Assembly (NCBI GenBank): GCA_034928305.1
Contig: JAYFOZ010000002.1
Span: 434,001-498,000, forward strand
Reading direction: 5' to 3'
DNA: 64,000 nucleotides
From: Methanomassiliicoccaceae archaeon
Lineage (GTDB): Archaea > Thermoplasmatota > Thermoplasmata > Methanomassiliicoccales > Methanomethylophilaceae
The position numbers were made by a program, and so were the translations under genes. Of the stretch, positions 1 to 64,000 are shown one piece after another. The notes under the pieces are model-generated. The model was not told where the DNA came from, did no database searches, and saw only the letters and a program-made list of their open reading frames with translations. Every line of letters begins with the position of its first letter. Within the stretch, counting starts at the first letter, position 1.

Positions 1-359
1 GCATAGAGGATATGAGGATAGCGGCCGATGTCGTCAAAGGACGCAAGGTGGCCGATGGGGTAAGATTCCTCGTCGTCCCCGCCAGCCAGAAAGTGTTCAG
101 ACAGATGATCGACGAAGGGATCATGCAGGTATTCCTGGACAGCGGTGCTTTCGTTTCGGGACCCACATGCGGAGCATGCCTCGGAGGATACATGGGAATA
201 CTCGCCGCCGGCGAGAAGTGCGTATCGTCCACCAACAGGAATTTCATAGGAAGGATGGGGGACAAGAATTCCGAAGTATACCTCGCAGGCCCGGCCGTAG
301 TGGCCGCCTCGGCCATCGCAGGGAAGATCGCGACCCCCGAGCAGCTGGAGGGACAGTGA
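1..359 (+). CDS. leuC: 3-isopropylmalate (or homoaconitate) dehydratase large subunit, C-terminal part
   Basis: This is the 3' end of a gene that begins outside the window; the frame is open from base 3. The visible ~118 residues match the end of the aconitase-type large subunit. They include a GPTCGACLGG segment, which carries two of the three cysteines that hold the catalytic 4Fe-4S cluster, and the STNRNFIGRMG and VYLAGP segments. Together with the small subunit just downstream it isomerises 2- to 3-isopropylmalate in leucine synthesis. Homologues can act on homocitrate or citramalate, and the fragment cannot separate these. The stop overlaps the leuD start (TGATG), so the two subunits are translationally coupled. 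Confidence 0.9.
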   Translation, partial: IEDMRIAADVVKGRKVADGVRFLVVPASQKVFRQMIDEGIMQVFLDSGAFVSGPTCGACLGGYMGILAAGEKCVSSTNRNFIGRMGDKNSEVYLAGPAVVAASAIAGKIATPEQLEGQ

Positions 360-838
360 TGAATGGGATCGAAGGCAAAGTATGGAGGTTCGGCGACAAC
401 GTCGACACGGACCAGATAATACCGGCCGAGCGCCTGGTATCAGCAAACCTGGACCACCTGAACGATTTCATATTCGAGAAGGCAAGGTCGGGATTCGCGC
501 AGCAGGTCGGCAAAGGCGACATCATCGTCGCAGGCAAGAACTTCGGTTGCGGCTCCTCTAGGGAGCACGCCCCCCTTTCGCTTATCCAGGCAGGATTCTC
601 CTGTATAGTGGCCGAGTCTTTCGCACGTATATTCTACAGGAATTCGATGAACATCGGACTTCTGCTGGTCGAATGCAAAGTGGACGCCAAAGAGGGAGAC
701 GTCATATCGGTGGACCCCGACAAGGGCGAGGTCAAGGCCGGCGGAAAGATATACAAATTCCCGCAGTATCCCGGTTTCATCAGTGAGATGGTCAAGGCCG
801 GCGGGCTCATGAATCTGGTCAAAGAGGGAAGACTATGA
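359..838 (+). CDS. leuD: 3-isopropylmalate dehydratase small subunit
   Basis: A 159-residue swivelling-domain subunit of isopropylmalate isomerase, of the usual length for the archaeal family. The signature GCGSSREHAP lies at residues 63-72, and VDTDQIIPAE near residue 15 is typical of the family. The reading frame is open further upstream, but the ATG at 359 is chosen because it overlaps the leuC stop and because the family starts with this GxVWRFGDN-type segment. It ends in an ATGA overlap with leuB. The set leuC-leuD-leuB performs consecutive leucine-pathway steps. A homoaconitase-type substrate cannot be excluded from sequence alone. Confidence 0.9.
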   Translation: MNGIEGKVWRFGDNVDTDQIIPAERLVSANLDHLNDFIFEKARSGFAQQVGKGDIIVAGKNFGCGSSREHAPLSLIQAGFSCIVAESFARIFYRNSMNIGLLLVECKVDAKEGDVISVDPDKGEVKAGGKIYKFPQYPGFISEMVKAGGLMNLVKEGRL

Positions 839-1962
839 AACATCTGGCAATAATACCCGGAGACGGAATAGGCAAAGAGGTCATCGATGCAGGAATGGAA
901 GTGCTCGATGCGGTCGCTGAGATATCCACATTCGATTACGACGGAGAGCTGTTCGACATCGGTGCCGACAGATATCTGAGCACCGGCGAGCTACTGACCG
1001 ACGAGGACATCGATGGTCTCAGGAAGAAGGACGCGATATACTTCGGAGCTATAGGAGACCCCAAGGTCCGCCCCGGAATACTCGAGCAGGGCGTGCTTCT
1101 CAAGATGAGGGCGGTTTTCGACCAGTACATCAACATGAGGCCGGTCACATCCTGGTTCCCGTTCGTCCCCCTGAAGAGGGAGGTCCCGTTCAACATGGTC
1201 TTCCTGAGGGAGAACACCGAGGACTTCTACATGGGTGCCGGCGGAAAATTCGGCCCGTCCTTCAACGGAAACAAAGTAAGCCTGAAAGTGAAGAGGGAGC
1301 TTTACGAACTGGAAGTCGAAATGAAGGCGGACCCTTCGAACGACGACGACTTCGCGTTCGAGATAGGATTCCTCTCCAAGAAAGGCGTCACCCGCTTCGC
1401 AGATTACGCATGCAGATTCGCGATGGCCCGCGGCGACGATAAAATCACATTGGTCGACAAGGCCAACGTCATCACCAACATGTACGGTATGCAGAGGGAC
1501 ATCTTCAGGGAGAAGACCGACCAATACGGTCTCGAACTGGAGTTCATGTTCGTGGACGCCATGGCCATGGCCATGGTCGTGCGTCCCGAGACCTTCGGGA
1601 CCGTAGCGGTGCCCAATCTGTTCGGAGACATACTCACCGACCTCGGAGCCCAGCTCCAGGGAGGCCTCGGGATGGGATGCAGCGGCAACATCAACCCCGA
1701 AGGGCTGAGCATGTTCGAGCCAATCCACGGTTCTGCGCCCGATATCGCGGGACGCGGGATCGCCAACCCGATAGCCGCCATCCTGGCAGCTCAGATGCTC
1801 CTCGATGACCAAGGCTATCCCGGAGAGGGCAAGCTGATCCACAAGGCCGTCTCGGATTGTCTGAAGGAGAAAATGACGACTCCCGATCTGGGCGGAAAGA
1901 TGAGCACCGAGCAGGTCGGAAAGGCTGTCGCAGAGAAGATCCGCAACGGGAAGAGCAAATGA
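835..1962 (+). CDS. leuB: 3-isopropylmalate dehydrogenase family protein
   Basis: A 375-residue NAD-dependent beta-decarboxylating dehydrogenase. The N-terminus IIPGDGIGKEV is the family hallmark. FLRENTEDFY gives the substrate-loop region, VDKANV the catalytic lysine, and GDILTDLGA the metal-binding aspartates. It would oxidise and decarboxylate 3-isopropylmalate to 2-oxoisocaproate in the cytoplasm. Its position after leuC and leuD, with four-base overlaps, supports leucine synthesis. The length is slightly above many archaeal LeuB proteins, and relatives act on tartrate, malate or homoisocitrate, so substrate assignment rests on context. Confidence 0.85.
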   Translation: MKHLAIIPGDGIGKEVIDAGMEVLDAVAEISTFDYDGELFDIGADRYLSTGELLTDEDIDGLRKKDAIYFGAIGDPKVRPGILEQGVLLKMRAVFDQYINMRPVTSWFPFVPLKREVPFNMVFLRENTEDFYMGAGGKFGPSFNGNKVSLKVKRELYELEVEMKADPSNDDDFAFEIGFLSKKGVTRFADYACRFAMARGDDKITLVDKANVITNMYGMQRDIFREKTDQYGLELEFMFVDAMAMAMVVRPETFGTVAVPNLFGDILTDLGAQLQGGLGMGCSGNINPEGLSMFEPIHGSAPDIAGRGIANPIAAILAAQMLLDDQGYPGEGKLIHKAVSDCLKEKMTTPDLGGKMSTEQVGKAVAEKIRNGKSK

Positions 1963-2222
1963 AAAGCCTGGACCTCAGAGTCGAGTACGGTTCCCCGGAG
2001 ATGGCGGCAGCGATCGCCGCCGCTCTAGATCCGGACAACGGAACCTACGTGTACATGGAGGTCCTGGGAAACACGATAAACTTTAAAATGGAGGCATCGT
2101 CGGCCGGTTCCCTCCGGAACACGGCCGACGACCTCCTGGCCTGCCTGAAGATAGCCGAAGAGACTTCAGGGCTCGTCAGAGGTTCCGCTGCGGATCTTTA
2201 CCGCGACCCCTCTCCCGAATGA
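1959..2222 (+). CDS. pcc1: KEOPS complex subunit Pcc1
   Basis: An 87-residue protein starting at an ATG that overlaps the leuB stop (ATGA). The pattern ALDPDN, a beta strand, GNTINFKMEASSAGSLRNTADDLL and a final helix is that of the CTAG/Pcc1 family. Pcc1 forms the dimeric platform of KEOPS, which works with Kae1, Bud32 and Cgi121 to make N6-threonylcarbamoyladenosine on ANN-decoding tRNAs. None of the other KEOPS genes is in this window. The last ~57 bases overlap the end of the convergent tgtA gene, another tRNA-modification enzyme. The leu operon probably carries this gene as a passenger. Confidence 0.75.
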   Translation: MKSLDLRVEYGSPEMAAAIAAALDPDNGTYVYMEVLGNTINFKMEASSAGSLRNTADDLLACLKIAEETSGLVRGSAADLYRDPSPE

Positions 2223-4103
2223 CATTATTTCTTTCTGGGTCATCAACGCCCTTCCGGTAGCGAGGACTTTATCGTTCCTGTCCGTTACGATCACTTCCTC
2301 CATCGGCCTGAGGCCCGGGTCGCTGTCGATGACGAACTGACAGAATGCATTTCTCCCCTGCGTTACGTAAGGTACGGAGTCGTCGTTCACTACCACCCTC
2401 ATATACGGTGCCGGTACCGCTGCCGCTATTCTTGTAGCGCCTTCGGTTTTCAGGGTGTACATCCCGTCGCCCGCCCTCATGGAGAGTATATGCTCCCCGT
2501 CGGAGATGACGTTGCGGATCTTGTTTGTATTCTTGCTCTTTACGAGCTCGATCTTCCCGCGGAACAGCGCCTCGGTGGCAAGTATTCCGAATTGATATCT
2601 GGATACGGCCAAGGCTCTGAGGAGGTCAGCATCATATTCCAATGTGCCAGTATCTTCAATGTCCTCGAGCTTCGCTGTCTCCTTGAAGTCGTATCTCTCG
2701 AGGAATTCCATTGTTATCGCCATGGAACGGTTATCCGTGTCGCAGTCCGTTATCGAGGGGAAAAGCGACTGGGACAAAGGATACATTTCGTCCAGTTCGG
2801 CCGGGATGGGCCCGAAGGGCGTCACTACCACCGGTGCGTAACCGTTACGTCTGGCTATGTCGAATTCGTTGGCATATGAACGGCTGTAGGGTTTTCCTCC
2901 GTTGTCGGGGAAGAGCATTACCCTGTCCGAAGGCGGAACATATCTGGTCAGCAGCCTGGACTCATATCTCTGGAATACCGGACGGTTGTAAGTCTCGGGG
3001 CCCGTGTAGAACATCGCGCCATCTCTGCTTATGGGGTCGTGGACCTCCATGAACCTGCGGTACTCGGCAAGTCTCCTAAGGCCGTCAAGCATCGCGGGGT
3101 GGGCGCGGCATCTCATTTCGGCAAGCTCCCACAACCTTCCCTCGCGTATGTATCTTTTAACGATTTCCAGCTCGTTCTTGATCTGATAAAGGTTATGCCT
3201 GGCTATCAGGGCTTCGCGTTCGCGGTTCTTCATCTTTTTGAGCGACTCGAGCGTTACTCCCATGCATGCGGGACAGGCGCAGTCGAGAGATTGCATCTCC
3301 TGCAGGCGGAACGTTCCGTCAACGAACATCAATCTGTCGTCCCTGGCAAATTTGGCATATGACGCAGAATCAAAAAGGTCGCAGCCCATGAGCGCGGCGA
3401 AAGCGAGTATCATTGGGTGTCCGGCCCCGAAAAGGTGCACGGGACGCCCGGGGTTGATGCCCATTTTGGAGCTCATGATCACATCGACCAGATCTGAATA
3501 ACGGTACTGCTCCATGAGGGGGACCACCCCGCCTATGGGATGGACGTCGATATCCATGTTAGCCATCTTCTCGGCGCAGTATGTCCTCAGGTCTGTGAAC
3601 ACAGAACCTTGGATGACTCCGTTGAGAAGCATATCGCCCTTCATATCGCAGGCGGCCTTGGTCCTCTTCAAGGTCTCATCGGTAGCCCACTGGGTCTTTT
3701 CTTTGGACCATTCGGGCTCGGTGAATATGTCTAGCACGGTGCCGATGTCCGTACCGATGCTCTTCTGGAATTCGATTATCTCCTGGTTGGTCAGGTCGAC
3801 CTCGCCATACATGTGGCTCTGGAAAGTTCCGGAGTCGGTCATTATGATGCCGTCGAAATCCAGCATCTTGTGGAGGCCCTCTGCCTGAGCCCTTTCGCTC
3901 AGTTCCGGAGTGTTCTTGATGATGTAAGAGTTGGTGATCAACGCACCGAAACCGAACTCGTCGTGAAGCTCTTTGGGAGGTACAGTGTTGATCTTCGGGT
4001 TGACCACGGGCAGCAACGCCGGAGTCTCTATGGAGCCGGAAGAGGTCTCGAAGCGGCATATGCGTGCCAGACCATCTCTTCTGAGAAGCTCGAAGCTTGC
4101 CAT
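2166..4103 (-). CDS. tgtA: Archaeosine tRNA-guanine transglycosylase
   Basis: A 645-residue archaeal TgtA. It swaps guanine-15 in the tRNA D-arm for preQ0, the first tRNA-level step to archaeosine. The N-terminal TIM barrel carries TDSGTFQ (D90, general acid/base) and LFDSAS (D245, nucleophile). It has zinc ligands in a CxCxxC at C275, C277 and C280, with a further histidine expected downstream. The long C-terminal part ends in a PUA-type RNA-binding domain (V-x-GRNAFCQFV to the C-terminus). It follows the small gene at 4108-4503 with a four-base gap, so the two are probably co-transcribed. Its 3' end overlaps pcc1 by 57 bases on the other strand. Confidence 0.95.
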   Translation of the reverse strand: MASFELLRRDGLARICRFETSSGSIETPALLPVVNPKINTVPPKELHDEFGFGALITNSYIIKNTPELSERAQAEGLHKMLDFDGIIMTDSGTFQSHMYGEVDLTNQEIIEFQKSIGTDIGTVLDIFTEPEWSKEKTQWATDETLKRTKAACDMKGDMLLNGVIQGSVFTDLRTYCAEKMANMDIDVHPIGGVVPLMEQYRYSDLVDVIMSSKMGINPGRPVHLFGAGHPMILAFAALMGCDLFDSASYAKFARDDRLMFVDGTFRLQEMQSLDCACPACMGVTLESLKKMKNREREALIARHNLYQIKNELEIVKRYIREGRLWELAEMRCRAHPAMLDGLRRLAEYRRFMEVHDPISRDGAMFYTGPETYNRPVFQRYESRLLTRYVPPSDRVMLFPDNGGKPYSRSYANEFDIARRNGYAPVVVTPFGPIPAELDEMYPLSQSLFPSITDCDTDNRSMAITMEFLERYDFKETAKLEDIEDTGTLEYDADLLRALAVSRYQFGILATEALFRGKIELVKSKNTNKIRNVISDGEHILSMRAGDGMYTLKTEGATRIAAAVPAPYMRVVVNDDSVPYVTQGRNAFCQFVIDSDPGLRPMEEVIVTDRNDKVLATGRALMTQKEIMSFGRGVAVKIRSGTSDEP

Positions 4104-4107
4104 CAGC

Positions 4108-4503
4108 TCACATTATCCTGTTATTGTAGGCGTCTGCGTAAGCTTTGGAGATGGCGTTCTTCATAAGAACGTCAGGTATGTCCTCTATGAATTCCTTTTT
4201 CCAATCGAGAACGGGCCTCTCGAATTTTATCAACGAAGGTTTTCCAGTGTCGCAGGCATCTTCGCTGTCCAGCATCTTGATCTGCAGTCCGTTAAGAATA
4301 TCGTTGACGTCCTGTCCATTTATGATGACGGTGTTCCTGCCGTCGGATGAGGTGTCGACGTACTGTGCCGATATGTCGGCCAAAAGCATCTCAGCCACGA
4401 GGCCCATGAGGTAGTTCTTCATCTCCTCTATGGTCTTCCTCCTGATAATGCTGGCTTCCGGGGGCTCCCCGGAGTGCTTGTATTCTATGTTGATCATCGC
4501 CAT
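4108..4503 (-). CDS. Small conserved-looking protein of unknown function upstream of tgtA
   Basis: A 131-residue soluble protein, first gene of a pair with tgtA (four-base gap). I do not recognise it securely. The opening INIEYKH and the middle TVIINGQDVNDILNG faintly recall the DUF2703 family, but the cysteines usual there are absent. The C-terminal third is helical and charged (LDWKKEFIEDIPDVL). Starts at M1 and M3 are both possible. The upstream gap of ~90 bases is shared with the divergent pth2 gene and contains AT-rich stretches suitable for two promoters. Co-transcription with tgtA hints at RNA-related function, but that is only context. Confidence 0.6.
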   Translation of the reverse strand: MAMINIEYKHSGEPPEASIIRRKTIEEMKNYLMGLVAEMLLADISAQYVDTSSDGRNTVIINGQDVNDILNGLQIKMLDSEDACDTGKPSLIKFERPVLDWKKEFIEDIPDVLMKNAISKAYADAYNNRIM

Positions 4504-4593
4504 ATCAAGCCTAACACGGGAGTATATTAAAAGGATTATTGAAGTTCGGCCCTGGGTTTAGTTGAAATACTATTTAGGCGTACGTTTCGACAT

Positions 4594-4965
4594 ATGGCAG
4601 GACGCGACCCGGACGACCGCAAACTGGTGGTCCTTGTAAGGAACGACCTCAAGATGACCAAAGGCAAAATCGCAGCCCAGGTGGCCCATGCGGCAGTGAA
4701 CTGTGCGTTTGCATCCAAGAAAAAAGACTCTGCCAACTTCAATGCCTGGTATGATTCCGGTCAGGCCAAGGTGGTTCTTAAGGTCGATTCCGAACGCGAG
4801 CTTTTCGAATTCAAGGCTGTTGCCGAGGCCATAGGGATAACATGTTCCATCATCACCGATGCAGGAAGGACCCAGATAGAGCCCGGGTCCATCACCTGCC
4901 TGGGCATAGGTCCCGAAAAGGTCTCAGTGCTGGACAAGATCACCGGCGATCTCAAGATGCTTTAA
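4594..4965 (+). CDS. pth2: Peptidyl-tRNA hydrolase, archaeal/eukaryotic type
   Basis: A 123-residue Pth2. It releases tRNA from peptidyl-tRNAs that drop off ribosomes. Diagnostic segments are KLVVLVRNDLKMTKGKIAAQ and VAHAAV near the N-terminus, then DAGRTQIEPGSITCLGIGP, which contains the conserved active-site region. An AT-rich TATA-like element lies about 20-25 bases before the ATG with no clear ribosome site, so translation may be leaderless. The last 42 bases overlap the end of the convergent thiamine cluster (tenI). Confidence 0.95.
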   Translation: MAGRDPDDRKLVVLVRNDLKMTKGKIAAQVAHAAVNCAFASKKKDSANFNAWYDSGQAKVVLKVDSERELFEFKAVAEAIGITCSIITDAGRTQIEPGSITCLGIGPEKVSVLDKITGDLKML

Positions 4966-5574
4966 TCCCGCATCGAAATTGGTCCTGAGCTCCCTGACGA
5001 GCACCTTCAGGTTCTCGGTCGTCATCATGGACGATCTGACACATGCCCCGGCGGCTCCTTTTTCAGAGACGCGGCCGATGTTGTACGGAGTTATTCCGCC
5101 GATAGCGTAGACCGGGACGCTAACAGATTTGAACACATCCGTGATCAGCGCGGTCCCCTTCGGGACAGCATCGGGCTTGCATTCGGTTTTGAATATGGGG
5201 CCGGCGATCAGATAATCGGCCCCGAGTTTCACCGCTTCCCTTGCTTCCTTAAGGGAATGTACCGAAACCCCGATGGATGAAAATCCGTCCCTGTTTTTCA
5301 GTTCACGCATTTTTCCCAGAGGGAGCTGTATGTTTTCTATGTTCAGGGAAATGGCAGTTGTCGAGTGGGTGTTGATGCACATCGGCATGCTGTATTCCGT
5401 GCATATGGCGAGGCATTCGGTGGCCAGGTACCTGTATTCCGGCTCTATGAGGCCTTTTTCCCTGAGTATTATCATGTCCGCTCCCGATTCGGCAATGGCC
5501 GCGATCTGATCGGCAAAAGGCCGGGTCATGATCCTTCTGTCGGTCACGGCGATGATCTTTGCTCTGGATTTCAT
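4924..5574 (-). CDS. tenI: TenI-like thiazole tautomerase (ThiE/TenI family)
   Basis: A 216-residue TIM-barrel protein of the ThiE/TenI family, last gene of the thiamine cluster. It resembles Bacillus TenI more than ThiE. Where ThiE has GVHLGQ this protein has NIQLP, and it keeps the TenI-like SVHSLKEA (H106), GADYLIAGPIFKTECK and a C-terminal IGGITP loop. The ThiE substrate motif NDRVD is replaced by NTHST. TenI aromatises the thiazole product of ThiG, which fits its place directly after thiH and thiG (13-base gap to thiH). A genuine thiE lies in the same cluster at 8321-8962, so a second thiamine-phosphate synthase role is less likely. Confidence 0.75.
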   Translation of the reverse strand: MKSRAKIIAVTDRRIMTRPFADQIAAIAESGADMIILREKGLIEPEYRYLATECLAICTEYSMPMCINTHSTTAISLNIENIQLPLGKMRELKNRDGFSSIGVSVHSLKEAREAVKLGADYLIAGPIFKTECKPDAVPKGTALITDVFKSVSVPVYAIGGITPYNIGRVSEKGAAGACVRSSMMTTENLKVLVRELRTNFDAGLKHLEIAGDLVQH

Positions 5575-5586
5575 TACACTCCTCCG

Positions 5587-6735
5587 TCAGACCTTAACAT
5601 AATCGTTGAACACGGGCTGCCTTCCGTTGGCGATAAGCGCGTTCATGACCTCCTCCAAGCTTCTGGGGTCAGATATATCGAACTGGGCATCTCCCTTTTC
5701 CGCACCCGAATGCTCCCCTATCCCGACGCTCACGCCCGCAGACATTTTTGTCGCGCAGATTCCGACGATGTTGTCTCTGAAACCGGGGCGCTCCCTGGTG
5801 GAGATGGTCTCCGCGGCGAACGGCATGAAGAGGCGGTACGCCATGGCGACCTGCAGGAGCTTGGACTCGGTGACGCTGTTCTCGGCATCCTCGTGGTTGA
5901 TGAACGGTCTGAACCTAGGTAGCGAGAAGGATATCTCGGCATGGGGGTATTTTCTCTGGATCTCCATCGCATGAAGTCCGCAGGCAAAGGAATCCTTCCT
6001 GAAATCGGAAAGACCCAGCAGAGGAGAGAAGCCCACTCCGCGCATACCGCCCATCAGCGCACGTTCCTGGGCGTTGAACCTGTATGAGAAAATCCTCTTC
6101 CTTCCCGAGGGGTGCACCCTTCTGTAAACATCGGTATCGTATGTTTCCTGGAACACCGTAACATAATCCGCACCCATCTCGCGCATCTTACGGTACTCGC
6201 CGATATTCATGGGATAAACTTCCAAGCCTATATTGGAGAAATACTTAGAAGCCCTGGAGACAAGGTCGGCTATATAATCGGGGTCCGAATGGGCCCTCGA
6301 TTCCCCGGTGAGGAGGAGGATCTCCCTCAGACCGGTCGATGAAATGGCATTCATCTCGCGGTCTATCTCGTTGCCGACCAGTTTGGCTCGTTTGATGTCG
6401 TTGCCGCTGTTGAATCCGCAATAGACGCACCTGTTGGTGCAGTAATTTGAAGCGTATAGGGGCGTGAAGATGTTTACGGAATTCCCGAAATGCTTCATCG
6501 TCTCTTCCCTGGCCCTTATGGCGATCCGCTCAAGGAACGGCTCGGCGGCAGGCGAAAGCAAGGCTCCGAAACTATCCTCGCCGACGTTATCGGATGATAT
6601 GGCATCGAGAACATCCCGGTCGGAGTAGTCTTCAGGGTTATAATCCGAGGCTCGGCCGAGCACCCGGGTCATAATCTCCGGATCTATGTGCTCCATTCCC
6701 TGTTCGTAATCATCTGCGTCCGTGAAATCTCTCAT
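5587..6735 (-). CDS. thiH: 2-iminoacetate synthase ThiH (radical SAM)
   Basis: A 382-residue radical SAM enzyme that cleaves tyrosine to dehydroglycine and p-cresol, supplying the glycine-imine for thiazole formation in anaerobes. The CTNRCVYCGF segment holds C99, C103 and C106 (CxxxCxxC) for the 4Fe-4S cluster. The following EILLLTGE, YPMNIGEYRKM and RMGGMRGVGFSPLLGLSD-like segments are typical of ThiH. It sits one base from thiG, so the two are translationally linked. ThiH with no ThiO in view indicates the anaerobic thiazole route. Confidence 0.93.
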   Translation of the reverse strand: MRDFTDADDYEQGMEHIDPEIMTRVLGRASDYNPEDYSDRDVLDAISSDNVGEDSFGALLSPAAEPFLERIAIRAREETMKHFGNSVNIFTPLYASNYCTNRCVYCGFNSGNDIKRAKLVGNEIDREMNAISSTGLREILLLTGESRAHSDPDYIADLVSRASKYFSNIGLEVYPMNIGEYRKMREMGADYVTVFQETYDTDVYRRVHPSGRKRIFSYRFNAQERALMGGMRGVGFSPLLGLSDFRKDSFACGLHAMEIQRKYPHAEISFSLPRFRPFINHEDAENSVTESKLLQVAMAYRLFMPFAAETISTRERPGFRDNIVGICATKMSAGVSVGIGEHSGAEKGDAQFDISDPRSLEEVMNALIANGRQPVFNDYVKV

Positions 6736-6736
6736 C

Positions 6737-7519
6737 TCATCTGTCCTCGAGGAATCCCGTCAGAGGACTGGACGCCTCGGCTCTGTGTTCGAGGATCCTT
6801 CCGGGCCCGGACAGATATGCCAGACGTCCGGCCTCGATCGCCATCCTGAACGCCCTGGCCATCGATGCCGGGTCCCTCGAAGTGGCTATCGCGGTGTTGG
6901 CCATTATCGCGGCGGCCCCGATCTCCATTGCTTCGCAGGCCTGGGACGGCCTGCCTATTCCCGCGTCGACTATGATCGGAAGATCGATCTCTTCCACAAG
7001 TATTTTTATGAACTCTCTCGTAAGGAGGCCTTTGTTGCTGCCTATCGGCGCTCCCAGCGGCATGATGGCATCCGCCCCGGCATCCGCCATATCCCTTGCG
7101 GCGGACAGGTCCGGCATCATATAGGGCATGACCACGAAGTCCCTGGCCTTAAGCAATTTCACTGCTTTCGTGGTCTCCGCATTGTCGGGGAGGAGATATT
7201 TGGAATCGCGTATTATCTCCACTTTTATGAAATCCCCGCATCCCAGTTCTCTTGCAAGTTCCGCGATGCGGACCGCCTCGGCGGCGTTCCTTGCACCCGA
7301 TGTGTTCGGTAGGAGCGTTATGCCGGCCGGCATGTAGTCCAGAATGTTCTCCATCCCTCCTGCGTTCGCCCTTCTCACCGCGAGCGTGGCCATTTCCACG
7401 CCTCCGTTCTCTATCACCGTCCGGGTCATGTCCAGGCTGAACTTTCCGGATCCCAGGATAAATCTGGATCTGAACTTCCGTCCTCCGATCTCAAGCAGGT
7501 CATCGTTCAATTTTTTCAT
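6737..7519 (-). CDS. thiG: Thiazole synthase
   Basis: A TIM-barrel enzyme of ~260 residues that joins 1-deoxyxylulose-5-phosphate, dehydroglycine and ThiS-thiocarboxylate into the thiazole phosphate. Family segments include FILGSGKF, VRRAN, LLPNTSGA and the Schiff-base lysine in FIKVEI (K99, counted from the chosen start), then GAPIGSNKGL and VDAGIGRPSQA. The frame is open four codons further up, but the ATG at 7519 matches the family N-terminus (KLNDDLLEIGG). Either start lies inside the end of thiF, overlapping it by 20-32 bases. Confidence 0.93.
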   Translation of the reverse strand: MKKLNDDLLEIGGRKFRSRFILGSGKFSLDMTRTVIENGGVEMATLAVRRANAGGMENILDYMPAGITLLPNTSGARNAAEAVRIAELARELGCGDFIKVEIIRDSKYLLPDNAETTKAVKLLKARDFVVMPYMMPDLSAARDMADAGADAIMPLGAPIGSNKGLLTREFIKILVEEIDLPIIVDAGIGRPSQACEAMEIGAAAIMANTAIATSRDPASMARAFRMAIEAGRLAYLSGPGRILEHRAEASSPLTGFLEDR

Positions 7520-8066
7520 CTTCCATTCCATATATCAATCTCAGAATTAAGTTTGCCTGATGCCCGGCGCATACTATGACTCTGGGAGCATGCATATCTC
7601 CCGTATCGGAGGTCCCGTCGCCGCATACGTACAGATTTTTGAAGCTGTGCTTTGTGATTATATTGTTGGGGCAGGCCCAACCGGCGATGCCCGAACCCGA
7701 AACCACATATGTACCAGGCATTTCTGTAAGCACGGTGTTTACGAGCATCGCCTTCGCCTCGGGGCTGTCCAGCGCCTCGCATATGATGGCGCATCCTTTG
7801 AAAATCTCGGGGATGTTCTGCTCTGTCAAACGGACATCGGACGTGACCGGTTGGATTTTGGGGTCTATCATCTTCAATATTTCCGAGCAGGCTTCGGTCT
7901 TTTTGATTCCAGGATGTTTCCTGAAATAGATTTGTCGGTTGAGGTTTGATTCTGCGACAGTATCGAAATCGACAAGTACCAGATTATTGAATCCCGATCT
8001 GACCAGCATTACTGCTATGTTGGAACCGAGGCCCCCGAGGCCGGCAATGCCAACCTTGACGGCCAA
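7500..8066 (-). CDS. thiF: ThiS adenylyltransferase, short ThiF type
   Basis: A 188-residue E1-like enzyme that adenylates the C-terminus of ThiS before sulfur transfer. It has the nucleotide-binding GLGGLGSN (residues 9-16), VDFD (32-35) and NLNRQ (41-45). It is about 60 residues shorter than Escherichia coli ThiF and lacks a clear pair of CxxC zinc motifs, as in the short ThiF variants of clostridia. It sits between thiS (one base away) and thiG (overlapping). A MoeB/HesA-like role is less likely given this neighbourhood. Confidence 0.85.
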   Translation of the reverse strand: MAVKVGIAGLGGLGSNIAVMLVRSGFNNLVLVDFDTVAESNLNRQIYFRKHPGIKKTEACSEILKMIDPKIQPVTSDVRLTEQNIPEIFKGCAIICEALDSPEAKAMLVNTVLTEMPGTYVVSGSGIAGWACPNNIITKHSFKNLYVCGDGTSDTGDMHAPRVIVCAGHQANLILRLIYGMEDEKIER

Positions 8067-8067
8067 T

Positions 8068-8262
8068 TCATCCGCCCCCGACGAAGCTGACGATCTCCAG
8101 CGAATCCGTATTTTTCAGGATGACGTCATTGAAGGTTTTCCTTGGGGAGATCGTCCCGTTAAGTTCGACGGCGACCTTGCACAGGTCATATCCGGACGAG
8201 ACCAGGAACTCCTGCAATGTAGTTTCGGCCCCGATCTTCATTTCCTTTCCGTTCGCTATCAT
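8068..8262 (-). CDS. thiS: Sulfur carrier protein ThiS
   Basis: A 64-residue ubiquitin-like carrier that ends in the required Gly-Gly (SFVGGG), where the thiocarboxylate forms. The start MIANGKEM, the TTLQEFL segment and VAVELNGTISPR are typical of ThiS. The gene is one base from thiF. About 40 bases upstream is an AT-rich stretch (near 8300) that could serve as an internal promoter, since thiE is 58 bases further up. Standard role: sulfur donor to ThiG. Confidence 0.9.
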   Translation of the reverse strand: MIANGKEMKIGAETTLQEFLVSSGYDLCKVAVELNGTISPRKTFNDVILKNTDSLEIVSFVGGG

Positions 8263-8320
8263 GGGAAACCCTCGGCCGATGGATATGCCGGCAACTTACA
8301 ATATATTTGTTCTATGGGCG

Positions 8321-8962
8321 TCATGGGTTCAAGACGTGCGGTCTGACCTTGAGTATCATGTCGCGGAGGTCGTGGGCCGCTTTTCTTATATCTTCCTGGG
8401 CTACGACGGCCGAAACAACGGCAGCAGCGTCGGCACCTGCGCGTATCACGTCCTTTATGTTGCCCTGATTTATCCCGCCGATGGCCACCAACATGATGTC
8501 GGGCACAGCCTCGCGTATGTTTACAATGGCATCCAGCCCTATGCCTTGACCGGCATCGGGTTTTGTGGTAGTTGTGAAAATGGACCCGATGCCCAGATAG
8601 TCGGCCCCGCCTTCGTAGGCCTCGACCGCCTCTTCAACGTTAGAGACGGTGATCCCGATAATCGCGTCATCGCCCATCAGAAGTCTCGCGTCCTCGAGAG
8701 GCATATCGTCCTGACCGAGGTGCACGCCGTCGGCGCCAGACGCCATGGCTACGTCGACCCTGTCGTTGACGATAAAGATCCTGTTCATCTCGTACGCTAT
8801 TTCCCGGATCTTCTTAGCCTGTGCGAGCATCGAGCGCCCGGAGGCGTTCTTCATCCTGAGCTGTACCGTTTCTGCACCGCCTTCGTAAGCAAGCCTGGCC
8901 ACTTCCGCATCGGTCCTTCCTTTGGAAAGCGAGGAATCGGTGACGACATACAGGTCGATCAT
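8321..8962 (-). CDS. thiE: Thiamine-phosphate synthase
   Basis: A 213-residue ThiE that couples the pyrimidine diphosphate with thiazole phosphate. It retains all the ThiE motifs: YVVTD at the start, QLRMKN (34-39), NDRVD (66-70), GVHLGQDD (79-86) and GSIFTTTTKPDAG. It is the first gene of the minus-strand thiamine cluster, with a TATA-like AATTATAC about 25-30 bases upstream. I saw no TPP riboswitch in the 106 bases before it. The genome also encodes a ThiN domain (11942-13231), a different enzyme for the same reaction. Confidence 0.93.
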   Translation of the reverse strand: MIDLYVVTDSSLSKGRTDAEVARLAYEGGAETVQLRMKNASGRSMLAQAKKIREIAYEMNRIFIVNDRVDVAMASGADGVHLGQDDMPLEDARLLMGDDAIIGITVSNVEEAVEAYEGGADYLGIGSIFTTTTKPDAGQGIGLDAIVNIREAVPDIMLVAIGGINQGNIKDVIRAGADAAAVVSAVVAQEDIRKAAHDLRDMILKVRPHVLNP

Positions 8963-9030
8963 GAATATGGCATGTATGCGAAATGTATAATTCCATCGCC
9001 GTGACGTCGTCTTTGCAGAATGAAATATAA

Positions 9031-9060
9031 TAAAAAAGATTGAAAGCGGGCAGAGCCCGC
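9031..9060 (-). terminator. Hairpin plus T-run after thrS
   Basis: On the minus strand a perfect six-base stem (GCGGGC/GCCCGC, 9046-9060, three-base loop) begins nine bases past the thrS stop. It is followed by a T-rich tract with six Ts at 9032-9037. It would end thrS transcription and separate it from thiE. Confidence 0.7.
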
Positions 9061-9068
9061 ATTATGGT

Positions 9069-10907
9069 TTAGAACGCGCAGCGCTTGCTGAGGTCCGATG
9101 GCATGTACATCGGGCGTACGGGCATTCCCTCGGTCTCTTTCTTTATGCGGGATATGAGCTCTTCGACGGTCATGTCGACGTCCGTGTTCTCCGATCTGAC
9201 GTAAACCTTCAGCTGGTGGGACTCGATCTCCTTCTCTCCGATGACCGCGGCGTAGGAGCACCAGTCCTGCTTGGACAGGCGGACCTTCTTTCCGACGGTG
9301 GCGTCGGTGTCGTCGACCGAGACGCGTATGCCGGCGGAGCGGACGGCATCGGCGATCTTCAGGGTCGCCTCGACGCATTCCTCGTTCTTCGCCATGAATC
9401 TTACCTGTTCGGGAGCGATCCATACGGGCAGATATCCGGGAATCCCGGTCTTCTCCAGGGCAACCGCGGTGTCCAGAAGCGTGTACATCCATCTCTCTAT
9501 GGAACCGATGACCGCGCAGTGCAGGATCACAGGGTACTGCTTCTCTCCGTTCTCGTCCGAATATGTGATGCCGAACCTCTGTGCGTTGCCGATGTCGATC
9601 TGAACGGTACCGATCTCTCTGGGCCTCTTCATCTGGTCCAGCATGTGGTACTCGATGTTCACGGTCCAGTAATAGTTGATGCCTTCGGGATAGATGTGTA
9701 TGAGCGCATCCTTGCCGTGGTCGTTGCACAGTTTAATGATGAGGTCCTTGTTGTCCTGGTAGGCCTTCATCGATGAGAAGTTGACGAGCATCTCGTAATC
9801 CCTTCCGACGGCCTCTATCTCATCGTAAATCTTGCCGTCCAGGAAACGGAAGCTGTCCTGAGCTTCCGGTATGGTCCTGCACATGACGTGGAAGTCAGGC
9901 ATGTTGAGCCTCCTGGTCCTGAAGCACAGCATCGTCTCGCCGGACTGTTCCATCCTGTACGAGTCGGCCACTTCGAACGCTCCGAAGGGCATGTTCTTGT
10001 AGCTTATGTTCCAATTGCGGATCATCGCGAACTGCTGGTGGCATGCCGCGTACCTGAGGACGAATTTTTTCTTCCCGGTGTCCACAGTGTAAAGTCTGTC
10101 TCCGAAAAGTTCCGCGTGCTCCTTCACCGCAGGCTCGTCCAGCGAGAACATGTTGGTGCCTTTTACGTTGTAGACGTTGAATCCGGAATCGTTGACGATC
10201 TGCGTCGCATAGTCCGATATCAGGTCGAACATCATAGCGCCGTGGGGGGCGAGGCACATGTGTCCCGCATCGGACATGGACTCCCATTGGATCCCGAACT
10301 TCTTGCATAGCCTGAGGTAGTCGGGCTCTTTGACGGCGGGCGCCTCCTTTCCGAGGGCCTCCTTGTCTATCATGTATCTCATGCAGTCCGCGGTCGCTTT
10401 GTAGTCCTCGATCTGTACTTCTTTTCCATTCGGGGTCAGAACGAAATAGGCGTCCTTTCCTTTCGCGGCGGCCTTCTTTGCAGTTTTTCCGGTGAAATCC
10501 CTTGAGAGCTCGGAAAGCGGGTGGCCCTTACATTTGACGTTGAACGATTTGTACCATCCGAAAGGCGCCCTGATGACCTCCGTTCCGTCCGAGGCTACCA
10601 TCTTCTCGATCATGTCCAGAAGCTGGACGCTCGATTTGGGCTTTGCCAGGTCGTTGCTCAGGTGTGCGTAAGGGTAGAGCATTACCCGCTCCGCGCCTAC
10701 TTTTTCCTTGGTTACGAGGATGTCTTTAGACGCCTCGGCCGCAACGTCCTGAAGTGCGTCCTCGTCGCTGCTCTCGACGGTGATGAAGGCAACAAGTACC
10801 TCTTCCATTCTGCCGTTGTGAAGGTTGTCGGGTATTTCCTCGGCGACCTTGGTCTTTTCCTTAGCTTCGAACTCCATAGAGTCCGCGTGAATATACAGTG
10901 CTCTCAT
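9069..10907 (-). CDS. thrS: Threonyl-tRNA synthetase, archaeal type
   Basis: A 612-residue class II synthetase. The first ~140 residues (start MRALYIHADSMEFEAKEKT) form the archaeal editing domain related to D-aminoacyl-tRNA deacylases, which removes mischarged serine. The catalytic core shows a class II motif 2 region (ADSYRMEQSGETMLCFRTRR), and candidate zinc ligands in AACHQQF, MPDFH and ILHCAVIGSIERW. The C-terminal ~110 residues (VWIAPEQVRF onward) are the anticodon-binding domain. It is monocistronic, with a terminator directly downstream. There is no indication of the split editing or catalytic paralogues found in some crenarchaea. Confidence 0.95.
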   Translation of the reverse strand: MRALYIHADSMEFEAKEKTKVAEEIPDNLHNGRMEEVLVAFITVESSDEDALQDVAAEASKDILVTKEKVGAERVMLYPYAHLSNDLAKPKSSVQLLDMIEKMVASDGTEVIRAPFGWYKSFNVKCKGHPLSELSRDFTGKTAKKAAAKGKDAYFVLTPNGKEVQIEDYKATADCMRYMIDKEALGKEAPAVKEPDYLRLCKKFGIQWESMSDAGHMCLAPHGAMMFDLISDYATQIVNDSGFNVYNVKGTNMFSLDEPAVKEHAELFGDRLYTVDTGKKKFVLRYAACHQQFAMIRNWNISYKNMPFGAFEVADSYRMEQSGETMLCFRTRRLNMPDFHVMCRTIPEAQDSFRFLDGKIYDEIEAVGRDYEMLVNFSSMKAYQDNKDLIIKLCNDHGKDALIHIYPEGINYYWTVNIEYHMLDQMKRPREIGTVQIDIGNAQRFGITYSDENGEKQYPVILHCAVIGSIERWMYTLLDTAVALEKTGIPGYLPVWIAPEQVRFMAKNEECVEATLKIADAVRSAGIRVSVDDTDATVGKKVRLSKQDWCSYAAVIGEKEIESHQLKVYVRSENTDVDMTVEELISRIKKETEGMPVRPMYMPSDLSKRCAF

Positions 10908-11044
10908 GAGACCATGTCCTTAATCGCTCCGTCCCCACAAAAAGGGCGGCGCTCATATGTGTGGATGAGGAGGGTTGTATTAAAAACGTTTGAGCGCGCG
11001 CCTACGCTACCTATTAATAAATGAGCTCCATTTGTCACTTCAAT

Positions 11045-11908
11045 ATGGCACCAGGGCAGAAAAAGAAGAGGGACATCGAGCCCATTATGGCTATCAGCAT
11101 GGTCGTTTTCCTTCTGGCGTCGGTAGCGGTACTTGCGGTATTCGTTAACGACAACTATATTTCGGGCTCTGACAGCGATACCGTCCAGCCAGGGTCCACG
11201 GTTACCGTGGACTATGCCGGCTCCCTTTATGCCTACTACAACGAAGACGGTGCGTTGATATTCGATACAAACGTCAAGGCATACTCCGAGAATTATCCGA
11301 TAAAAGGTGATTTCAGCAAGACGACGTTCTCCGATTATACGGTCATTCCGGGAAGCGGCGGAGCCCTAACAATGTTCGAGAACGCGCTTATCGGACATAA
11401 GGTCGGAGATACGGTGAAAGTGTTGATACCTTCCGCCGACGGTTACGCATCCAAGAGCATAACCAGGGACGACCAGTTCTCGGTTCCGACTGTTCAGTAC
11501 ATGTCTCAGACCCAGTTCAGTTCGCTCTATGATTTCACCGTCAGCGCGGGGGCCCAGGTAGAGTTCAAAACGATCTACGGATGGGACGCTACCGCCGTGT
11601 ATTCCAGCGATAGGGGCGGGGTGAGCATAATCAACAAGCCGGTCAAGGGAGAGACATACCAACTCGCGTCCAACGACCTGAACGACTATGGGACGGCGAA
11701 TCTGACCGTTGATACGATGGGCGACGAGATCGTGTGCACCATCGGCGTCGAAGGCATCGATTCCGACCCCTACAAGATGGTGTGGGTCAACCTGGAATCC
11801 GAGAAGTTCTATGTTCAGAGCAATTCCGGATCCGTCCTCACAATAACCACGGACCCGTCGGCCGGCGAAGACCTGTACTTCGTCATAAAGATCAAGTCCA
11901 TCGCTTAA
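11045..11908 (+). CDS. Membrane-anchored FKBP-like peptidyl-prolyl isomerase domain protein
   Basis: A ~287-residue protein with a short lysine-rich N-terminus, one transmembrane segment (MAISMVVFLLASVAVLAVFV) and an extracellular remainder. The segment starting VQPGSTVTVDYAGSLY, then VIPGSGGALTMFENALIGHKVGDTVKVLIPS, matches the FKBP/SlyD fold with its GM-E-AL-G core. It may assist folding of exported proteins. The frame is open to an ATG at 11021, but the ATG at 11045 is preferred. A TATA-like TATTAATAA lies about 30 bases before it, consistent with a leaderless transcript. The C-terminal ~130 residues are unassigned. Confidence 0.75.
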   Translation: MAPGQKKKRDIEPIMAISMVVFLLASVAVLAVFVNDNYISGSDSDTVQPGSTVTVDYAGSLYAYYNEDGALIFDTNVKAYSENYPIKGDFSKTTFSDYTVIPGSGGALTMFENALIGHKVGDTVKVLIPSADGYASKSITRDDQFSVPTVQYMSQTQFSSLYDFTVSAGAQVEFKTIYGWDATAVYSSDRGGVSIINKPVKGETYQLASNDLNDYGTANLTVDTMGDEIVCTIGVEGIDSDPYKMVWVNLESEKFYVQSNSGSVLTITTDPSAGEDLYFVIKIKSIA

Positions 11909-11941
11909 GGCGATGTAAAATTTCTTTCTTTTTCTCAATCT

Positions 11942-13231
11942 TCAGAAGATGGTCTCGACTTTGCCGAGAACATCTCTGGGGTCCTTTCCGAAGACCCTTA
12001 TAATGCGTTCCTTCCTTGCGTCGGGATCTACTATTGCATCGGGGACCTTTCCCGCTTTCCTAACGGCATCTTCCACCAGGGAATCGATGGACTTGTTGGC
12101 CCTGCGGTCGAACCTGCCGACGGTATATCCCAGCTCCTCCAATATGTCGGCGGTGTCGCTGCTGTATCTGAGGCTCATCATCGAACGCGTCTCCGGTTCG
12201 AACTTCATAGCGCTCAGCAGCATGTAGGAAAGCTGTTCGGCGGCCCCGAATTTAACGGGGCCGTTCTTCTTCAGTTTGCCGTTGAATAAAGTGATACGTC
12301 CCGCGATGGCCGCGATATCCTCGGGGCCTTCGGCACCGGGAGCGGCATATGCGATGTTCAGGCCCTCTTTGGGAACAAGTTCGGAAGGCAAGATATCAAC
12401 GATCCTCGATGAAATGGACTCGACCTCGTCGATGACGTCCTTCGCCGGATGATTATCATCCAAACGTACAAGGGCATTCACAATATCGTCGCCTTTACCG
12501 ATGGAGTACTGTGTTTCTATCGATTTTTGTATCATAGCGCGCGACTTCGTGACCGCAGTGGCGATATCCATCCCTTTGGCGCAGTTGGCGGTTATATAGG
12601 ATGACAGGGTGCATCCGCTCCCGTGCCCTGATTTGTTCAGCCGGGGATATTCGAATTTCTTGATCTGCGAATTCAGATAAAGATAGTCGATTACTTTCTT
12701 TGTGTCCATGTGCCCTCCCTTGAGGTACACGGACGAACCGTCTCTGCCTATGAGCTCGCAGGCGAGGGTCGCATCGTATTCGTTGTTGATCTCGATCCCG
12801 GAAAGAATTTCCGCCTCATATTTGTTCGGTGTAATGAGCTCGCACAGGGGCATCAGATGCTTGCGTATGGAATCGGCAAGGCCGTTCTCGGCAAGGGAGC
12901 CTCCGACGCCCGCGGTCAACACAGGGTCGATGACGAGCGGCACCTCGTGGTCCTCCAGCAGGTCTGCGACAAGTTCGGCGATATCGGAGCTGTAGAGCAT
13001 ACCGGTCTTGACGGCATTAATTTTTAAATCGCTGACCACGGAACGGAACTGTGCCTCTATGAAATCCATGGGTACGGGGAAGATATCGGCCACCTCGTAT
13101 GTGTTCTGTGCCGTTATTGCAGTGATGACGCTGGCAGCGTGCACGTCCAATGCACCCATGGCCTTGATATCGGCCTGAATTCCCGCTCCGCCGATGGAGT
13201 CGGAACCCGCTATCGTCAAAGCAGTTCTCAC
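11942..13231 (-). CDS. thiDN: Fused hydroxymethylpyrimidine kinase and ThiN thiamine-phosphate synthase
   Basis: A 429-residue two-domain protein. Residues 1-~255 are ThiD, a ribokinase-like enzyme that phosphorylates HMP and HMP-P. They include ALTIAGSDSIGGAGIQAD, KTGM, VIDPV and the active-site KSGHGSGCTLSS. Residues ~265-429 are ThiN, the archaeal thiamine-phosphate synthase (NIAYAAPGAEGPEDIAAI, FGAAEQLS, GRFDRRA). It lies 3 kb from the thiamine cluster, separated by thrS and the FKBP gene, with its own upstream gap of ~95 bases. No TPP riboswitch is visible there. With thiE present, the joining step appears to be encoded twice. Confidence 0.92.
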   Translation of the reverse strand: MRTALTIAGSDSIGGAGIQADIKAMGALDVHAASVITAITAQNTYEVADIFPVPMDFIEAQFRSVVSDLKINAVKTGMLYSSDIAELVADLLEDHEVPLVIDPVLTAGVGGSLAENGLADSIRKHLMPLCELITPNKYEAEILSGIEINNEYDATLACELIGRDGSSVYLKGGHMDTKKVIDYLYLNSQIKKFEYPRLNKSGHGSGCTLSSYITANCAKGMDIATAVTKSRAMIQKSIETQYSIGKGDDIVNALVRLDDNHPAKDVIDEVESISSRIVDILPSELVPKEGLNIAYAAPGAEGPEDIAAIAGRITLFNGKLKKNGPVKFGAAEQLSYMLLSAMKFEPETRSMMSLRYSSDTADILEELGYTVGRFDRRANKSIDSLVEDAVRKAGKVPDAIVDPDARKERIIRVFGKDPRDVLGKVETIF

Positions 13232-13326
13232 ATTCCTGGTTATGTTTTACAATGTATTAAAGAAATGTGAATTCCTTTTTGGCGAACCGTCAAAAGTGAT
13301 TAATAAATCGACCAGGATTAGGTGGC

Positions 13327-13692
13327 GTGAAAGTCTACAGCACGCATTTCATCCTCAAAGGAAAATCCGACTACAAGGACCTCGCTCCCGTATTCCCCGA
13401 TATTCTGAGGATGCTGCTCGAAGAGATTGGACAGCTCCCCGACGAAGAGGAGATAATGCAGATGTATATCGAGGAGAATGTTGGAGACCTGAAGGAAAAC
13501 AGGAAGCCCGAGGGTTACAACCGCAAGGGGAAGGTCAGGCTCGTTTTCCCGATCGACAGCAAGGAGTTCTATCTGAAGAGCTACAGCAAAGTCACAGACC
13601 TTGCAAGCATATCGGACAAGATATCCGAGATACTCACGGCCGCCGGTGTCAAGTTCGATATCAAAAAGAACGACCGCATCGAGTTCGAGTGA
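13327..13692 (+). CDS. Unknown 121-residue protein
   Basis: I do not recognise a family. It starts with GTG, a few bases after GGTGGC. The protein is soluble and charged, with alternating predicted helices and strands (VRLVFPIDSKEFYLKSYSK, then a C-terminal IKKNDRIEFE) and no cysteine or metal motif. Codon use looks like that of the neighbouring genes, so it is probably an old resident. Its stop abuts the stop of argH on the other strand. Upstream is the divergent thiDN gene, with an AT-rich stretch (TTAATAAAT) about 25 bases from the start. Confidence 0.6.
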   Translation: MKVYSTHFILKGKSDYKDLAPVFPDILRMLLEEIGQLPDEEEIMQMYIEENVGDLKENRKPEGYNRKGKVRLVFPIDSKEFYLKSYSKVTDLASISDKISEILTAAGVKFDIKKNDRIEFE

Positions 13693-15138
13693 TCATCCCA
13701 GCAGCCTGGTCCAGCATTTTTCGTATGTCTGGGACTCGTATGTGACGAAGTTCATGGTGTCATTCACCGATGCCCTGGCTTTCTCTATCTGCACGGTCAC
13801 CGAAGACGGCGACGTACCTCCGTAGGAGTTCCTGCGTTCTACGCACTGCTTGATGGAGATCGTTCCGTAAACATCCTCTCCGATCTTGTCGCTGAATTTC
13901 TTCAGTTCCGTCAGAGGAACCTCTTCCAGTTTCAGCCCTCCGGATATGCAGTATCTCACCGCTGCGCCAACGATTCCATGGGCCTCCCTGAACGGAACTC
14001 CCTTTGTCACAAGATAGTCGGCGAGGTCGGTCGCATTTATCTGACCTTTGTCCATGGCGTCGAGCATCCTTTCTTTGTTGACCTTCATGGTCGTAACCAT
14101 CCTGTACATCATGTCCACGCAGTCGGCGACCGACTGCAGGGAATCTATGACCGGTTTCTTGTCTTCCTGCAGGTCGCGGTTGTATGTCAGAGGAAGGCCC
14201 TTGAGCATTGTAAGTATGGTCACCAGCGCACCGATCGCGGATCCGGAGCGTCCTCGGATCAGCTCGGCGATGTCGGGGTTTTTCTTCTGCGGCATTATGG
14301 AAGAGCCGGTGGAATAGCGGTCGTCCATCTCCACGAACCCGAACTCCTGTGAAGACCAAAGTACCAGTTCCTCCGAAAGCGAAGAAAGGTGGTCGGCCAT
14401 GAGCGCGGAACAGAAAGTAAGCTCGGCGGCGAAATCCCTGTCGCTGACAGAGTCCATGGAGTTCTCGGTGGGCTTCCTGAACCCAAGCAGCTCGGCGGTC
14501 ATCTTCCTGTCAATGGGATATGTGGTCCCCGCCAATGCGGCGGAGCCCAGCGGGCACTCGTTGATCCTGTTATAGCTGTCGATAAGGCGCTCGGAGTCGC
14601 GTCCCAGCTTGAAGACGTAGGCCATAAGATGATGTGCCAGAGTCACAGGCTGAGCATGTTGCATATGGGTGAATCCGGGCATTATGGTTCCGGAGTTCTC
14701 TTCTGCGACCTCTATGAGGCCTATGCGGAGCCTCTCGATCTTCTCCACGATTTCGAGCACCGCATCCCTCAGGAACATCCTGAAGTCTGTCGACACCTGG
14801 TCGTTGCGGCTCCTTCCCGTGTGCAGCTTCCCTCCCGCAGGTCCGACGATCTCCGTCAGCCTGAATTCGACGCATGTGTGGATGTCCTCCAGCGATTCGT
14901 CGATCTCGAACGCCCCGCTTTCCATCTCTTCTGCGATCCTTTTCAGACCGCTTATTATGGAATCCGCATCGTTCTTCGGGATTATGTTGCACTTCTTAAG
15001 CATTTTAGCGTGTGCCAGAGACCCCATGACGTCATAGTATCCCAACGCCGCGTCCACTTCAAGCGATGACGTGAACCTTAAGGTGGAATCATCCATTTCC
15101 GAGTCGAAACGGCCGGACCATAGAGCCTGCTGTGTCAT
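13693..15138 (-). CDS. argH: Argininosuccinate lyase
   Basis: A 481-residue lyase that splits argininosuccinate into arginine and fumarate. Family motifs are LHTGRSRNDQVSTD, TIMPGFTHMQHAQPVTLAHH and the signature GSSIMPQKKNPD with the catalytic serine. The frame is open 70 codons further up into argG, but the ATG at 15138 fits the family N-terminus (LWSGRFDSEMD) and lies five bases after the argG stop. The enzyme acts directly after ArgG, and the two form an operon. Confidence 0.95.
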   Translation of the reverse strand: MTQQALWSGRFDSEMDDSTLRFTSSLEVDAALGYYDVMGSLAHAKMLKKCNIIPKNDADSIISGLKRIAEEMESGAFEIDESLEDIHTCVEFRLTEIVGPAGGKLHTGRSRNDQVSTDFRMFLRDAVLEIVEKIERLRIGLIEVAEENSGTIMPGFTHMQHAQPVTLAHHLMAYVFKLGRDSERLIDSYNRINECPLGSAALAGTTYPIDRKMTAELLGFRKPTENSMDSVSDRDFAAELTFCSALMADHLSSLSEELVLWSSQEFGFVEMDDRYSTGSSIMPQKKNPDIAELIRGRSGSAIGALVTILTMLKGLPLTYNRDLQEDKKPVIDSLQSVADCVDMMYRMVTTMKVNKERMLDAMDKGQINATDLADYLVTKGVPFREAHGIVGAAVRYCISGGLKLEEVPLTELKKFSDKIGEDVYGTISIKQCVERRNSYGGTSPSSVTVQIEKARASVNDTMNFVTYESQTYEKCWTRLLG

Positions 15139-15143
15139 GTTTT

Positions 15144-16388
15144 TCACTTCTTCGAATTTTTCCTGCGCACGCCGGCAGACGTTCTTCCGGGGAGTCCCCA
15201 GCAGTAGATGAAACCTACTGCGGACGTGTGGTCGAACGTGTCGCCTTCCGCATATGTCGAAAGGCCTGCATCGTACAGCGAGTTCTTCGACTTCCTTCCG
15301 ACGACCGAGCAGCTTCCTTTGTAGAGTTTTATACGAACTGTGCCGCAAACGGTCTCCTGAGTCTTATCTATGAACGCCATTATCGCTCCGCGCAAGGTAT
15401 CGAACCAGAGGCCGTCGTATATTATCTGGCACATCTTCTGTTCGAGTGTGCGCTTGAACTCTATCGTGTCCCTTGGGAGAGTAAGGCCCTCGATGGCGCG
15501 GTGGGCCGTTATCAGTGTAACGGCCGCGGGGCATTCATATGTCTCTCTGCTCTTTATTCCGATGAGGCGGTCCTCGACGTGGTCGATCCTTCCGACACCG
15601 TTCCTTCCCGCGATCCTGTCTAGGGCCTCTACCAGTTCGACGCCCTTCATTTTCTTTCCGTTAAGGGCCACCGGCACACCGTTCTCGAATTCGATCTCCA
15701 CATACTCGGGAACATCAGGTGCCTTCTCGGGGTCGGTGGTGTTCTGCCACACGCCGGCCGGAGGCTCGGCCCATGGGTCCTCCAGGGCGCCGCATTCGCA
15801 CGACGACCCCCATAGGTTCTCGTCACGGGAGAACGGGCTTTCTTTCTTTACGATAATCTCTATGCCCTTCTCCCTCGCGTACTCGATCTCCTGTTCGCGG
15901 GTGGTCGGGTGGTCCCTCATGGGAGCTATGATCTTCAGGTCCGGGTTGAGCGAAACGATGCCCACGTCGAATCTTACCTGGTCGTTGCCCTTTCCGGTGC
16001 AGCCGTGGGCGATGTATTTGGCACCCTCCCTGTTGGCCACTTCTACAAGCTTTTTGACCATCAGAGGCCTTGCGACGGCGGTGCTCAGAGGATAAACGCC
16101 CTGATACATCGCGTTCGACTTCAGTACGGTCCATGCATATTCGTTTATGAACTCGTCCTTTGCGTCGATGAGCTCGGCTTTGAGGGCTCCGTTCCTCATC
16201 GCGCGGGCGATTATGTCATCCTGGCTCGGAGGCTGTCCGACGTCGATCGACACCGCGATGACGTCAAGGTCGTATTCCTCTTGGATCCAACGGATTGCCA
16301 CAGATGTGTCCAAACCGCCTGAATATGCAAGGACAACTTTGTCCCTGCCCTTTTTTTTGCCATTGTCGGAGCATTCTTTGTTTGTCAT
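15144..16388 (-). CDS. argG: Argininosuccinate synthase
   Basis: A 414-residue enzyme that joins citrulline and aspartate with ATP. The N-terminal PP-loop is VVLAYSGGLDTSVAI. The family segments HGCTGKGNDQVRFD, REWDLS-like region SPFSRDENLWGSSCECG and LVEALDRIAGRNGVGRIDHVEDR are all present. The extension MTNKECSDNGKKKGRDK is lysine-rich and unremarkable. A TATA-like box lies ~32 bases before the ATG. It heads the argG-argH operon, divergent from argC. Confidence 0.96.
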   Translation of the reverse strand: MTNKECSDNGKKKGRDKVVLAYSGGLDTSVAIRWIQEEYDLDVIAVSIDVGQPPSQDDIIARAMRNGALKAELIDAKDEFINEYAWTVLKSNAMYQGVYPLSTAVARPLMVKKLVEVANREGAKYIAHGCTGKGNDQVRFDVGIVSLNPDLKIIAPMRDHPTTREQEIEYAREKGIEIIVKKESPFSRDENLWGSSCECGALEDPWAEPPAGVWQNTTDPEKAPDVPEYVEIEFENGVPVALNGKKMKGVELVEALDRIAGRNGVGRIDHVEDRLIGIKSRETYECPAAVTLITAHRAIEGLTLPRDTIEFKRTLEQKMCQIIYDGLWFDTLRGAIMAFIDKTQETVCGTVRIKLYKGSCSVVGRKSKNSLYDAGLSTYAEGDTFDHTSAVGFIYCWGLPGRTSAGVRRKNSKK

Positions 16389-16414
16389 GTTATCTTTCCG
16401 CTCGATTGCCTTTT

Positions 16415-16426
16415 TTATTTATATTG
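16415..16426 (-). promoter_or_regulatory. TATA-like promoter element for argGH
   Basis: Read on the minus strand this is AATATAAATAAA, centred ~32 bases before the argG ATG. Archaeal TATA boxes sit ~25 bases before transcription start, so the leader would be very short. It contains a weak GGAAAG element close to the start codon. Confidence 0.5.
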
Positions 16427-16474
16427 TTGTGGTACGGACGCCGTCTGGCGTTCACCGGCCAACAAAAGGCGTAC

Positions 16475-16517
16475 GGGCCGGCGCACACCCTTGTCGAATA
16501 TAAATTGGGGCCGGCCC
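16475..16517. repeat. GC-rich inverted repeat flanking an AT box between argG and argC
   Basis: GGGCCGGC at 16475-16482 is repeated in inverted form as GCCGGCCC at 16510-16517. The 27-base interval contains AATATAAATT (16497-16506). The arrangement could be a control site for the divergent arginine operons or a hairpin in a longer leader. No known arginine regulator box (ArgR type) is evident. Confidence 0.4.
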
Positions 16518-16656
16518 AGGGCCTGGACCAAAACGTTCCGTGAGAGCCAATTTGTCACTATAATTACGAGATGTACAACTTGTGTCTCAAATGGAACAAT
16601 ATCTTTTTTAACAGTATTACAATGCTCAGATAGCAATAAGCGGTACAGGGATCGAA

Positions 16657-17673
16657 TTGAAAAACATTGGTATAATCGGGGGCACCGGGTACACGGGCGG
16701 AGAGCTCGCGCGCATCCTTTCGATGCACCCAGATGTCAACATCGCAGCGATGACATCGCGCCAGAACGCCGGGCAGAAGGTGAGCAGTCTGCAGCCCAAC
16801 CTCAAGGGATATACCGACATCGAGTTCACGGAGTCCATTCCTGATTCCGTCGATGTCGACCTCGTGTTCGTGGCCACGCCCCACGGGGCGGCGATGAAGC
16901 TCGTCCCGGGGTTCATCGACCGCGGCATCAAGGCGATCGACCTCTCGGGAGACTACAGGCTCCACGACATACCGCTGTACGAGAAATGGTACGGCCACGA
17001 GCATACGGACCCCGATAATCTGGAGAATGCGGTTTACGGGCTCCCGGAGTTCTACCGCGACAGTATCCAGAAGGCGGATCTGGTGGCCAACCCGGGATGC
17101 TATGCGACCTCCGCAATATTGCCTCTGGCGCCGCTGGTTCGCAGCGGGCTGACGGAAGGGCCGATATTCATCGACGGCAAGAGCGGAACGTCAGGGGCGG
17201 GAATGAACCCGTCCCAGCGCCTGCACCACCCGACATGCGGCGAGTCCGTGATACCGTACAGCGTCGGTCTGCACCGACACACGCCGGAGATAGAAACTGT
17301 AGTGGGCGACATATCGGGAAAGGATACCAACGTCCTTTTCGTGCCGCATCTTGTTCCTATAGTACGCGGAATAATCTCAACGTGTTATTTCCGTTTTGCC
17401 GAGGAAGTCGGGCAGGAGAAGCTCGACGCATTGTATCGCAAGACGTATGATAGCGAGTTCTTTGTCGATTATGTGAAAGAACCGTCGATCAGGGCAGTAG
17501 TGGCCTCCAACCACGCGCAGGTAGCCTCCCATGCGGACGGCGCGAGCGCAGTGGCGTTCGGGGTGTTGGACAACCTTGTTAAAGGAGCTTCCGGGCAGGC
17601 GGTTCAGTGCATGAACCTGATGCTGGGGCTCGAAGAAACTGAAGGGCTGAAAGCGCCCGGACTCGGAGTGTGA
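16657..17673 (+). CDS. argC: N-acetyl-gamma-glutamyl-phosphate reductase
   Basis: A 338-residue NADPH-dependent reductase, third step of arginine synthesis. GIIGGTGYTGGELARIL is the Rossmann motif and VANPGCYATSAILPLAPL contains the catalytic cysteine. The start is TTG, placed by the Rossmann strand immediately following (KNIGIIGG). It is the first gene of argC-argJ-argB-argD, three bases before argJ. LysY-type relatives act in lysine synthesis, but the argJ neighbour indicates arginine. Confidence 0.95.
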   Translation: MKNIGIIGGTGYTGGELARILSMHPDVNIAAMTSRQNAGQKVSSLQPNLKGYTDIEFTESIPDSVDVDLVFVATPHGAAMKLVPGFIDRGIKAIDLSGDYRLHDIPLYEKWYGHEHTDPDNLENAVYGLPEFYRDSIQKADLVANPGCYATSAILPLAPLVRSGLTEGPIFIDGKSGTSGAGMNPSQRLHHPTCGESVIPYSVGLHRHTPEIETVVGDISGKDTNVLFVPHLVPIVRGIISTCYFRFAEEVGQEKLDALYRKTYDSEFFVDYVKEPSIRAVVASNHAQVASHADGASAVAFGVLDNLVKGASGQAVQCMNLMLGLEETEGLKAPGLGV

Positions 17674-17676
17674 AAA

Positions 17677-18900
17677 ATGAACACAATAGACGGAGGGGTC
17701 ACCACCCCTGAAGGATTCAAAGCCACCGGAGTGCACAGCGGCGTCAAGTACCGCTCGCTGGACCTGGGCATGGTATATTCGGTGGTCCCGGCGAACGCTT
17801 TCGTCGGATATACGAGCAATAACGTTAAAGCTGCACCCGTGCAGGTCATGATGAAGCAGAACTCGCCGCTGCTTTCCGCGGTCGTCATAAACAGCGGAAA
17901 TGCTAATGCGTTGACCGGACGCCGCGGTATCGAGGACGCAATGTCGATGCAGTCCGCCGCCGCCGCGGAACTAAGTCTTAAATCCGAACAGGTCGGAATA
18001 ATGTCCACGGGGCTCATCGGGCGCTTCATGGACATGCACAAGGTCCGTTACGGCATCAGCCGCGCGGCCAAAGAGCTTGATTCGGGAAGGGAGGCTGATG
18101 CGAAAATATCGGAAGCGATAATGACGACGGACACGATGAAGAAGGAGTTCGCCGTAAGCGTCCGTCTGGGAGACGGCACTCTGGTCTATATCGCCGCGTT
18201 GGCGAAGGGCAGCGGTATGATCGCACCCCACCTCCGCGTGCTTCACGGGACAACGCTCTCGATAATAACCACAGACGCGAAACTATCTCCCGCATTCGCA
18301 AAAAAATGGCAGGAGATACTGGACGACACAATGAACATGGTCTCCGTGGACGGTGACCAGTCCACTAACGATACGAGCATACTCCTGGCCAACGGCATGT
18401 CGAAGAGCGGCGTTGCCGACGAGGACCCCGAATTCGTGGATGCTCTCACATACCTTATGACAAAAACGGCCAAAGCGATAGCCATTGACGGCGAAGGGGC
18501 CACAAAGCTCATCGAGGTCGATGTCTCAGGGGCCAAGACCAAAGAGGATGCCCGCGCTGTCGTTAAGACGGTCTTGAACTCCCCGCTTGTGAAGTCCGCC
18601 ATATTCGGGTCCGACCCGAACTACGGGCGTATAATGATGGCAATAGGCAACAGCGGGGCCGAGTTCAATCTGGAGGAGATGCGCCTCACGATAAAGGGAG
18701 GCGACATGGAGGTCCCCATCCTCGATGGAGGGGCGCCGGTGTTCCAGGAGGAACGTTCGGTCGAAGTGGTCCGCATGGCGATGGACAACAAGGAGGTCAC
18801 GATAATCGTCGACCTTGCCGCAGGCGACGAAACCTCCACCGGCTGGGGATGCGACCTCACCTACGATTACGTGCGCATCAACGCAGAATATGCCACATGA
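17677..18900 (+). CDS. argJ: Glutamate N-acetyltransferase (ornithine acetyltransferase)
   Basis: A 407-residue ArgJ, which recycles the acetyl group from acetylornithine to glutamate. It is made as one chain and cuts itself into alpha and beta subunits, exposing a threonine nucleophile. The region before the cut is KGSGMIAPH and the region after it TTDAKLSP. The usual ATML core between them is replaced by HLRVLHGTTL: four extra residues and Gly-Thr in place of Ala-Thr. Other landmarks (TGRRGIEDA, STGLIGRFMDM, DGDQSTNDT, IAIDGEGATKL) are intact. The ATG is three bases after argC. Confidence 0.93.
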   Translation: MNTIDGGVTTPEGFKATGVHSGVKYRSLDLGMVYSVVPANAFVGYTSNNVKAAPVQVMMKQNSPLLSAVVINSGNANALTGRRGIEDAMSMQSAAAAELSLKSEQVGIMSTGLIGRFMDMHKVRYGISRAAKELDSGREADAKISEAIMTTDTMKKEFAVSVRLGDGTLVYIAALAKGSGMIAPHLRVLHGTTLSIITTDAKLSPAFAKKWQEILDDTMNMVSVDGDQSTNDTSILLANGMSKSGVADEDPEFVDALTYLMTKTAKAIAIDGEGATKLIEVDVSGAKTKEDARAVVKTVLNSPLVKSAIFGSDPNYGRIMMAIGNSGAEFNLEEMRLTIKGGDMEVPILDGGAPVFQEERSVEVVRMAMDNKEVTIIVDLAAGDETSTGWGCDLTYDYVRINAEYAT

Positions 18901-18909
18901 GGCGATGGG

Positions 18910-19716
18910 ATGCTCTACCTGATCAAGTTCGGCGGTAACGCCATAAGCGACGACGAGGACCTCTCCCGCCTCTGCGAAGAGATCTGGGAGATGACGGACC
19001 AAGGTTCCAAGATCATTCTTGTGCACGGGGGAGGGCCCGAGATATCTGCCGAGATGGAAAGGCTCGGCATGAAGCCCGCCAAAATCAACGGAGTGAGGGT
19101 GACCGACGCCGAGGGCCTCGAGGTCGCGGCCAAGGTGCTGAAGAAGATCAATACCAGGGTGACCGACGCATTGTACGGCGCGGACGTCCCGCACATAGGG
19201 ATGCCGGCATATGCATGCACCATGTGCAAAAAGACGGATCCGGTCGCATATATCGAAGACGGTATAGAGAAGACGGCGGACATGGGTCTTGTCGGAGAGG
19301 TGGTCAGTGTGGACACCGGCATGCTCAATGACATATTGGATGCGGGCGTCGTACCGGTAATATATCCTATCGGTTCGGACGGCGTCAACGATCTGAACGT
19401 CAACGCCGACACGATGGCGGCCGGGATAGCTGCGGGCATGGAATGCGACGAGATGATCGCGATAACGGACGTCCCGGGTGTTCTGAAGGACGTTAAAGAT
19501 CCCTCGTCCAAATATGACAAGCTGACGACAGAACAGGTGCTGGCACTTATAAAGGACGGCACAATATCCGGCGGGATGATCCCCAAGGTCGAAGCCTGCA
19601 TCAAAGCCGTCCGCGCCGGAGCCCGCGCGGTGCGCATGGTGAACGGTAAGGACCCGGACAATATAGTTTCGAACATATCTGCCGAAAGCAACAAAGGAAC
19701 TGTCATTACGAAGTGA
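18910..19716 (+). CDS. argB: Acetylglutamate kinase
   Basis: A 268-residue amino-acid kinase that phosphorylates N-acetylglutamate. LIKFGGNAI and LVHGGGPEIS form the ATP and substrate loops, and ITDVPGVLKD and ISGGMIPKVEAC are further family segments. It lacks the long N-terminal helix of arginine-inhibited hexameric forms, which suggests weak or no feedback inhibition. The gap to argJ is nine bases and to argD four. A LysZ-type role is unlikely, because no LysW carrier or other AAA-pathway genes are here. Confidence 0.93.
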   Translation: MLYLIKFGGNAISDDEDLSRLCEEIWEMTDQGSKIILVHGGGPEISAEMERLGMKPAKINGVRVTDAEGLEVAAKVLKKINTRVTDALYGADVPHIGMPAYACTMCKKTDPVAYIEDGIEKTADMGLVGEVVSVDTGMLNDILDAGVVPVIYPIGSDGVNDLNVNADTMAAGIAAGMECDEMIAITDVPGVLKDVKDPSSKYDKLTTEQVLALIKDGTISGGMIPKVEACIKAVRAGARAVRMVNGKDPDNIVSNISAESNKGTVITK

Positions 19717-19720
19717 TAAT

Positions 19721-20896
19721 ATGGATTTCCAAGAAATCAAAGAAATGAGCCAGAAGTATCTTTTCCAGAATTATGGGCGCATAGACATGGCTTTCACCCA
19801 CGGAGAAGGATCATATCTTTATGACACCGAGGGCAAGAAGTACCTCGATCTGGTGTCAGGCATAGCGGTCAACGCGCTGGGATATTCGCACCCCGAGTGG
19901 GTAAAAGCCGTCCAGGGCCAGGTCGCCCGCATGACCCACACATCCAATCTTTACTATGTGAAGGAACAGGCAGAACTGGCACAGCGCATCTCCACGATAA
20001 CCCCGGGAGATCTGGACCGCACGCTTTTTGTCAACAGCGGGGCGGAGGCCAACGAAGGCGCTATGAAGCTCGCAGTGCGCTATACGGGAAAACATAAGGT
20101 GATCTCGGCGCTTAACGGCTTCCACGGACGTACGGCGGCATCGCTGGGGGCCACAGGTCAGACGAAGTACCAGAAGACCTTCGAACCTCTGATAAGCAAC
20201 GCTTTCAGCTACTATGATTACGGAGATGCCGAGTCTGTAAAATCGGTCATCTCGAAAGATACCGCGGCCCTCCTCATCGAGCCTATACAGGGAGAAGGAG
20301 GCGTTGCCACTGCACCGAAGGAGTTCTTCAAGGCCGTAAGGGACATCTGCAACGATAACGGCACGTTAATGGTCGTAGACGAAGTCCAGACCGGAATGGG
20401 ACGCACCGGAAAATGGTTCGGGATAGAGCATTTCGGCATCGTTCCGGACATCATAACCATGGCCAAGGGATTGGGAGGGGGTACGCCCATAGGCGCGCTG
20501 GTCTCCACCGAGGAAATATCCAAGGTAATGACGCCCGGCTCCCACGGCACAACTTTCGGCGGAAACCCTCTCGTATGCACTGCAGGAAAAGCCGTCATCG
20601 ATATAATGAAGAAAGAAAAGCTTGTAGAGAACGCCGCATCGGTCGGAAAACGCTGGATGGACGACATGAAGTCCATCAACTCGTCCAAGATCAAAGATGT
20701 TCGCGGATACGGGCTCATCATAGGGATCGAGATGGATTCTCCGGGAACGGCAACGTACGTTCAGAAGTACTGCCGCGACAACGGTGTGCTGGTCAACGTC
20801 TGCCACGGCAACGTGGTACGTCTGATACCTCCGCTGATCATAAACGATGCCGAAAAGGATGTATTCACTTCTCTGCTGAAGGAATGCGTTTACTGA
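19721..20896 (+). CDS. argD: Acetylornithine aminotransferase
   Basis: A 391-residue class III PLP enzyme, fourth step of arginine synthesis. LDLVSGIAVNALGYSHPE, NSGAEANEGAMKLA, FHGRTAASLGATGQ and VVDEVQTGMGRTGKW are clear. TMAKGLGGG holds the PLP lysine and HGTTFGGNPLVC follows. Such enzymes often also serve succinyl-diaminopimelate, and dapB lies elsewhere in the window. Downstream are a TTATCGATAA palindrome and T-rich runs at ~20921-20937 that can stop transcription. No ornithine carbamoyltransferase is present nearby. Confidence 0.94.
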   Translation: MDFQEIKEMSQKYLFQNYGRIDMAFTHGEGSYLYDTEGKKYLDLVSGIAVNALGYSHPEWVKAVQGQVARMTHTSNLYYVKEQAELAQRISTITPGDLDRTLFVNSGAEANEGAMKLAVRYTGKHKVISALNGFHGRTAASLGATGQTKYQKTFEPLISNAFSYYDYGDAESVKSVISKDTAALLIEPIQGEGGVATAPKEFFKAVRDICNDNGTLMVVDEVQTGMGRTGKWFGIEHFGIVPDIITMAKGLGGGTPIGALVSTEEISKVMTPGSHGTTFGGNPLVCTAGKAVIDIMKKEKLVENAASVGKRWMDDMKSINSSKIKDVRGYGLIIGIEMDSPGTATYVQKYCRDNGVLVNVCHGNVVRLIPPLIINDAEKDVFTSLLKECVY

Positions 20897-21026
20897 AATT
20901 ATCGATAATAACCAAACTTCTTACTTTTTCATTTTTTATGGTGCAATTGAGATATTAATGCCATCTGCAGTGCCAGACCGATTTATTTTACCTCAAACAG
21001 AAAAAATTCTCTATTGTTAAAATTAG

Positions 21027-21067
21027 TTAGGTAGACCTAAATTTATATAGTATTTAGGTGTTCCTAA
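21027..21067 (+). promoter_or_regulatory. Tandem DtxR-type operators around the feo TATA box
   Basis: Two inverted repeats, TTAGGTAGACCTAA (21027-21040) and TTAGGTGTTCCTAA (21054-21067, extendable to ATTTAGG/CCTAAAT), flank an AT box TTTATATA (~21042-21049). The second ends five bases before the feoA ATG. They resemble boxes bound by DtxR/IdeR/MntR metal repressors. Occupancy would cover both the TATA box and the start of a nearly leaderless transcript, giving iron-dependent shut-off of the operon. Confidence 0.75.
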
Positions 21068-21071
21068 ATTT

Positions 21072-21395
21072 ATGCAACAAACATGCAATGCAACCTGCAG
21101 TTCCTGCCACGGTTGCGTGAAAGTGAACACATCGGACGAGGAAGAGCTCTCGGACCCATCTGCCGGAGGGATACCTTTGGCGATGGTAAAGGACGGCAAC
21201 TCCGGAAAGATAGTTCGCATATCGGGGAGGAGCGAGCTGCGCAGATATCTCTCAAACCTGGGATTCGTCGTCGGGACCGACATATCCGTGGTTAACACGA
21301 TCTCCGGGAATATTCTCCTTGAGATCAGGGGAACCCGTATAGCGATGGACAGGTCGATGGCGTCGAAGGTTTTCGTTATCCCGGAGGTCTGCTGA
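21072..21395 (+). CDS. FeoA-domain protein with N-terminal cysteine cluster
   Basis: A 107-residue protein. Residues ~30-107 are an SH3-like FeoA domain (GNSGKIVRISG to the C-terminus), which binds and tunes FeoB. The first 20 residues carry C5, C9, C12 and C15 (C-x3-C-x2-C-x2-C), which is not a normal part of FeoA and could bind iron or an Fe-S cluster. It is the first gene of the operon, directly under the paired operators. TGATG overlap with the next feoA couples translation. Confidence 0.85.
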   Translation: MQQTCNATCSSCHGCVKVNTSDEEELSDPSAGGIPLAMVKDGNSGKIVRISGRSELRRYLSNLGFVVGTDISVVNTISGNILLEIRGTRIAMDRSMASKVFVIPEVC

Positions 21396-21616
21396 TGGTC
21401 ACGCTCAGGGAGGTGGCCTGCGGCGGTTCCGCCAAGGTCGTACGGATAAGCGCACAGGGCCCGATGAGGAAACGCATCATGGATATGGGCATAACGAAAG
21501 GCTGCACGGTCATGGTCAGGAAGGTAGCGCCTCTGGGAGACCCGATGGAAGTTTGCGTGCGCGGATATGAGTTGAGTTTGAGGAAAAGCGAGGCCGAAGC
21601 AATAGAAGTGGAGTGA
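21395..21616 (+). CDS. feoA: FeoA ferrous-iron transport accessory protein
   Basis: A 73-residue standalone FeoA with the usual elements: VACGGSAKVVRI, RKRIMDMGITKGCTVMV and DPMEVCVRGYELSLRKSEA. It is of standard FeoA length. The start overlaps the stop of the preceding FeoA-type gene. Two FeoA genes before one FeoB is a common archaeal and clostridial arrangement. Confidence 0.9.
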   Translation: MVTLREVACGGSAKVVRISAQGPMRKRIMDMGITKGCTVMVRKVAPLGDPMEVCVRGYELSLRKSEAEAIEVE

Positions 21617-21620
21617 AAAA

Positions 21621-21674
21621 ATGTCATTTTTCGATATAAAACAGCGTGAGCTATGGAAGGAGGCGGGGGATTGA
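21621..21674 (+). CDS. 17-residue mini-ORF coupled to feoB
   Basis: ATG at 21621 opens a 17-codon frame (MSFFDIKQRELWKEAGD) that fills the gap between feoA and feoB. Its stop overlaps the feoB TTG start (TTGA), and its last codons contain the feoB ribosome site GGAAGGAGG. It may be a translated coupling leader or a small Feo accessory peptide. Only position and spacing support it, so it could be a chance frame. Confidence 0.35.
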   Translation: MSFFDIKQRELWKEAGD

Positions 21675-23794
21675 GCAGAATCATAGCCCTTGCAGGAAAC
21701 CCCAACTGCGGAAAGACTACACTGTTCAACAGGCTGACCGGCAGTTCCCAGAAAGTAGGAAACTGGCCCGGAGTGACCATAGACAGGAAGGAGGGCAAGA
21801 TAAAGAGCATCGGAGCTACCCTTGTGGACCTCCCCGGAATTTATTCCCTTTCCCCGTATTCTCCGGAAGAGGTCGTTTCCCGCGATTTCCTCCTGGACGA
21901 CAGCCCCGATACTATAATCAACATCGTCGACGCCACGAACATGGAGAGGAATCTGTACCTTACAAGCCAGACACTCGACATGGGCATTCCGACGGTCATA
22001 GCGCTTAACATGATGGATACCGTCAGGAAGGACGGGACCGTCATCGATACGGAAAAGCTGTCCAAAGCGATGGGATGCGAGGTCGTCGGGATATCTGCGC
22101 TCAAAGGCGAAGGAATGGACGAACTGCTTGCCGCGGTGTCGTCCGCGGACACGGTGCCGAAGCCGATAAAGCTTTCCGATGCGCTGGAAGACAGTATCGC
22201 CCAGATCTCGGACATACTGAGGGGGAAGGTACCGGACGGACAGCTCAGATGGTACTCGGTCAAGGCCCTGGAGAGGGACAAGCTTGCGATCGAAAGGATA
22301 GGGACATCATGGGATGATGTTTCGAAGGCCGTCGAAACCCTGGAAAAGGCGGAAGACGACGAGTCGGACTCAATTGTGGCGTCCGAGAGATATGCGGCCA
22401 TAAGCGATGTGGTGGCATCCGCCGTAAAGTCGAAGAGGTCCTCCAGAGACTACACGACGTCCGATAAGATCGACAGGATAGTCACCAACCGCTGGTTGGG
22501 ACTCCCCATCTTCGCGGGAGTGATGTTCCTAGTTTACTATATTTCGATAACCACGGTGGGAGGATGGGGAACCGACTGGGTCAATGATGTATTCTTCGGC
22601 GAATGGGCGATCCCCGCGGCGACCGAATGGCTGGAAGGCATGGCCGTGGACCCCGTGCTCACAGCGTTCATAGTCGACGGGCTTATCGCCGGGGTCGGTG
22701 CTGTCCTCGGTTTCCTGCCTCAGATGCTGGTACTGTTCGTTCTTCTTGTGATGCTCGAGGACAGCGGATACATGTCAAGGATAGCGTTCGTTATGGACCG
22801 CGTGTTCAGAAGGTTCGGGCTTTCCGGCAAATCGTTCATCCCGATACTGATCGGGACCGGGTGCGGTGTGCCGGGGATAATGGCCTCACGTACGATCGAG
22901 AGCGAGAGGGACAGGAGGATCACCTCTATGACGACCACTTTCATCCCATGTTCGGCCAAACTCCCCATAATAGCGCTCATAGCCGGAGCGCTGTTCGGAG
23001 GTTCGGCGGCTGTAGCATTGGCTTCGTACTTCATCGGAGTGCTGGCAATACTGATGTCAGGTATTATCCTGAAGAAGTGGCCGTCCCTTTCAGGGTCCCC
23101 TTCCGAGTTCATAATGGAGCTTCCGCCATATCATGTGCCAGGCATTGCAACGGTCATAAGGTCGACGTTGGAGAAGGGGTGGGCGTTCGTCAGGAAGGCC
23201 GGGACGTTCATACTGTTGGCCTGCGGCATCATATGGTTCCTTTCCGCGTTCGATTGGAGTATGTCGATGGTCGGGGACATCAATGATTCCATGCTCGCAG
23301 ACATAGGCAACGCGATCTCCTGGATATTCGTGCCTCTCGGATGGGGCGATGAATGGCAGTTCTCAGTCGGTACGATAACGGGACTGTTGGCCAAGGAGAA
23401 CGTTGTCGGCACGTTCGGCGTACTGTTCGGATTCTCCGAGGTCGCCGAATCGGGTGACGAGATATGGCCTATCATAGCGGCCCTGCTGACCCCCATAGCG
23501 GGATTCTCGTTCCTGGTGTTCAACCTGCTCTGCGCCCCGTGTTTCGCGGCGATAGGTGCGATGAGGCGTGAGCTCGGAACATGGAAGGCCACGGGCGCGG
23601 CGGTGATGTACCAGTGCCTTCTGGCATATGCCGTATCCATGATAATCTTCCAGGTCGGCAGCCTGCTGATATACGGAATGTTCGGCGTCTGGACCGTCGC
23701 GGCCTTCGCCACGGTTGTGCTGATAGCGTATATACTGGTAAGCAAGGACCCGTTCGCCAGGACAAGGCAGAAGATATCGGAGGCAACGGCATGA
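21671..23794 (+). CDS. feoB: Ferrous iron transporter FeoB
   Basis: A 707-residue GTPase-permease for Fe(II) uptake across the cytoplasmic membrane. The G domain has GNPNCGKT (residues ~9-16), the switch segment VGNWPGVTID, VDLPGIYSLSPYSPEE and NMMD. A helical spacer follows, then a membrane domain with GTGCGVPGIMASRTI and LLAKENVVGTFGVLFG. The start is taken as TTG because GGAAGGAGG sits seven bases before it. The in-frame ATG at 21653 has no good ribosome site. Nearest partners are two feoA genes upstream and the Cys-rich gene downstream (ATGA overlap). Confidence 0.95.
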   Translation: MSRIIALAGNPNCGKTTLFNRLTGSSQKVGNWPGVTIDRKEGKIKSIGATLVDLPGIYSLSPYSPEEVVSRDFLLDDSPDTIINIVDATNMERNLYLTSQTLDMGIPTVIALNMMDTVRKDGTVIDTEKLSKAMGCEVVGISALKGEGMDELLAAVSSADTVPKPIKLSDALEDSIAQISDILRGKVPDGQLRWYSVKALERDKLAIERIGTSWDDVSKAVETLEKAEDDESDSIVASERYAAISDVVASAVKSKRSSRDYTTSDKIDRIVTNRWLGLPIFAGVMFLVYYISITTVGGWGTDWVNDVFFGEWAIPAATEWLEGMAVDPVLTAFIVDGLIAGVGAVLGFLPQMLVLFVLLVMLEDSGYMSRIAFVMDRVFRRFGLSGKSFIPILIGTGCGVPGIMASRTIESERDRRITSMTTTFIPCSAKLPIIALIAGALFGGSAAVALASYFIGVLAILMSGIILKKWPSLSGSPSEFIMELPPYHVPGIATVIRSTLEKGWAFVRKAGTFILLACGIIWFLSAFDWSMSMVGDINDSMLADIGNAISWIFVPLGWGDEWQFSVGTITGLLAKENVVGTFGVLFGFSEVAESGDEIWPIIAALLTPIAGFSFLVFNLLCAPCFAAIGAMRRELGTWKATGAAVMYQCLLAYAVSMIIFQVGSLLIYGMFGVWTVAAFATVVLIAYILVSKDPFARTRQKISEATA

Positions 23795-23925
23795 ACTTCG
23801 CAACAATAGCCGTAGGGCTAGTGGTGGGGATAGTGCTTGCAGTCGCGGCATACTGCTCGGTGAGGTCTTTCAGGAACGGAAAGTGCGCCGGGTGCAAAGA
23901 TTGCGAAAAGTGCAGGAGGAGGTGA
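23791..23925 (+). CDS. FeoB-associated Cys-rich membrane protein
   Basis: A 44-residue peptide with one transmembrane helix (TIAVGLVVGIVLAVAAYCSV) and a cytoplasmic tail containing CAGCKDCEKC followed by arginines. Such proteins occur directly after feoB in many bacteria and archaea and are thought to replace FeoC, perhaps handling iron or an Fe-S cluster. The ATG overlaps the feoB stop. A strong AGGAGGTGA then precedes a seven-codon frame at 23928-23951, which I do not count as a gene. Confidence 0.85.
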   Translation: MNFATIAVGLVVGIVLAVAAYCSVRSFRNGKCAGCKDCEKCRRR

Positions 23926-23960
23926 CGATGTACATCCGCGGCATCAAGTGAACGCCCAGA

Positions 23961-24043
23961 CTGCTGCCGGTCATGCCTCCGAACCGTCCGGCAGCAGAAA
24001 CCTCCTAAAACAATCCATGGCAAGCAGAGGTCTATGGATTTTT
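23961..24043 (+). terminator. Two hairpins ending the feo operon
   Basis: CTGCTGCCGG (23961-23970) pairs perfectly with CCGGCAGCAG (23988-23997). A weaker stem, AATCCAT/ATGGATT (24012-24040), runs into a short T tract. Together they probably end or protect the feo mRNA. Confidence 0.55.
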
Positions 24044-24921
24044 CTGATATCTTATGTGCCAGATATATTTTTATTACATTTTAAAATTAAAAATAAATCT
24101 ATTGAGCACACGTATTCTGTACAAAAGATGGACGCTCATTTCAAATCACGGTCTTGCAATTCTTTCAATTTTTTGAAAGCTTAATATGTGAAAATCAACA
24201 ATCAAGTAATGTTAAACAATAAAACCGAACATATTATGTTCCGCTATCACATTTCCAGTGGAAAAACCGAGAAGATCGAGCGTTCCCGCAGGGCACTGTA
24301 TAATCGGCGAGGGGTGACAACATGAGCGGGCGGGCCGACTTTATGATTTATCCTTTCGGGCCCGTAATTACAGGAATTTGGATCGCATGACCGGTTGCGG
24401 ACTTCATATCGCCGAGCGCCGATTTAAGCAGGTACGAGATCTTGCCTGATGCAACAACCATATCGGCAGGTCCGCCGGCCCTTATGGCCCGAATAATATT
24501 ATTTGAGACAAATATCAAAAACGCCACAATTTTTTCTTATCTGATAATTTTATGTGGAACGACAGGATAGTTCGTATATCGCATGTTATCGGAATCAGGT
24601 ATGCGGGCGGAATTCTTAGGTTTGGCAATAGTTTCCGCAGCAATGCTGGCACTTTACGGGATTTGATAAAAACCGGTGCATACGACGCAATCAAAGAGTC
24701 TAATCTCCGGCCCGAAAATCAATTTCGAACTCATCAGGGATGATTAGCACAATAAAATTTCACGGTGCGATAAAAATAACCGCATCGAAAATTCAGCCGC
24801 AAACTCATCCCAGCGGATCCGGACGTCAGCACGGAAAATCATAGGGGCAGTTCATTTCTATTTGATTTTCCGGAGACGAAAAAATCAAACGACACAATTG
24901 TACAGATCATATCGACGCTTC
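24044..24921. other. Mostly noncoding, AT-rich interval between feo and the ABC operon
   Basis: About 880 bases lie between convergent operons. Visible are a 7-base inverted repeat CTTTCAA/TTGAAAG at 24162-24179, long A/T runs at 24065-24105, and the pseudogene-like remnant listed at 24348-24536. No tRNA or intact gene was found by eye. Confidence 0.5.
24348..24536 (-). pseudogene. C-terminal remnant of an unidentified protein
   Basis: A 62-codon open stretch on the minus strand reads like coding DNA. The central part is RAIRAGGPADMVVASGKISY, followed by LLKSALGDMKSATGH and a TAA stop. GC at third positions matches resident genes. There is no convincing start codon or ribosome site, and a stop precedes it directly. 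It is therefore probably the tail of a lost gene. I cannot name the family. Confidence 0.35.
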
Positions 24922-25752
24922 TCATCGGTACAATTCCGGGCGTCTTCTCCGAAAGTACTTGATATTGCACATGTCCTCAGACGGTATGTCGTCACGATCG
25001 GATCCGTCCAGCTCGACGATGTCCAAGGACTCGGTACCGTTGAAATTCTCGAAGATCACAATTCCTTTTTTGTTAAGAACGATCGACCCTCCGCCGGATA
25101 TCGATCCTCTCCCGTTATCCCCTATGGAATTGCAGGCCGCGATATACACATCATTGTCCCATGCCCTGGCAGGAAGATATCTCATCCAGGTTTCCTTCCT
25201 TCTTCCGCCTCCGAGATTGGATGCGTGAGGTATGACGATCAATTCCGCACCATTTCTCCTGAGTACTGTAAATATGTCCGGCATGTGCGCCTCCCAGCAC
25301 AGAGCAACACCTATGACGGTCTTTTCAGTATCCAGGACATCTATCGAATCACCTTCTGTGAAGCGTCCGGCCTCTCTTGTTCCCAGGTGAGTCTTGCGAT
25401 ATTTCATGGATGTCCCGTCGGGACATATGGTCAACTGTGTCAAATATGGGAGGCCTTTGTTGTTTTTCTCCATGAATCCGAAAACAATGATGATGTCATT
25501 GGTGCAGGCAGCATTCCTGACAGACTCTACGAGGGGGCTGCAATCATATATGGTGTCGTCAGGACCATGGTCCGACGAATATCCGGTGAGAGATGCTTCA
25601 GGGAAACAGATGATGTCAGCATTCTCTTCGGCGGCGCGGTCGATGAACATCAACATTTTTTTCAGATTTGCATCCATATCGCCTACAGAAGATCGCATTT
25701 GAACAAGAGCCAGTTTAAGAGTTTTCAAGTCCATCGCCTTGACATTTTTCAT
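24922..25752 (-). CDS. Nitrilase-family carbon-nitrogen hydrolase
   Basis: A ~276-residue enzyme of the nitrilase superfamily, which hydrolyses amides, nitriles or ureides in the cytoplasm. The catalytic triad is visible: E52 in FPEASLTGY, K120 in YRKTHLG and C152 in ALCWEAH. Starts at M1 or M7 are possible. It is the last gene of a minus-strand operon, 15 bases after the ABC ATPase gene, so its substrate or product may relate to what the transporter imports. The specific substrate cannot be read from the sequence. Confidence 0.88.
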   Translation of the reverse strand: MKNVKAMDLKTLKLALVQMRSSVGDMDANLKKMLMFIDRAAEENADIICFPEASLTGYSSDHGPDDTIYDCSPLVESVRNAACTNDIIIVFGFMEKNNKGLPYLTQLTICPDGTSMKYRKTHLGTREAGRFTEGDSIDVLDTEKTVIGVALCWEAHMPDIFTVLRRNGAELIVIPHASNLGGGRRKETWMRYLPARAWDNDVYIAACNSIGDNGRGSISGGGSIVLNKKGIVIFENFNGTESLDIVELDGSDRDDIPSEDMCNIKYFRRRRPELYR

Positions 25753-25767
25753 TTCGATCGATATCGT

Positions 25768-26535
25768 TCAGCAAGAATCATAAGAAAGAACAAAGGGTCC
25801 TTTTTCACTCTCGATTATCTCTGCTTCAACGCCGTAAACATCCTTTATCGCTTTAGTTGTGATCGTTTCCCTGGGTGGACCGTAACTGTAAATCTTCTTT
25901 TTACTGAGCATGAGGATTTTATCGGAATATCTAAGTGCCAGATTGAGATCGTGCAACGCAATTATCATTCCACGGTCCTCTCCGTGAACGATCCCACGCA
26001 TGATTTTCATGGTTTCGATCTGATGTCGGAGGTCCAAAGAACTCGTGGGTTCATCGAATATGTAGAAATTTGGGTTTTGACACAGTGTTCTCGCAATGAA
26101 TACTCTCTGAAGCTGACCCCCGGATATCTCATTTATGTATCTGGATGCGAGATCCAGGATATTCATTCTCTTCATGGACCGTTCGGCCATATTCAAGTCT
26201 TCTTCCGTATAATCCCAATTGATGTACGGTCTTCTGCCCATCAACACGGTATCCAATACTGTTGTGAACTGAGCATAGTTGTAATATTGGGGAACATAGC
26301 CTAAAATCTTGGAAAGTTCTGTTCTTGTGTAATTTTTGATGTTGCGGTCATCGATATTCACATGCCCCCGCATAGGGTCATGAAGATTGCAGAGTGTTTT
26401 TATCAATGTGGATTTACCAGACCCATTGGGCCCCAATATAGACAGGATGTTTCCCGTGTCGGCCTGAAATTCTATGTCTTCGATCACTGTTTTGCCATCA
26501 TACCCCTGGAAAAGAGATTCTACAGAGAGTTTCAT
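25768..26535 (-). CDS. ABC transporter ATPase, FecE/BtuD type
   Basis: A ~255-residue ATP-binding subunit. Walker A is GPNGSGKST, the signature is ISGGQLQRVFIARTL, Walker B is YIFDEP and the switch histidine is in IALHDLNLAL. The ATG at 26535 overlaps the permease stop (ATGA), and the frame further upstream is the unused end of the permease gene. The closest known types import ferric siderophores, haem or cobamides. Confidence 0.93.
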   Translation of the reverse strand: MKLSVESLFQGYDGKTVIEDIEFQADTGNILSILGPNGSGKSTLIKTLCNLHDPMRGHVNIDDRNIKNYTRTELSKILGYVPQYYNYAQFTTVLDTVLMGRRPYINWDYTEEDLNMAERSMKRMNILDLASRYINEISGGQLQRVFIARTLCQNPNFYIFDEPTSSLDLRHQIETMKIMRGIVHGEDRGMIIALHDLNLALRYSDKILMLSKKKIYSYGPPRETITTKAIKDVYGVEAEIIESEKGPFVLSYDSC

Positions 26536-27698
26536 GCGAGATATCTCCCGTTCTTTCTCGAGACCAGCCAAATGAAGAACACCCCTCCGATAAGGTACAG
26601 AAGTATGCCGACCGGAAGTTCCTGCGGACTCATCAATATCCTGGCGACCGTATCCGATATCAGCAGAATTATGGCTCCCATCAATGCAGATGCGGGGATG
26701 AGATACCTGTTATCGTTGCCGATCAGTATCCTGCAGATATGGGGGGCCATCAGACCGATGAAACCGATTACCCCTGTGAACGCAAGACATGCAGACGTTA
26801 TCAGAGTACAGACTATCAGGAGATTTCTTCTTATCTTATGAACGTCGACACCGAGACTTTTTGCGACATCATCACCGCTCGACATGGTATTCATATCGAC
26901 CGCCCGGCGTTCCAACACTACGAATCCCACCAACACTATCGGAATAACGAACACAATGCTGCTCCACGTCGCCCCCCACATGCCCCCCATGAGCCAATTT
27001 ACTATTTCACGGAGGGCGGCATCATCCGAGATATATTTTGCAAACGATACTCCGGCCTGGAAAAGATATCCGACAACGACTCCCGAGAGCACCAATACAG
27101 ATTGTGATGCGATGTTATTCTTGGAAATTATCAGTACCAGGGCCATGCTGAGCGTTCCGAATAGGAACGCGAACAGTATCGTGATAAGCGTTTTCGCCGA
27201 GAACGAGATGCCTATGACTTCTACGATCCCGTAATATGCGGATCCGAATATGGCGGCGCCGAACGCTATCGCCATTGCGGCGCCGAAAGCCGCAGCAGAC
27301 GAAACACCCAATGTGAACGGGCTCACCAACGGGTTTCTTAGAAGGCTCTGCATGACCGTACCGGATGCACCGAGTGCGATGCCGGTGAAGATGCAGAGAA
27401 GGATGCGCGGTTCGCGGCCGTTTATTATGATATTCGAGAAGTAAGATTTTGAAAGAGTGAAGGAATCAGGAATTATTTGATTAAAAAGGCAAGCAAGGAC
27501 ATCGAATGTCGGGATATTCACCGATCCGAGGCTCAGCGAGACTACGGCCGTTGCGAACAGGACGACCGCCATCATGGCTATGAACATCTTCTTTTTTCGT
27601 GTGGACGCACTGTAAATAGCCTTTATGTATGATCCTTTATCCTTCAGATATGTTCGATCCTCGTCATCGATCCTTTCTATGTCTTCAGAGACCGTCAT
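26532..27698 (-). CDS. ABC transporter permease, FecCD/BtuC type
   Basis: A 388-residue integral membrane protein with about nine or ten hydrophobic helices after a ~35-residue charged N-terminal tail. Family landmarks are REPRILLCIFTGIALGASGT, NPLVSPFTLGVSSAAAFGAA and GVIGFIGLMAPHICRILIGN, the last being the helix that contacts the ATPase. It forms a homodimer with two ATPase subunits and takes substrate from the binding protein encoded 54 bases upstream. Confidence 0.93.
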   Translation of the reverse strand: MTVSEDIERIDDEDRTYLKDKGSYIKAIYSASTRKKKMFIAMMAVVLFATAVVSLSLGSVNIPTFDVLACLFNQIIPDSFTLSKSYFSNIIINGREPRILLCIFTGIALGASGTVMQSLLRNPLVSPFTLGVSSAAAFGAAMAIAFGAAIFGSAYYGIVEVIGISFSAKTLITILFAFLFGTLSMALVLIISKNNIASQSVLVLSGVVVGYLFQAGVSFAKYISDDAALREIVNWLMGGMWGATWSSIVFVIPIVLVGFVVLERRAVDMNTMSSGDDVAKSLGVDVHKIRRNLLIVCTLITSACLAFTGVIGFIGLMAPHICRILIGNDNRYLIPASALMGAIILLISDTVARILMSPQELPVGILLYLIGGVFFIWLVSRKNGRYLA

Positions 27699-27752
27699 GT
27701 CAATTCTGCCTTAATCGATTGATAAAAAGTAAGGTGGAGTCAACCCACCTGT

Positions 27753-28835
27753 TTATCCGTATTCGTAGAACAACTCTTCAGACGTCCAGTTCGTTTCGAA
27801 TGTCGAGTTGTAATCCGATATCGCACTTTCTACGGTCAATCCTCCGATGTCCAGGTCCGGATACATCAATGTGATGAAATATATCATCGAGACGAAACAC
27901 CGGGGCCCGGAAAGCACCTTGGAATCGACGGTCTTGACGACGTTCATTTCGTCGAACATATGGCTATTGTCGATCACGGTATGCGAGGACAGGAATGCGT
28001 TGATCTCGGATTCTCCCTGACTATATGCAGTAGTGTTACGGAGAACGAACAGATCTATTCCGTTTTCTTCATAATACCCGACTATGGCGTCTTCAGATAT
28101 CGATGCCGAAGATGACGTGGCGGAGCTGTCTATTTCCGCAACCGCATTTTTGAGGCCGCATATCTCTTCGAGCATTTTGGAAAGTTCCGCGGCACCCGTA
28201 TAATATTTGGAGCCGGCATTCGTCCCCATTGTCGAGACGAATGTCTTCTTTTCATCATCTGTCAATGTCGAGCTTGCAGATTTCAGGGCGTCCACCATGC
28301 CGTTAAAGAAACTCTCGTACGAATCAGCAATCGCCGCAGCGTCGCTATCTCCGAATAAGCTGGCTAATTGTTTGAGATCGCTGACCTGCGTATCAAAGCC
28401 GTAGCAATCCAGGAGGATGACGGTTATACCCATGGCGGTCAACGCATCTATGTTGGTTATCGGCATCGATGTACATTGTCCGATGACGACATCTGCGCCT
28501 GTGCTGAGAACAATTTCCGGATTAGGGGTGTTATACGATCCAACATCTGTGCGTTCTGCCCACCAATCTTCTATCGGTTTCGTTTTCATTGTCGAACTTA
28601 CGCCGACCACCTTGTCGCTCAGTCCGAGGATAGATAAGAATTCCGCCGCATTAGTGTTCACAACGCATACGCTCGTGACAGGTGTAGATACGGTCACTTC
28701 GACACCGTCGTTCTGTGTGATGGTTATGGTGTCATCGTCTCCGTCGGATGTTCCGCCGTTAGCGGCGGCATATGCTGAAACCCCTGCTACGACAAGGATT
28801 ATTACAGCGAAGATCGCCATGTATTTTTTGTCCAT
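27753..28835 (-). CDS. Substrate-binding protein of the ABC transporter
   Basis: A 360-residue protein with an N-terminal membrane anchor (AIFAVIILVVAGVSAYAAA), a short acidic linker, and a FecB/BtuF-type fold. Segments NTNAAEFLSILGLSDKVVGVSS and NPEIVLSTGADVVIGQ are typical of the metal-chelate binding family. It would capture the ligand outside the cell and deliver it to the permease. There is no lipobox cysteine; the anchor appears uncleaved. Ligand unknown; iron chelate, haem or cobamide are possible. It is the first gene of the operon. Confidence 0.88.
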   Translation of the reverse strand: MDKKYMAIFAVIILVVAGVSAYAAANGGTSDGDDDTITITQNDGVEVTVSTPVTSVCVVNTNAAEFLSILGLSDKVVGVSSTMKTKPIEDWWAERTDVGSYNTPNPEIVLSTGADVVIGQCTSMPITNIDALTAMGITVILLDCYGFDTQVSDLKQLASLFGDSDAAAIADSYESFFNGMVDALKSASSTLTDDEKKTFVSTMGTNAGSKYYTGAAELSKMLEEICGLKNAVAEIDSSATSSSASISEDAIVGYYEENGIDLFVLRNTTAYSQGESEINAFLSSHTVIDNSHMFDEMNVVKTVDSKVLSGPRCFVSMIYFITLMYPDLDIGGLTVESAISDYNSTFETNWTSEELFYEYG

Positions 28836-29345
28836 TCATTCACCACTCTCATAGTTTATCAGGCAAAGGTGATTTTCGATCGATTTTCAAATAACCATCG
28901 AATTAGATTATTGGATGATATATCCAACATAATTTTTTCAATATATAATGCCTACGTTCGGCGTCTTAAATGTGGAAAATCTGCATTTTACGGAATCGAT
29001 CGATATCCGATTATCCTGACAGATGCACCCGATCGAGCGATTGTACTTATTCAAGGAGATAAGACGGTTAAGCTGTAACGGATTTCAAAAATCAATGCTT
29101 CTTCGTATAGGCACGGAATGACAGATCAAATGCTCAGGTATGCTCGATTTCTCAGGGCCCTGATTTTTTTAGTATATCATGTATGCCAGATGTTTTTTAT
29201 ATTTTTATTTTATTTTTACAATTAAAATTGTAGCACCGTGTTATCCTCATCTGTCCAGATAAACAATAATGCACACATCTGAAACTTTTTGTCTAATATT
29301 TGTTTCTAATAAAACATAATATACTTAGAAAATCATCTACGGTAC
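28836..29345. other. AT-rich intergenic region with inverted repeat
   Basis: About 510 bases without a convincing gene between two divergently transcribed units. A perfect TACAATT/AATTGTA repeat lies at 29217-29232, after long T runs. AACATAATATACTT at ~29314-29327 is a likely TATA region for the gene starting at 29346. The 69-codon frame at 28869-29078 shows no codon bias or start signal and is not called. Confidence 0.45.
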
Positions 29346-30029
29346 ATGTCCAAGGGAATGTCTAAAGAGAGTTTGGCGGAGAAGACCAGAGTATACATTG
29401 ACACACACCCCAGCATCAAGGACTGCGTTGCCAAAGGCCTGATAAACTATTCGTCGCTGGCACGTATGATAATGAAAGACATCGGCGTCGATAACGAAGA
29501 GGCGGTCATGATCGCATGCCGCAGGTACGCATCGAAACTGAGCCTGACGACCAACCACGAAATGGACATACTGAGCGTTCTAAAGGACAGCAGGCTGGAG
29601 ATGAGGACCAAGACGTGCATCATCACTGCGAAGAACGACTGGTCGGTCCTCCACAAGATGGACAATCTATTCAAGGACCTGTGGAACGAGAACTCGATAA
29701 TGCAGGTAGTTCAGTCCGCATCCGCGGTCACGATAATCGCCGACAAGATGCTCAAGGACAGGATCACCGACACCGTCGGAAGATTCAACATCATAAAGGT
29801 CAGGGAGAACCTCGTCGAGATCGTGGTGAAATCCCCTGAGAAGATAGTCGAGACCACCGGAGTGATAGCGTATCTGATCACAAACCTCTCCGATGCGGGG
29901 ATCAACATCGAAGAGACCGTCAGCTGCTATACGGACACGATATTCATCGTCGGCGAAATCGACATGATAAACGCATACTCAGTACTGACCAAATGCATCC
30001 AGTCCGCTGAAGAGACAGTTAGCGACTGA
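29346..30029 (+). CDS. ACT-domain regulatory protein
   Basis: A 227-residue protein. The N-terminal ~75 residues are helical (TRVYIDTHPSIKDCVAKGLI, NYSSLARMIMKDIG) and look like a small helix-turn-helix or adaptor. The rest has two ACT-like units, the second containing GVIAYLITNLSDAGINIEET with the usual glycine-rich turn, which in other proteins binds amino acids. Family members are common in methanogens and uncharacterised. A TATA-like element lies ~20-30 bases before the ATG. Confidence 0.65.
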   Translation: MSKGMSKESLAEKTRVYIDTHPSIKDCVAKGLINYSSLARMIMKDIGVDNEEAVMIACRRYASKLSLTTNHEMDILSVLKDSRLEMRTKTCIITAKNDWSVLHKMDNLFKDLWNENSIMQVVQSASAVTIIADKMLKDRITDTVGRFNIIKVRENLVEIVVKSPEKIVETTGVIAYLITNLSDAGINIEETVSCYTDTIFIVGEIDMINAYSVLTKCIQSAEETVSD

Positions 30030-30033
30030 ACTC

Positions 30034-30459
30034 TCAGCCGACCACGTTGAGCCCGGCCCTTCTGAGCTCTTCGAGAAACTCCTTTTTCCTTGCGGGAGAT
30101 ATGATCACCGACGAGGAGTTCCCGAATTTTATACGTACGGTGTCGCCGGACATCCCGTAGAATGCGGAGCGATCGTCTTTTTCGGTATCTACGGAAGTGA
30201 TTTTCGAGAACGCTATTTCTATTCGTCCGTCAGTGGAATCGATCGTCACCGAGGTTGCAGTCACAGTGTAATATGTTCTGCGGTAAACGTAGGTGGTGGC
30301 CACGAAAACGAACAGCATCACGGCGATCGCGACGATGCACGCTATAGACCATATCCATTCGTCAAGGAAGAGGAACCAGGTCACGGCTACAACTATAGCC
30401 AACAGGGGGGCGAGATAATACCAAAGCCCTCGTTTAGTCCTATATACAGAATCAGCCAC
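30034..30459 (-). CDS. Membrane protein with bacterial PH-like domain
   Basis: A 141-residue protein with two adjacent transmembrane helices in the first 55 residues (YYLAPLLAIVVAVTWFLFL and IACIVAIAVMLFVFVATTYV). A ~75-residue beta-rich domain follows (YYTVTATSVTIDSTDGRIE, then IAFSKITSVDT), matching the membrane-associated PH-like group. Function is not known for this subgroup. It faces the ACT gene tail to tail with four bases between stops. Confidence 0.65.
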   Translation of the reverse strand: MADSVYRTKRGLWYYLAPLLAIVVAVTWFLFLDEWIWSIACIVAIAVMLFVFVATTYVYRRTYYTVTATSVTIDSTDGRIEIAFSKITSVDTEKDDRSAFYGMSGDTVRIKFGNSSSVIISPARKKEFLEELRRAGLNVVG

Positions 30460-30575
30460 GAGGTACCGAATGACCTGGTGACATATAATTTTTTTACATT
30501 TTTTGCATTTAGTCCAATCGAAAAAGACCGCATTTTTTCATCTGGTTTTTTATTTCATTAATTCCTAGGTCTTAC

Positions 30576-31844
30576 GTGGACGTAATATCGCTCGTAGTGA
30601 TGCTGTTCGTGCTATTCTTCCTGTCCAACGTAGGTTCCTTCATTTTTGAGAAGATGCACCTGCCCGGGATGATGGGGGAGATCGTCTTCGGAATCCTCGC
30701 AGCGAACATAGTCATAGCCGGACTTGGTGGATGGAATCTCCTGGATCAGATAGATATCATCGTTCAGACCCCGACGTCGGCGGGAAGCGAAGGATACAAC
30801 GTCCTGATGCTGTTCTCAGAACTGGGCGTGATATTCTTGCTGTTCACCGTAGGGCTGGAGACCAGGGTCTCGGACCTTTTCAAGGTAGGTAAACCTGCGG
30901 TATTCGCGGCAATTCTGGGTATCGCCGTGCCTTTCGCACTCGGTTTTATATTCATGGGCATGACGGGAGGAGACACGATGTCTTCGCTGTTCATGGCCAC
31001 CGCGCTGATAACTACCAGCGCGGGAGTGGCCGCTCACGTTCTGAAAAGCCTTAAAATGTCCAACACTACAGAGGGCAAGATAATACTTGGTGCCGCCGTG
31101 ATATCCGAGATTGTAACATTGGTGATATTGGCTGTAATGTCGGGTGTCGCCAGAGGAGACAACTCCTCGTCGGGAGTCCTAGTGATAGTTTTTAAATCAT
31201 TGCTTTTTGTAGTGCTGGCACTTGTTGTGTGCATATACGTGATGCCTAGGATACACGACTCGATAAACAATCACCGCGGACGGGAGCACCCAGACTGGAC
31301 GATGCTTTTCGTAGGCATAGGTGTCTGTTTTGCATTGGCCATCGTTGCTGATACAATCGGCCTTTCAGTGATCATCGGAGCATACTTCGCGGGAATGATG
31401 TTCGCCGACAATGCCGAAGAATGGCATCTTATAAAGGAGATCGAACCCCTAAAGGAGTTTTTCATGACTTTCTTCTTCATAAGCGTAGGTATACGTGTTG
31501 TGCTGAGCGACCTTGCATCCCTTGAGGTGATTGCGTTCGCGATCGGCATATCGGCTATAGCCATACTTTCGAAGTATCTTGCATGTTCGATTGGCGCTAA
31601 GGCAGGCGACCGTTCCCTGGACCGCAGATCCATGAACATAATCGGCTGGGGCATGGTGCCGAAGGCGGAGGTCGTAATGGTCATAGCCACAATAGGGGTG
31701 ATGTCCGGCGCGTTGGAGCCTGTAACGTTCTCGTGTGTGGTCATAATGGCTATCGCTGCAACTACGGTCTCCCACTTTATGGTGGAGAGAGGCTTCCGCA
31801 GGAAGTACGGGGACGTAGGGGCCGATACTTCGGTACAGGTGTGA
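30576..31844 (+). CDS. CPA2-family sodium/proton antiporter
   Basis: A 422-residue membrane protein with about 12 hydrophobic segments and the Na_H_Exchanger pattern: LPGMMGEIVFGILAANIVIAG, ELGVIFLLFTVGLETRVSDL, TALITTSAGVAAHVLKSL and IIGAYFAGMMFAD. It would exchange Na+ or K+ for protons. There is no C-terminal TrkA/RCK domain. It starts with GTG, with an AT-rich promoter-like stretch ~25 bases upstream. It is not obviously in an operon. Confidence 0.9.
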   Translation: MDVISLVVMLFVLFFLSNVGSFIFEKMHLPGMMGEIVFGILAANIVIAGLGGWNLLDQIDIIVQTPTSAGSEGYNVLMLFSELGVIFLLFTVGLETRVSDLFKVGKPAVFAAILGIAVPFALGFIFMGMTGGDTMSSLFMATALITTSAGVAAHVLKSLKMSNTTEGKIILGAAVISEIVTLVILAVMSGVARGDNSSSGVLVIVFKSLLFVVLALVVCIYVMPRIHDSINNHRGREHPDWTMLFVGIGVCFALAIVADTIGLSVIIGAYFAGMMFADNAEEWHLIKEIEPLKEFFMTFFFISVGIRVVLSDLASLEVIAFAIGISAIAILSKYLACSIGAKAGDRSLDRRSMNIIGWGMVPKAEVVMVIATIGVMSGALEPVTFSCVVIMAIAATTVSHFMVERGFRRKYGDVGADTSVQV

Positions 31845-32039
31845 TTCCGATCATCAATTGATGCATCACTCGGGTGAAGGTGAACGGACCAATGAGGCCT
31901 TACACTTAAGATAAAAAGTACCATATCAGGGCGCGAGCTCATTGCTGAATGTCTCGATCCATATCGAAATATTCACGTACGATTCAGAATCCGAATCTTC
32001 AGATCATCGATATACTTCATGGGAACTGCCCGAGCGGTT

Positions 32040-33467
32040 TCAAGCTTCGGAAGCATCCGCCTTCAGCTTCAGCATATATGCCGACACTCCGCCAACCACG
32101 CAGAACAGCATCCCCGCAACCCACGTCCAGACATAACCGTCGAATCCGTAGTATCTGAGTCCGAACACCTCGAAAACCACGAAACCTGAAAGTATCGCAC
32201 TGCCTAGGACAGGGCCGATCGAACCGCCGATCAGACGGAACATCGTGTTCATTCCCGATGCGATGCCGAAGTCCTCCGCCGGACTCGTCTCCACCACTAC
32301 GTTTATCATGGAGACCATGGCCAATGCGTTTCCGATGCCTGCGACGCACATTGATAGCACGACGGTCCAAAGTTCCGGGGGGAACGCGGTCAGCAAGACT
32401 ATCAGCATCAGGTCCCCGACGCCGAACAGGAACATACCTGCGGCCAGAACTTTCACGGAATTGCCGGGCTTCCTGCACCATTTTCCAGCCATAGGGCCGA
32501 ATATCAGGCCCATGACGGCCATGGGCATCATTATCAGGCCGATATCGAACGTGTCATCGATGCCGAATCCGCCGTACATCCCCGGTCCCGCGAGGAAATA
32601 CGGCAATGTCTGGAACAGCATGAACATGGATATCCCGAAAAGGAACGCGGTCACATGGGCGCCTGCGCCTTTCCCGGTGAGCAGGCCGAGTTTCATAAGC
32701 GGTTCCGCCGCCCTGCGTTCCCAAAATATGAACGACGTAAGGGAGATGATGAAGAATGCAAGGCATGAAATCACGACGGGACTCGAAGGGCCCTGTTCCT
32801 CCAAGGCCGTAAGGGCGATCAGCAAAGATAGTATGCAGACGGACAGCATGCCCGCTCCGACATAATCGACCTTCCTCCCCTTTACGAATATTCCCGCGTC
32901 ATGTACCTTGAAGTAGAATATCGGAATGAGTATGAGGAACAGCGGCGCCGTGATGTAATAGCAATACTGCCAATCGAACTGCGAAACTATCCATCCGCCT
33001 CCCAGCAGTCCGATGGACACTCCGATGGAGAACATGGCGCTGACGATGCCGATCGACATGGGCACCATTTCCTTGGGGAACGTGTCCCTGATTATCCCAT
33101 AGAATATGGGGAACATGGTGAGCCCGATCCCCTGCATCGCACGGAAGGCGATGAGGCAGATGAAATTGCCGTAGGTAAGCGCACAGCCCATCAGTCCGAC
33201 GGTGTATATGACCAGGGTGACGATCAGCATCTTCCTTTTTCCGTAAAGGTCTGCCAGTTTTCCGACGATGGGGTTCAGCACCGCGCCGACAAGAAGATAG
33301 ATGGACAGGATCCAGGGCACCCACCCGGCGTAGTCCGGAAAGCTCAAAGATATGTGCTGAAGGGCCGGGACAAGCATGATATCGATGAACATGACCATCA
33401 GCGCCACGAACGCCATCAGGATCAATGTGGTCCTGCAACCCTTCATATCCTCGCCCTTGAAATCCAT
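32040..33467 (-). CDS. Major facilitator superfamily transporter, 14-helix (DHA2) type
   Basis: A 475-residue multidrug-efflux-like protein with about 14 hydrophobic helices. The motif-A-like GKLADLYGKRKMLI between helices 2 and 3 and FRAMQGIGLTMFPIFYGIIRD are characteristic of the EmrB/QacA branch. It probably exports hydrophobic compounds with proton uptake; the substrate is unknown. A TATTAATA-like box lies ~35 bases before the ATG on the minus strand. Confidence 0.88.
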   Translation of the reverse strand: MDFKGEDMKGCRTTLILMAFVALMVMFIDIMLVPALQHISLSFPDYAGWVPWILSIYLLVGAVLNPIVGKLADLYGKRKMLIVTLVIYTVGLMGCALTYGNFICLIAFRAMQGIGLTMFPIFYGIIRDTFPKEMVPMSIGIVSAMFSIGVSIGLLGGGWIVSQFDWQYCYYITAPLFLILIPIFYFKVHDAGIFVKGRKVDYVGAGMLSVCILSLLIALTALEEQGPSSPVVISCLAFFIISLTSFIFWERRAAEPLMKLGLLTGKGAGAHVTAFLFGISMFMLFQTLPYFLAGPGMYGGFGIDDTFDIGLIMMPMAVMGLIFGPMAGKWCRKPGNSVKVLAAGMFLFGVGDLMLIVLLTAFPPELWTVVLSMCVAGIGNALAMVSMINVVVETSPAEDFGIASGMNTMFRLIGGSIGPVLGSAILSGFVVFEVFGLRYYGFDGYVWTWVAGMLFCVVGGVSAYMLKLKADASEA

Positions 33468-33547
33468 TAACGGCCCCGTCTTTAAACGAGTCGCCTGTCT
33501 TTATTAATATCTGCCTGGAAGCGCATCGTCTCCTTCCGTCACGGTGC

Positions 33548-34408
33548 TTGCATCCCATCGAACGGTACGTCGCAATTATAGACTATGACCATCATCCCCG
33601 CCGCATGTCCTTCAGGTACGGCGGGTTGAGAGACTCTATAATCGCCTCTATAAAGAAAAACACCGAGGGAAAGGACATAGGTGTAGCCTTTTCCGGCGGG
33701 CTCGATTCGGGATTGGCCGCCGCGGTCGCCAAGGAATATGCCAGATCGGTCACTCTGTACACTTGCGGAACGGATACTTCTTACGACGTTATTATGGCCA
33801 GGGACCTATCGGAAAAGATAGGCCTCCCCTGGGTCCACGCATCGATATCCAAAGACAACGTAGAATCCAACATACGTGAACTGATAGCCGCGACCGGGAC
33901 CCGGGACCCGTTCACCATCTCATACGAGCTGCAGCTGTTCTGCGTGTGCAAGGCATCCGGAGAGGACAGCATCCTGACGGGCCAGGGTGCGGACGAGTAC
34001 TTCATGGGATGTGCCAAATTCGTTGGATGTCCATATGCCGATTACGAAATCTTCAGGAAAGACAGCGTGAAAAGGCTCCTGGACGTATCCATTCCCTGCG
34101 AGAAGGCCATAGCGGCCCATTTCGGACAGAGCATAGCATATCCATATCTCGACGAGGCGGTGATCGCGGAGATCGGGAAGATAGATCCCGCAGAACTCAG
34201 GCCGAAGGATATGGACTCCAGGAAGGCCGTCCTCAGGGAAGTAGCCATAGATCTGGGACATCCGGTCATAGCGGAAAGGAAGAAGAAATCCTCCCAATAC
34301 GGCTCTGGTACTACGGACATCGTGCGCGCCCTTGCCAAGGAGAAGGGCATGATGTACAATCAGTACATAGCGTCCCTATACGACGAGGTAACAGGAAACG
34401 GAATCTGA
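33548..34408 (+). CDS. Asparagine-synthetase-like PP-loop enzyme without glutaminase domain
   Basis: A 286-residue (or 267-residue) ATP pyrophosphatase. VAFSGGLDSGLAAAVA is the PP-loop. TGQGADEYFMGC and AYPYLDEAVIAEIGKI match the AsnB synthetase domain. The N-terminal glutamine amidotransferase domain is absent, so it must use free ammonia, another donor or a different substrate. The ATG at 33605 (MSFRYGG) is an alternative start that better fits the family. A second, broken copy of its 3' third lies at 35911-36192. Confidence 0.8.
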   Translation: MHPIERYVAIIDYDHHPRRMSFRYGGLRDSIIASIKKNTEGKDIGVAFSGGLDSGLAAAVAKEYARSVTLYTCGTDTSYDVIMARDLSEKIGLPWVHASISKDNVESNIRELIAATGTRDPFTISYELQLFCVCKASGEDSILTGQGADEYFMGCAKFVGCPYADYEIFRKDSVKRLLDVSIPCEKAIAAHFGQSIAYPYLDEAVIAEIGKIDPAELRPKDMDSRKAVLREVAIDLGHPVIAERKKKSSQYGSGTTDIVRALAKEKGMMYNQYIASLYDEVTGNGI

Positions 34409-34428
34409 ATTTCAGATGAAGATCTTTT
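34403..34428 (+). terminator. Palindrome and T-run after the asparagine-synthetase-like gene
   Basis: ATCTGAA-T-TTCAGAT (34403-34417) overlaps the stop codon region and is followed by GAAGATCTTTTT, ending in five Ts at 34424-34428. A degenerate copy of the GGAATTTCAGATC part recurs ~35 bases on. Confidence 0.5.
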
Positions 34429-34941
34429 TCTGAAATAGCCAGAAACGGAATTTCAGATCCGTATGATGCTACCGTAGGCTCGGCGACGATCAAGAATGCG
34501 GCGATTCGGCTCGCAATATAACAATACTAAACTTAGGAAAGAGTCCCGAGGTACATGGATAGATCGAAATAGAATTCCTCCGAGCAAGGTATCCCTTAGA
34601 TACATCATATCAAGGGTTTCTAGGTTACACGAACCTGAGCAAAACATGGGTTTCCGTATCAGAATAGGCGTATGGTTGAAATTCTCGAAGCACCATCAGA
34701 GAGGATGCGAGAGTATGGAACCAATTTATTTCGTCAAGTCGGACGCGGATATCCTGTTGCGGAACATAGGTTACCGGCAGGTGTCCCGATGGTATTCTGA
34801 TGCTTTCGGTAAAGTTCACGATAAGATTGCCCCCTATGATCCTGGTTCTGTTCTCACAGACGGCCGCCCTCGCGGAATCTTTCCTGATTTTTAGGGGCAG
34901 ATAAGGGAAAAATATCTCCCCGATCGCGGAGGGTAGCCCGT
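34429..34941. other. Interval with no supportable gene
   Basis: About 510 bases. Frames on both strands are open for 60-130 codons, but their products show no recognisable fold, no ribosome site and no clear codon bias. The neighbouring sequence is full of gene fragments, so this is probably decayed coding DNA. Confidence 0.4.
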
Positions 34942-35646
34942 ATGACATTAACGATGTTGCTCTGTGATGTGATGTCATTGCCCCTATTGCAGTATGCATT
35001 CGTCGCCATCGTGTTGTCATATGCCCCGTTCGCCATTTACCAAATGTACCTCATGATCATCAGCCTATACGGCAACGATGCCAAGGATGCGGAAAGGAAA
35101 CCCGTATTGGAAAATGCCAACAATGTAATCGTCACCATAACCACCAACGGCATGGCCACGGACGTGGTAGAGAAGATAATATCCAACATCAGAAGCTATG
35201 AGCTGGGTCTGGAGATTTTTGTCATCAAGGAGCATAGGGACGGATTCGCATACAGCTGCAGGGAGATCACGGTTCCCAAGGATTACACATGTCCGAACGG
35301 TTCCAGGAACAAGATGCGGGCGATGCAGTACGGCAACGAATGGCTCCGCCGGGAGGGATATGGCAGGGAGACCTACATATGCCATCTGGACGACGACAGC
35401 ATGGTGGACAAGCCCTATCTGGAGTTTGTGATGCACCGCATGACCGCCGAAGGAGGGCAGGGGTGCATAAGGCTCAGGGAGTTCGGAAGGCATCTCTTCT
35501 CGTCCCTTTCGGACATTGTCAGGGTGGCCAACTGCGAGGCCTGGTGCAGGCATTACAACAGGGGGAACAAGCTTTTGAAGGATCGGGACAATAACGGAAC
35601 CTGCCCCTATGGATCCGGATTCCGATATATTGTGAGGTGGCCGTAG
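34942..35646 (+). pseudogene. Truncated egghead-like family 2 glycosyltransferase
   Basis: The first ~215 codons resemble a membrane-associated glycosyltransferase. There is an N-terminal hydrophobic helix (YAFVAIVLSYAPFAIYQMYL), VIVTITTNGM, the nucleotide-sugar motif CHLDDDSMVDKPYLEFVMHR, and NCEAWCRHYNRGNK. In intact relatives a further ~150-200 residues with the acceptor site and more helices follow. Here similarity stops after NRGNK and 20 unrelated residues lead to TAG. GGAGGG lies 8 bases before the ATG, so a stub may still be translated. Confidence 0.7.
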
Positions 35647-35649
35647 TTC

Positions 35650-35910
35650 TGATGACTCGCCGAGAAGGGGACGGTTATCGGAGACCATGAAAAACAGATG
35701 ATACAAGAGCTGCGTGGACATGGAAAAGAGGTAGCCATGGGCAGCATCGGAAGTGATATCGCAATCGAGGCCGCCGATATAGCTCTTATGGGCGATGACA
35801 TATCCCGTATGCCGTATCTGAAGTGTCTGTCCGATTCCATGTCGAGGACGAAGGCGAACATCGCGGCGTCAATGTGCATCAACGCTGTGGCGGCGGCTAT
35901 GTCAATTTGA
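35650..35910 (+). pseudogene. Fragment of a P1B-type metal-transporting ATPase
   Basis: From about 35674 the frame reads as the end of a heavy-metal P-type ATPase: [20 protein letters not shown], then [14 protein letters not shown] and the start of the last membrane helices. The hinge motif GDGxNDxP that should lie between EVAM and GS is missing, as if an internal deletion joined two VAM-like repeats. The frame ends in TGA at 35908-35910, before the final helix. Everything upstream (metal-binding, actuator, DKTGT) is absent. Confidence 0.75.
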
Positions 35911-36192
35911 GAGAAGGCCATAGCGGCCCATTTCGGAAAAGATATAGTATATCTGTATCTCGACGAGTCTGTTACAACAGAGATAGGTAAGATGGATCCC
36001 GCAGAACTGAGGCCGAAGGACATGGACTCCAGGACGGCCGTCCCCAGGGAAGTAGCTATAGACTTTGGATATCCAGTCATAGCAGAAATAAAGAAGAAAT
36101 CCTCACAGTACGGCTCGGGGACGACGGACATCGTTCGCGCACTCGCCAAGGAGAAGGGCATGACGTACAACTGTAATCGCGTCCGTCTATGA
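35911..36192 (+). pseudogene. Partial duplicate of the asparagine-synthetase-like gene
   Basis: From EKAIAAHFG onward this closely matches bases 34108-34385 of the intact gene, including MDPAELRPKDMDSR and SSQYGSGTTDIVRALAKEKG. It begins directly after the ATPase fragment stop and has no start of its own. It carries substitutions and a shifted last few codons, with stop at 36190-36192. The copy is diverged, so the duplication is not recent. Confidence 0.8.
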
Positions 36193-36310
36193 GGGTGCGG
36201 CGAGGGGGACGTCGTCCGCGAGTAAAGGGCAAATATGTAAGATAGAGAGTTTTGACGGGCCTCGGCCGACAAACAATTATCTAAAGAGATGGCCCTGAAC
36301 ATCCTTCAAC

Positions 36311-39300
36311 ATGGAACTGGATATCGAAGCCGTCAGGAAGATTCTGAGTGACGAACTCGAACTGTTCAACGAGTGCGCGGGCCGTCACCCCGATATGTAT
36401 AATGAAAAAGCAGCTTACTTCAGATCCTTTACTTCCGACAAAATCAGAGAGATGTCCGTTGATGAATTCAGGGCGTATCTGCTTCGCTTCGGATCATTCA
36501 TCAGAGAGGACGATCTAGACAACGCCCTGATCTACACGGACCTGAGTGTCTTTCGAGAGTATTATGCGGGACTGTATGATAATAGCATCAACGAAGAGAC
36601 CTGGAACGGTTTCGTGAATAATAAAATGGTGTCCATGTCAAGAGCCAGCGAGCCCTTGTATTATCTGGACAACGTGAATTATATTTACTGCAATTCAAGC
36701 ATTAAGAGAGGCTTGGCCGCCATCAGCGGCAATGTCTGCAGTAGCTCCGATGACTGGAATGAGTATCTCAGGATACTGCGCATCTGCAAGTCCATGGTCA
36801 ATATAATGGGGGATGTAGGGTACGAAAGGCCCGATATGACTGTACTGTCAAAATTTCTTGCTTTCTATCAGGCGAAGAAAGGGCTGTTTAAACCAAAAAA
36901 GAACAGTGGCGGCATAGACCTCTCGGTGAAGACGGCGATGTATGGATCAATGAAGGACATGGTGTCCCAGTTCGCAAGAGATTTGGACCTCGTGAGCAGA
37001 CGCCCTGACAACGTCAGGATTCAAAATGATTTCAGGTCGAAGTACGAAGTTTTCTCAAGACTGATGTCCGATGATGAAATACTAGATATGATTTCGGAAG
37101 ATGATTCCGGGCTCGGACAGTTGAGAAACGAAATTTCTTCGATGAACAGAAGTTATCGTGAATTCAAGGCTGAATGTAAAATCACGCCACCCGGGAGGAA
37201 AGAAGCCCTTTCCAGTTATCTGGACAAGATCATGTCAGATGTGGATCCTGACATAGTGCTCGATGAGGAACAGCGCGCCGCCGTATTGGCCGAAGATGAT
37301 TATTGTCTTCTCATCGCAGGGGCCGGCTCGGGTAAGACGACCACAATGGCTGCGAAGGTGAAATACCTGGTGGAACGCTGCAACATCGACCCCAAGGATA
37401 TCCTGATAACATCCTTCACAAACAAGGCCGTGGACGAACTGAAACAAACAGTCAACGTAAAGATGCGCATAAATGCCAATGTGTTCACGTTCCACGCGTT
37501 TGCATTCCAAATTCTAAGAGAGGATATGGAAGTTACGCCCAAGGTCGAGAGCAAAGGAGGAAAGATATTGTCCGACATCCTTGGTAATTTTGTTTTCAAG
37601 GACAGCGAGTTGCTTAGAAAACTCATGCTGTTTTTCAGTTATTACATGAATATTCCGGAAGAAGCTCTGAAGTGTAAGAATCTTGACGAATATCACGAGC
37701 TGAAGACAAAACAGGAATTCGAGACCCTTAAGAGCGGAATGAAGGAATATGTCTCTGCGATCGAATACAGATGTTCGAAGAACAAGGAGACGCTTATGGG
37801 GGAGTACGTAAACTCGGCCCAGGAGGTTGCCATAGCGAACTTCCTTTATCTAAACGGAATCGATTATGAGTACGAGAAGACATACCCGCACAACATCCCT
37901 GGGGCCAGAAAACTATACACTCCGGATTTTTTCATCAAACAGGGAGATAATGAGGCTTACCTGGAACATTTTGGTCTTTCAGAAGACCTGAAGAATGATA
38001 TGTATTCCGATAAGACGTTGGAGACATATATGGCCAGCATAGGCAACAAGAGATATATCCACGGAAAATACAAAACCAAACTGCTGGAGACATGGTCCCA
38101 ATACAATGATAAGAGGCAATTGATCGACCATCTTTCGGAGCTGCTGGTGAACAACGGGTTCGTACTCAGCCCCCGCAACCCGGAGGACGTCTACAGGCGG
38201 ATGAAGGAGGTTGGCAAGGAGAAATATCTTTTTCCTTTCAGCAAATTCATGTTCAGGTTCATAGAACTCTTCAAAACCTCCAACTTCAAACTGGAAGACT
38301 TTGAAGCGTTGAAGGGACGCACGGACAATTATCGTACTCTGCTCTTCCTCGATCTGGCAAAGGAAGTATACGCCCAGTATCAGGATATTCTGGAAAGCGG
38401 GAACAAGGTCGATTTCAATGATATGATCAATCTGGCCTACGAAGATCTGAAAGAGAAAGAGTCAAAAGGCATCAAGTTGCCGTACAAGTACATCATAATC
38501 GATGAGTTCCAAGATATCGCCAAACAGAGGTTCGATTTCATAAGACAGCTTTCGAAAGTCTCCGATGCGAAAATAATCGCAGTCGGCGACGACTGGCAGT
38601 CGATTTACGCCTTTGCAGGGTCTAAACTCGACATATTCACCAAGTTTTTGGACCTAATGGGCGGGGGCAGAAGGATGAACATAACCCACACGTACCGTAA
38701 CTCCCAGGAGCTTATCGATGTCGCAGGTGCGTTCGTACAGAAAAACATCAATCAGATTCCTAAGTCCCTCATTTCCCAGAAGCACGTGGAAGATCCTGTA
38801 GTACTGCGTGCGTTCGACGACAGCAATTCATATATGGTAAATCTTGCCGATGTAGTGACGGAGACCGTCGGAGACATCGTCGATGAATTCGGGGAGCAAT
38901 CATCAATTTTGATCATAGGGCGCTATAATTACGATGCGTTCAAATTGGCAAACACCAAAAAATTCACAAAAATGGATGACGGTGGCGGCATTTCGTGCGA
39001 AAAGTATCCGAATGCCAACATTACTTTCCTCACTGCGCATAAATCCAAGGGGCTAAGCTTCGACAATGTGATAATACTAAATCTCTCGGAAGATCAATAC
39101 GGTTTCCCCTGTCAGATAGAGGATGACCCTATAATGAGGTTGCTCATTCCTCCCGAGAGTGAAATAGAGTATGCCGAAGAGAGACGTCTGTTCTATGTTG
39201 CGCTCACTCGTACTAGAAACCGCGCGTTCCTGACGGTACCTCTGAAAAGACCATCTAAATTCATCGTCGAGATGATACATGATGGATATCTCGAGTGCCC

Positions 39301-39592
39301 CGAAGGAATGAATCTAAACCGTGCGGAAAAAACACGTTCCTATTGTCCGTTATGCGGTTTTCCACTCAAGTATCAAAGGAATAAGAATTATGGATTGCAG
39401 CTGTATATTTGTACAAATGAGCCCGAGCTCTGCGATTTCATGACCAATGACAAAGACCATCCGTACGACATCAAGAAGTGTCTGGATTGCGACGGATATC
39501 TTATTGTGAAAGAAAAACACAGCCTGTTCTACGGATGTACCAATTACAGGGAAGACGGTAAAGGTTGCAACCATACGGAAATGATCATCTGA
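36311..39592 (+). CDS. UvrD-type helicase with inserted nuclease-like domain and C-terminal zinc fingers
   Basis: A 1093-residue superfamily 1A helicase. Residues 1-~300 are an unassigned helical N-terminus. The motor has Walker A GAGSGKT (337-343), TSFTNKAVDEL, IIDEFQDIAKQRFDFIRQLS, GDDWQSIYAFAGS, ITHTYRNS, LTAHKSKGLSFDNVIILNLS and RLFYVALTRTR. Between the motor parts (~510-640) is a restriction-endonuclease-like insert: EVAIANFLYLNGIDYEYE, YTPDFFI (D539) and YLEHFG (E552). The C-terminus has two topoisomerase-like Cys4 fingers (CPLCG...CTNEPELC and CLDCDGY...CTNYREDGKGC). It likely processes damaged or foreign DNA. Confidence 0.9.
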   Translation: MELDIEAVRKILSDELELFNECAGRHPDMYNEKAAYFRSFTSDKIREMSVDEFRAYLLRFGSFIREDDLDNALIYTDLSVFREYYAGLYDNSINEETWNGFVNNKMVSMSRASEPLYYLDNVNYIYCNSSIKRGLAAISGNVCSSSDDWNEYLRILRICKSMVNIMGDVGYERPDMTVLSKFLAFYQAKKGLFKPKKNSGGIDLSVKTAMYGSMKDMVSQFARDLDLVSRRPDNVRIQNDFRSKYEVFSRLMSDDEILDMISEDDSGLGQLRNEISSMNRSYREFKAECKITPPGRKEALSSYLDKIMSDVDPDIVLDEEQRAAVLAEDDYCLLIAGAGSGKTTTMAAKVKYLVERCNIDPKDILITSFTNKAVDELKQTVNVKMRINANVFTFHAFAFQILREDMEVTPKVESKGGKILSDILGNFVFKDSELLRKLMLFFSYYMNIPEEALKCKNLDEYHELKTKQEFETLKSGMKEYVSAIEYRCSKNKETLMGEYVNSAQEVAIANFLYLNGIDYEYEKTYPHNIPGARKLYTPDFFIKQGDNEAYLEHFGLSEDLKNDMYSDKTLETYMASIGNKRYIHGKYKTKLLETWSQYNDKRQLIDHLSELLVNNGFVLSPRNPEDVYRRMKEVGKEKYLFPFSKFMFRFIELFKTSNFKLEDFEALKGRTDNYRTLLFLDLAKEVYAQYQDILESGNKVDFNDMINLAYEDLKEKESKGIKLPYKYIIIDEFQDIAKQRFDFIRQLSKVSDAKIIAVGDDWQSIYAFAGSKLDIFTKFLDLMGGGRRMNITHTYRNSQELIDVAGAFVQKNINQIPKSLISQKHVEDPVVLRAFDDSNSYMVNLADVVTETVGDIVDEFGEQSSILIIGRYNYDAFKLANTKKFTKMDDGGGISCEKYPNANITFLTAHKSKGLSFDNVIILNLSEDQYGFPCQIEDDPIMRLLIPPESEIEYAEERRLFYVALTRTRNRAFLTVPLKRPSKFIVEMIHDGYLECPEGMNLNRAEKTRSYCPLCGFPLKYQRNKNYGLQLYICTNEPELCDFMTNDKDHPYDIKKCLDCDGYLIVKEKHSLFYGCTNYREDGKGCNHTEMII

Positions 39593-39658
39593 CGCACGAT
39601 GAGGCCAGAGATCATATTATTCGCATGGCGGAGGAAAACGGGCGCCGTGAAACCATTC

Positions 39659-40912
39659 TCATATGTAGAAATAATAGGAGTTCAGAAGATAGTCCTCCTG
39701 ATACTTCCGCGCCAGCGTATGCAGTATGTTCTTGACCGACTTCAGTTCCGCTCTTCCCGATATGAAGGCATTCAGCGTGTCGTGGAAGCGTTTCTTCTCG
39801 GAATCCGTCGCTTTATCGTTCAAATATCCCCATACATGCTGCGCCGCGTTGACGGCGTTGTTCACTCCGATCGGCGTAACCAGGGACCCCTCAATTAAAT
39901 GGTACATCTCCAGTGCGTGATAAGACGTCTTGTCCTGCAGCAGTTTCCGGATCGCGTGATATTTATCGGGCGCCCTCTCCATAACGGAGTACTTGTAGCG
40001 CGCCCATTCGGCCTCAAGCGCCTTGATGCCCCTGTCGGAGACGCAGTTGATGCATTTCAGCGCAGACATATTCTTGTCCTTTACTTCGAGCATGATGTCC
40101 GTGCCGGTACCGGACACCTCACGGTAGTAATCGAGGAACTCGTCGATCCTTATGGATCCGGAATGCGCGCCCGGCCTCTTGTCGGGATTCTGCTGGGAAT
40201 AATGGACCTTCTGCGGGCCGTCCTCCATGGTCCAAGTCTCCCGGCACTTCTCGATCCAGTCCACGTCCCTGCATGATGCGTCTGCAGGATTAACGGCATT
40301 GTGCAGGTTGTCGTACACCGCCGGCATCCCCGTCGCAGATGCGGTCTCGATCACGTCCTCGATATTGAACAGCTTGTCGTCGTTCTCCAGCACCAGCCGT
40401 TTCTTGACCTCGGCATCTAGAAGTTTGTATCTGGACACGAAACGTTCTTTGGCACGCCCCTTGTCGCCGTAGACGCCTCCGAGATGCAGTATCATCTTGT
40501 GCTCGGGCCCTAGTCCCAGGCCGTCAAGGACCTTCGCGTGGTAGTCCAGGTCCCGCGAGGCCCGGTCGGCTACCGATTCGTCCGTCGAATTGAGAACGGT
40601 GTACTGCCCGGGGTGCATCGACACCCGCATACCCGACCTGCGTATTTCTCCGCCGATGGATTCCAGCTTATCGGAATAATGATTTTGCCACGGCAGCTTT
40701 TCCGCCAGGCTCGAGCCGAAAGGTATCAGGTCCGAAGATATGCGGAACATCCCGATGCCGTTCCTTGCGTTGTATGTAATAAGTCTTTCGAGGGCATCGA
40801 GGTTGCTGCCGATGAGGGAGAGAAGCAGCTCTTCGTTTGCATTTTTCATGATGCAGTTCTTCATGCCGCTTCCCGGCACGCCCAGGGCGAGGCATGCATA
40901 TCCGATGCTCAT
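39659..40912 (-). CDS. uvsE: UV-damage endonuclease UvdE
   Basis: A 417-residue TIM-barrel endonuclease of the UVDE family that nicks DNA 5' to UV photoproducts and some other lesions. Metal-site segments include FRISSDLIPF, RVSMHPGQY, HLGGVYGDK, LVLENDD and VYDNLHNAV. The last ~110 residues, after the barrel, are a helical extension not needed for the core fold. Its start is 70-80 bases from the GyrI-like gene on the same strand. The family is patchy in archaea, suggesting transfer. Confidence 0.92.
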   Translation of the reverse strand: MSIGYACLALGVPGSGMKNCIMKNANEELLLSLIGSNLDALERLITYNARNGIGMFRISSDLIPFGSSLAEKLPWQNHYSDKLESIGGEIRRSGMRVSMHPGQYTVLNSTDESVADRASRDLDYHAKVLDGLGLGPEHKMILHLGGVYGDKGRAKERFVSRYKLLDAEVKKRLVLENDDKLFNIEDVIETASATGMPAVYDNLHNAVNPADASCRDVDWIEKCRETWTMEDGPQKVHYSQQNPDKRPGAHSGSIRIDEFLDYYREVSGTGTDIMLEVKDKNMSALKCINCVSDRGIKALEAEWARYKYSVMERAPDKYHAIRKLLQDKTSYHALEMYHLIEGSLVTPIGVNNAVNAAQHVWGYLNDKATDSEKKRFHDTLNAFISGRAELKSVKNILHTLARKYQEDYLLNSYYFYI

Positions 40913-40993
40913 ACGCCGTCCCTTCCGCGCCTCAGGTACATAACGGGGTATAGTCCCGTTCAGAATAATATGTTTCTTTGTTGATTCGGTGAC

Positions 40994-41614
40994 TTACGAT
41001 GATTTCGGGACGACCGGGAATCTGATGATGGTTTTGAGTCTATCTTCTTCCACCCTGTTCGGGTCGGAGAGATATATTTCATGATAGGGGCCGTTCACGG
41101 CGTACTCTTTTTCCTCGATGTATTCCATCAGCTTTCCGATGGATCCGCCGACGGAGCCGTAGCTTCCCGTGTGCAGCGTCTGCACAGACGGACCTTCCTC
41201 GGATTCAAAAAGATACGCCGCATCCAGGTCCAGCCCCGGCTTCTTTTTCTTAATGGATTCCTTTATCGCTTCGAAGAACTTTTTGTCTACGAACTCGGGC
41301 TGGCGGATCGCCATCTTCCATACCCAGGTATTATTGTCATCAATGCAGAAAGGCATATCGCGTGTTCCGTACAGGCCCTCGGGCGGCATCACGGTGTATT
41401 CATAATATCCCTCAGGCTGGGCTCCGTGCATTCTGCTCATCTTGATCCCGTATGCCAGATTGAAAAGGATCCCCATCATCTTCTGGATGCTCTCTCCGTT
41501 CAGCGGTCCGTTGCCGTCCACGGCTATGAACTTCATCGACGGGACGGTCACTTCGAAGATGCCTGCCTTGGGAGAGTACAGATCTTTGCGCTCCTTCTTG
41601 AAATCTCTTTTCAT
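40994..41614 (-). CDS. GyrI-like small-molecule-binding protein
   Basis: A ~206-residue protein of the GyrI/SOUL-like ligand-binding group (DKDFKKERKDLYSPK-type start, FIAVDGNGPLNGES, YYEYTVMPPEGLY, SVQTLHTGSYGSVGGSIGKL). Relatives bind or hydrolyse cytotoxic small molecules or serve as the ligand domain of AraC regulators; here it stands alone. The ATG at 41614 has GGGGACC just upstream and is preferred to one seven codons earlier. A TATA-like ACTATAAA lies ~30 bases upstream (41640-41648). Confidence 0.8.
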   Translation of the reverse strand: MKRDFKKERKDLYSPKAGIFEVTVPSMKFIAVDGNGPLNGESIQKMMGILFNLAYGIKMSRMHGAQPEGYYEYTVMPPEGLYGTRDMPFCIDDNNTWVWKMAIRQPEFVDKKFFEAIKESIKKKKPGLDLDAAYLFESEEGPSVQTLHTGSYGSVGGSIGKLMEYIEEKEYAVNGPYHEIYLSDPNRVEEDRLKTIIRFPVVPKSS

Positions 41615-41981
41615 ATCGAGGTCCCCTTTTCGCATCGTTTTATAGTATTAAAGATACTGATAATTCACAAAAAGACGACCGCGGAGCCGTCCAGAATCGA
41701 ACATATGATTGTTCTCAGATCGGTAGAAATCCTAACAGGTTTGCAATATGGGATATGTGCATCAGCTTGTCCGGACTCGGAGAGGAAACGGAAGGAATCT
41801 CATTTTTAACGGATGAGAAGGGTGCAATAATGTCAGAAATCTTCTTCGAGAGACGATTAAGGAACCATATCATGCACGATTAAACGAAATCATAGTTCTG
41901 GACAGCTCCTGAAAACCCCCGAGATACATCATTTGGGAATCAGAAATATATCGGTACAGATATCTTTGTCACGGCTCGGAT
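41615..41981. other. Intergenic region between GyrI-like and radical SAM genes
   Basis: About 370 bases. It contains the GyrI-gene TATA box near 41640-41648 and an AAATATAT element (~41942-41950) about 35 bases before the radical SAM gene. A 17-codon frame at 41830 (MSEIFFERRLRNHIMHD) has only a weak ribosome site. No other feature seen. Confidence 0.4.
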
Positions 41982-42851
41982 ATGGTGCACTTCGTCGACG
42001 CTAAGACACTTTTGAACGCCCGCGGAGGGATGAACATATATCGCGGGTGCACCCACGGCTGTATCTATTGCGATTCGCGCAGCAGGTGCTACCGGTTCAC
42101 GCATCCATTCGAGGACGTGGAGGTGAAGCGGAACGCCCCCGAGCTTCTCGAGAAAACATTATCGTCCAAGCGGAGGAAGTGCATGATAGGCACGGGCTCC
42201 ATGAGCGACCCCTATATGCAATGCGAGGAGGACCTGCGGCTGACCCAGAGCTGTCTGGAGATCATAGAGGGCCACGGTTTCGGTGCGACACTCATAACGA
42301 AATCGGACCTGGTGCTCCGCGACATCGACCTTCTGGAGAGCATCAACCGCAAGGCTAGGTGCGTCGTACAGATGACTCTAACCACATACGACGAAGAGAT
42401 GTGCCGCATATTGGAGCCGAACGTCTGCGGCACGGAAAGACGCTACGAGGTCCTGAAGGGGCTGCGGGACCGGAAAATTCCCACCGTGGTGTGGCTCACG
42501 CCCGTGCTTCCGTTCATAAACGATACGTGGGAGAACATATCCGGAATACTCGGCTACTGCGAGGAAGCCCGCGTGAGCGGGGTGATATGCTTCGACATGG
42601 GGATGACGCTCAGAGATGGGGACAGAGAGTACTATTACGCGGCCCTCGACGATCGTTTCCCGGGTCTGAAGGAGAAGTACATCCGGACGTACGCGGATTC
42701 ATACATCGTCCGTTCACCGAACGCCGATAGTCTGATGAGGATGTTCAGAAGCAGATGCATGGAGAATGGCATCATATCCGACCCGGACGCATGTTTCGAG
42801 TTCATCCGCCGTTTTCCGGAGAAGAACAGGCAGACCACGCTCGATATCTGA
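41982..42851 (+). CDS. Spore-photolyase-like radical SAM protein
   Basis: A 289-residue radical SAM enzyme of the SPL/Rv2578c type. The cluster cysteines are C23, C27 and C30 in RGCTHGCIYCDSRSRCY. IGTGSMSDPYMQCE, TLITKSDLVLRDIDLL, MTLTTYDEEMCRILEPN and WLTPVLPFIND follow the family order. True spore photoproduct lyases repair thymine dimers in spores; members in non-sporulating organisms have unknown substrates. It lies near UvdE and a UvrD-like helicase, which makes nucleic-acid repair a reasonable guess. Confidence 0.85.
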   Translation: MVHFVDAKTLLNARGGMNIYRGCTHGCIYCDSRSRCYRFTHPFEDVEVKRNAPELLEKTLSSKRRKCMIGTGSMSDPYMQCEEDLRLTQSCLEIIEGHGFGATLITKSDLVLRDIDLLESINRKARCVVQMTLTTYDEEMCRILEPNVCGTERRYEVLKGLRDRKIPTVVWLTPVLPFINDTWENISGILGYCEEARVSGVICFDMGMTLRDGDREYYYAALDDRFPGLKEKYIRTYADSYIVRSPNADSLMRMFRSRCMENGIISDPDACFEFIRRFPEKNRQTTLDI

Positions 42852-42967
42852 TATGGTGGCCATATCTTTCACATCATTTCACCCAGGGGCCCGAATCCTT
42901 TCGATGTCCCTGTAGTCCGTCTCCTAAAGGCAAATCATAAAGCCCGCCATCTGCATCGACCGTAACC

Positions 42968-44527
42968 ATGAGGCCCGAAAGCGACATGCGGCAGGAAACC
43001 GTCGGCGACCGCTACGGATTCGATAAATTAAGAGAGGCCAACGCCGGATTCGGCCGCGGAGAGATCGGTGTCAAGGAGTACAAGGGCATCTCGGGAAGAT
43101 ACGGCAGCTACGCGCAGAAGGGCAGGGAGAAGCACATGGTGCGCCTCCGCCTTGCGGGAGGAGATGTATCAAAGGAGAAGCTGAGGTCCATCGCCGACGT
43201 CATATCCAGATACGACGTTGAGATGGTACACGTGACCACATGCCAAGCGATCCAGTTACACGGCCTCTCCGGAGAGCAGGCCTGCGGCCTGGCCGAAGAG
43301 GCTTGCGCCAACGGCATCATCACTATCGGCGGAGGAGGCGACTATCCTCGCAACGTGACGGCTTCGCCGCTTTCCGGCGTGGAGAAAGGCGAGTCGTTCG
43401 ATGTACTTCCTTATGCGAAGGAGGCGGAGAGGTATCTGCTGGGCATCGTAGATGACGTAAAGTTACCGCGCAAGCTGAAGGTTGGCTTCTCGAACTCCGT
43501 CGCCAACGAGACCCATGCCACGTTCAGGGACCTGGGTTTTATGGCCAAACCCAACGGGACGTTCGACGTCTACAGCGCCGGAGGGCTGGGCAACGAGCCG
43601 AAGATGGGTCTTCTCGTCGCGGAAGATGTGGACCCGTCGAAGACGCTCTATTGCATCAAAGCGATGGTTAACATCTTCGTGAAGCACGGCGATTATAACA
43701 ACAGGGCGAGGGCCAGGACCCGCTATATGCAAGACACGCTCGGAAGGGAGGGATACGTGAACGCGTACAGAAAGGAGCTCGATACGGTTCTGGCGCAAGG
43801 CGGGATGGACATCGCCGTTTACGACGTATCCGCGGACAAGAAGGGATGCGGCACCGCGGAGGGGAAGAGGATACGCCCCCAAAAACAGGACGGGCTATAT
43901 TACATCTCGTACCATCCCATCGGAGGGGACCCTGCACCGTCCAAGCTGGGAGAGATATACGATACGATAAAGGACATGTCGCACGTGGGACTGCGCACAT
44001 CCCCGGACCAGACGCTATACGTTATAAATTGCACCGCGGAGGAGGCGGAGAAAATATCTTCAATAACGGAAGACGGGGCGGAGACCCTTTTCGAATCGTC
44101 CGTGTCATGCGTAGGCTCCGAAATATGCCAGCAGGGGCTTAGGGACTCCCGGGGGCTGCTTGACGAACTCGTCGAGATGTCGAGGAGGAACAAATTCGCC
44201 GACGGGGTGCTGCCGAGGGTGAACATCTCTGGCTGCGGTTCTTCCTGCGCTACACATCAGATCGGGACCATCGGTTTCCAGGGGACGTCCGTCAGAGAAG
44301 GCGGTACGTCGGTCCCCGCGTTCTCGGTGTTCGCCGACGGGTCCCATATGGCGGGAGAGGAGAGGTTCGGCGGATCTGTTGGAAAGATGAAGGAAGAAGA
44401 CATCCCGCTGTTCCTGGAGGATGTGGGCAAGGCTGTATGTGCAGCAGGGACGGACTACAGGTCGTGGTTCGATTCCGATAGGGGGGCGTTCATGGAGATC
44501 GCCGGAAAGTATGTTGTGGAGAACTGA
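42968..44527 (+). CDS. Ferredoxin-type nitrite/sulfite reductase (siroheme, 4Fe-4S)
   Basis: A 519-residue monomeric reductase with the duplicated NIR/SIR ferredoxin-like half-domains. The coupled siroheme/4Fe-4S ligands are C381, C387, C423 and C427 (CVGSEIC and SGCGSSC). The first half has VHVTTCQAIQLHGL and GGGGDYPRNVTASPLSGV. It catalyses six-electron reduction of sulfite to sulfide or nitrite to ammonia; sequence alone does not separate them. There is no adjacent transporter, siroheme gene or ferredoxin. Roles in sulfur assimilation or sulfite detoxification fit an anaerobe. Confidence 0.9.
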   Translation: MRPESDMRQETVGDRYGFDKLREANAGFGRGEIGVKEYKGISGRYGSYAQKGREKHMVRLRLAGGDVSKEKLRSIADVISRYDVEMVHVTTCQAIQLHGLSGEQACGLAEEACANGIITIGGGGDYPRNVTASPLSGVEKGESFDVLPYAKEAERYLLGIVDDVKLPRKLKVGFSNSVANETHATFRDLGFMAKPNGTFDVYSAGGLGNEPKMGLLVAEDVDPSKTLYCIKAMVNIFVKHGDYNNRARARTRYMQDTLGREGYVNAYRKELDTVLAQGGMDIAVYDVSADKKGCGTAEGKRIRPQKQDGLYYISYHPIGGDPAPSKLGEIYDTIKDMSHVGLRTSPDQTLYVINCTAEEAEKISSITEDGAETLFESSVSCVGSEICQQGLRDSRGLLDELVEMSRRNKFADGVLPRVNISGCGSSCATHQIGTIGFQGTSVREGGTSVPAFSVFADGSHMAGEERFGGSVGKMKEEDIPLFLEDVGKAVCAAGTDYRSWFDSDRGAFMEIAGKYVVEN

Positions 44528-44561
44528 AAAGTTCGATCGATCTTGAACTTAATGATTTTTA

Positions 44562-44581
44562 CGGGGGTTCGGAAGCCCCCG
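44562..44581. repeat. GC-rich hairpin between the reductase and dapB
   Basis: CGGGGGTTCGGAAGCCCCCG folds with a six-base GC stem. It lies in the ~100-base gap between convergent genes and may end either transcript. There is no T-run on the 3' side, so it is not a classic terminator. Confidence 0.4.
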
Positions 44582-44627
44582 GCTTCCTGCCCCCGGATTA
44601 CATGAGCTATGCCGATAGAATGTACGG

Positions 44628-45428
44628 TCAGCTCAGCACGTCCGACATTTCGTACACGACGCCCTTCTTCTGCGAGACGACCCACATCGCGGCCATGACC
44701 GCCCCGCCCACGAAGATCTCCCTCGAATGGGCCTGGTGCCGTACTTCGATGCGTTCGGAGTTGCCTATGAACATCACGGTGTGGTCGCCGACGATGTCTC
44801 CGCCTCTGATCGCATGTATGCCGATCTCCTTGCCGCGGGGGCAGACGCCCTCGCGTCCGAAGACGAATTCTTTTCCGCCCATCTCCTTGCTGATGATCTC
44901 GGCCGCGGTCATCGCGGTGCCGCTGGGAGCGTCCTTCTTCTGGTTGTGGTGGGCCTCGACGATCTCCACGTCGTATCCGTCTCCCAGGTACCTTGCGGCC
45001 TCCCTGATGAGTTTGAAGAAGACTCCGACCCCGATCGAGTAGTTCGATGATATCACGGCTGCGACGTTGTTCTTAACGACGGCCTGGGTGATGTTCGTCT
45101 TCTGCTCGGCCGTAAGTCCGGTGGTCCCGATGATGAGGTTCACTCCGGCCGCGGCGGCGACCGGTGCGTTGGCCGCGGTCGCAGGCGCGATGGTGAAATC
45201 GATGAGCACGTCCGTCCTGCTCTCCTTGAGGACGGACGCCAGGTCCTTGGAGTCCGATACGGGGACGTCCAGCTTTCCCACTCCGACGACCTCCCCTATG
45301 TCCTTGCCTATGTTGACCAGGTCAAAGGCCGCCGATATCTTTACGCCGTCGGTCGCCAGGAGGCGGTGGATGATCAGGCTGCCCATCCTGCCGCAGGCGC
45401 CTACCAGCGCGACCCTCGTGTCGCTCAT
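44628..45428 (-). CDS. dapB: 4-hydroxy-tetrahydrodipicolinate reductase
   Basis: A 266-residue enzyme of the diaminopimelate route to lysine. VALVGACGRMG (residues 6-16) binds NAD(P)H. FTIAPATAANAPVA, IIGTTGLT and SSNYSIGVGVFFKL are family segments, and EAHHNQKKDAPSGTA contains the catalytic histidine pair and lysine. The frame is open 64 codons further up, but the ATG at 45428 has GGGGTGC just upstream and fits the family start. Other dap genes are not in the window. Confidence 0.95.
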   Translation of the reverse strand: MSDTRVALVGACGRMGSLIIHRLLATDGVKISAAFDLVNIGKDIGEVVGVGKLDVPVSDSKDLASVLKESRTDVLIDFTIAPATAANAPVAAAAGVNLIIGTTGLTAEQKTNITQAVVKNNVAAVISSNYSIGVGVFFKLIREAARYLGDGYDVEIVEAHHNQKKDAPSGTAMTAAEIISKEMGGKEFVFGREGVCPRGKEIGIHAIRGGDIVGDHTVMFIGNSERIEVRHQAHSREIFVGGAVMAAMWVVSQKKGVVYEMSDVLS

Positions 45429-45971
45429 TGGAGCACCCCTTTTCCGGACACTTCGTCCGAGCGGTTCCCGAAGAGAATTGAAGAAGCGATGATGATGGGT
45501 CCGGTGATGTGCTCTATATACATGATATATCACAACGCAATCTGAACAGGGATATTTAAGAATGCGTGGAATATGTGAAAATCTCGCCCCCGTGCTGTCC
45601 GAAGAGGGGCGCTGAAGCATAACCGCATACCCGGCAATTCGTCGACCGTTAAGTGCATAAAAATTTAGCGATGTATGTCGGGCAAGGCCCGACCATAACC
45701 GCTAAAATCAATGACAAGCGGAGAGCGTACCTTGTAGAGATTTTGGGGTCGTCCATAGGATGATAGGATGACGCTCGACACAGGCTGCAACAGAGGGTAA
45801 GAAGGCTATCAATGCAGACGATGAAGGTGGCGATGTTCGAGCAGTGCGGTCTGACAGAGACGATCGATTCGCGTTTCGCTATCGATTCCCCCAAGAAGAC
45901 GACTCCCGGGGCGCGGCGAGGGTCCGCATACTGGTTGTGAGAAGATTACTGAATACGCGGTCCGCTAGGAC
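45429..45971. other. Gene-poor left edge of the accessory island
   Basis: About 540 bases between dapB and the recombinase cassette without a gene I can support. It holds a TATA-like stretch with palindromic ATATATC repeats near 45520-45535, the nested hairpin at 45664-45706, and a GC-rich stretch at 45905-45930. No target-site duplication could be identified by eye. Confidence 0.45.
45664..45706 (+). repeat. Nested 17-base-pair stem-loop
   Basis: Three stacked stems are perfectly complementary: TTTAGCG with CGCTAAA (outer), ATG with CAT, and GTCGGGC with GCCCGAC around an AAG loop. Two three-base bulges (TAT on the left, AAC on the right) interrupt the helix. Such an extended imperfect palindrome could be a structured RNA, a terminator without T-run, or a recombination or replication site of the adjacent element. 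Confidence 0.6.
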
Positions 45972-46271
45972 ATGTTCGAAGCGGATGAACTGATGAGGAT
46001 CATAGAATCCACGGAGAAGCGCGTTCCGGAGAACAACATCGCATACTGCGCAACGAGAACGGCCAGCACGGGGCTGATGAACTGCCAGATGAATTTTGCC
46101 GACGATTCGAAGAGACTGCAGCGGATAGCTAACGGCCACGGCGAGAACGAGGATGTCGATCTTATCGTGGAAAGGATGCATCGGACGATGCACGCGCTGA
46201 TCGTATGCGCCGTCGAGGGCGTGGCGTACGCGGAGAAGTTCCGGGAGGAGTACCATGACCGAACGCTCTGA
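45972..46271 (+). CDS. Unknown 99-residue protein, first gene of the recombinase cassette
   Basis: Soluble, helical and acidic, with three internal cysteines (AYCATRTAST, MNCQMNF, LIVCAVEG). No family recognised. It overlaps the start of the next frame by 17 bases and contains GGGAGGAG just before it, as in compact mobile-element operons. Function unknown. Confidence 0.5.
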   Translation: MFEADELMRIIESTEKRVPENNIAYCATRTASTGLMNCQMNFADDSKRLQRIANGHGENEDVDLIVERMHRTMHALIVCAVEGVAYAEKFREEYHDRTL

Positions 46272-47205
46272 GAAGTACATGGAGAAGGAGTTCATCCGCT
46301 TCGACGACGAGACGTTCACGCTGAAGCAGCTCAGAGAGGAGCTGGAGGAGTTCACGGTAAGTATCCCGATGCCGACATCTACGTGGACGGGGACGAGAAG
46401 GCCATCGTCGTCAGGAGGAGGATATGGTGACGTCACCGTACGAAGGCTGACCGCAGTCCTTTACGCGAGAGTCTCCACCGATGACAAGGGACGGACCAAC
46501 GAGACGCAGATTTGCGAGATGAGGAAGTGGTGCGAACGCGAAGGCGTGAAGGTGTTGGAGATATTCCAGGACAAGCAGTCCGGCAAGGACCTCGACTGTC
46601 CGCAGTTCCTGCAGGCCGTCGGACGCATCGCGACAGGAGATGTCAACATACTCCTCGCATTGGATGTCACCCGTCTCACGAGGAACAACCAGCTCGGCGA
46701 GGTAAGGAAGATGATCGAGCCGTTCCGTACGCAGATCCGTTTCGTCATGGATCCGTTGGATCCCGACAGCGTCGGCGGACGTATCACCACTGCTGTCGAG
46801 GAAGCGTTCGGTGCGGAGGAGCGCAGGGTGCTGGGCATCAAGACCTCCCAGGGGATGAGGACGCGTCAGCTGCAGGGCATTCATATCGGACGTCCGTTGG
46901 CGATGGTGTTCACCCATCGCGTAGAGGAGAACAGAGCATGTATCAAGACGGACGGGAAGCAGCAGACGAAGATCGTCTCCCTGAAAGCGGTGATGGAGCT
47001 CGCGTCTGAAGGCTACTCCCTGGCGAAGGCGGCCAAGGTGCTCGGCGTGTCTAAGATCGCGCTCGCGGCGAACCTCGTGTCCGAAGGGGAGAAGGAGGAG
47101 TTCCTTGAAATCTGCGGCAAAGCGAAGAACAGCGGTACAAAAGGTGGTACGACCGAAAGGGTCGGGAATACCGAGGAAAACCGTACGGAAAGGGGGTCGG
47201 ATTGA
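46255..47205 (+). CDS. Serine recombinase (resolvase family), probably with a frameshift-generated N-terminal fusion
   Basis: Residues ~66-250 are a small serine recombinase: LTAVLYARVSTDD with the nucleophile S74, then FQDKQSGKDLDCPQF, LLALDVTRLTRNNQ and EERRVLGIKTSQGM. They are followed by a C-terminal helix-turn-helix (GYSLAKAAKVLGVSKIALA). The first ~35 residues (MTERSEKYMEKEFIRFDDET) seem to belong to a different small gene. One base lost near 46357 would explain why the sequence YPDADIYVDGDEKAIVVRRR continues in the next frame to a TGA at 46428-46430, just after an AGGAGGAGG. The genuine recombinase start is therefore unclear. No TnpB partner is present. Confidence 0.75.
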   Translation: MTERSEKYMEKEFIRFDDETFTLKQLREELEEFTVSIPMPTSTWTGTRRPSSSGGGYGDVTVRRLTAVLYARVSTDDKGRTNETQICEMRKWCEREGVKVLEIFQDKQSGKDLDCPQFLQAVGRIATGDVNILLALDVTRLTRNNQLGEVRKMIEPFRTQIRFVMDPLDPDSVGGRITTAVEEAFGAEERRVLGIKTSQGMRTRQLQGIHIGRPLAMVFTHRVEENRACIKTDGKQQTKIVSLKAVMELASEGYSLAKAAKVLGVSKIALAANLVSEGEKEEFLEICGKAKNSGTKGGTTERVGNTEENRTERGSD

Positions 47206-47474
47206 GCATGTACAGAAAGGAACCCTTTGCGACGGGGAAGAGACCCTTTGCGACCGAAACACGGGAAAGGAGCGATAAGGACAGGCCCGGACTATTCCCG
47301 ATGCCACCGTGCCCCGTCTGCGGATCCCGCGGTGTCATCGAGGGCGTGAGTCCCCGGTTGAGCATCACATTCTATTCCGCAAGATGCACAGAGTGCTCGT
47401 ACCGTTACAAGTTCTTCCGGAAGAAGAGGTCGCTCACGCTCGCGAGGAAGATAGGATGGGATGATAGAGAATGA
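47202..47474 (+). CDS. Small zinc-ribbon protein
   Basis: A 90-residue protein with CPVCGSRGVIEG and CTECSYRYKFF, a C-x2-C ... C-x2-C pair that probably binds one zinc ion. The basic tail could contact nucleic acid. The first 30 residues are charged and repetitive (EPFATGKRPFATETRERS). It overlaps the recombinase stop by four bases and the next gene by four, so it is part of the same transcript. Confidence 0.55.
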   Translation: MSMYRKEPFATGKRPFATETRERSDKDRPGLFPMPPCPVCGSRGVIEGVSPRLSITFYSARCTECSYRYKFFRKKRSLTLARKIGWDDRE

Positions 47475-47791
47475 CCGCCCCGGACAAGATGGAACGCAAT
47501 TGGATCCTCGACGCGGGGACTGTTCAGGCGCTGTCGATCACCAGACTGTGGCTGCCGCCCGATCTGACGTATGCGGATATCCTGCGCATGTCGACCACGA
47601 TGCTGTTCGAGGAAATCGACAGGGTCTGCATGAAGGAAGGCGTTGGAGTCAACGAGGCGATCCATCTGATGTTCGAGAGGTATTCGAAGACATCCGTGCC
47701 TATCGAGATCAAGGTCAATTTCACACCCGGTCCGGGAAGGAACGGGAAACAAACCGATTCAGAAAAAAACAAAGGAGACAAGTCACAATGA
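47471..47791 (+). CDS. Unknown 106-residue cassette protein
   Basis: A mainly helical protein (ADILRMSTTMLFEEIDRVC, NEAIHLMFERYSKT) with a low-complexity polar C-terminal tail. The helical pattern loosely recalls small DNA-binding or plasmid-maintenance proteins, but no family can be named. Overlaps both neighbours by four bases (ATGA type). Confidence 0.45.
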   Translation: MTAPDKMERNWILDAGTVQALSITRLWLPPDLTYADILRMSTTMLFEEIDRVCMKEGVGVNEAIHLMFERYSKTSVPIEIKVNFTPGPGRNGKQTDSEKNKGDKSQ

Positions 47792-47844
47792 TAACGAAAT
47801 GCACTGAGAACAAGAAGACAAGTTACAAGGAGGGATCCGCGTGA
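47788..47844 (+). CDS. 18-residue micro-ORF
   Basis: MITKCTENKKTSYKEGSA, preceded by AAAGGAGA and overlapping the previous stop. Its last codons contain the AAGGAGGG ribosome site of the following GTG gene, and its stop overlaps that start (GTGA). It may act only as a translation-coupling leader. Confidence 0.35.
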   Translation: MITKCTENKKTSYKEGSA

Positions 47845-48020
47845 GTCCGGAATTCGATTTCTGGGAAAGATCCGAAGTGATTCCGACGAAGAATGAGATC
47901 GAAGTGGTATCGCGCTGCATCTTCCTGGGCGAGCACGGGATATACACCCATCCGAGTTCGGAGTTCACAATTTGTCCAGGAGAAAAGGAGAGTTGCAATC
48001 GCAGATATTCGAAGAGTTGA
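47841..48020 (+). CDS. 59-residue cassette protein, possibly cut short
   Basis: GTG start seven bases after AAGGAGGG. The product contains FDFWERSEVIPTKNEIEVV, SRCIFLGEHGIYTHPSSEF and a final CPGEKESCNRRYSKS. Two cysteines lie in the last 15 residues. It is the last frame of the cassette, and the sequence changes character right after it, so the gene may have been truncated when the adjacent module was inserted. No family recognised. Confidence 0.45.
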   Translation: MSPEFDFWERSEVIPTKNEIEVVSRCIFLGEHGIYTHPSSEFTICPGEKESCNRRYSKS

Positions 48021-48032
48021 ACGTCCAACTAT

Positions 48033-48060
48033 CCCCACGCTTTTTCTATCCAGCGTGGGG
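48033..48060. terminator. Strong hairpin between the cassette and the cyclase-like gene
   Basis: CCCCACGC (48033-48040) pairs with GCGTGGGG (48053-48060). The 12-base loop includes TTTTTC. It stands between two convergent stops (48020 and 48069) and probably ends both transcripts. It also marks a change in base composition. Confidence 0.55.
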
Positions 48061-48068
48061 GAAACAAC

Positions 48069-48935
48069 TTACTTCTTATCATCACGACGGACGTCCAATC
48101 TCTTCAATCCTGATTCGGTTCTGATTGTGCATGACAGATGTTTCTTCATGCGCATGTGTTCGCACCCATTGTTATAATTGTCAATGATCCAAGACAGTTT
48201 CATCCTGTTACGTTCTTCTCTGATGAAATCTGTATTGGAATTTGCATTCTCAACCACTTTCAAGATCGAATCGTCTATTTTACTCAGGCAATCCATCAAT
48301 TCACATTCTTCCGATGACGGCTCATCTTGGAAATTCGGTTCAAACCATAACATCGGACGATAATAGTCGAGGTATCTCCAACCATCCGCATCTTTGAGGA
48401 AGAAGTATTCTACCCTCATATGATCCGTGTGATCTTCGTCTATCGATGCGAGTATCTCATCGAATGTGTCATCACCGATGATCATACGTGGATTTTTTGC
48501 CTCTTTGTTTTCCATCTCATAGGCATCGATGAGAGCAGGACCATAAACACAATCATCATCGATATACAGGTCTCCGATCGTGAATGAACCGCGCGTCAGG
48601 ACGTTGAATTCCCATAGAAGCACGCGTTGAAGTTCCGCTATCTCTCTGAAGAAGCTGACATGAAACATATGGTGTGGGATGATCTTTTTTTCTGGATCCC
48701 ATTTCATGCAGATGATGAAGTTGTCCGAGAAGATCTTCGTCCTGATGCGCGGTATCATCGAGGGATCGTAATCCTTGCTCTCTCTTTCGATTTTCTTTAT
48801 CCTTTCCACCGTGGCCAAGGTCGTTTTCAGGAATTCATCGACGAGTTCCGGATGGAGTCTTATCTTGTCGCGATAACCTAGGATATCCATATATGCGACC
48901 AGGTATTTTTCGACAGAGGGTTCATTTTCAGACAT
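48069..48935 (-). CDS. Class III nucleotide-cyclase-like protein of unknown function
   Basis: A 288-residue soluble protein. AYMDILGYRD (D17) and KIFSDNFIIC (D71) have the spacing and setting of the two metal-binding aspartates in class III cyclase folds. The following LLWEFNVLTRGSFTIGDLY and YGPALIDAYEMENKEAKNPR match the core of a widespread family usually annotated as hypothetical. Whether it makes a cyclic nucleotide is unknown; transition-state residues are not obvious. It is transcribed towards the recombinase cassette and shares a 209-base upstream gap with the BREX operon. Confidence 0.6.
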   Translation of the reverse strand: MSENEPSVEKYLVAYMDILGYRDKIRLHPELVDEFLKTTLATVERIKKIERESKDYDPSMIPRIRTKIFSDNFIICMKWDPEKKIIPHHMFHVSFFREIAELQRVLLWEFNVLTRGSFTIGDLYIDDDCVYGPALIDAYEMENKEAKNPRMIIGDDTFDEILASIDEDHTDHMRVEYFFLKDADGWRYLDYYRPMLWFEPNFQDEPSSEECELMDCLSKIDDSILKVVENANSNTDFIREERNRMKLSWIIDNYNNGCEHMRMKKHLSCTIRTESGLKRLDVRRDDKK

Positions 48936-49038
48936 AATGGCGTTAGGATATCACTATTCAAATCTTTACAGATTGTCGTTCCTTTGCTGTTCCAGATTTA
49001 TTTATCAGATGCCGAAGTTTGCATTAAATCGTTGTGAA

Positions 49039-49096
49039 TCGTGTTGTTTATTAGACAGATTGTACGTTGAATTTGTTCAAAATGTGTCGTGTTGTT
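49039..49096 (+). promoter_or_regulatory. Repeated TCGTGTTGTT upstream of BREX
   Basis: TCGTGTTGTT occurs at 49039-49048 and 49087-49096, 48 bases apart, in the gap between the cyclase-like gene and brxA. An AT-rich TTATTAAATT (~49112-49121) lies ~25 bases before the brxA ATG and may be its TATA box. The direct repeats could be operator sites. Confidence 0.35.
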
Positions 49097-49144
49097 CTCG
49101 AATCAGCATTATTATTAAATTGAGGCAACAACATTCAACAAAAG

Positions 49145-49747
49145 ATGGGTTCTGTTCTTCATTATTCAGCGGCAATGCCTGCAACTCCATTTGCTTTCCC
49201 TGAGACCAAATTGGTAGCACGGCTGATGCTGGATTCCGATGATAGATCAGTCGTGAAACAAGTGGTCCATGATAACAATCTTCTGCAGGTGAAGACCGAC
49301 AGCAATGAGGAGAAGATCTTCAACTATGCATATGGCCGGATGAGTCAATTATCTGATGAACTGAAACGTATAATCGTTTCCGGCGATGAATCCGATGGAA
49401 GATTCGTGAATCTTGTTTCGATCATGAAGTGGGATGCATTGTTCATGGATTTCGTGGTCGAAGTCTACAATGACAGATTGATCAACAAGAATCCGATAAC
49501 CGACTATGATATCATGTCCTATTTCGAGAGGAAGGGGCGTGAGGACCCAAACGTTGCTTCCTGGAAATATGTGACCGTGTACAAATTAAGAAGACTCTAT
49601 GCACGTGTCCTTTTCGAAGCTGGATTGCTGAAGTCGTCGACAGGGAGCAGGGAGATATGCACACCGTATATCGGACGTTCAACTATAGATGCGCTGTGCG
49701 ACGAAGGATACGGAACTTACATTAGCGTTACACTGGGAAGAAGATGA
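49145..49747 (+). CDS. brxA: BREX protein BrxA (DUF1819)
   Basis: A 200-residue small BREX protein, first gene of the six-gene type 1 order. ETKLVARLMLDSDDRSVVKQ, ISIMKWDALFMDFVVEVYND-like central helices and LRRLYARVLFEAGLL match the BrxA family. The fold is known to be helical and DNA-binding in bacterial examples. Transcription is probably leaderless from a TATA box ~25 bases upstream. The stop overlaps the brxB ATG. Confidence 0.88.
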   Translation: MGSVLHYSAAMPATPFAFPETKLVARLMLDSDDRSVVKQVVHDNNLLQVKTDSNEEKIFNYAYGRMSQLSDELKRIIVSGDESDGRFVNLVSIMKWDALFMDFVVEVYNDRLINKNPITDYDIMSYFERKGREDPNVASWKYVTVYKLRRLYARVLFEAGLLKSSTGSREICTPYIGRSTIDALCDEGYGTYISVTLGRR

Positions 49748-50343
49748 AGATACTTGGAATAGACGAGAGGCTGAACAGGATCAAGGATGTCATCATCAAC
49801 GATCCGTTCTTCGGGGGCAAATCATTGAGCAGCGGCACCGGAGGGTATATCTTCGATTATGATCCGGAAGATGAACTCGTCGTCAGGGAATTCGTCAAGA
49901 ATTTCAAGGACAGGAAGGACCTCGGTTTCGATGTCCAGGAATTCGATCTCTTCGAGATCATGATTGGGTATCTCCAGGAACAGGGCTATTTGGAGACTGC
50001 GTTCGAATTGGAAGAGGAATGCCGCAACGAGAAGGAAGGCATAGGGTACATGATACGCGCTATGGCCGATCTGTTCCAGGCTGACAGTCAGAACGACATC
50101 TTCATTGATTATATTCAGAAACATGCTGTCAAAGGCAATGTGCTATTCATCACGGGTGTCGGAAAATGCCATCCGTTCATACGTTCGCATAAGATACTGA
50201 ATAACTTCGACAGCAAATTGAACGGCGTCAAGACCGTCCTGTTCTACCCGGGGGACTACAACTCGGATGAACTGAAACTTTTCGGAACGATTCCCAGTGA
50301 GAACTATTACCGTTCCATGAAACTTGTAGAAAGGAGTGAATGA
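49744..50343 (+). CDS. brxB: BREX protein BrxB (DUF1788)
   Basis: A 199-residue protein, second in the operon. Characteristic features are the early FDYDPEDELVVREFVK, the EFDLFEIMIGYLQEQGYLE core and the C-terminal FITGVGKCHPFIRSHKILNN and VLFYPGDYNSDELKLF segments. The last pair is the family's phosphate-loop-like region. BrxB is required for BREX function but its activity is unknown. Overlaps brxA by four bases. Confidence 0.88.
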   Translation: MKILGIDERLNRIKDVIINDPFFGGKSLSSGTGGYIFDYDPEDELVVREFVKNFKDRKDLGFDVQEFDLFEIMIGYLQEQGYLETAFELEEECRNEKEGIGYMIRAMADLFQADSQNDIFIDYIQKHAVKGNVLFITGVGKCHPFIRSHKILNNFDSKLNGVKTVLFYPGDYNSDELKLFGTIPSENYYRSMKLVERSE

Positions 50344-50345
50344 TC

Positions 50346-53300
50346 ATGTCAAAAATAGGGGAGATGTTCGAGAAAGATATCAGCAGGCCGATGAACCCGG
50401 TCATCAAGGTTAGCGATCAGAATGATGAGAATGTGATATTCCAGGAGCTTGACGAGTACGTGGTCACACAGGAGATCGATGAGAATCTGGAGAAGTTCTA
50501 CAAAGGTATCGCCGATGGCATGAAGACCAACACCGATGCTGTTGGCGTCTGGATCTCTGGTGATTTCGGAAGCGGTAAATCCCATTTCCTGAAGATACTC
50601 TCATTCCTTCTCAAGAACAGTAAGATCCGCGACAAGGAGGCCATAACGTATCTTCAGAACAAGGTGTCCGAGGCAGTATATTCGTATATGCAGACTATCG
50701 GAAGGAAGAATGTCGAGACGGTCCTTTTCGATATCGATGCCGAGAGCAAGGAAGGCCAGAATGCGGACAATCTCGTCCAGATCTATTTGATGGTCTTCAA
50801 CAGGATGCTCGGTCTGAGTACCGTCGCATCCGTCGCGGAGATGGAACGTCATATCATCCGGGAAGGGAAGTACGATCTCTTCAAATCCAAATATCAGGAG
50901 ATCTCCGGAAAGACATGGGAATTTGACAGGACCAAGCCTGCATTTGTCAAGCCCAAGATCAAGGCCGCATTGGTGGCCGCGGGTCTTTACAATGAATCAG
51001 ATGCCACCGACGTCGCGGATACCGCTACGAAAAAGCTCGAGGTCAGTGTTAGGGACTTCGCAAAACTGGTGAAGGAACATTGCGCGGAGCAGGGGAAGGA
51101 TTACACATTGTTCTTCCTGGTCGATGAGGTCGGACAGTTCATCTCGGGCAACACACAGCTGATGTTGAAGCTTCAGACAATCACCGAGGAACTCGGTGTT
51201 GCCTGCCATAGACAGGCTTGGAATATCGTCACCAGTCAGGAGGATATCGATCAGGTCGTTGCCGGAGTCAATAACAAGGATTTCTCCAAGATCCAAGGAC
51301 GTTTCGGTGTTCGTGTGAAGATGTCCTCGTCGGATGTGAAGGAGGTCATCGAGAAGAGGATACTTCTGAAGAAGAGCAATTATGTCGATGAGTTGAAAGC
51401 ATACTATGATGTGAATCGCGATGCCATTCACAACAAGCTCAACTTCGACAACGGTGTGAACATCAGGCTGTACAAGAACAAGGAGGAGTATTCCAACACA
51501 TATCCGTTCGTCCCGTATCAGTATCAGATGCTACAGACCATGCTCACCCAGCTGAGGAACAAGAGCAGAGCAGGAAAGAACATCAGTAACGCAGCACGTT
51601 CGATGCTGAAGACCTTTAGGGATACGGTCGTCGAGTACAAGGATAACGATTCTTTGTCGGTGATCCCGATGTACGCGTTCTACGATTCGCTCACACCGGA
51701 GTTGGACAGTCCGACACTGCAGGCGTTCTACGATGCGAGCAAGAACGATATGCTCGATGTCGATTTCGACCTCAATGTTCTGAAGACACTGTTCCTTGTG
51801 AAATATTACGACGGATTGACAATATCTGTCACTAACATCACATCGATGATGGTATCTTCGTTCGACGAGAACAGGATCACCCTGAAGAAGAAGGTCGAGG
51901 AAGCGTTGGATCGCCTCGTTACTCAGAATCTTGTGCAGAGGAATGGGGACACATACGTTTTCCTTACGAACGTGGAGCAGGAGATAAATCTTGAGATCAA
52001 GAGGGAATCCGTAGATGTAGGCAAACGTATCCAGGAGATATCCCGTATCGCATTCGGAGAGATCCTTGGACTTAGCGGTAAATACAAGTATGACAGCGAT
52101 CACCCGTATCCGTTCAACAGAATTGTCGACGGGGAGAACGTCGATGGTACGAGTTACGAATTGGGTCTTGCCATATCCACACCGGCAAGTAGAGTGGATC
52201 CTGCCACGTTGACCATGGAATCCATCAATTCTGTCGTTCTCGAATTGCCGGGCGACGATCGTGTGATCATTCAATGCAATGAATACATCTCGACCGAGAG
52301 TTATCTTTGCAAGAATATGAGCTCCGACCTCCCCAAAGGGAAGAGGGCGATACTGGAAGCCAAGGAATCCGAGCTTAAGGACATGAAGGACAGATTCAGA
52401 GAACTGCTTTCCGATGCACTTCAGTCTGCCAAGATATACATCAACGGTTCACCGGTGCAGATCAACGAATCCAAGCCGGGAGCTCGTGTCGAAAAGGCCA
52501 TGAGTCAGCTGATCGAGGCCACATACAGCAAAATGGATTACATGAGGAATCCGAAGAGCAAAACTATCGTGGAACAGATCTTCAGGAACAGATCGATAAT
52601 CCCATTCGATAAGGCCTGCGGAAGCGAAAGGAACGCCATTGATTCTGTTGTTGATTATATTTCTGAACAGGCGAAGATCAACGCTACCGTCAGGATATCG
52701 AATGTGATGGAGAAGTTCAGGAAGAGACCGTACGGGTTCAATGACGTGGATATTCAATGGATATTGGCGATCCTGTTCCGTCACAATAAGATCGGGCTTG
52801 TGTTCGAAGGAGTATCATATGATGGTAAGAAGGTGGATGCAGACAAAGGTATCGATCTGATAACCAGGGCCAAGAACTACGATCGCGTGGAGATCAAATT
52901 GCGTGAAAGCGTCTCGTCGGCATCGATCAACAAGGCCGCCGATATCTTCAAGGAGATACTGGCGAAATCACTGCAGCTTGATGAGAGTGCATTGGTCGGT
53001 GCGATCAACAGCGGTTCGAAAGAGCTGATGCACGAGATCGATGGATATCTTGATAAGATAAGGTCGAACCCCAAATACCCCGGAAAGGAACAGCTGGATG
53101 CAATGCGCTTGATGCTCAACAGCACTGCGAGCATGGGTTCTCCGGACATATTCCAATATATCGACCACAACGAGGATGCATTCAGGAATCTTCGTGACAA
53201 TCTGGACAGCCTCAGAGGGTTCTTCGCAGAGGACAGCCCCAGAAGAAGGTTGTTCGACAGAGGCCTCTCATGTCTTGCCGCGTATACCAAGGATGAGAAT

Positions 53301-53834
53301 TACGTGGTCGGCGAGATCGTTCAGACAAGATCTGATATCGAATCGGCGATGAACTCCGAAGGTCTGAAGGATCTCCATAAACTGAACGGGTTGTGCGATT
53401 CATTCGAATCTGAATTGAATGCTTTGATTGATGCTGCAAAGCATGGCGAGAAGGAAAAGATGGCAGCATTCAAAGAGATGTATTCTTCGAAATTCGCTGA
53501 TCATCAGGACCTCGCAGCAGAATTGGACAATCTTTTCGAAGATTCAATGAGTAAGATGGACCCCGTGAGATCGATATCGGAGCTGTGTGAGATACCTAAT
53601 GGTTTCAACATAAAGGCAAAAAACGTCGTTGCGAAGATCCCTAAAAAGCAGATTCCGCAAGATCCGAGGCAGCAACCTGACAAAGCGGTGCCAAAGAAAG
53701 GATCGGTCTATGCAAGTGTCATTTTCTCGGGAACCGAAGTGAATTCCGAAGAGGATATCGAGAAGATATTGAACTCGGCCAGAGAGAAGATGAAAGAGAA
53801 ACTGAAGAACGGTCCGTTTAACATCAATTGGTGA
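50346..53834 (+). CDS. brxC: BREX ATPase BrxC
   Basis: A 1162-residue AAA-type ATPase. WISGDFGSGKSHFLK gives Walker A at residues 72-79, with LFFLVDEVGQFIS as Walker B. The large remainder is helical. The family resembles origin-recognition-like ATPases and is thought to power the complex that distinguishes self from phage DNA. The ATG at 50346 is eight bases from AGGAG; an ATG two codons earlier is only two bases from it. The length is typical of type 1 BrxC. Confidence 0.95.
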   Translation: MSKIGEMFEKDISRPMNPVIKVSDQNDENVIFQELDEYVVTQEIDENLEKFYKGIADGMKTNTDAVGVWISGDFGSGKSHFLKILSFLLKNSKIRDKEAITYLQNKVSEAVYSYMQTIGRKNVETVLFDIDAESKEGQNADNLVQIYLMVFNRMLGLSTVASVAEMERHIIREGKYDLFKSKYQEISGKTWEFDRTKPAFVKPKIKAALVAAGLYNESDATDVADTATKKLEVSVRDFAKLVKEHCAEQGKDYTLFFLVDEVGQFISGNTQLMLKLQTITEELGVACHRQAWNIVTSQEDIDQVVAGVNNKDFSKIQGRFGVRVKMSSSDVKEVIEKRILLKKSNYVDELKAYYDVNRDAIHNKLNFDNGVNIRLYKNKEEYSNTYPFVPYQYQMLQTMLTQLRNKSRAGKNISNAARSMLKTFRDTVVEYKDNDSLSVIPMYAFYDSLTPELDSPTLQAFYDASKNDMLDVDFDLNVLKTLFLVKYYDGLTISVTNITSMMVSSFDENRITLKKKVEEALDRLVTQNLVQRNGDTYVFLTNVEQEINLEIKRESVDVGKRIQEISRIAFGEILGLSGKYKYDSDHPYPFNRIVDGENVDGTSYELGLAISTPASRVDPATLTMESINSVVLELPGDDRVIIQCNEYISTESYLCKNMSSDLPKGKRAILEAKESELKDMKDRFRELLSDALQSAKIYINGSPVQINESKPGARVEKAMSQLIEATYSKMDYMRNPKSKTIVEQIFRNRSIIPFDKACGSERNAIDSVVDYISEQAKINATVRISNVMEKFRKRPYGFNDVDIQWILAILFRHNKIGLVFEGVSYDGKKVDADKGIDLITRAKNYDRVEIKLRESVSSASINKAADIFKEILAKSLQLDESALVGAINSGSKELMHEIDGYLDKIRSNPKYPGKEQLDAMRLMLNSTASMGSPDIFQYIDHNEDAFRNLRDNLDSLRGFFAEDSPRRRLFDRGLSCLAAYTKDENYVVGEIVQTRSDIESAMNSEGLKDLHKLNGLCDSFESELNALIDAAKHGEKEKMAAFKEMYSSKFADHQDLAAELDNLFEDSMSKMDPVRSISELCEIPNGFNIKAKNVVAKIPKKQIPQDPRQQPDKAVPKKGSVYASVIFSGTEVNSEEDIEKILNSAREKMKEKLKNGPFNINW

Positions 53835-53838
53835 TTTG

Positions 53839-56800
53839 ATGGATAAAGGTGCAATCGAGAAATTCGCGATCTCTTCAAGGGTCAAACTGAGACAATCCGT
53901 CGAACAGAGGATGGCAGCGTTGGGGATCACTGCCGACGGTGTCACGGCATCAGCTCAAGTTATAGGGGATGTCGTGATCCTCAACCTGTCGAACGGTATG
54001 GAGACACGTTTGACGAAAGACGAATCAGGACATCGCGACCAGCTCATCAAAGAGGTCGGCAGGGCTGGATACGACAACGTCATAGAATCGGTTGCATACA
54101 CCTGGTTCAACAGACTGATCGCCATCAGATACATGGAGGTCAACGATTTTCTTCCGACACACGTTCGCGTTCTCTCTTCCACGATCCCTGGGAGGAAAGA
54201 ACCCGACCTCATATCGCAATGTCTCCAGGTCGATCTTGGATACTCACCTGGTGAAAGGGATCGCATCATCAAATTGAAGGATGCCGAGGAATCAGACAGG
54301 CTGTTCGGACTATTGTTCCTTATCCAATGCAGGGAGTTGAACAAGATACTTCCCGAATTGTTCACCATCACAAAGTCCTATGAGAACCTCCTTCTGAAGA
54401 TTTCTTTCACGGATCCGAACAGTGTTGTGAGAGATCTTGTGGATACGATTCCCGAGGATGATTTCAGAGATGCTGTCCAGATCATCGGGTGGATGTATCA
54501 ATATTACAACTCGGAGTTAAAGGATGATACCTTTGCCAAGTTGAAGAAGAACGTCAAGATATCCAAGGAACGTATCCCTTCAGCCACGCAGCTGTTCACG
54601 CCGGATTGGATCGTCCGTTACATGGTGGAGAATTCGGTTGGGAGGATTTGGCTGGAAGGTCACAAGGACGACTCACTCAAAGCAGGGTGGAAATATTATC
54701 TGGACGAGGCTAAGCAGGAACCGGAAGTCGTCAAACAATTGGAATCATTGAGAACTGAAAGAAAGAAACTCACACCCGAAGATATCAGAGTCATTGATCC
54801 ATGTATGGGCAGCGGACACATCCTCGTCTATGCATTTGATGTTCTGATCCAGATCTACGAATCGTATGGTTACAGTAGATCCGAAGCAGCGATCTCGATC
54901 GTGGAGAAGAATCTCTATGGATTGGATGTCGATGATCGTGCATATCAACTCGCATATTTTGCGGTGATGATGAAGGCACGTCAGTACAATCGCAATGTAT
55001 TTGACAAGCATATATCGAACAACATCCATGCTATCGTTGAATCGGATGTCATCACAGATGATGTGTTGAAAGGATATGGCTCTAAGATGGGTTCCATGGA
55101 CAGATATGTTGCATTGTCAGACATTAATTATCTGATTACTCAATTCAAGAATGGAAAGACCTATGGCTCCTTGATAACACTTAAGACCGTCAGATGGGAC
55201 TTCATCGATGCTTTCCTAAAGGATCGTTCTATTTCGGTATACAATTCTCCGGAGATAAATGAGAGGCTCAACGAATTGGTTGCTATTTCGAAGGTTCTTT
55301 CGCAGAAATACGATGTAGTTACTACAAACCCACCCTATTCAAAAAAAGCTTATCAAAGTGAGGAATTAGGGCAATATTTAGCAGGTAAGTACTCTGATTA
55401 TTCTCCTGATTTATATTCTACTTTCATAAAAAGGTGCAGTATTTTTTTAAATAATCATGGTTATTGCGGGATGATTACTCAGACTGGCTTTCTTTTCAAG
55501 GCACAATTCAAGAAAATGCGTGCTTCTTTGAGATGTGGCATATCATTCAATAGCATTGTACGTTTAGGTCCAGGTGCGTTTGAAGAAATTCAAGGAGAGG
55601 TAGTACAATCTGTCATGTTTGTATTTTGTAATGGGATTATTAATAATAATGTTGTGTATGTAGATCTGTTTTCTGTAAAAGGAAGTGCTAGTAAAGAGAA
55701 TATTTTTTTACAACATGATTCGAGTTTTGAGTCAATAAAAAGTCCAATATGTGATGATTTGGATAAAAATGCACCCTTATTTGAATCCTGTTATCATCAA
55801 AGTATGTCTATTATATCGAAGATTGGATGTCAACCAGGGTCCGAATTGGTTTTTTTATGGTGGGAAGTTGAGCACAACAATCCAATATACGTTCCATACA
55901 ACAAGGGTGGAAAATATCGCAAATGGTATGGAAATCAGCTGTGGGTGTTGAAATACGGATTAGACGGCAATTGTGTATATCGGCATGGTGGGCAGACGTC
56001 AAATAAAGAATATTATTTTAAAGAGTCAATTAGCTGGACACGCGTATCATCCAAAATGAATATGAGGTATTATCCAACTGGTTTTGTTTTTGATAACACA
56101 TCACCGTGTATTTTTAATGATATTTTTTATTTATTGGGGTATTATAACTCTCCCGTATCTGAATATGTCCGGATAACAACATATGCTGGAAATAAAATCG
56201 AATCTGGACATGTTATTGCAATTGCACCACCCTATCATGTAGATATATCACAAAGGGAGCACATTGAATCTTTGGTGAAAGATTGTATATCAATATCAAA
56301 ACGTGATTGGGATTCCAGAGAATTATCGTGGAATTATCAAAAATGTCCATTATTGGGACAGTCTACGATAAAAGAAGGGTATAAAAAATACAATCTTGAA
56401 ATGAATGAGACGATATCAACTTTACATAAGAAGGAAAATGAGATTTATGAGTATTTTATAGATCAATTGACCTCAGATGAATACATATTTAGTTCTGATG
56501 ATATACAAAAGTACGATTATGGCTCAAAGATCATTCAAATGAATCAAGCAGAATCAATTAAACAATTATTATCTTATGCTGTTGGATGTATGTTTGGGAG
56601 ATATTCGTTGGATGTTGACGGCCTGGTATATGCCGGTGGTCAATGGGATTCTTCAAAATATACTAAGTTTACAGCCGATGCAGACAATATCATCCCATTG
56701 AATGAAGATGAGTATTTTGGAGACGATATTGTAACTAGGTTCATTGAGTTCATCAAAATAGTATTCGGTAAAGACTTCTTAGAAGATAACCTGAAATACA

Positions 56801-57255
56801 TTGCCGATTGCCTTGAGGTCAAAGGTTCAGGATCGTCGCGTGATAAGATACGTACTTATTTCCTGAAAGATTTCTACAAAGATCATTTGAAAATGTACAG
56901 TAACCTTCCGATATACTGGCTTTTTGATAGTGGAAAGGAGAATGGATTCAAGGCTTTGGTCTACTTGCACCGTTATGACGAGAATCTCATAGTGAAAATG
57001 CGTCAGAACTACCTTCTCCCGATGCAGCGCAGGTACATCGATCATATCGGGAGGGAAAAGGATCAGGTCAAACGTACTTCCATTCAAAAGAAATTGGATG
57101 AGATCGAACGTTACGATCTTGCCATGGAGCTGTATGCTTCCAATCCTGTTTCAATAGATCTCGACGATGGTGTGAAGGTCAATTACGCAAAATTCCAGAA
57201 CATAGAGAACAGCAAATCCTCTAAGGACAAGATAAACCTACTTTACAAGATCTGA
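53839..57255 (+). CDS. pglX: BREX adenine-specific DNA methyltransferase PglX
   Basis: An ~1138-residue N6-adenine methyltransferase that marks the host BREX site. The SAM-binding motif I is DPCMGSGH (320-327) and the catalytic motif is TNPPYSKKAY (N497-Y500). The N-terminal third and the end (after ~56640) have the codon use of the neighbouring brx genes. The middle, about 55320-56630, is much richer in A and T with different codons and covers the target-recognition region. The ATG at 53839 follows GGTGA. There is no sign of phase-variable repeats. Confidence 0.94.
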   Translation: MDKGAIEKFAISSRVKLRQSVEQRMAALGITADGVTASAQVIGDVVILNLSNGMETRLTKDESGHRDQLIKEVGRAGYDNVIESVAYTWFNRLIAIRYMEVNDFLPTHVRVLSSTIPGRKEPDLISQCLQVDLGYSPGERDRIIKLKDAEESDRLFGLLFLIQCRELNKILPELFTITKSYENLLLKISFTDPNSVVRDLVDTIPEDDFRDAVQIIGWMYQYYNSELKDDTFAKLKKNVKISKERIPSATQLFTPDWIVRYMVENSVGRIWLEGHKDDSLKAGWKYYLDEAKQEPEVVKQLESLRTERKKLTPEDIRVIDPCMGSGHILVYAFDVLIQIYESYGYSRSEAAISIVEKNLYGLDVDDRAYQLAYFAVMMKARQYNRNVFDKHISNNIHAIVESDVITDDVLKGYGSKMGSMDRYVALSDINYLITQFKNGKTYGSLITLKTVRWDFIDAFLKDRSISVYNSPEINERLNELVAISKVLSQKYDVVTTNPPYSKKAYQSEELGQYLAGKYSDYSPDLYSTFIKRCSIFLNNHGYCGMITQTGFLFKAQFKKMRASLRCGISFNSIVRLGPGAFEEIQGEVVQSVMFVFCNGIINNNVVYVDLFSVKGSASKENIFLQHDSSFESIKSPICDDLDKNAPLFESCYHQSMSIISKIGCQPGSELVFLWWEVEHNNPIYVPYNKGGKYRKWYGNQLWVLKYGLDGNCVYRHGGQTSNKEYYFKESISWTRVSSKMNMRYYPTGFVFDNTSPCIFNDIFYLLGYYNSPVSEYVRITTYAGNKIESGHVIAIAPPYHVDISQREHIESLVKDCISISKRDWDSRELSWNYQKCPLLGQSTIKEGYKKYNLEMNETISTLHKKENEIYEYFIDQLTSDEYIFSSDDIQKYDYGSKIIQMNQAESIKQLLSYAVGCMFGRYSLDVDGLVYAGGQWDSSKYTKFTADADNIIPLNEDEYFGDDIVTRFIEFIKIVFGKDFLEDNLKYIADCLEVKGSGSSRDKIRTYFLKDFYKDHLKMYSNLPIYWLFDSGKENGFKALVYLHRYDENLIVKMRQNYLLPMQRRYIDHIGREKDQVKRTSIQKKLDEIERYDLAMELYASNPVSIDLDDGVKVNYAKFQNIENSKSSKDKINLLYKI

Positions 57256-57264
57256 GGTGATCGT

Positions 57265-59790
57265 TTGGCTCAAGATAACATCGAAGGAAGGATCAAAGGT
57301 CGTTTCGAAGCGACCAAAAGACTCGATACAACATCTCAGAGGATCGTATTCTGGATGGACGAAACCGGGGAGTTCAAGGATTCCATAGATTCTCTGGATC
57401 TCGGAGATATCAAGATACTGAAGCTTGACAGATACAATTCTTTCAAGGTGAAATATATCCTCGAACACGATGATCTTGAATCGAGGCATCTTGTCTATGT
57501 GCCATATTCTTTACCGAAAGACGAGAACAACATCTTGGCCGATATGATTCACTACACCAATCCACCATTCTGTGCGGATAAGCCGTCTTTACTATGTGAA
57601 GATCTCAGGATCGATATCAAGAATGTTGATGTTGTCAAGAGGCATATCAAATTCTTAAACAGCAACGAACGCAGGAGAAAGTATTTGAATTACGATGTTG
57701 ACGGAAAGAACCCCGATTCCATCGTTTTGGGGATCATGGCCACAGTAATGAATTCCGATGCATCCGATTTCAAACAAATTCTGATGGATGTTCTAAGATC
57801 ATTCTCGGAAGATACCGAATCAGGGATCGAATCGACTGCTCTGGACGGATTCGAGACATATGATCTGACTGAACCGTTCTGGGAACAATGTAAAAAAGAG
57901 TTCGGAATAGAAGATCAGACCATCGGTGCATTGGTCCGTATATTCTTCATATCCTATGCATCATGTAAGATACAATTGGACCCGAACAAGACGATCGCGC
58001 CGCACATCTCCAGTAAGAGCGGGAAGATAACCACATTCATAAATGAGATGTACAACAACTCAAACTACAGCGAATCGGCAGAATTCTTATCCGACTGGGT
58101 AGCGGACAAGATGAAGCTCGATTTCTATTTCGATTCGTTCGATCTCAAAGCGCTTGGCGATTCGGACGCATTCAGATGCATCGATGAGATCATCATCAAT
58201 CGCCTCATTGGTCAGATGAGCAGTACCTGCAAACCACTAGATGCATCAGATGTTGCATTGTTGCATAAGAGGGAGACGCTGCACTATTACAATGATTACG
58301 AATCACAATATAATGCCATATTGTTCGGACACGATCTTCTTGATAATACATTGAATTTCTCATTAGATCTCTCTGCAACGAAAAACCCCGCAGATATCAT
58401 TGATAATTATGCTTCGAAATGGTATTGCATCGATCGTTGCTATCGCGGGTTCGTCTTCAATACGGACAAGATTGAAGAAAAAACCCCAGATATGGAGAGA
58501 TTCATTGATTTCATTGAGAACACATACAACAACAAATTCCTCAACGAGATCTCCGAGAGACTGTCTTCGATGGTTGAGTCCTATGCAGATCTTCCGGGAG
58601 TCAAACAAACCGGATTCTATGATAAATACGTCGAGAAAACCGATCAGGCCACGGTCGTCATCATATCGGATGCGTTCAGGTATGAGTGCGCTACCGAGTT
58701 GCGTGAAGTGCTTGACAAATCGTCAAGGGTCAAGGAACAAAAACTCGACCACATCATATCCACTCTTCCGTCGATAACAAAGTTCGGCATGGCCGCCTTA
58801 TTGCCTAACAACGGATTGGAGGTTTGTCCCGGAGACAATTATTCTGTCAGGATCGATGGTATGAATACCAACATGGACGATCGCGAAGTCGTCCTCAAAG
58901 CAAGGAATCCTGCATCGGTGGTTCTCAAATACAAAGATGCCATTTCGATGAAAACACAGGATCTCAGAGATGCTTGTAAGGGAAAACGTGTGGTCTATAT
59001 CTACCACGATATAATAGACGCGACCGGCGATAAACCTCAGAATGAGATGAGGACATTCGTCGCGTGCAGGGATGCGGTGGACGAGATCAGAAGATTGATC
59101 GAGATAGTCACCAACAGATTGAGCTACACACGTTTCATAGTGACATCGGATCATGGTTTCATTTACAGAAGGAAGAAGATCGAGGAACTCGATAAAATCC
59201 TGTTGCCCAGTCATGCATCAGCCGAGAAGCGTTACATATTGAGCGATGTCTCATGTGATTTCATTCAGACACAGGAGCTGTCTCTGGATTACCTCGGTGT
59301 GGAAAATGGAGAGTTCTACGTTTCCGTTCCGACGACCAGTGGCATATTCAAGGTGCCCGGCGCAGGTCAGAATTTCGTCCATGGCGGTATGTCTCCGCAG
59401 GAGATTGTCGTACCTGTTCTGGAAGTACATACAAATAAGGGAAAGGTCAAGGAAGAGTACGTTGGATTGAAGGCCGTTTCCAAACCTACGATCAAGAAGA
59501 GTAAACCAAATTTGGGATTCTGGCAGGAAAACCCTGTATCCGACAAATATCGTGAGGCGACCTATGAACTCTGGTTCGAGAATGAGGATGGACAGCGCGT
59601 CTCCGATGTTCAATCGATTATTGCAAACAAGGTTGTAGGTCAGGAGATGGAACACCACGTTCGTTTCACGCTCAGTATGAACAAGGGAACAGCATATCTT
59701 AACATCAAGAATAAAACGGACGATGACGTTCCGACTGTGAAGGAAGAATATCAGGTGCAGATCATGTTTACGGATTTAGGTGGGTTCTGA
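57265..59790 (+). CDS. pglZ: BREX phosphatase-superfamily protein PglZ
   Basis: An 841-residue protein of the alkaline-phosphatase superfamily. The metal-site segments are VIISDAFRYE (D469) and VTSDHGFIYRR (D629-H630), with the family's preceding LPSITKFGMAALLP. It starts with TTG, placed by the ribosome site GAGGTGATC two bases upstream and by the conserved N-terminus. PglZ interacts with PglX and is essential for BREX. Its stop overlaps the brxL ATG. Confidence 0.94.
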   Translation: MAQDNIEGRIKGRFEATKRLDTTSQRIVFWMDETGEFKDSIDSLDLGDIKILKLDRYNSFKVKYILEHDDLESRHLVYVPYSLPKDENNILADMIHYTNPPFCADKPSLLCEDLRIDIKNVDVVKRHIKFLNSNERRRKYLNYDVDGKNPDSIVLGIMATVMNSDASDFKQILMDVLRSFSEDTESGIESTALDGFETYDLTEPFWEQCKKEFGIEDQTIGALVRIFFISYASCKIQLDPNKTIAPHISSKSGKITTFINEMYNNSNYSESAEFLSDWVADKMKLDFYFDSFDLKALGDSDAFRCIDEIIINRLIGQMSSTCKPLDASDVALLHKRETLHYYNDYESQYNAILFGHDLLDNTLNFSLDLSATKNPADIIDNYASKWYCIDRCYRGFVFNTDKIEEKTPDMERFIDFIENTYNNKFLNEISERLSSMVESYADLPGVKQTGFYDKYVEKTDQATVVIISDAFRYECATELREVLDKSSRVKEQKLDHIISTLPSITKFGMAALLPNNGLEVCPGDNYSVRIDGMNTNMDDREVVLKARNPASVVLKYKDAISMKTQDLRDACKGKRVVYIYHDIIDATGDKPQNEMRTFVACRDAVDEIRRLIEIVTNRLSYTRFIVTSDHGFIYRRKKIEELDKILLPSHASAEKRYILSDVSCDFIQTQELSLDYLGVENGEFYVSVPTTSGIFKVPGAGQNFVHGGMSPQEIVVPVLEVHTNKGKVKEEYVGLKAVSKPTIKKSKPNLGFWQENPVSDKYREATYELWFENEDGQRVSDVQSIIANKVVGQEMEHHVRFTLSMNKGTAYLNIKNKTDDDVPTVKEEYQVQIMFTDLGGF

Positions 59791-61889
59791 TGGATAACAA
59801 CGCGACCATAGTGGCTGGATTCAACCAGCTGTTGCCGGTGTTGTCCAAATACGTGACATCATCATTATATGAGCAATATGGTGATGAATGGTGGAACGTC
59901 GCAGTTCTCAATAAATTCGATGACAGGCAGAAATGGGACCTTCCGCAGCAAGGATCTTTCGACGAATGCGTTGCCAGTCTTGATATCGCGCGTGTGATAA
60001 TTCTTCTTGATATCAATTGGAATGAGACGTTTAGGGACAAAGTGGTCCGTGAAGGCCCTGGTCTCATGAAAGATTCACGCAGTTGGGCAAAAGAGCTGCT
60101 GAACGTCCGTAACAAATCCGCGCATATTGGAGGTAATGATTTCTCCGACAGGGATGCCAGAAGGGCACTTGATACGATGGAACGTCTGTGCGAATGTTTT
60201 GATAAGTATGTTGCCAAAAAGATCAATGTGCTCTACGAGAGCATCGGAAGAAGCGAGATGGCTCCTGCCACCAATCCTGTCGATGGCTCTGCATCGATTG
60301 ACGATCCTGTTTCTCCGATAGCCGAATCAGTTGTTGAAAGCAATCTTGTCTTTGAGGATGTCAGAGACAAACCGATCAAATCCGTTTCTAGATCGTCCGA
60401 TCACATTGGGTCCGTCACTATAGATGTCGATCGTTTGACGGATGCATTCGATGGATGTATCGTAAGGAAGGATCTGACGAAGAAAATCAAGGAGGGAGCT
60501 AACGTCCCGATATTCGTTCTCGAATATCTTCTCGGGATGCATTGCTCTTCCAGTGATCAGGCAGAGATTGATGAAGGCCTCCAAGTGGTCAAGAAGAAGC
60601 TCGCCCGCTTGTACATACGTCCAGATGAGGCCGAGAGGATCAAATCCAACATTCGTGAGGCCGGAGAGGGATATTCGATAATCGATAAAGTGTCTGTAAC
60701 ACTCGATTTCAAGAAAGATATCTATGTCGCCACATTCCTCAGTTTGGGTTTGAAGAACGTACCAATCGACAGATCAATGGTGGTCTCTAATCCAAGGCTC
60801 CTTTCCGGCGGTATCTGGTGCATCATCACATTCAATTACTCGTATCTTGAAGATGACAAACTTGTCAATCCTTTCAAGATCACACGTCTTTCACCTATTC
60901 AAATGCCATTCGTGGATGTGAATGAATTCATTCATCAACGTAAGAACTTCACGAAGGATGAGTGGATCGCGTTGATGCTCAGATCCACCGGCATAGAACC
61001 AGATAACATCGATGAACGCACGAAATGGTTGCTTCTCGCACGCATCATGCCGTTGGTCGAGAACAACATAAATGTATGTGAGCTCGGCCCGCGCAGCACT
61101 GGTAAATCTCATGTTTACAAGGAGATTTCTCCGAGCAGCATACTTGTGTCAGGGGGTCAGGCATCTGTTGCCAGTTTGTTCTACAATATGTCGTCCCATA
61201 CGCCGGGCCTGGTGTGCAATTGGGATGTTGTGGCATTCGACGAGGTCGCCGAGATCAAGTTCAAGGACAAGGATGCGATAACGATCATGAAGGACTACAT
61301 GGCCTCGGGATCGTTCTCCAGAGGCGGGGAGCAGCTTGAAGGCAAAGCTTCCATGGTGTTCGTAGGCAACATCAATGAGAACATCAACACTCTTCTTCTC
61401 CAGGCAAGTCTATTTAAACCATTCCCAGTGGGGATGAACGAGGATACGGCATTCCTCGACAGATTCCATTGTTACATCCCGGGATGGGAGATCGAACCGT
61501 TCTCTCCGAGATTATTTACTAACGATTATGGATTCATATGCGACTATTTCGCTGAGATCTCCAGAGAATTGAGGAAGATGCAGTATTCCAATGTAATCGA
61601 CAAGTACTTCACTCTTGACGAGAGCCTGAAGCAGAGGGATGTGACATCGATCAAGAAGACGGTCTCTGCAATGATGAAGATCATCTACCCCAATGGTGTA
61701 GCAGACAAAGGCGAGATTCGCGAGATATTGGAATTCGCAATGGAGATGAGATCCAGGGTGAAAGAGCAGCTCAAGCGTATTCAACCTGATGGAGAATTCT
61801 CTGAAGCTAGATTCATCTATCACGACTTGGAGACTGAAGAATCAAGGGAAGTATTCGTTCCAGAATGTGAGGAACTTTCTAGAAGATAA
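59790..61889 (+). CDS. brxL: BrxL, Lon-like BREX effector with an N-terminal Swt1-type HEPN domain
   Basis: A 699-residue protein in two parts. Residues ~1-150 are a HEPN domain of the Swt1 group: PVLSKYVTSSLYEQYGDEWW, FDECVASLDIARVIILLDIN and LLNVRNKSAHIG, in which R107-x4-H112 is the HEPN catalytic pair, then RALDTMERL. After a ~60-residue linker, BrxL begins (FDGCIVRKDLTKKIKEGANV). It has Walker A GPRSTGKS (433-440), WDVVAFDEVAEI and FLDRFHCYIPGWE, and ends in a short tail without a Lon protease domain. BrxL is a DNA-translocating AAA complex. The added domain suggests RNA cleavage or a scaffold. Confidence 0.85.
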   Translation: MDNNATIVAGFNQLLPVLSKYVTSSLYEQYGDEWWNVAVLNKFDDRQKWDLPQQGSFDECVASLDIARVIILLDINWNETFRDKVVREGPGLMKDSRSWAKELLNVRNKSAHIGGNDFSDRDARRALDTMERLCECFDKYVAKKINVLYESIGRSEMAPATNPVDGSASIDDPVSPIAESVVESNLVFEDVRDKPIKSVSRSSDHIGSVTIDVDRLTDAFDGCIVRKDLTKKIKEGANVPIFVLEYLLGMHCSSSDQAEIDEGLQVVKKKLARLYIRPDEAERIKSNIREAGEGYSIIDKVSVTLDFKKDIYVATFLSLGLKNVPIDRSMVVSNPRLLSGGIWCIITFNYSYLEDDKLVNPFKITRLSPIQMPFVDVNEFIHQRKNFTKDEWIALMLRSTGIEPDNIDERTKWLLLARIMPLVENNINVCELGPRSTGKSHVYKEISPSSILVSGGQASVASLFYNMSSHTPGLVCNWDVVAFDEVAEIKFKDKDAITIMKDYMASGSFSRGGEQLEGKASMVFVGNINENINTLLLQASLFKPFPVGMNEDTAFLDRFHCYIPGWEIEPFSPRLFTNDYGFICDYFAEISRELRKMQYSNVIDKYFTLDESLKQRDVTSIKKTVSAMMKIIYPNGVADKGEIREILEFAMEMRSRVKEQLKRIQPDGEFSEARFIYHDLETEESREVFVPECEELSRR

Positions 61890-61903
61890 CAGTCGTGGTA
61901 AAA

Positions 61904-63058
61904 ATGTCAGTTGAAATAAAGTTAATTGATAGGGAGGATTCGCTACTTGGAAGTAATGTAAGTTTACGTGTTAATAATAAGCGGATCGATGGATTCCAAT
62001 TGTCTGAAAAGAGTAATTGTACAAAATTTGAGCGTGGCGTTTATTCTAAACTCGGTGAAAACAAGATACGTGAATATGCAATCGACATCACTCCATCAAG
62101 GCTTGATGAGCTCGATGCAGATAGAGGTGAATTGGATAAATTTACAAAAGATAAATTTTCCAAATTGAGAAATAGTAATGAAATGAACATGATGGTATTT
62201 CGTGTTGATGTTTCGAAGGAAAAGTTGGAAGAGCGGCACATATCTATGCTTTCAAATCTTTTGCAATTATCTGGAAATGATATCATTGTACCGCCGTTTG
62301 TGAAGATATCAAAAGAATCCAAGTTTGATGTTGATCAGTATTTGAGTTACTACAGGACATTTGAAGACTATTTAGGATCGACAATCTCTTCAATAGCATG
62401 TCCGATTCCTGGGCAATCTAGTACAAAAGATATTAGGCAAATCATGAACGAATTAGGTGGTAAACATTGTCAGATTTTTGTTGTTGATTTTGATGGGCAA
62501 AAGGTGATAAGCCCTTCAAATGAGATTTCGTTACGTACGGTTATGGGCGGTATTCGTAATCTTGAAAAAGAATATGGTGAGGGTAGTTTTTTCTACGGTT
62601 TCGATGCACGCCCTAATCCTAAAAATGGTACAGACAAGGATTTTATCGAATCACAGATACTAGCATCTGTTGGATTAAATGCAGTGGGACCTAAAAGGAA
62701 AAGGACTGTACTCCCGCCAAATATAGCAAAATTATTGGGTGAATCCGATCCATTGGACGTTTGCAAGTTATTTTGTGAAGATGACTATCGTCAATACTCT
62801 ATTCGTAGCGGTCGTGTCACCGAAGATTTTTCAACATTTGTTGATGATATGTGGGGGATAGATTATTCTACACTAAAATATGATAAAATGCGGGAATTAA
62901 CAGCCGCATTCAATCATAATGCAAGATCAGAAAATATTCCTAATATCAATCAATCCATTTCTGAAAATACACTTGTTGATTTAATTCAATCCAAGAATAC
63001 ACCCGAATATGTAATGAAAGTAGCGAAGAAGGTTGCTAAGAAAGTTACTGGCGTGTAA
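61904..63058 (+). CDS. Unknown BREX-linked protein, 384 residues
   Basis: It follows brxL by 5-14 bases on the same strand, so it is probably transcribed with BREX. A GTG start at 61895 is also possible. Segments NDIIVPPFVKIS, HCQIFVVDFDGQKVIS and GSFFYGFDARPNPKN alternate strands and helices in a way that could fit a barrel. The lysine-rich C-terminus (VAKKVAKKVTGV) suggests nucleic-acid contact. No family, catalytic motif or membrane segment recognised. Base composition is clearly more AT-rich than the brx genes, indicating a separate origin. Ends 14 bases into the convergent gene. Confidence 0.55.
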   Translation: MSVEIKLIDREDSLLGSNVSLRVNNKRIDGFQLSEKSNCTKFERGVYSKLGENKIREYAIDITPSRLDELDADRGELDKFTKDKFSKLRNSNEMNMMVFRVDVSKEKLEERHISMLSNLLQLSGNDIIVPPFVKISKESKFDVDQYLSYYRTFEDYLGSTISSIACPIPGQSSTKDIRQIMNELGGKHCQIFVVDFDGQKVISPSNEISLRTVMGGIRNLEKEYGEGSFFYGFDARPNPKNGTDKDFIESQILASVGLNAVGPKRKRTVLPPNIAKLLGESDPLDVCKLFCEDDYRQYSIRSGRVTEDFSTFVDDMWGIDYSTLKYDKMRELTAAFNHNARSENIPNINQSISENTLVDLIQSKNTPEYVMKVAKKVAKKVTGV

Positions 63059-63245
63059 CTTCGCCTGTTTTTGGATCCACGATAGTAATGTAGATCCTTT
63101 TTCCGTCGAAGTGTGCATAAACAATTTTTTTATTTATGAGGCCCGATTCAGTTGTAGATACAGTACATTTTTTAAACTGATTTAATTCGAGGTTCAGTTT
63201 CTTTTTTTCCAGCTTTATCGGAGATTCTAATTGCACGTCAAACAT
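63045..63245 (-). CDS. Unknown 66-residue protein, second of a small pair
   Basis: Starts at ATG 63245, overlapping the end of the preceding gene by eight bases. The product is basic and strand-rich (SPIKLEKKKLNLELNQFKKC, IVYAHFDGKRIYITIVDPKT). The frame is open further upstream only within the neighbour. With the 203-residue gene it forms a two-gene unit that faces the BREX operon. No family recognised. Confidence 0.45.
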   Translation of the reverse strand: MFDVQLESPIKLEKKKLNLELNQFKKCTVSTTESGLINKKIVYAHFDGKRIYITIVDPKTGEVTRQ

Positions 63246-63849
63246 GTCGGGCCTCCGTAATCGTAGCTTTACCGTTTTTATATACAACTGTGTACTCGAC
63301 TCCGTTTTCCGACACGATATGTATTTCACTATTCGATTCAATGGGAATTGAAAAAGAATCGACTCTTTCTGTTTTGACTAATTTGTCTTTAATGAGGGAT
63401 TTACTAGTTAAACTGGGGTACAGTCTGTATACAAGTTTGATTATCTCATCTGTACTCAAATTACGTAAATTCGAATTCAATTCAGAACAAATGGAAAAAA
63501 TACCTTTGTATTTTTTAGATGCAGCTTCAAGTATTTTTTCTCCTTCTAACGTCAATTTAGATCCTTTTGAAGATGATGAAACAGGTTTAATCAGGCCCCA
63601 ATTTCTCAATTCAGTAAGAGAATCATCTAAGTTTTCTGAAAATGGACCAAAATGATTGGCATCAAAATCAAAATCATCATCAAGGTCAGAATCTGCAATT
63701 ATCTTGTCTGCGAGAAATGCTAATTTATGGATACGTAGTGCGTGATCGATTTTATACTGACTCGAAGTGCCAATTAACATTATTGCAATAAGGGTAACAT
63801 CCGAGTAATCATCGAGTTCCACATCCTCATCCATGCGGTTGTGATACAT
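63238..63849 (-). CDS. Winged-helix/Panacea- or YwgA-like protein
   Basis: A 203-residue soluble protein. HALRIHKLAFLADKIIADSD, ANHFGPFSENLDDSLTELRN and LTLEGEKILEAASKKYKG follow the layout seen in DUF4065 (Panacea) and YwgA-like proteins: helix, GPFS-type turn, helix, wing. Some Panacea proteins are antitoxins, so with the overlapping 66-residue gene this could be a toxin-antitoxin-like or regulatory pair. The C-terminal 60 residues are unassigned. AT-rich composition. Nothing further is visible from 63850 to the window end. Confidence 0.5.
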   Translation of the reverse strand: MYHNRMDEDVELDDYSDVTLIAIMLIGTSSQYKIDHALRIHKLAFLADKIIADSDLDDDFDFDANHFGPFSENLDDSLTELRNWGLIKPVSSSSKGSKLTLEGEKILEAASKKYKGIFSICSELNSNLRNLSTDEIIKLVYRLYPSLTSKSLIKDKLVKTERVDSFSIPIESNSEIHIVSENGVEYTVVYKNGKATITEARHV

Positions 63850-64000
63850 TTCAAATAAATATTACCTGTGGTAATTTTTTGTTTCATGTTATTTCAATGT
63901 TTGTATTTCTTAGAAGTTATTTTTCTATGGAAAAAATGTGCTGGATATTTATGATAATGAGATTTTCAAAATCACATTATTGTCATCGTTCATAATCATA

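Follow-up and report, generated by a model that had tools for sequence, protein, structure and literature searches.

A divergent class III cyclase-fold protein and its candidate module partners on either side of a BREX operon in a Methanomassiliicoccaceae archaeon

Introduction

What is the role of a small cyclase-like gene that is transcribed away from a BREX operon, and does this gene belong to the BREX system, to a module of its own or to neither? The question is raised by a locus of a Methanomassiliicoccaceae archaeon of the phylum Thermoplasmatota (assembly GCA_034928305.1). The stretch of DNA analysed here by computation, referred to as the window, comprises 64,000 nucleotides (contig JAYFOZ010000002.1, positions 434,001 to 498,000), and all coordinates are those of the window unless stated otherwise (Table 1). 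A first-pass annotation, made from the DNA letters, had pointed to D17 in AYMDILGYRD and D71 in KIFSDNFIIC as the two metal-binding aspartates of a class III cyclase, followed by RGSFTIGDLY, which starts at R115, and to an upstream region shared with the BREX operon. Both observations are borne out, the gene and brxA being divergent. A scan of the shared region for sigma-70 promoters and terminators, which does not cover archaeal promoters, gave no more matches than shuffled sequences (3 promoter-like matches versus a mean of 2.8).

The cyclase-like gene is a real open reading frame, starts with ATG and is present as a single copy in the 1.34-Mb assembly. Its product has no match in Pfam, NCBIfam or PADLOC at E-values of up to 1; it belongs to PHROG 23933 (E 5.1e-19 over residues 9-257), a family for which the library gives neither function nor context.

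Table 1. Features of the locus (positions in the window)
Feature	Position	Strand	Remarks
Low-GC stretch	48000..63999		contains the cyclase-like gene, BREX, orf387 and orf203; 34-49% GC per kb
Cyclase-like gene	48069..48935	-	288 aa; heads the three-gene set; class III cyclase-fold protein with D17 and D71 as metal-type aspartates
Intergenic region, cyclase-like gene/brxA	48936..49144		209 bp between the divergent start codons
BREX operon brxA-brxB-brxC-pglX-pglZ-brxL	49145..61889	+	lies between the cyclase-like gene and its partners; Pfam, PADLOC
orf387	61895..63058	+	387 aa, homologous to the ~370-aa third gene in archaeal cyclase operons; begins 5 bp behind brxL
orf203	63238..63849	-	203 aa; homologue of the second gene in archaeal cyclase operons

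Fold and Active Site of the Cyclase-Like Protein

An AlphaFold2 model was built from an alignment of the window protein and its relatives (82 rows from 91 eligible sequences, nine long or weak ones being left out). The model reached a mean pLDDT of 87.5 and a pTM of 0.86, and its strands and helices follow the order E-H-H-E-E-H-E-H. Foldseek matched it to the PDB with an E-value of 2.7e-5, and 16 matches have E-values no higher than 0.001; of the 904 matches in all, the 50 listed are class III cyclases or entries titled or annotated as cyclase-like. VIA-align aligned it with Rv1625c (Z 13.9, 159 residues, rmsd 3.3), and all 50 matches listed are cyclases; PycC is not among these 50, which is evidence neither for nor against a relationship. 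In a viral structure library, the top match is a 'response regulator' (E 7e-4), and one protein with a guanylate cyclase domain was found at 0.012. Cyclases also account for 17 of the 18 PDB matches of an independent sequence profile at E up to 10, where individual E-values are weak. The top one is the C1 domain of adenylyl cyclase V (E 0.022), with both aspartates aligned, and a larger family profile found seven matches, all of them cyclases (best E 0.3). A class III cyclase palm, as the first-pass annotation had proposed, is present in the predicted structure, and for both fold and family this assignment is near certain.

Like class III cyclases (PF00211; for instance, Rv1625c and the mammalian AC5 C1 domain), the protein combines the palm, with its order of strands and helices and two aspartates, with an arginine in the RGG...G strand and a subsequent G....A...E motif. 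Unlike them, it has its own C-terminal helical part with the invariant-type residues K246 and W249, lacks the Asn/Arg pair discussed below and does not match PF00211 at E up to 1. The PF00211 model matches nothing elsewhere in the genome either; since it also misses the genuine PycC encoded there, it is blind to divergent members.

In an alignment of 15 diverse relatives, D17, L19, G20, D71, R115, G132 and E142 are invariant. A larger alignment of 115 rows (145 loci minus 26 duplicates and 4 short copies) contains D71 in every row and both aspartates in 112; the three rows without D17, one with arginine and two with gaps, all retain D71. Further conserved positions are R115 (113 rows), E142 (111 rows) and K246 (110 rows; 2 gaps). 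The conservation of D17 is partly selected for, because most rows came from scans with a pattern containing DILG; in the 24 rows obtained without that pattern, neither D17 nor D71 is ever missing. Neither of the two outcomes that the first-pass annotation had named as refuting its proposal, a fold lacking the palm or loss of the second aspartate in close homologues, was seen. The protein probably still binds two metal ions and a nucleoside triphosphate.

The transition-state residues of class III cyclases are an asparagine and an arginine, which we take to be positions G+4 and G+8 of the wG..VN.A.R motif of mammalian C2 domains. The corresponding residues of the cyclase-like protein are I136 and E140, and none of the 115 rows contains the Asn/Arg pair; the asparagine alone is present in 5 rows and the arginine in 13. 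Catalysis may therefore be lost or different. If it were lost, the protein would be a pseudo-cyclase whose fold and aspartates serve to bind a nucleotide or metal and which regulates a partner, be it a restriction-modification (R-M) system, BREX or a ParA-like ATPase, without forming a product. Two comparisons are consistent with this idea: the Foldseek matches listed include 6yii from Pseudomonas, by its title a 'class III adenylyl cyclase-like ATP-binding protein', and the best profile matches are mammalian adenylyl cyclase C1 domains, which require a C2 partner. However, both aspartates, R115 and K246 are strictly kept across many phyla, which suggests chemistry, and the genuine PycC of the same genome carries V and N at the aligned positions, so that absence of the pair is compatible with catalysis and with an enzyme, although the profile comparison behind this alignment falls short of significance. 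We regard a purely regulatory, nucleotide-binding protein as rather unlikely, though it ranks second among the readings considered, behind an NTP-using effector as a tentative best guess.

A similar substitution is described for the DUF2652 proteins, uncharacterised cyclase-like proteins of ~250 aa that are likewise stand-alone and have isoleucine in place of the cyclase asparagine (PMC4886424). In contrast to the cyclase-like family with its 13 of 115 rows, the mycobacterial set of DUF2652 proteins is reported to have a conserved arginine (Ramakrishnan et al. 2016, PMC4886424). Like all other Pfam models, that of DUF2652 fails to match the cyclase-like protein at E up to 1. cNMP cyclase domains, some of them inactive, have been reported in other conflict systems in the accessible part of PMC7159879, which would fit an effector as well as a pseudo-cyclase.

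Partner Genes in Related Archaea

The first-pass annotation had found no obvious effector adjacent to the gene and had recommended a search for recurrent neighbours of its homologues. It overlooked the usual archaeal partners of the gene, whose homologues in the window, orf387 and orf203, are located at the other end of the BREX operon. In three other archaeal genomes (G076, G021 and G072), the cyclase-like gene overlaps or abuts a gene of ~190 codons, which is followed on the same strand by a gene for a ~370-aa protein. G063 likewise has an orf203-type gene that overlaps the cyclase-like gene (HMM E 2.5e-18; not used to train the model), after which its contig stops. In this genome, a gene for a CARF-like/HTH protein (HFX_2341_N, E 1.1e-11; L024:1501-2235) extends into the start of the cyclase-like gene.

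By blast, orf203 matches the second operon gene with E-values of 5e-6 to 7e-5, and orf387 matches the ~370-aa operon proteins with 2e-11 to 1e-5. The ~190-aa partner is weakly winged-helix-like, as judged by weak family matches, and orf203 matches the PADLOC candidate family PDC-M19A (E 7.7e-10) and part of the DarG model (4e-6). orf387 has no match in Pfam, PADLOC, NCBIfam or PHROG, and none was found in plasmids or viral contigs. A single-sequence structure model of orf387 was unusable (pLDDT 42). A reading of orf387 as tRNA-guanine transglycosylase (TGT) was rejected, since the orf387-type profile finds no such PDB chain; the hint came from a weak match of one ~390-aa protein (Pfam TGT, E 0.049) of a third locus type, in which orf203-like genes accompany a ~390-aa protein without a clear relationship to orf387 (E 0.47).

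Among 151 related genomes, orf387 homologues are found in five (the window genome, G021, G072, G076 and G050), of which only G050 has no cyclase-like gene nearby. Orf203-type proteins are found in 18 of the 151, and of the 17 archaeal genomes with a cyclase-like gene, only 5 encode an orf203-type protein close to it. The three genes are spread over 15.8 kb of the window, and orf203 and orf387 lie on opposite strands. These points count against the module. As the partner homologues are found at the far BREX end, the three-gene set brackets BREX within one low-GC stretch. That the cyclase-like gene, orf203 and orf387 form a module in a few archaea is well supported.

An Alternative PIN-Like Partner

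The nearest orf203-type proteins elsewhere are encoded together with a PIN-like protein of ~180 aa and, convergently, a ~370-aa protein, which hhalign identifies as a homologue of orf387 (probability 98.9, E 1.6e-17). The PIN-like matches are weak, namely to DUF3368, which we take to be PIN-related (E 1.8e-5), in one protein, and to the PADLOC candidate PDC-S70 (8e-7) in another. These loci of the Thermoplasmatota resemble the cyclase operons in their two core proteins and differ from them in that the PIN-like protein replaces the cyclase and that the ~370-aa gene is convergent, whereas it is in line in the cyclase operons. They recur in the phylum (L184-L188, L194, L197, L209-L231) and may represent a conflict system of their own.

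A profile of both ~370-aa types has matches in 22 of the 389 genomes of the phylum. Within the 2.7-4.2 kb inspected at each of 23 orf387-type loci, an orf203-type gene occurs 19 times, a PIN-like gene 9 times and a cyclase gene twice, the cyclase count leaving out the window because its cyclase-like gene lies across BREX, outside the 4-kb locus. The four loci without an orf203-type match include one near a contig end (L219); of the 13 loci outside the training set of the orf203 model, 9 have an orf203-type gene. According to these counts, a two-gene core carries either a PIN-like or a cyclase-like third gene. The gene order would fit a toxin-antitoxin-like module, with an overlapping pair, a regulator-like partner and a putative effector gene that is swapped between loci, and it looks as if PIN-like and cyclase-like proteins fill one effector slot.

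The BREX Operon and the Low-GC Stretch

BREX does not belong to the cyclase module. The cyclase-like gene, orf387 and orf203 are all absent from three complete related BREX loci (G003, G016 and G011), whose proteins are 55-86% identical; two more are too truncated to be judged for the three genes. orf387 and orf203 were accordingly rejected as BREX genes, and the three complete loci do not bear out the cyclase-like gene as a core or regular accessory gene of BREX. In the BrxL protein of the window (59790-61889), the usual BrxL parts are preceded by a Swt1-like HEPN domain at the N-terminus (residues 10-135; PF18731, E 5.5e-21), and BrxL proteins of related operons are of similar length (703 aa).

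In the five kilobases before the low-GC stretch, the GC content is 54.5-58.7%. The last of these kilobases, 47000-47999, has 54.5% and the next, 48000-48999, has 43.1%; values remain low until the end of the window, so that BREX together with the cyclase-like gene, orf387 and orf203 resembles a single acquired island. No tRNA gene was found at 40000-64000, and the island ends have no tandem repeats and only four weak, chance-like families of direct repeats. A frame of 59 codons (47841-48020) ends at the GC drop and may be a gene that was cut by the arrival of the island. A small serine recombinase is encoded upstream of BREX (46255-47205), and a recombinase 42% identical to it is encoded ~2.3 kb upstream of brxA in G003 (G003:C8:169967-170629); such a recombinase may move the BREX cassette.

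Distribution and Bacterial Neighbours

The cyclase-like family is an old one, with a patchy occurrence and great diversity among its members (20-30% identity). A tblastn-type search detected the gene in 8 of 151 related genomes, its own included, and in none of the five remaining genomes of the genus, and a profile search found it in 14 of the 389 genomes of the phylum. Relatives are further encoded by 45 plasmid records (identity at most ~32% among the matches listed), 18 loci of viral contigs and contigs of GTDB genomes (87 relatives, of which 80 were kept); phage records contain none. One relative on an Agrobacterium plasmid directly follows a gene annotated as dsr1, a defence sirtuin (L009:2244-6828).

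Type I R-M genes are found within five genes of the cyclase-like gene in 13 of 117 non-redundant loci, and in 9 of these 13, Hsd genes flank it on both sides. The 13 loci include an archaeon (G146), and one locus (L129) has a piece of HsdS only. The nearest matches lie on the strand of the cyclase-like gene for HsdM in 13 of 13, HsdS in 14 of 14 and HsdR in 15 of 15 loci; the models for these counts derive from the set itself, and that for HsdR may also pick up other helicases. A scan of 76 tight same-strand neighbours, from 64 of the 117 loci, was compared with a control of 76 genes, taken from 550 distant ones in the same loci. Among the Pfam matches listed for the neighbours, AAA_31 (ParA-like) occurs 8 times, HsdS 7 times, N6_Mtase 5 times and HSDR_N 3 times; type I specificity models of PADLOC match 7 of the 76 among the matches listed, and in the control no family has more than two matches. 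A ParA-like ATPase is encoded directly before the cyclase-like gene in bacteria and on viral contigs (L104, L047, L046, L084, L044, L092, L137, L088), and a distant-mode search with the ParA-cyclase pair of Buttiauxella gave no match in E. coli genomes. In a tree of the 115 rows, many branches of which have low support, the R-M label changes 9 times, at least 5 of the changes being forced by well-supported branches, and the ParA label changes once. The R-M links thus arose repeatedly, and the ParA pair looks like one lineage.

The remaining 53 of the 117 loci have no tight same-strand neighbour, so many copies of the gene stand alone, which counts against a strict partner. Together with the patchy occurrence in the phylum and the absence elsewhere in the genus (five genomes), this would fit a passenger gene that was brought along by the island and is functionally unconnected with BREX or the two partner genes. 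Such a passenger would, however, hardly be expected to form overlapping three-gene operons in three other archaeal genomes and to be accompanied by the same partners across BREX in the window, nor does it sit well with the uniform orientation of the Hsd genes, and we consider this reading improbable.

Relation to Pycsar

The cyclase-like protein shares several properties with PycC, namely a stand-alone, short, class III-like protein, a defence setting and, according to the part of PMC11224242 that is accessible, two retained metal aspartates. The same genome also encodes a genuine Pycsar pair outside the window, ~333 kb from the cyclase-like gene (G000:C2, ~147863-149189; L199:6364-7690). It consists of the overlapping genes for PycC (225 aa, PADLOC E 1e-76) and PycTM (223 aa, E 8e-30). 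While the PycC models recognise this protein as a positive control, they match neither the cyclase-like protein nor 15 diverse relatives at E up to 1, and comparing the family profile with the genuine PycC gives E-values of 0.065 and 0.038, which are not significant. No PycTM or PycTIR effector was found among the nine window proteins scanned, no PycTM match in eight other genomes of the same family with a cyclase-like gene (G020, G021, G051, G063, G072, G076, G039 and G060), and no cNMP-binding domain PF00027 in the genome. Despite the common superfamily fold and the PycTM elsewhere in the genome, it is very improbable that the cyclase-like protein is a PycC that makes cUMP or cCMP for a Pyc effector, given the missing model match and the genuine PycC adjoining PycTM instead. 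The Pycsar-type signalling of the first-pass annotation is unsupported in the strict sense, and the comparison with Pycsar is an analogy rather than a membership.

Proposed Role of the Module

The cyclase-like gene is probably a defence component, as suggested by its adjacency to BREX, the partners at the far end of BREX and the bacterial relatives that are sometimes found inside R-M operons. Our preferred, still tentative explanation, to which we give somewhat less than even chances, is that a three-gene module, which has merged with BREX, uses a divergent class III cyclase-fold enzyme as its effector or as the source of a signal. The module would comprise the cyclase-like protein, an orf203-type protein as likely regulator or antitoxin and a ~370-aa protein as likely sensor or partner. 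After the merger, the cyclase-like gene would have come to lie divergently on one side of BREX, with orf387 as the last gene of the operon and orf203 behind it. In such a system, orf203 and orf387 would restrain the cyclase-like protein until infection or failure of the DNA-methylation defence triggers its release. Once freed, the protein might convert a nucleoside triphosphate to a nucleotide product or deplete the NTP pool, and growth would stop.

A broader version of this explanation is more doubtful. It is tempting to speculate that a defence or conflict module with a two-gene core uses either a PIN-like RNase or a cyclase-fold effector, that the gene order of the cyclase version was fused with BREX and that bacterial members entered type I R-M operons many times; two-metal NTP chemistry without the Asn/Arg pair would then give rise to a new nucleotide signal or an NTP-consuming toxin.

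No description of the family or the module was found in the literature searched, the scope of which did not extend to subscription papers and some preprints, and the available portions of PMC11224242, PMC13092281, PMC7159879, PMC12988326 and PMC4886424 do not describe them. New here are the three-gene archaeal operon, the partners bracketing BREX and the alternation of PIN-like and cyclase-like genes on a two-gene core. The genome itself is a clean test case, as a true Pycsar system and a non-Pycsar cyclase-like module are found together. If the proposed role holds true, a widespread family without a curated name, which is found in archaea, many bacterial phyla, plasmids and proviral contigs, would join nucleotide-signal or nucleotide-toxin immunity. 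Furthermore, nucleotide chemistry would be linked to DNA-methylation defences such as BREX and type I R-M systems, for which few second-messenger components are known.
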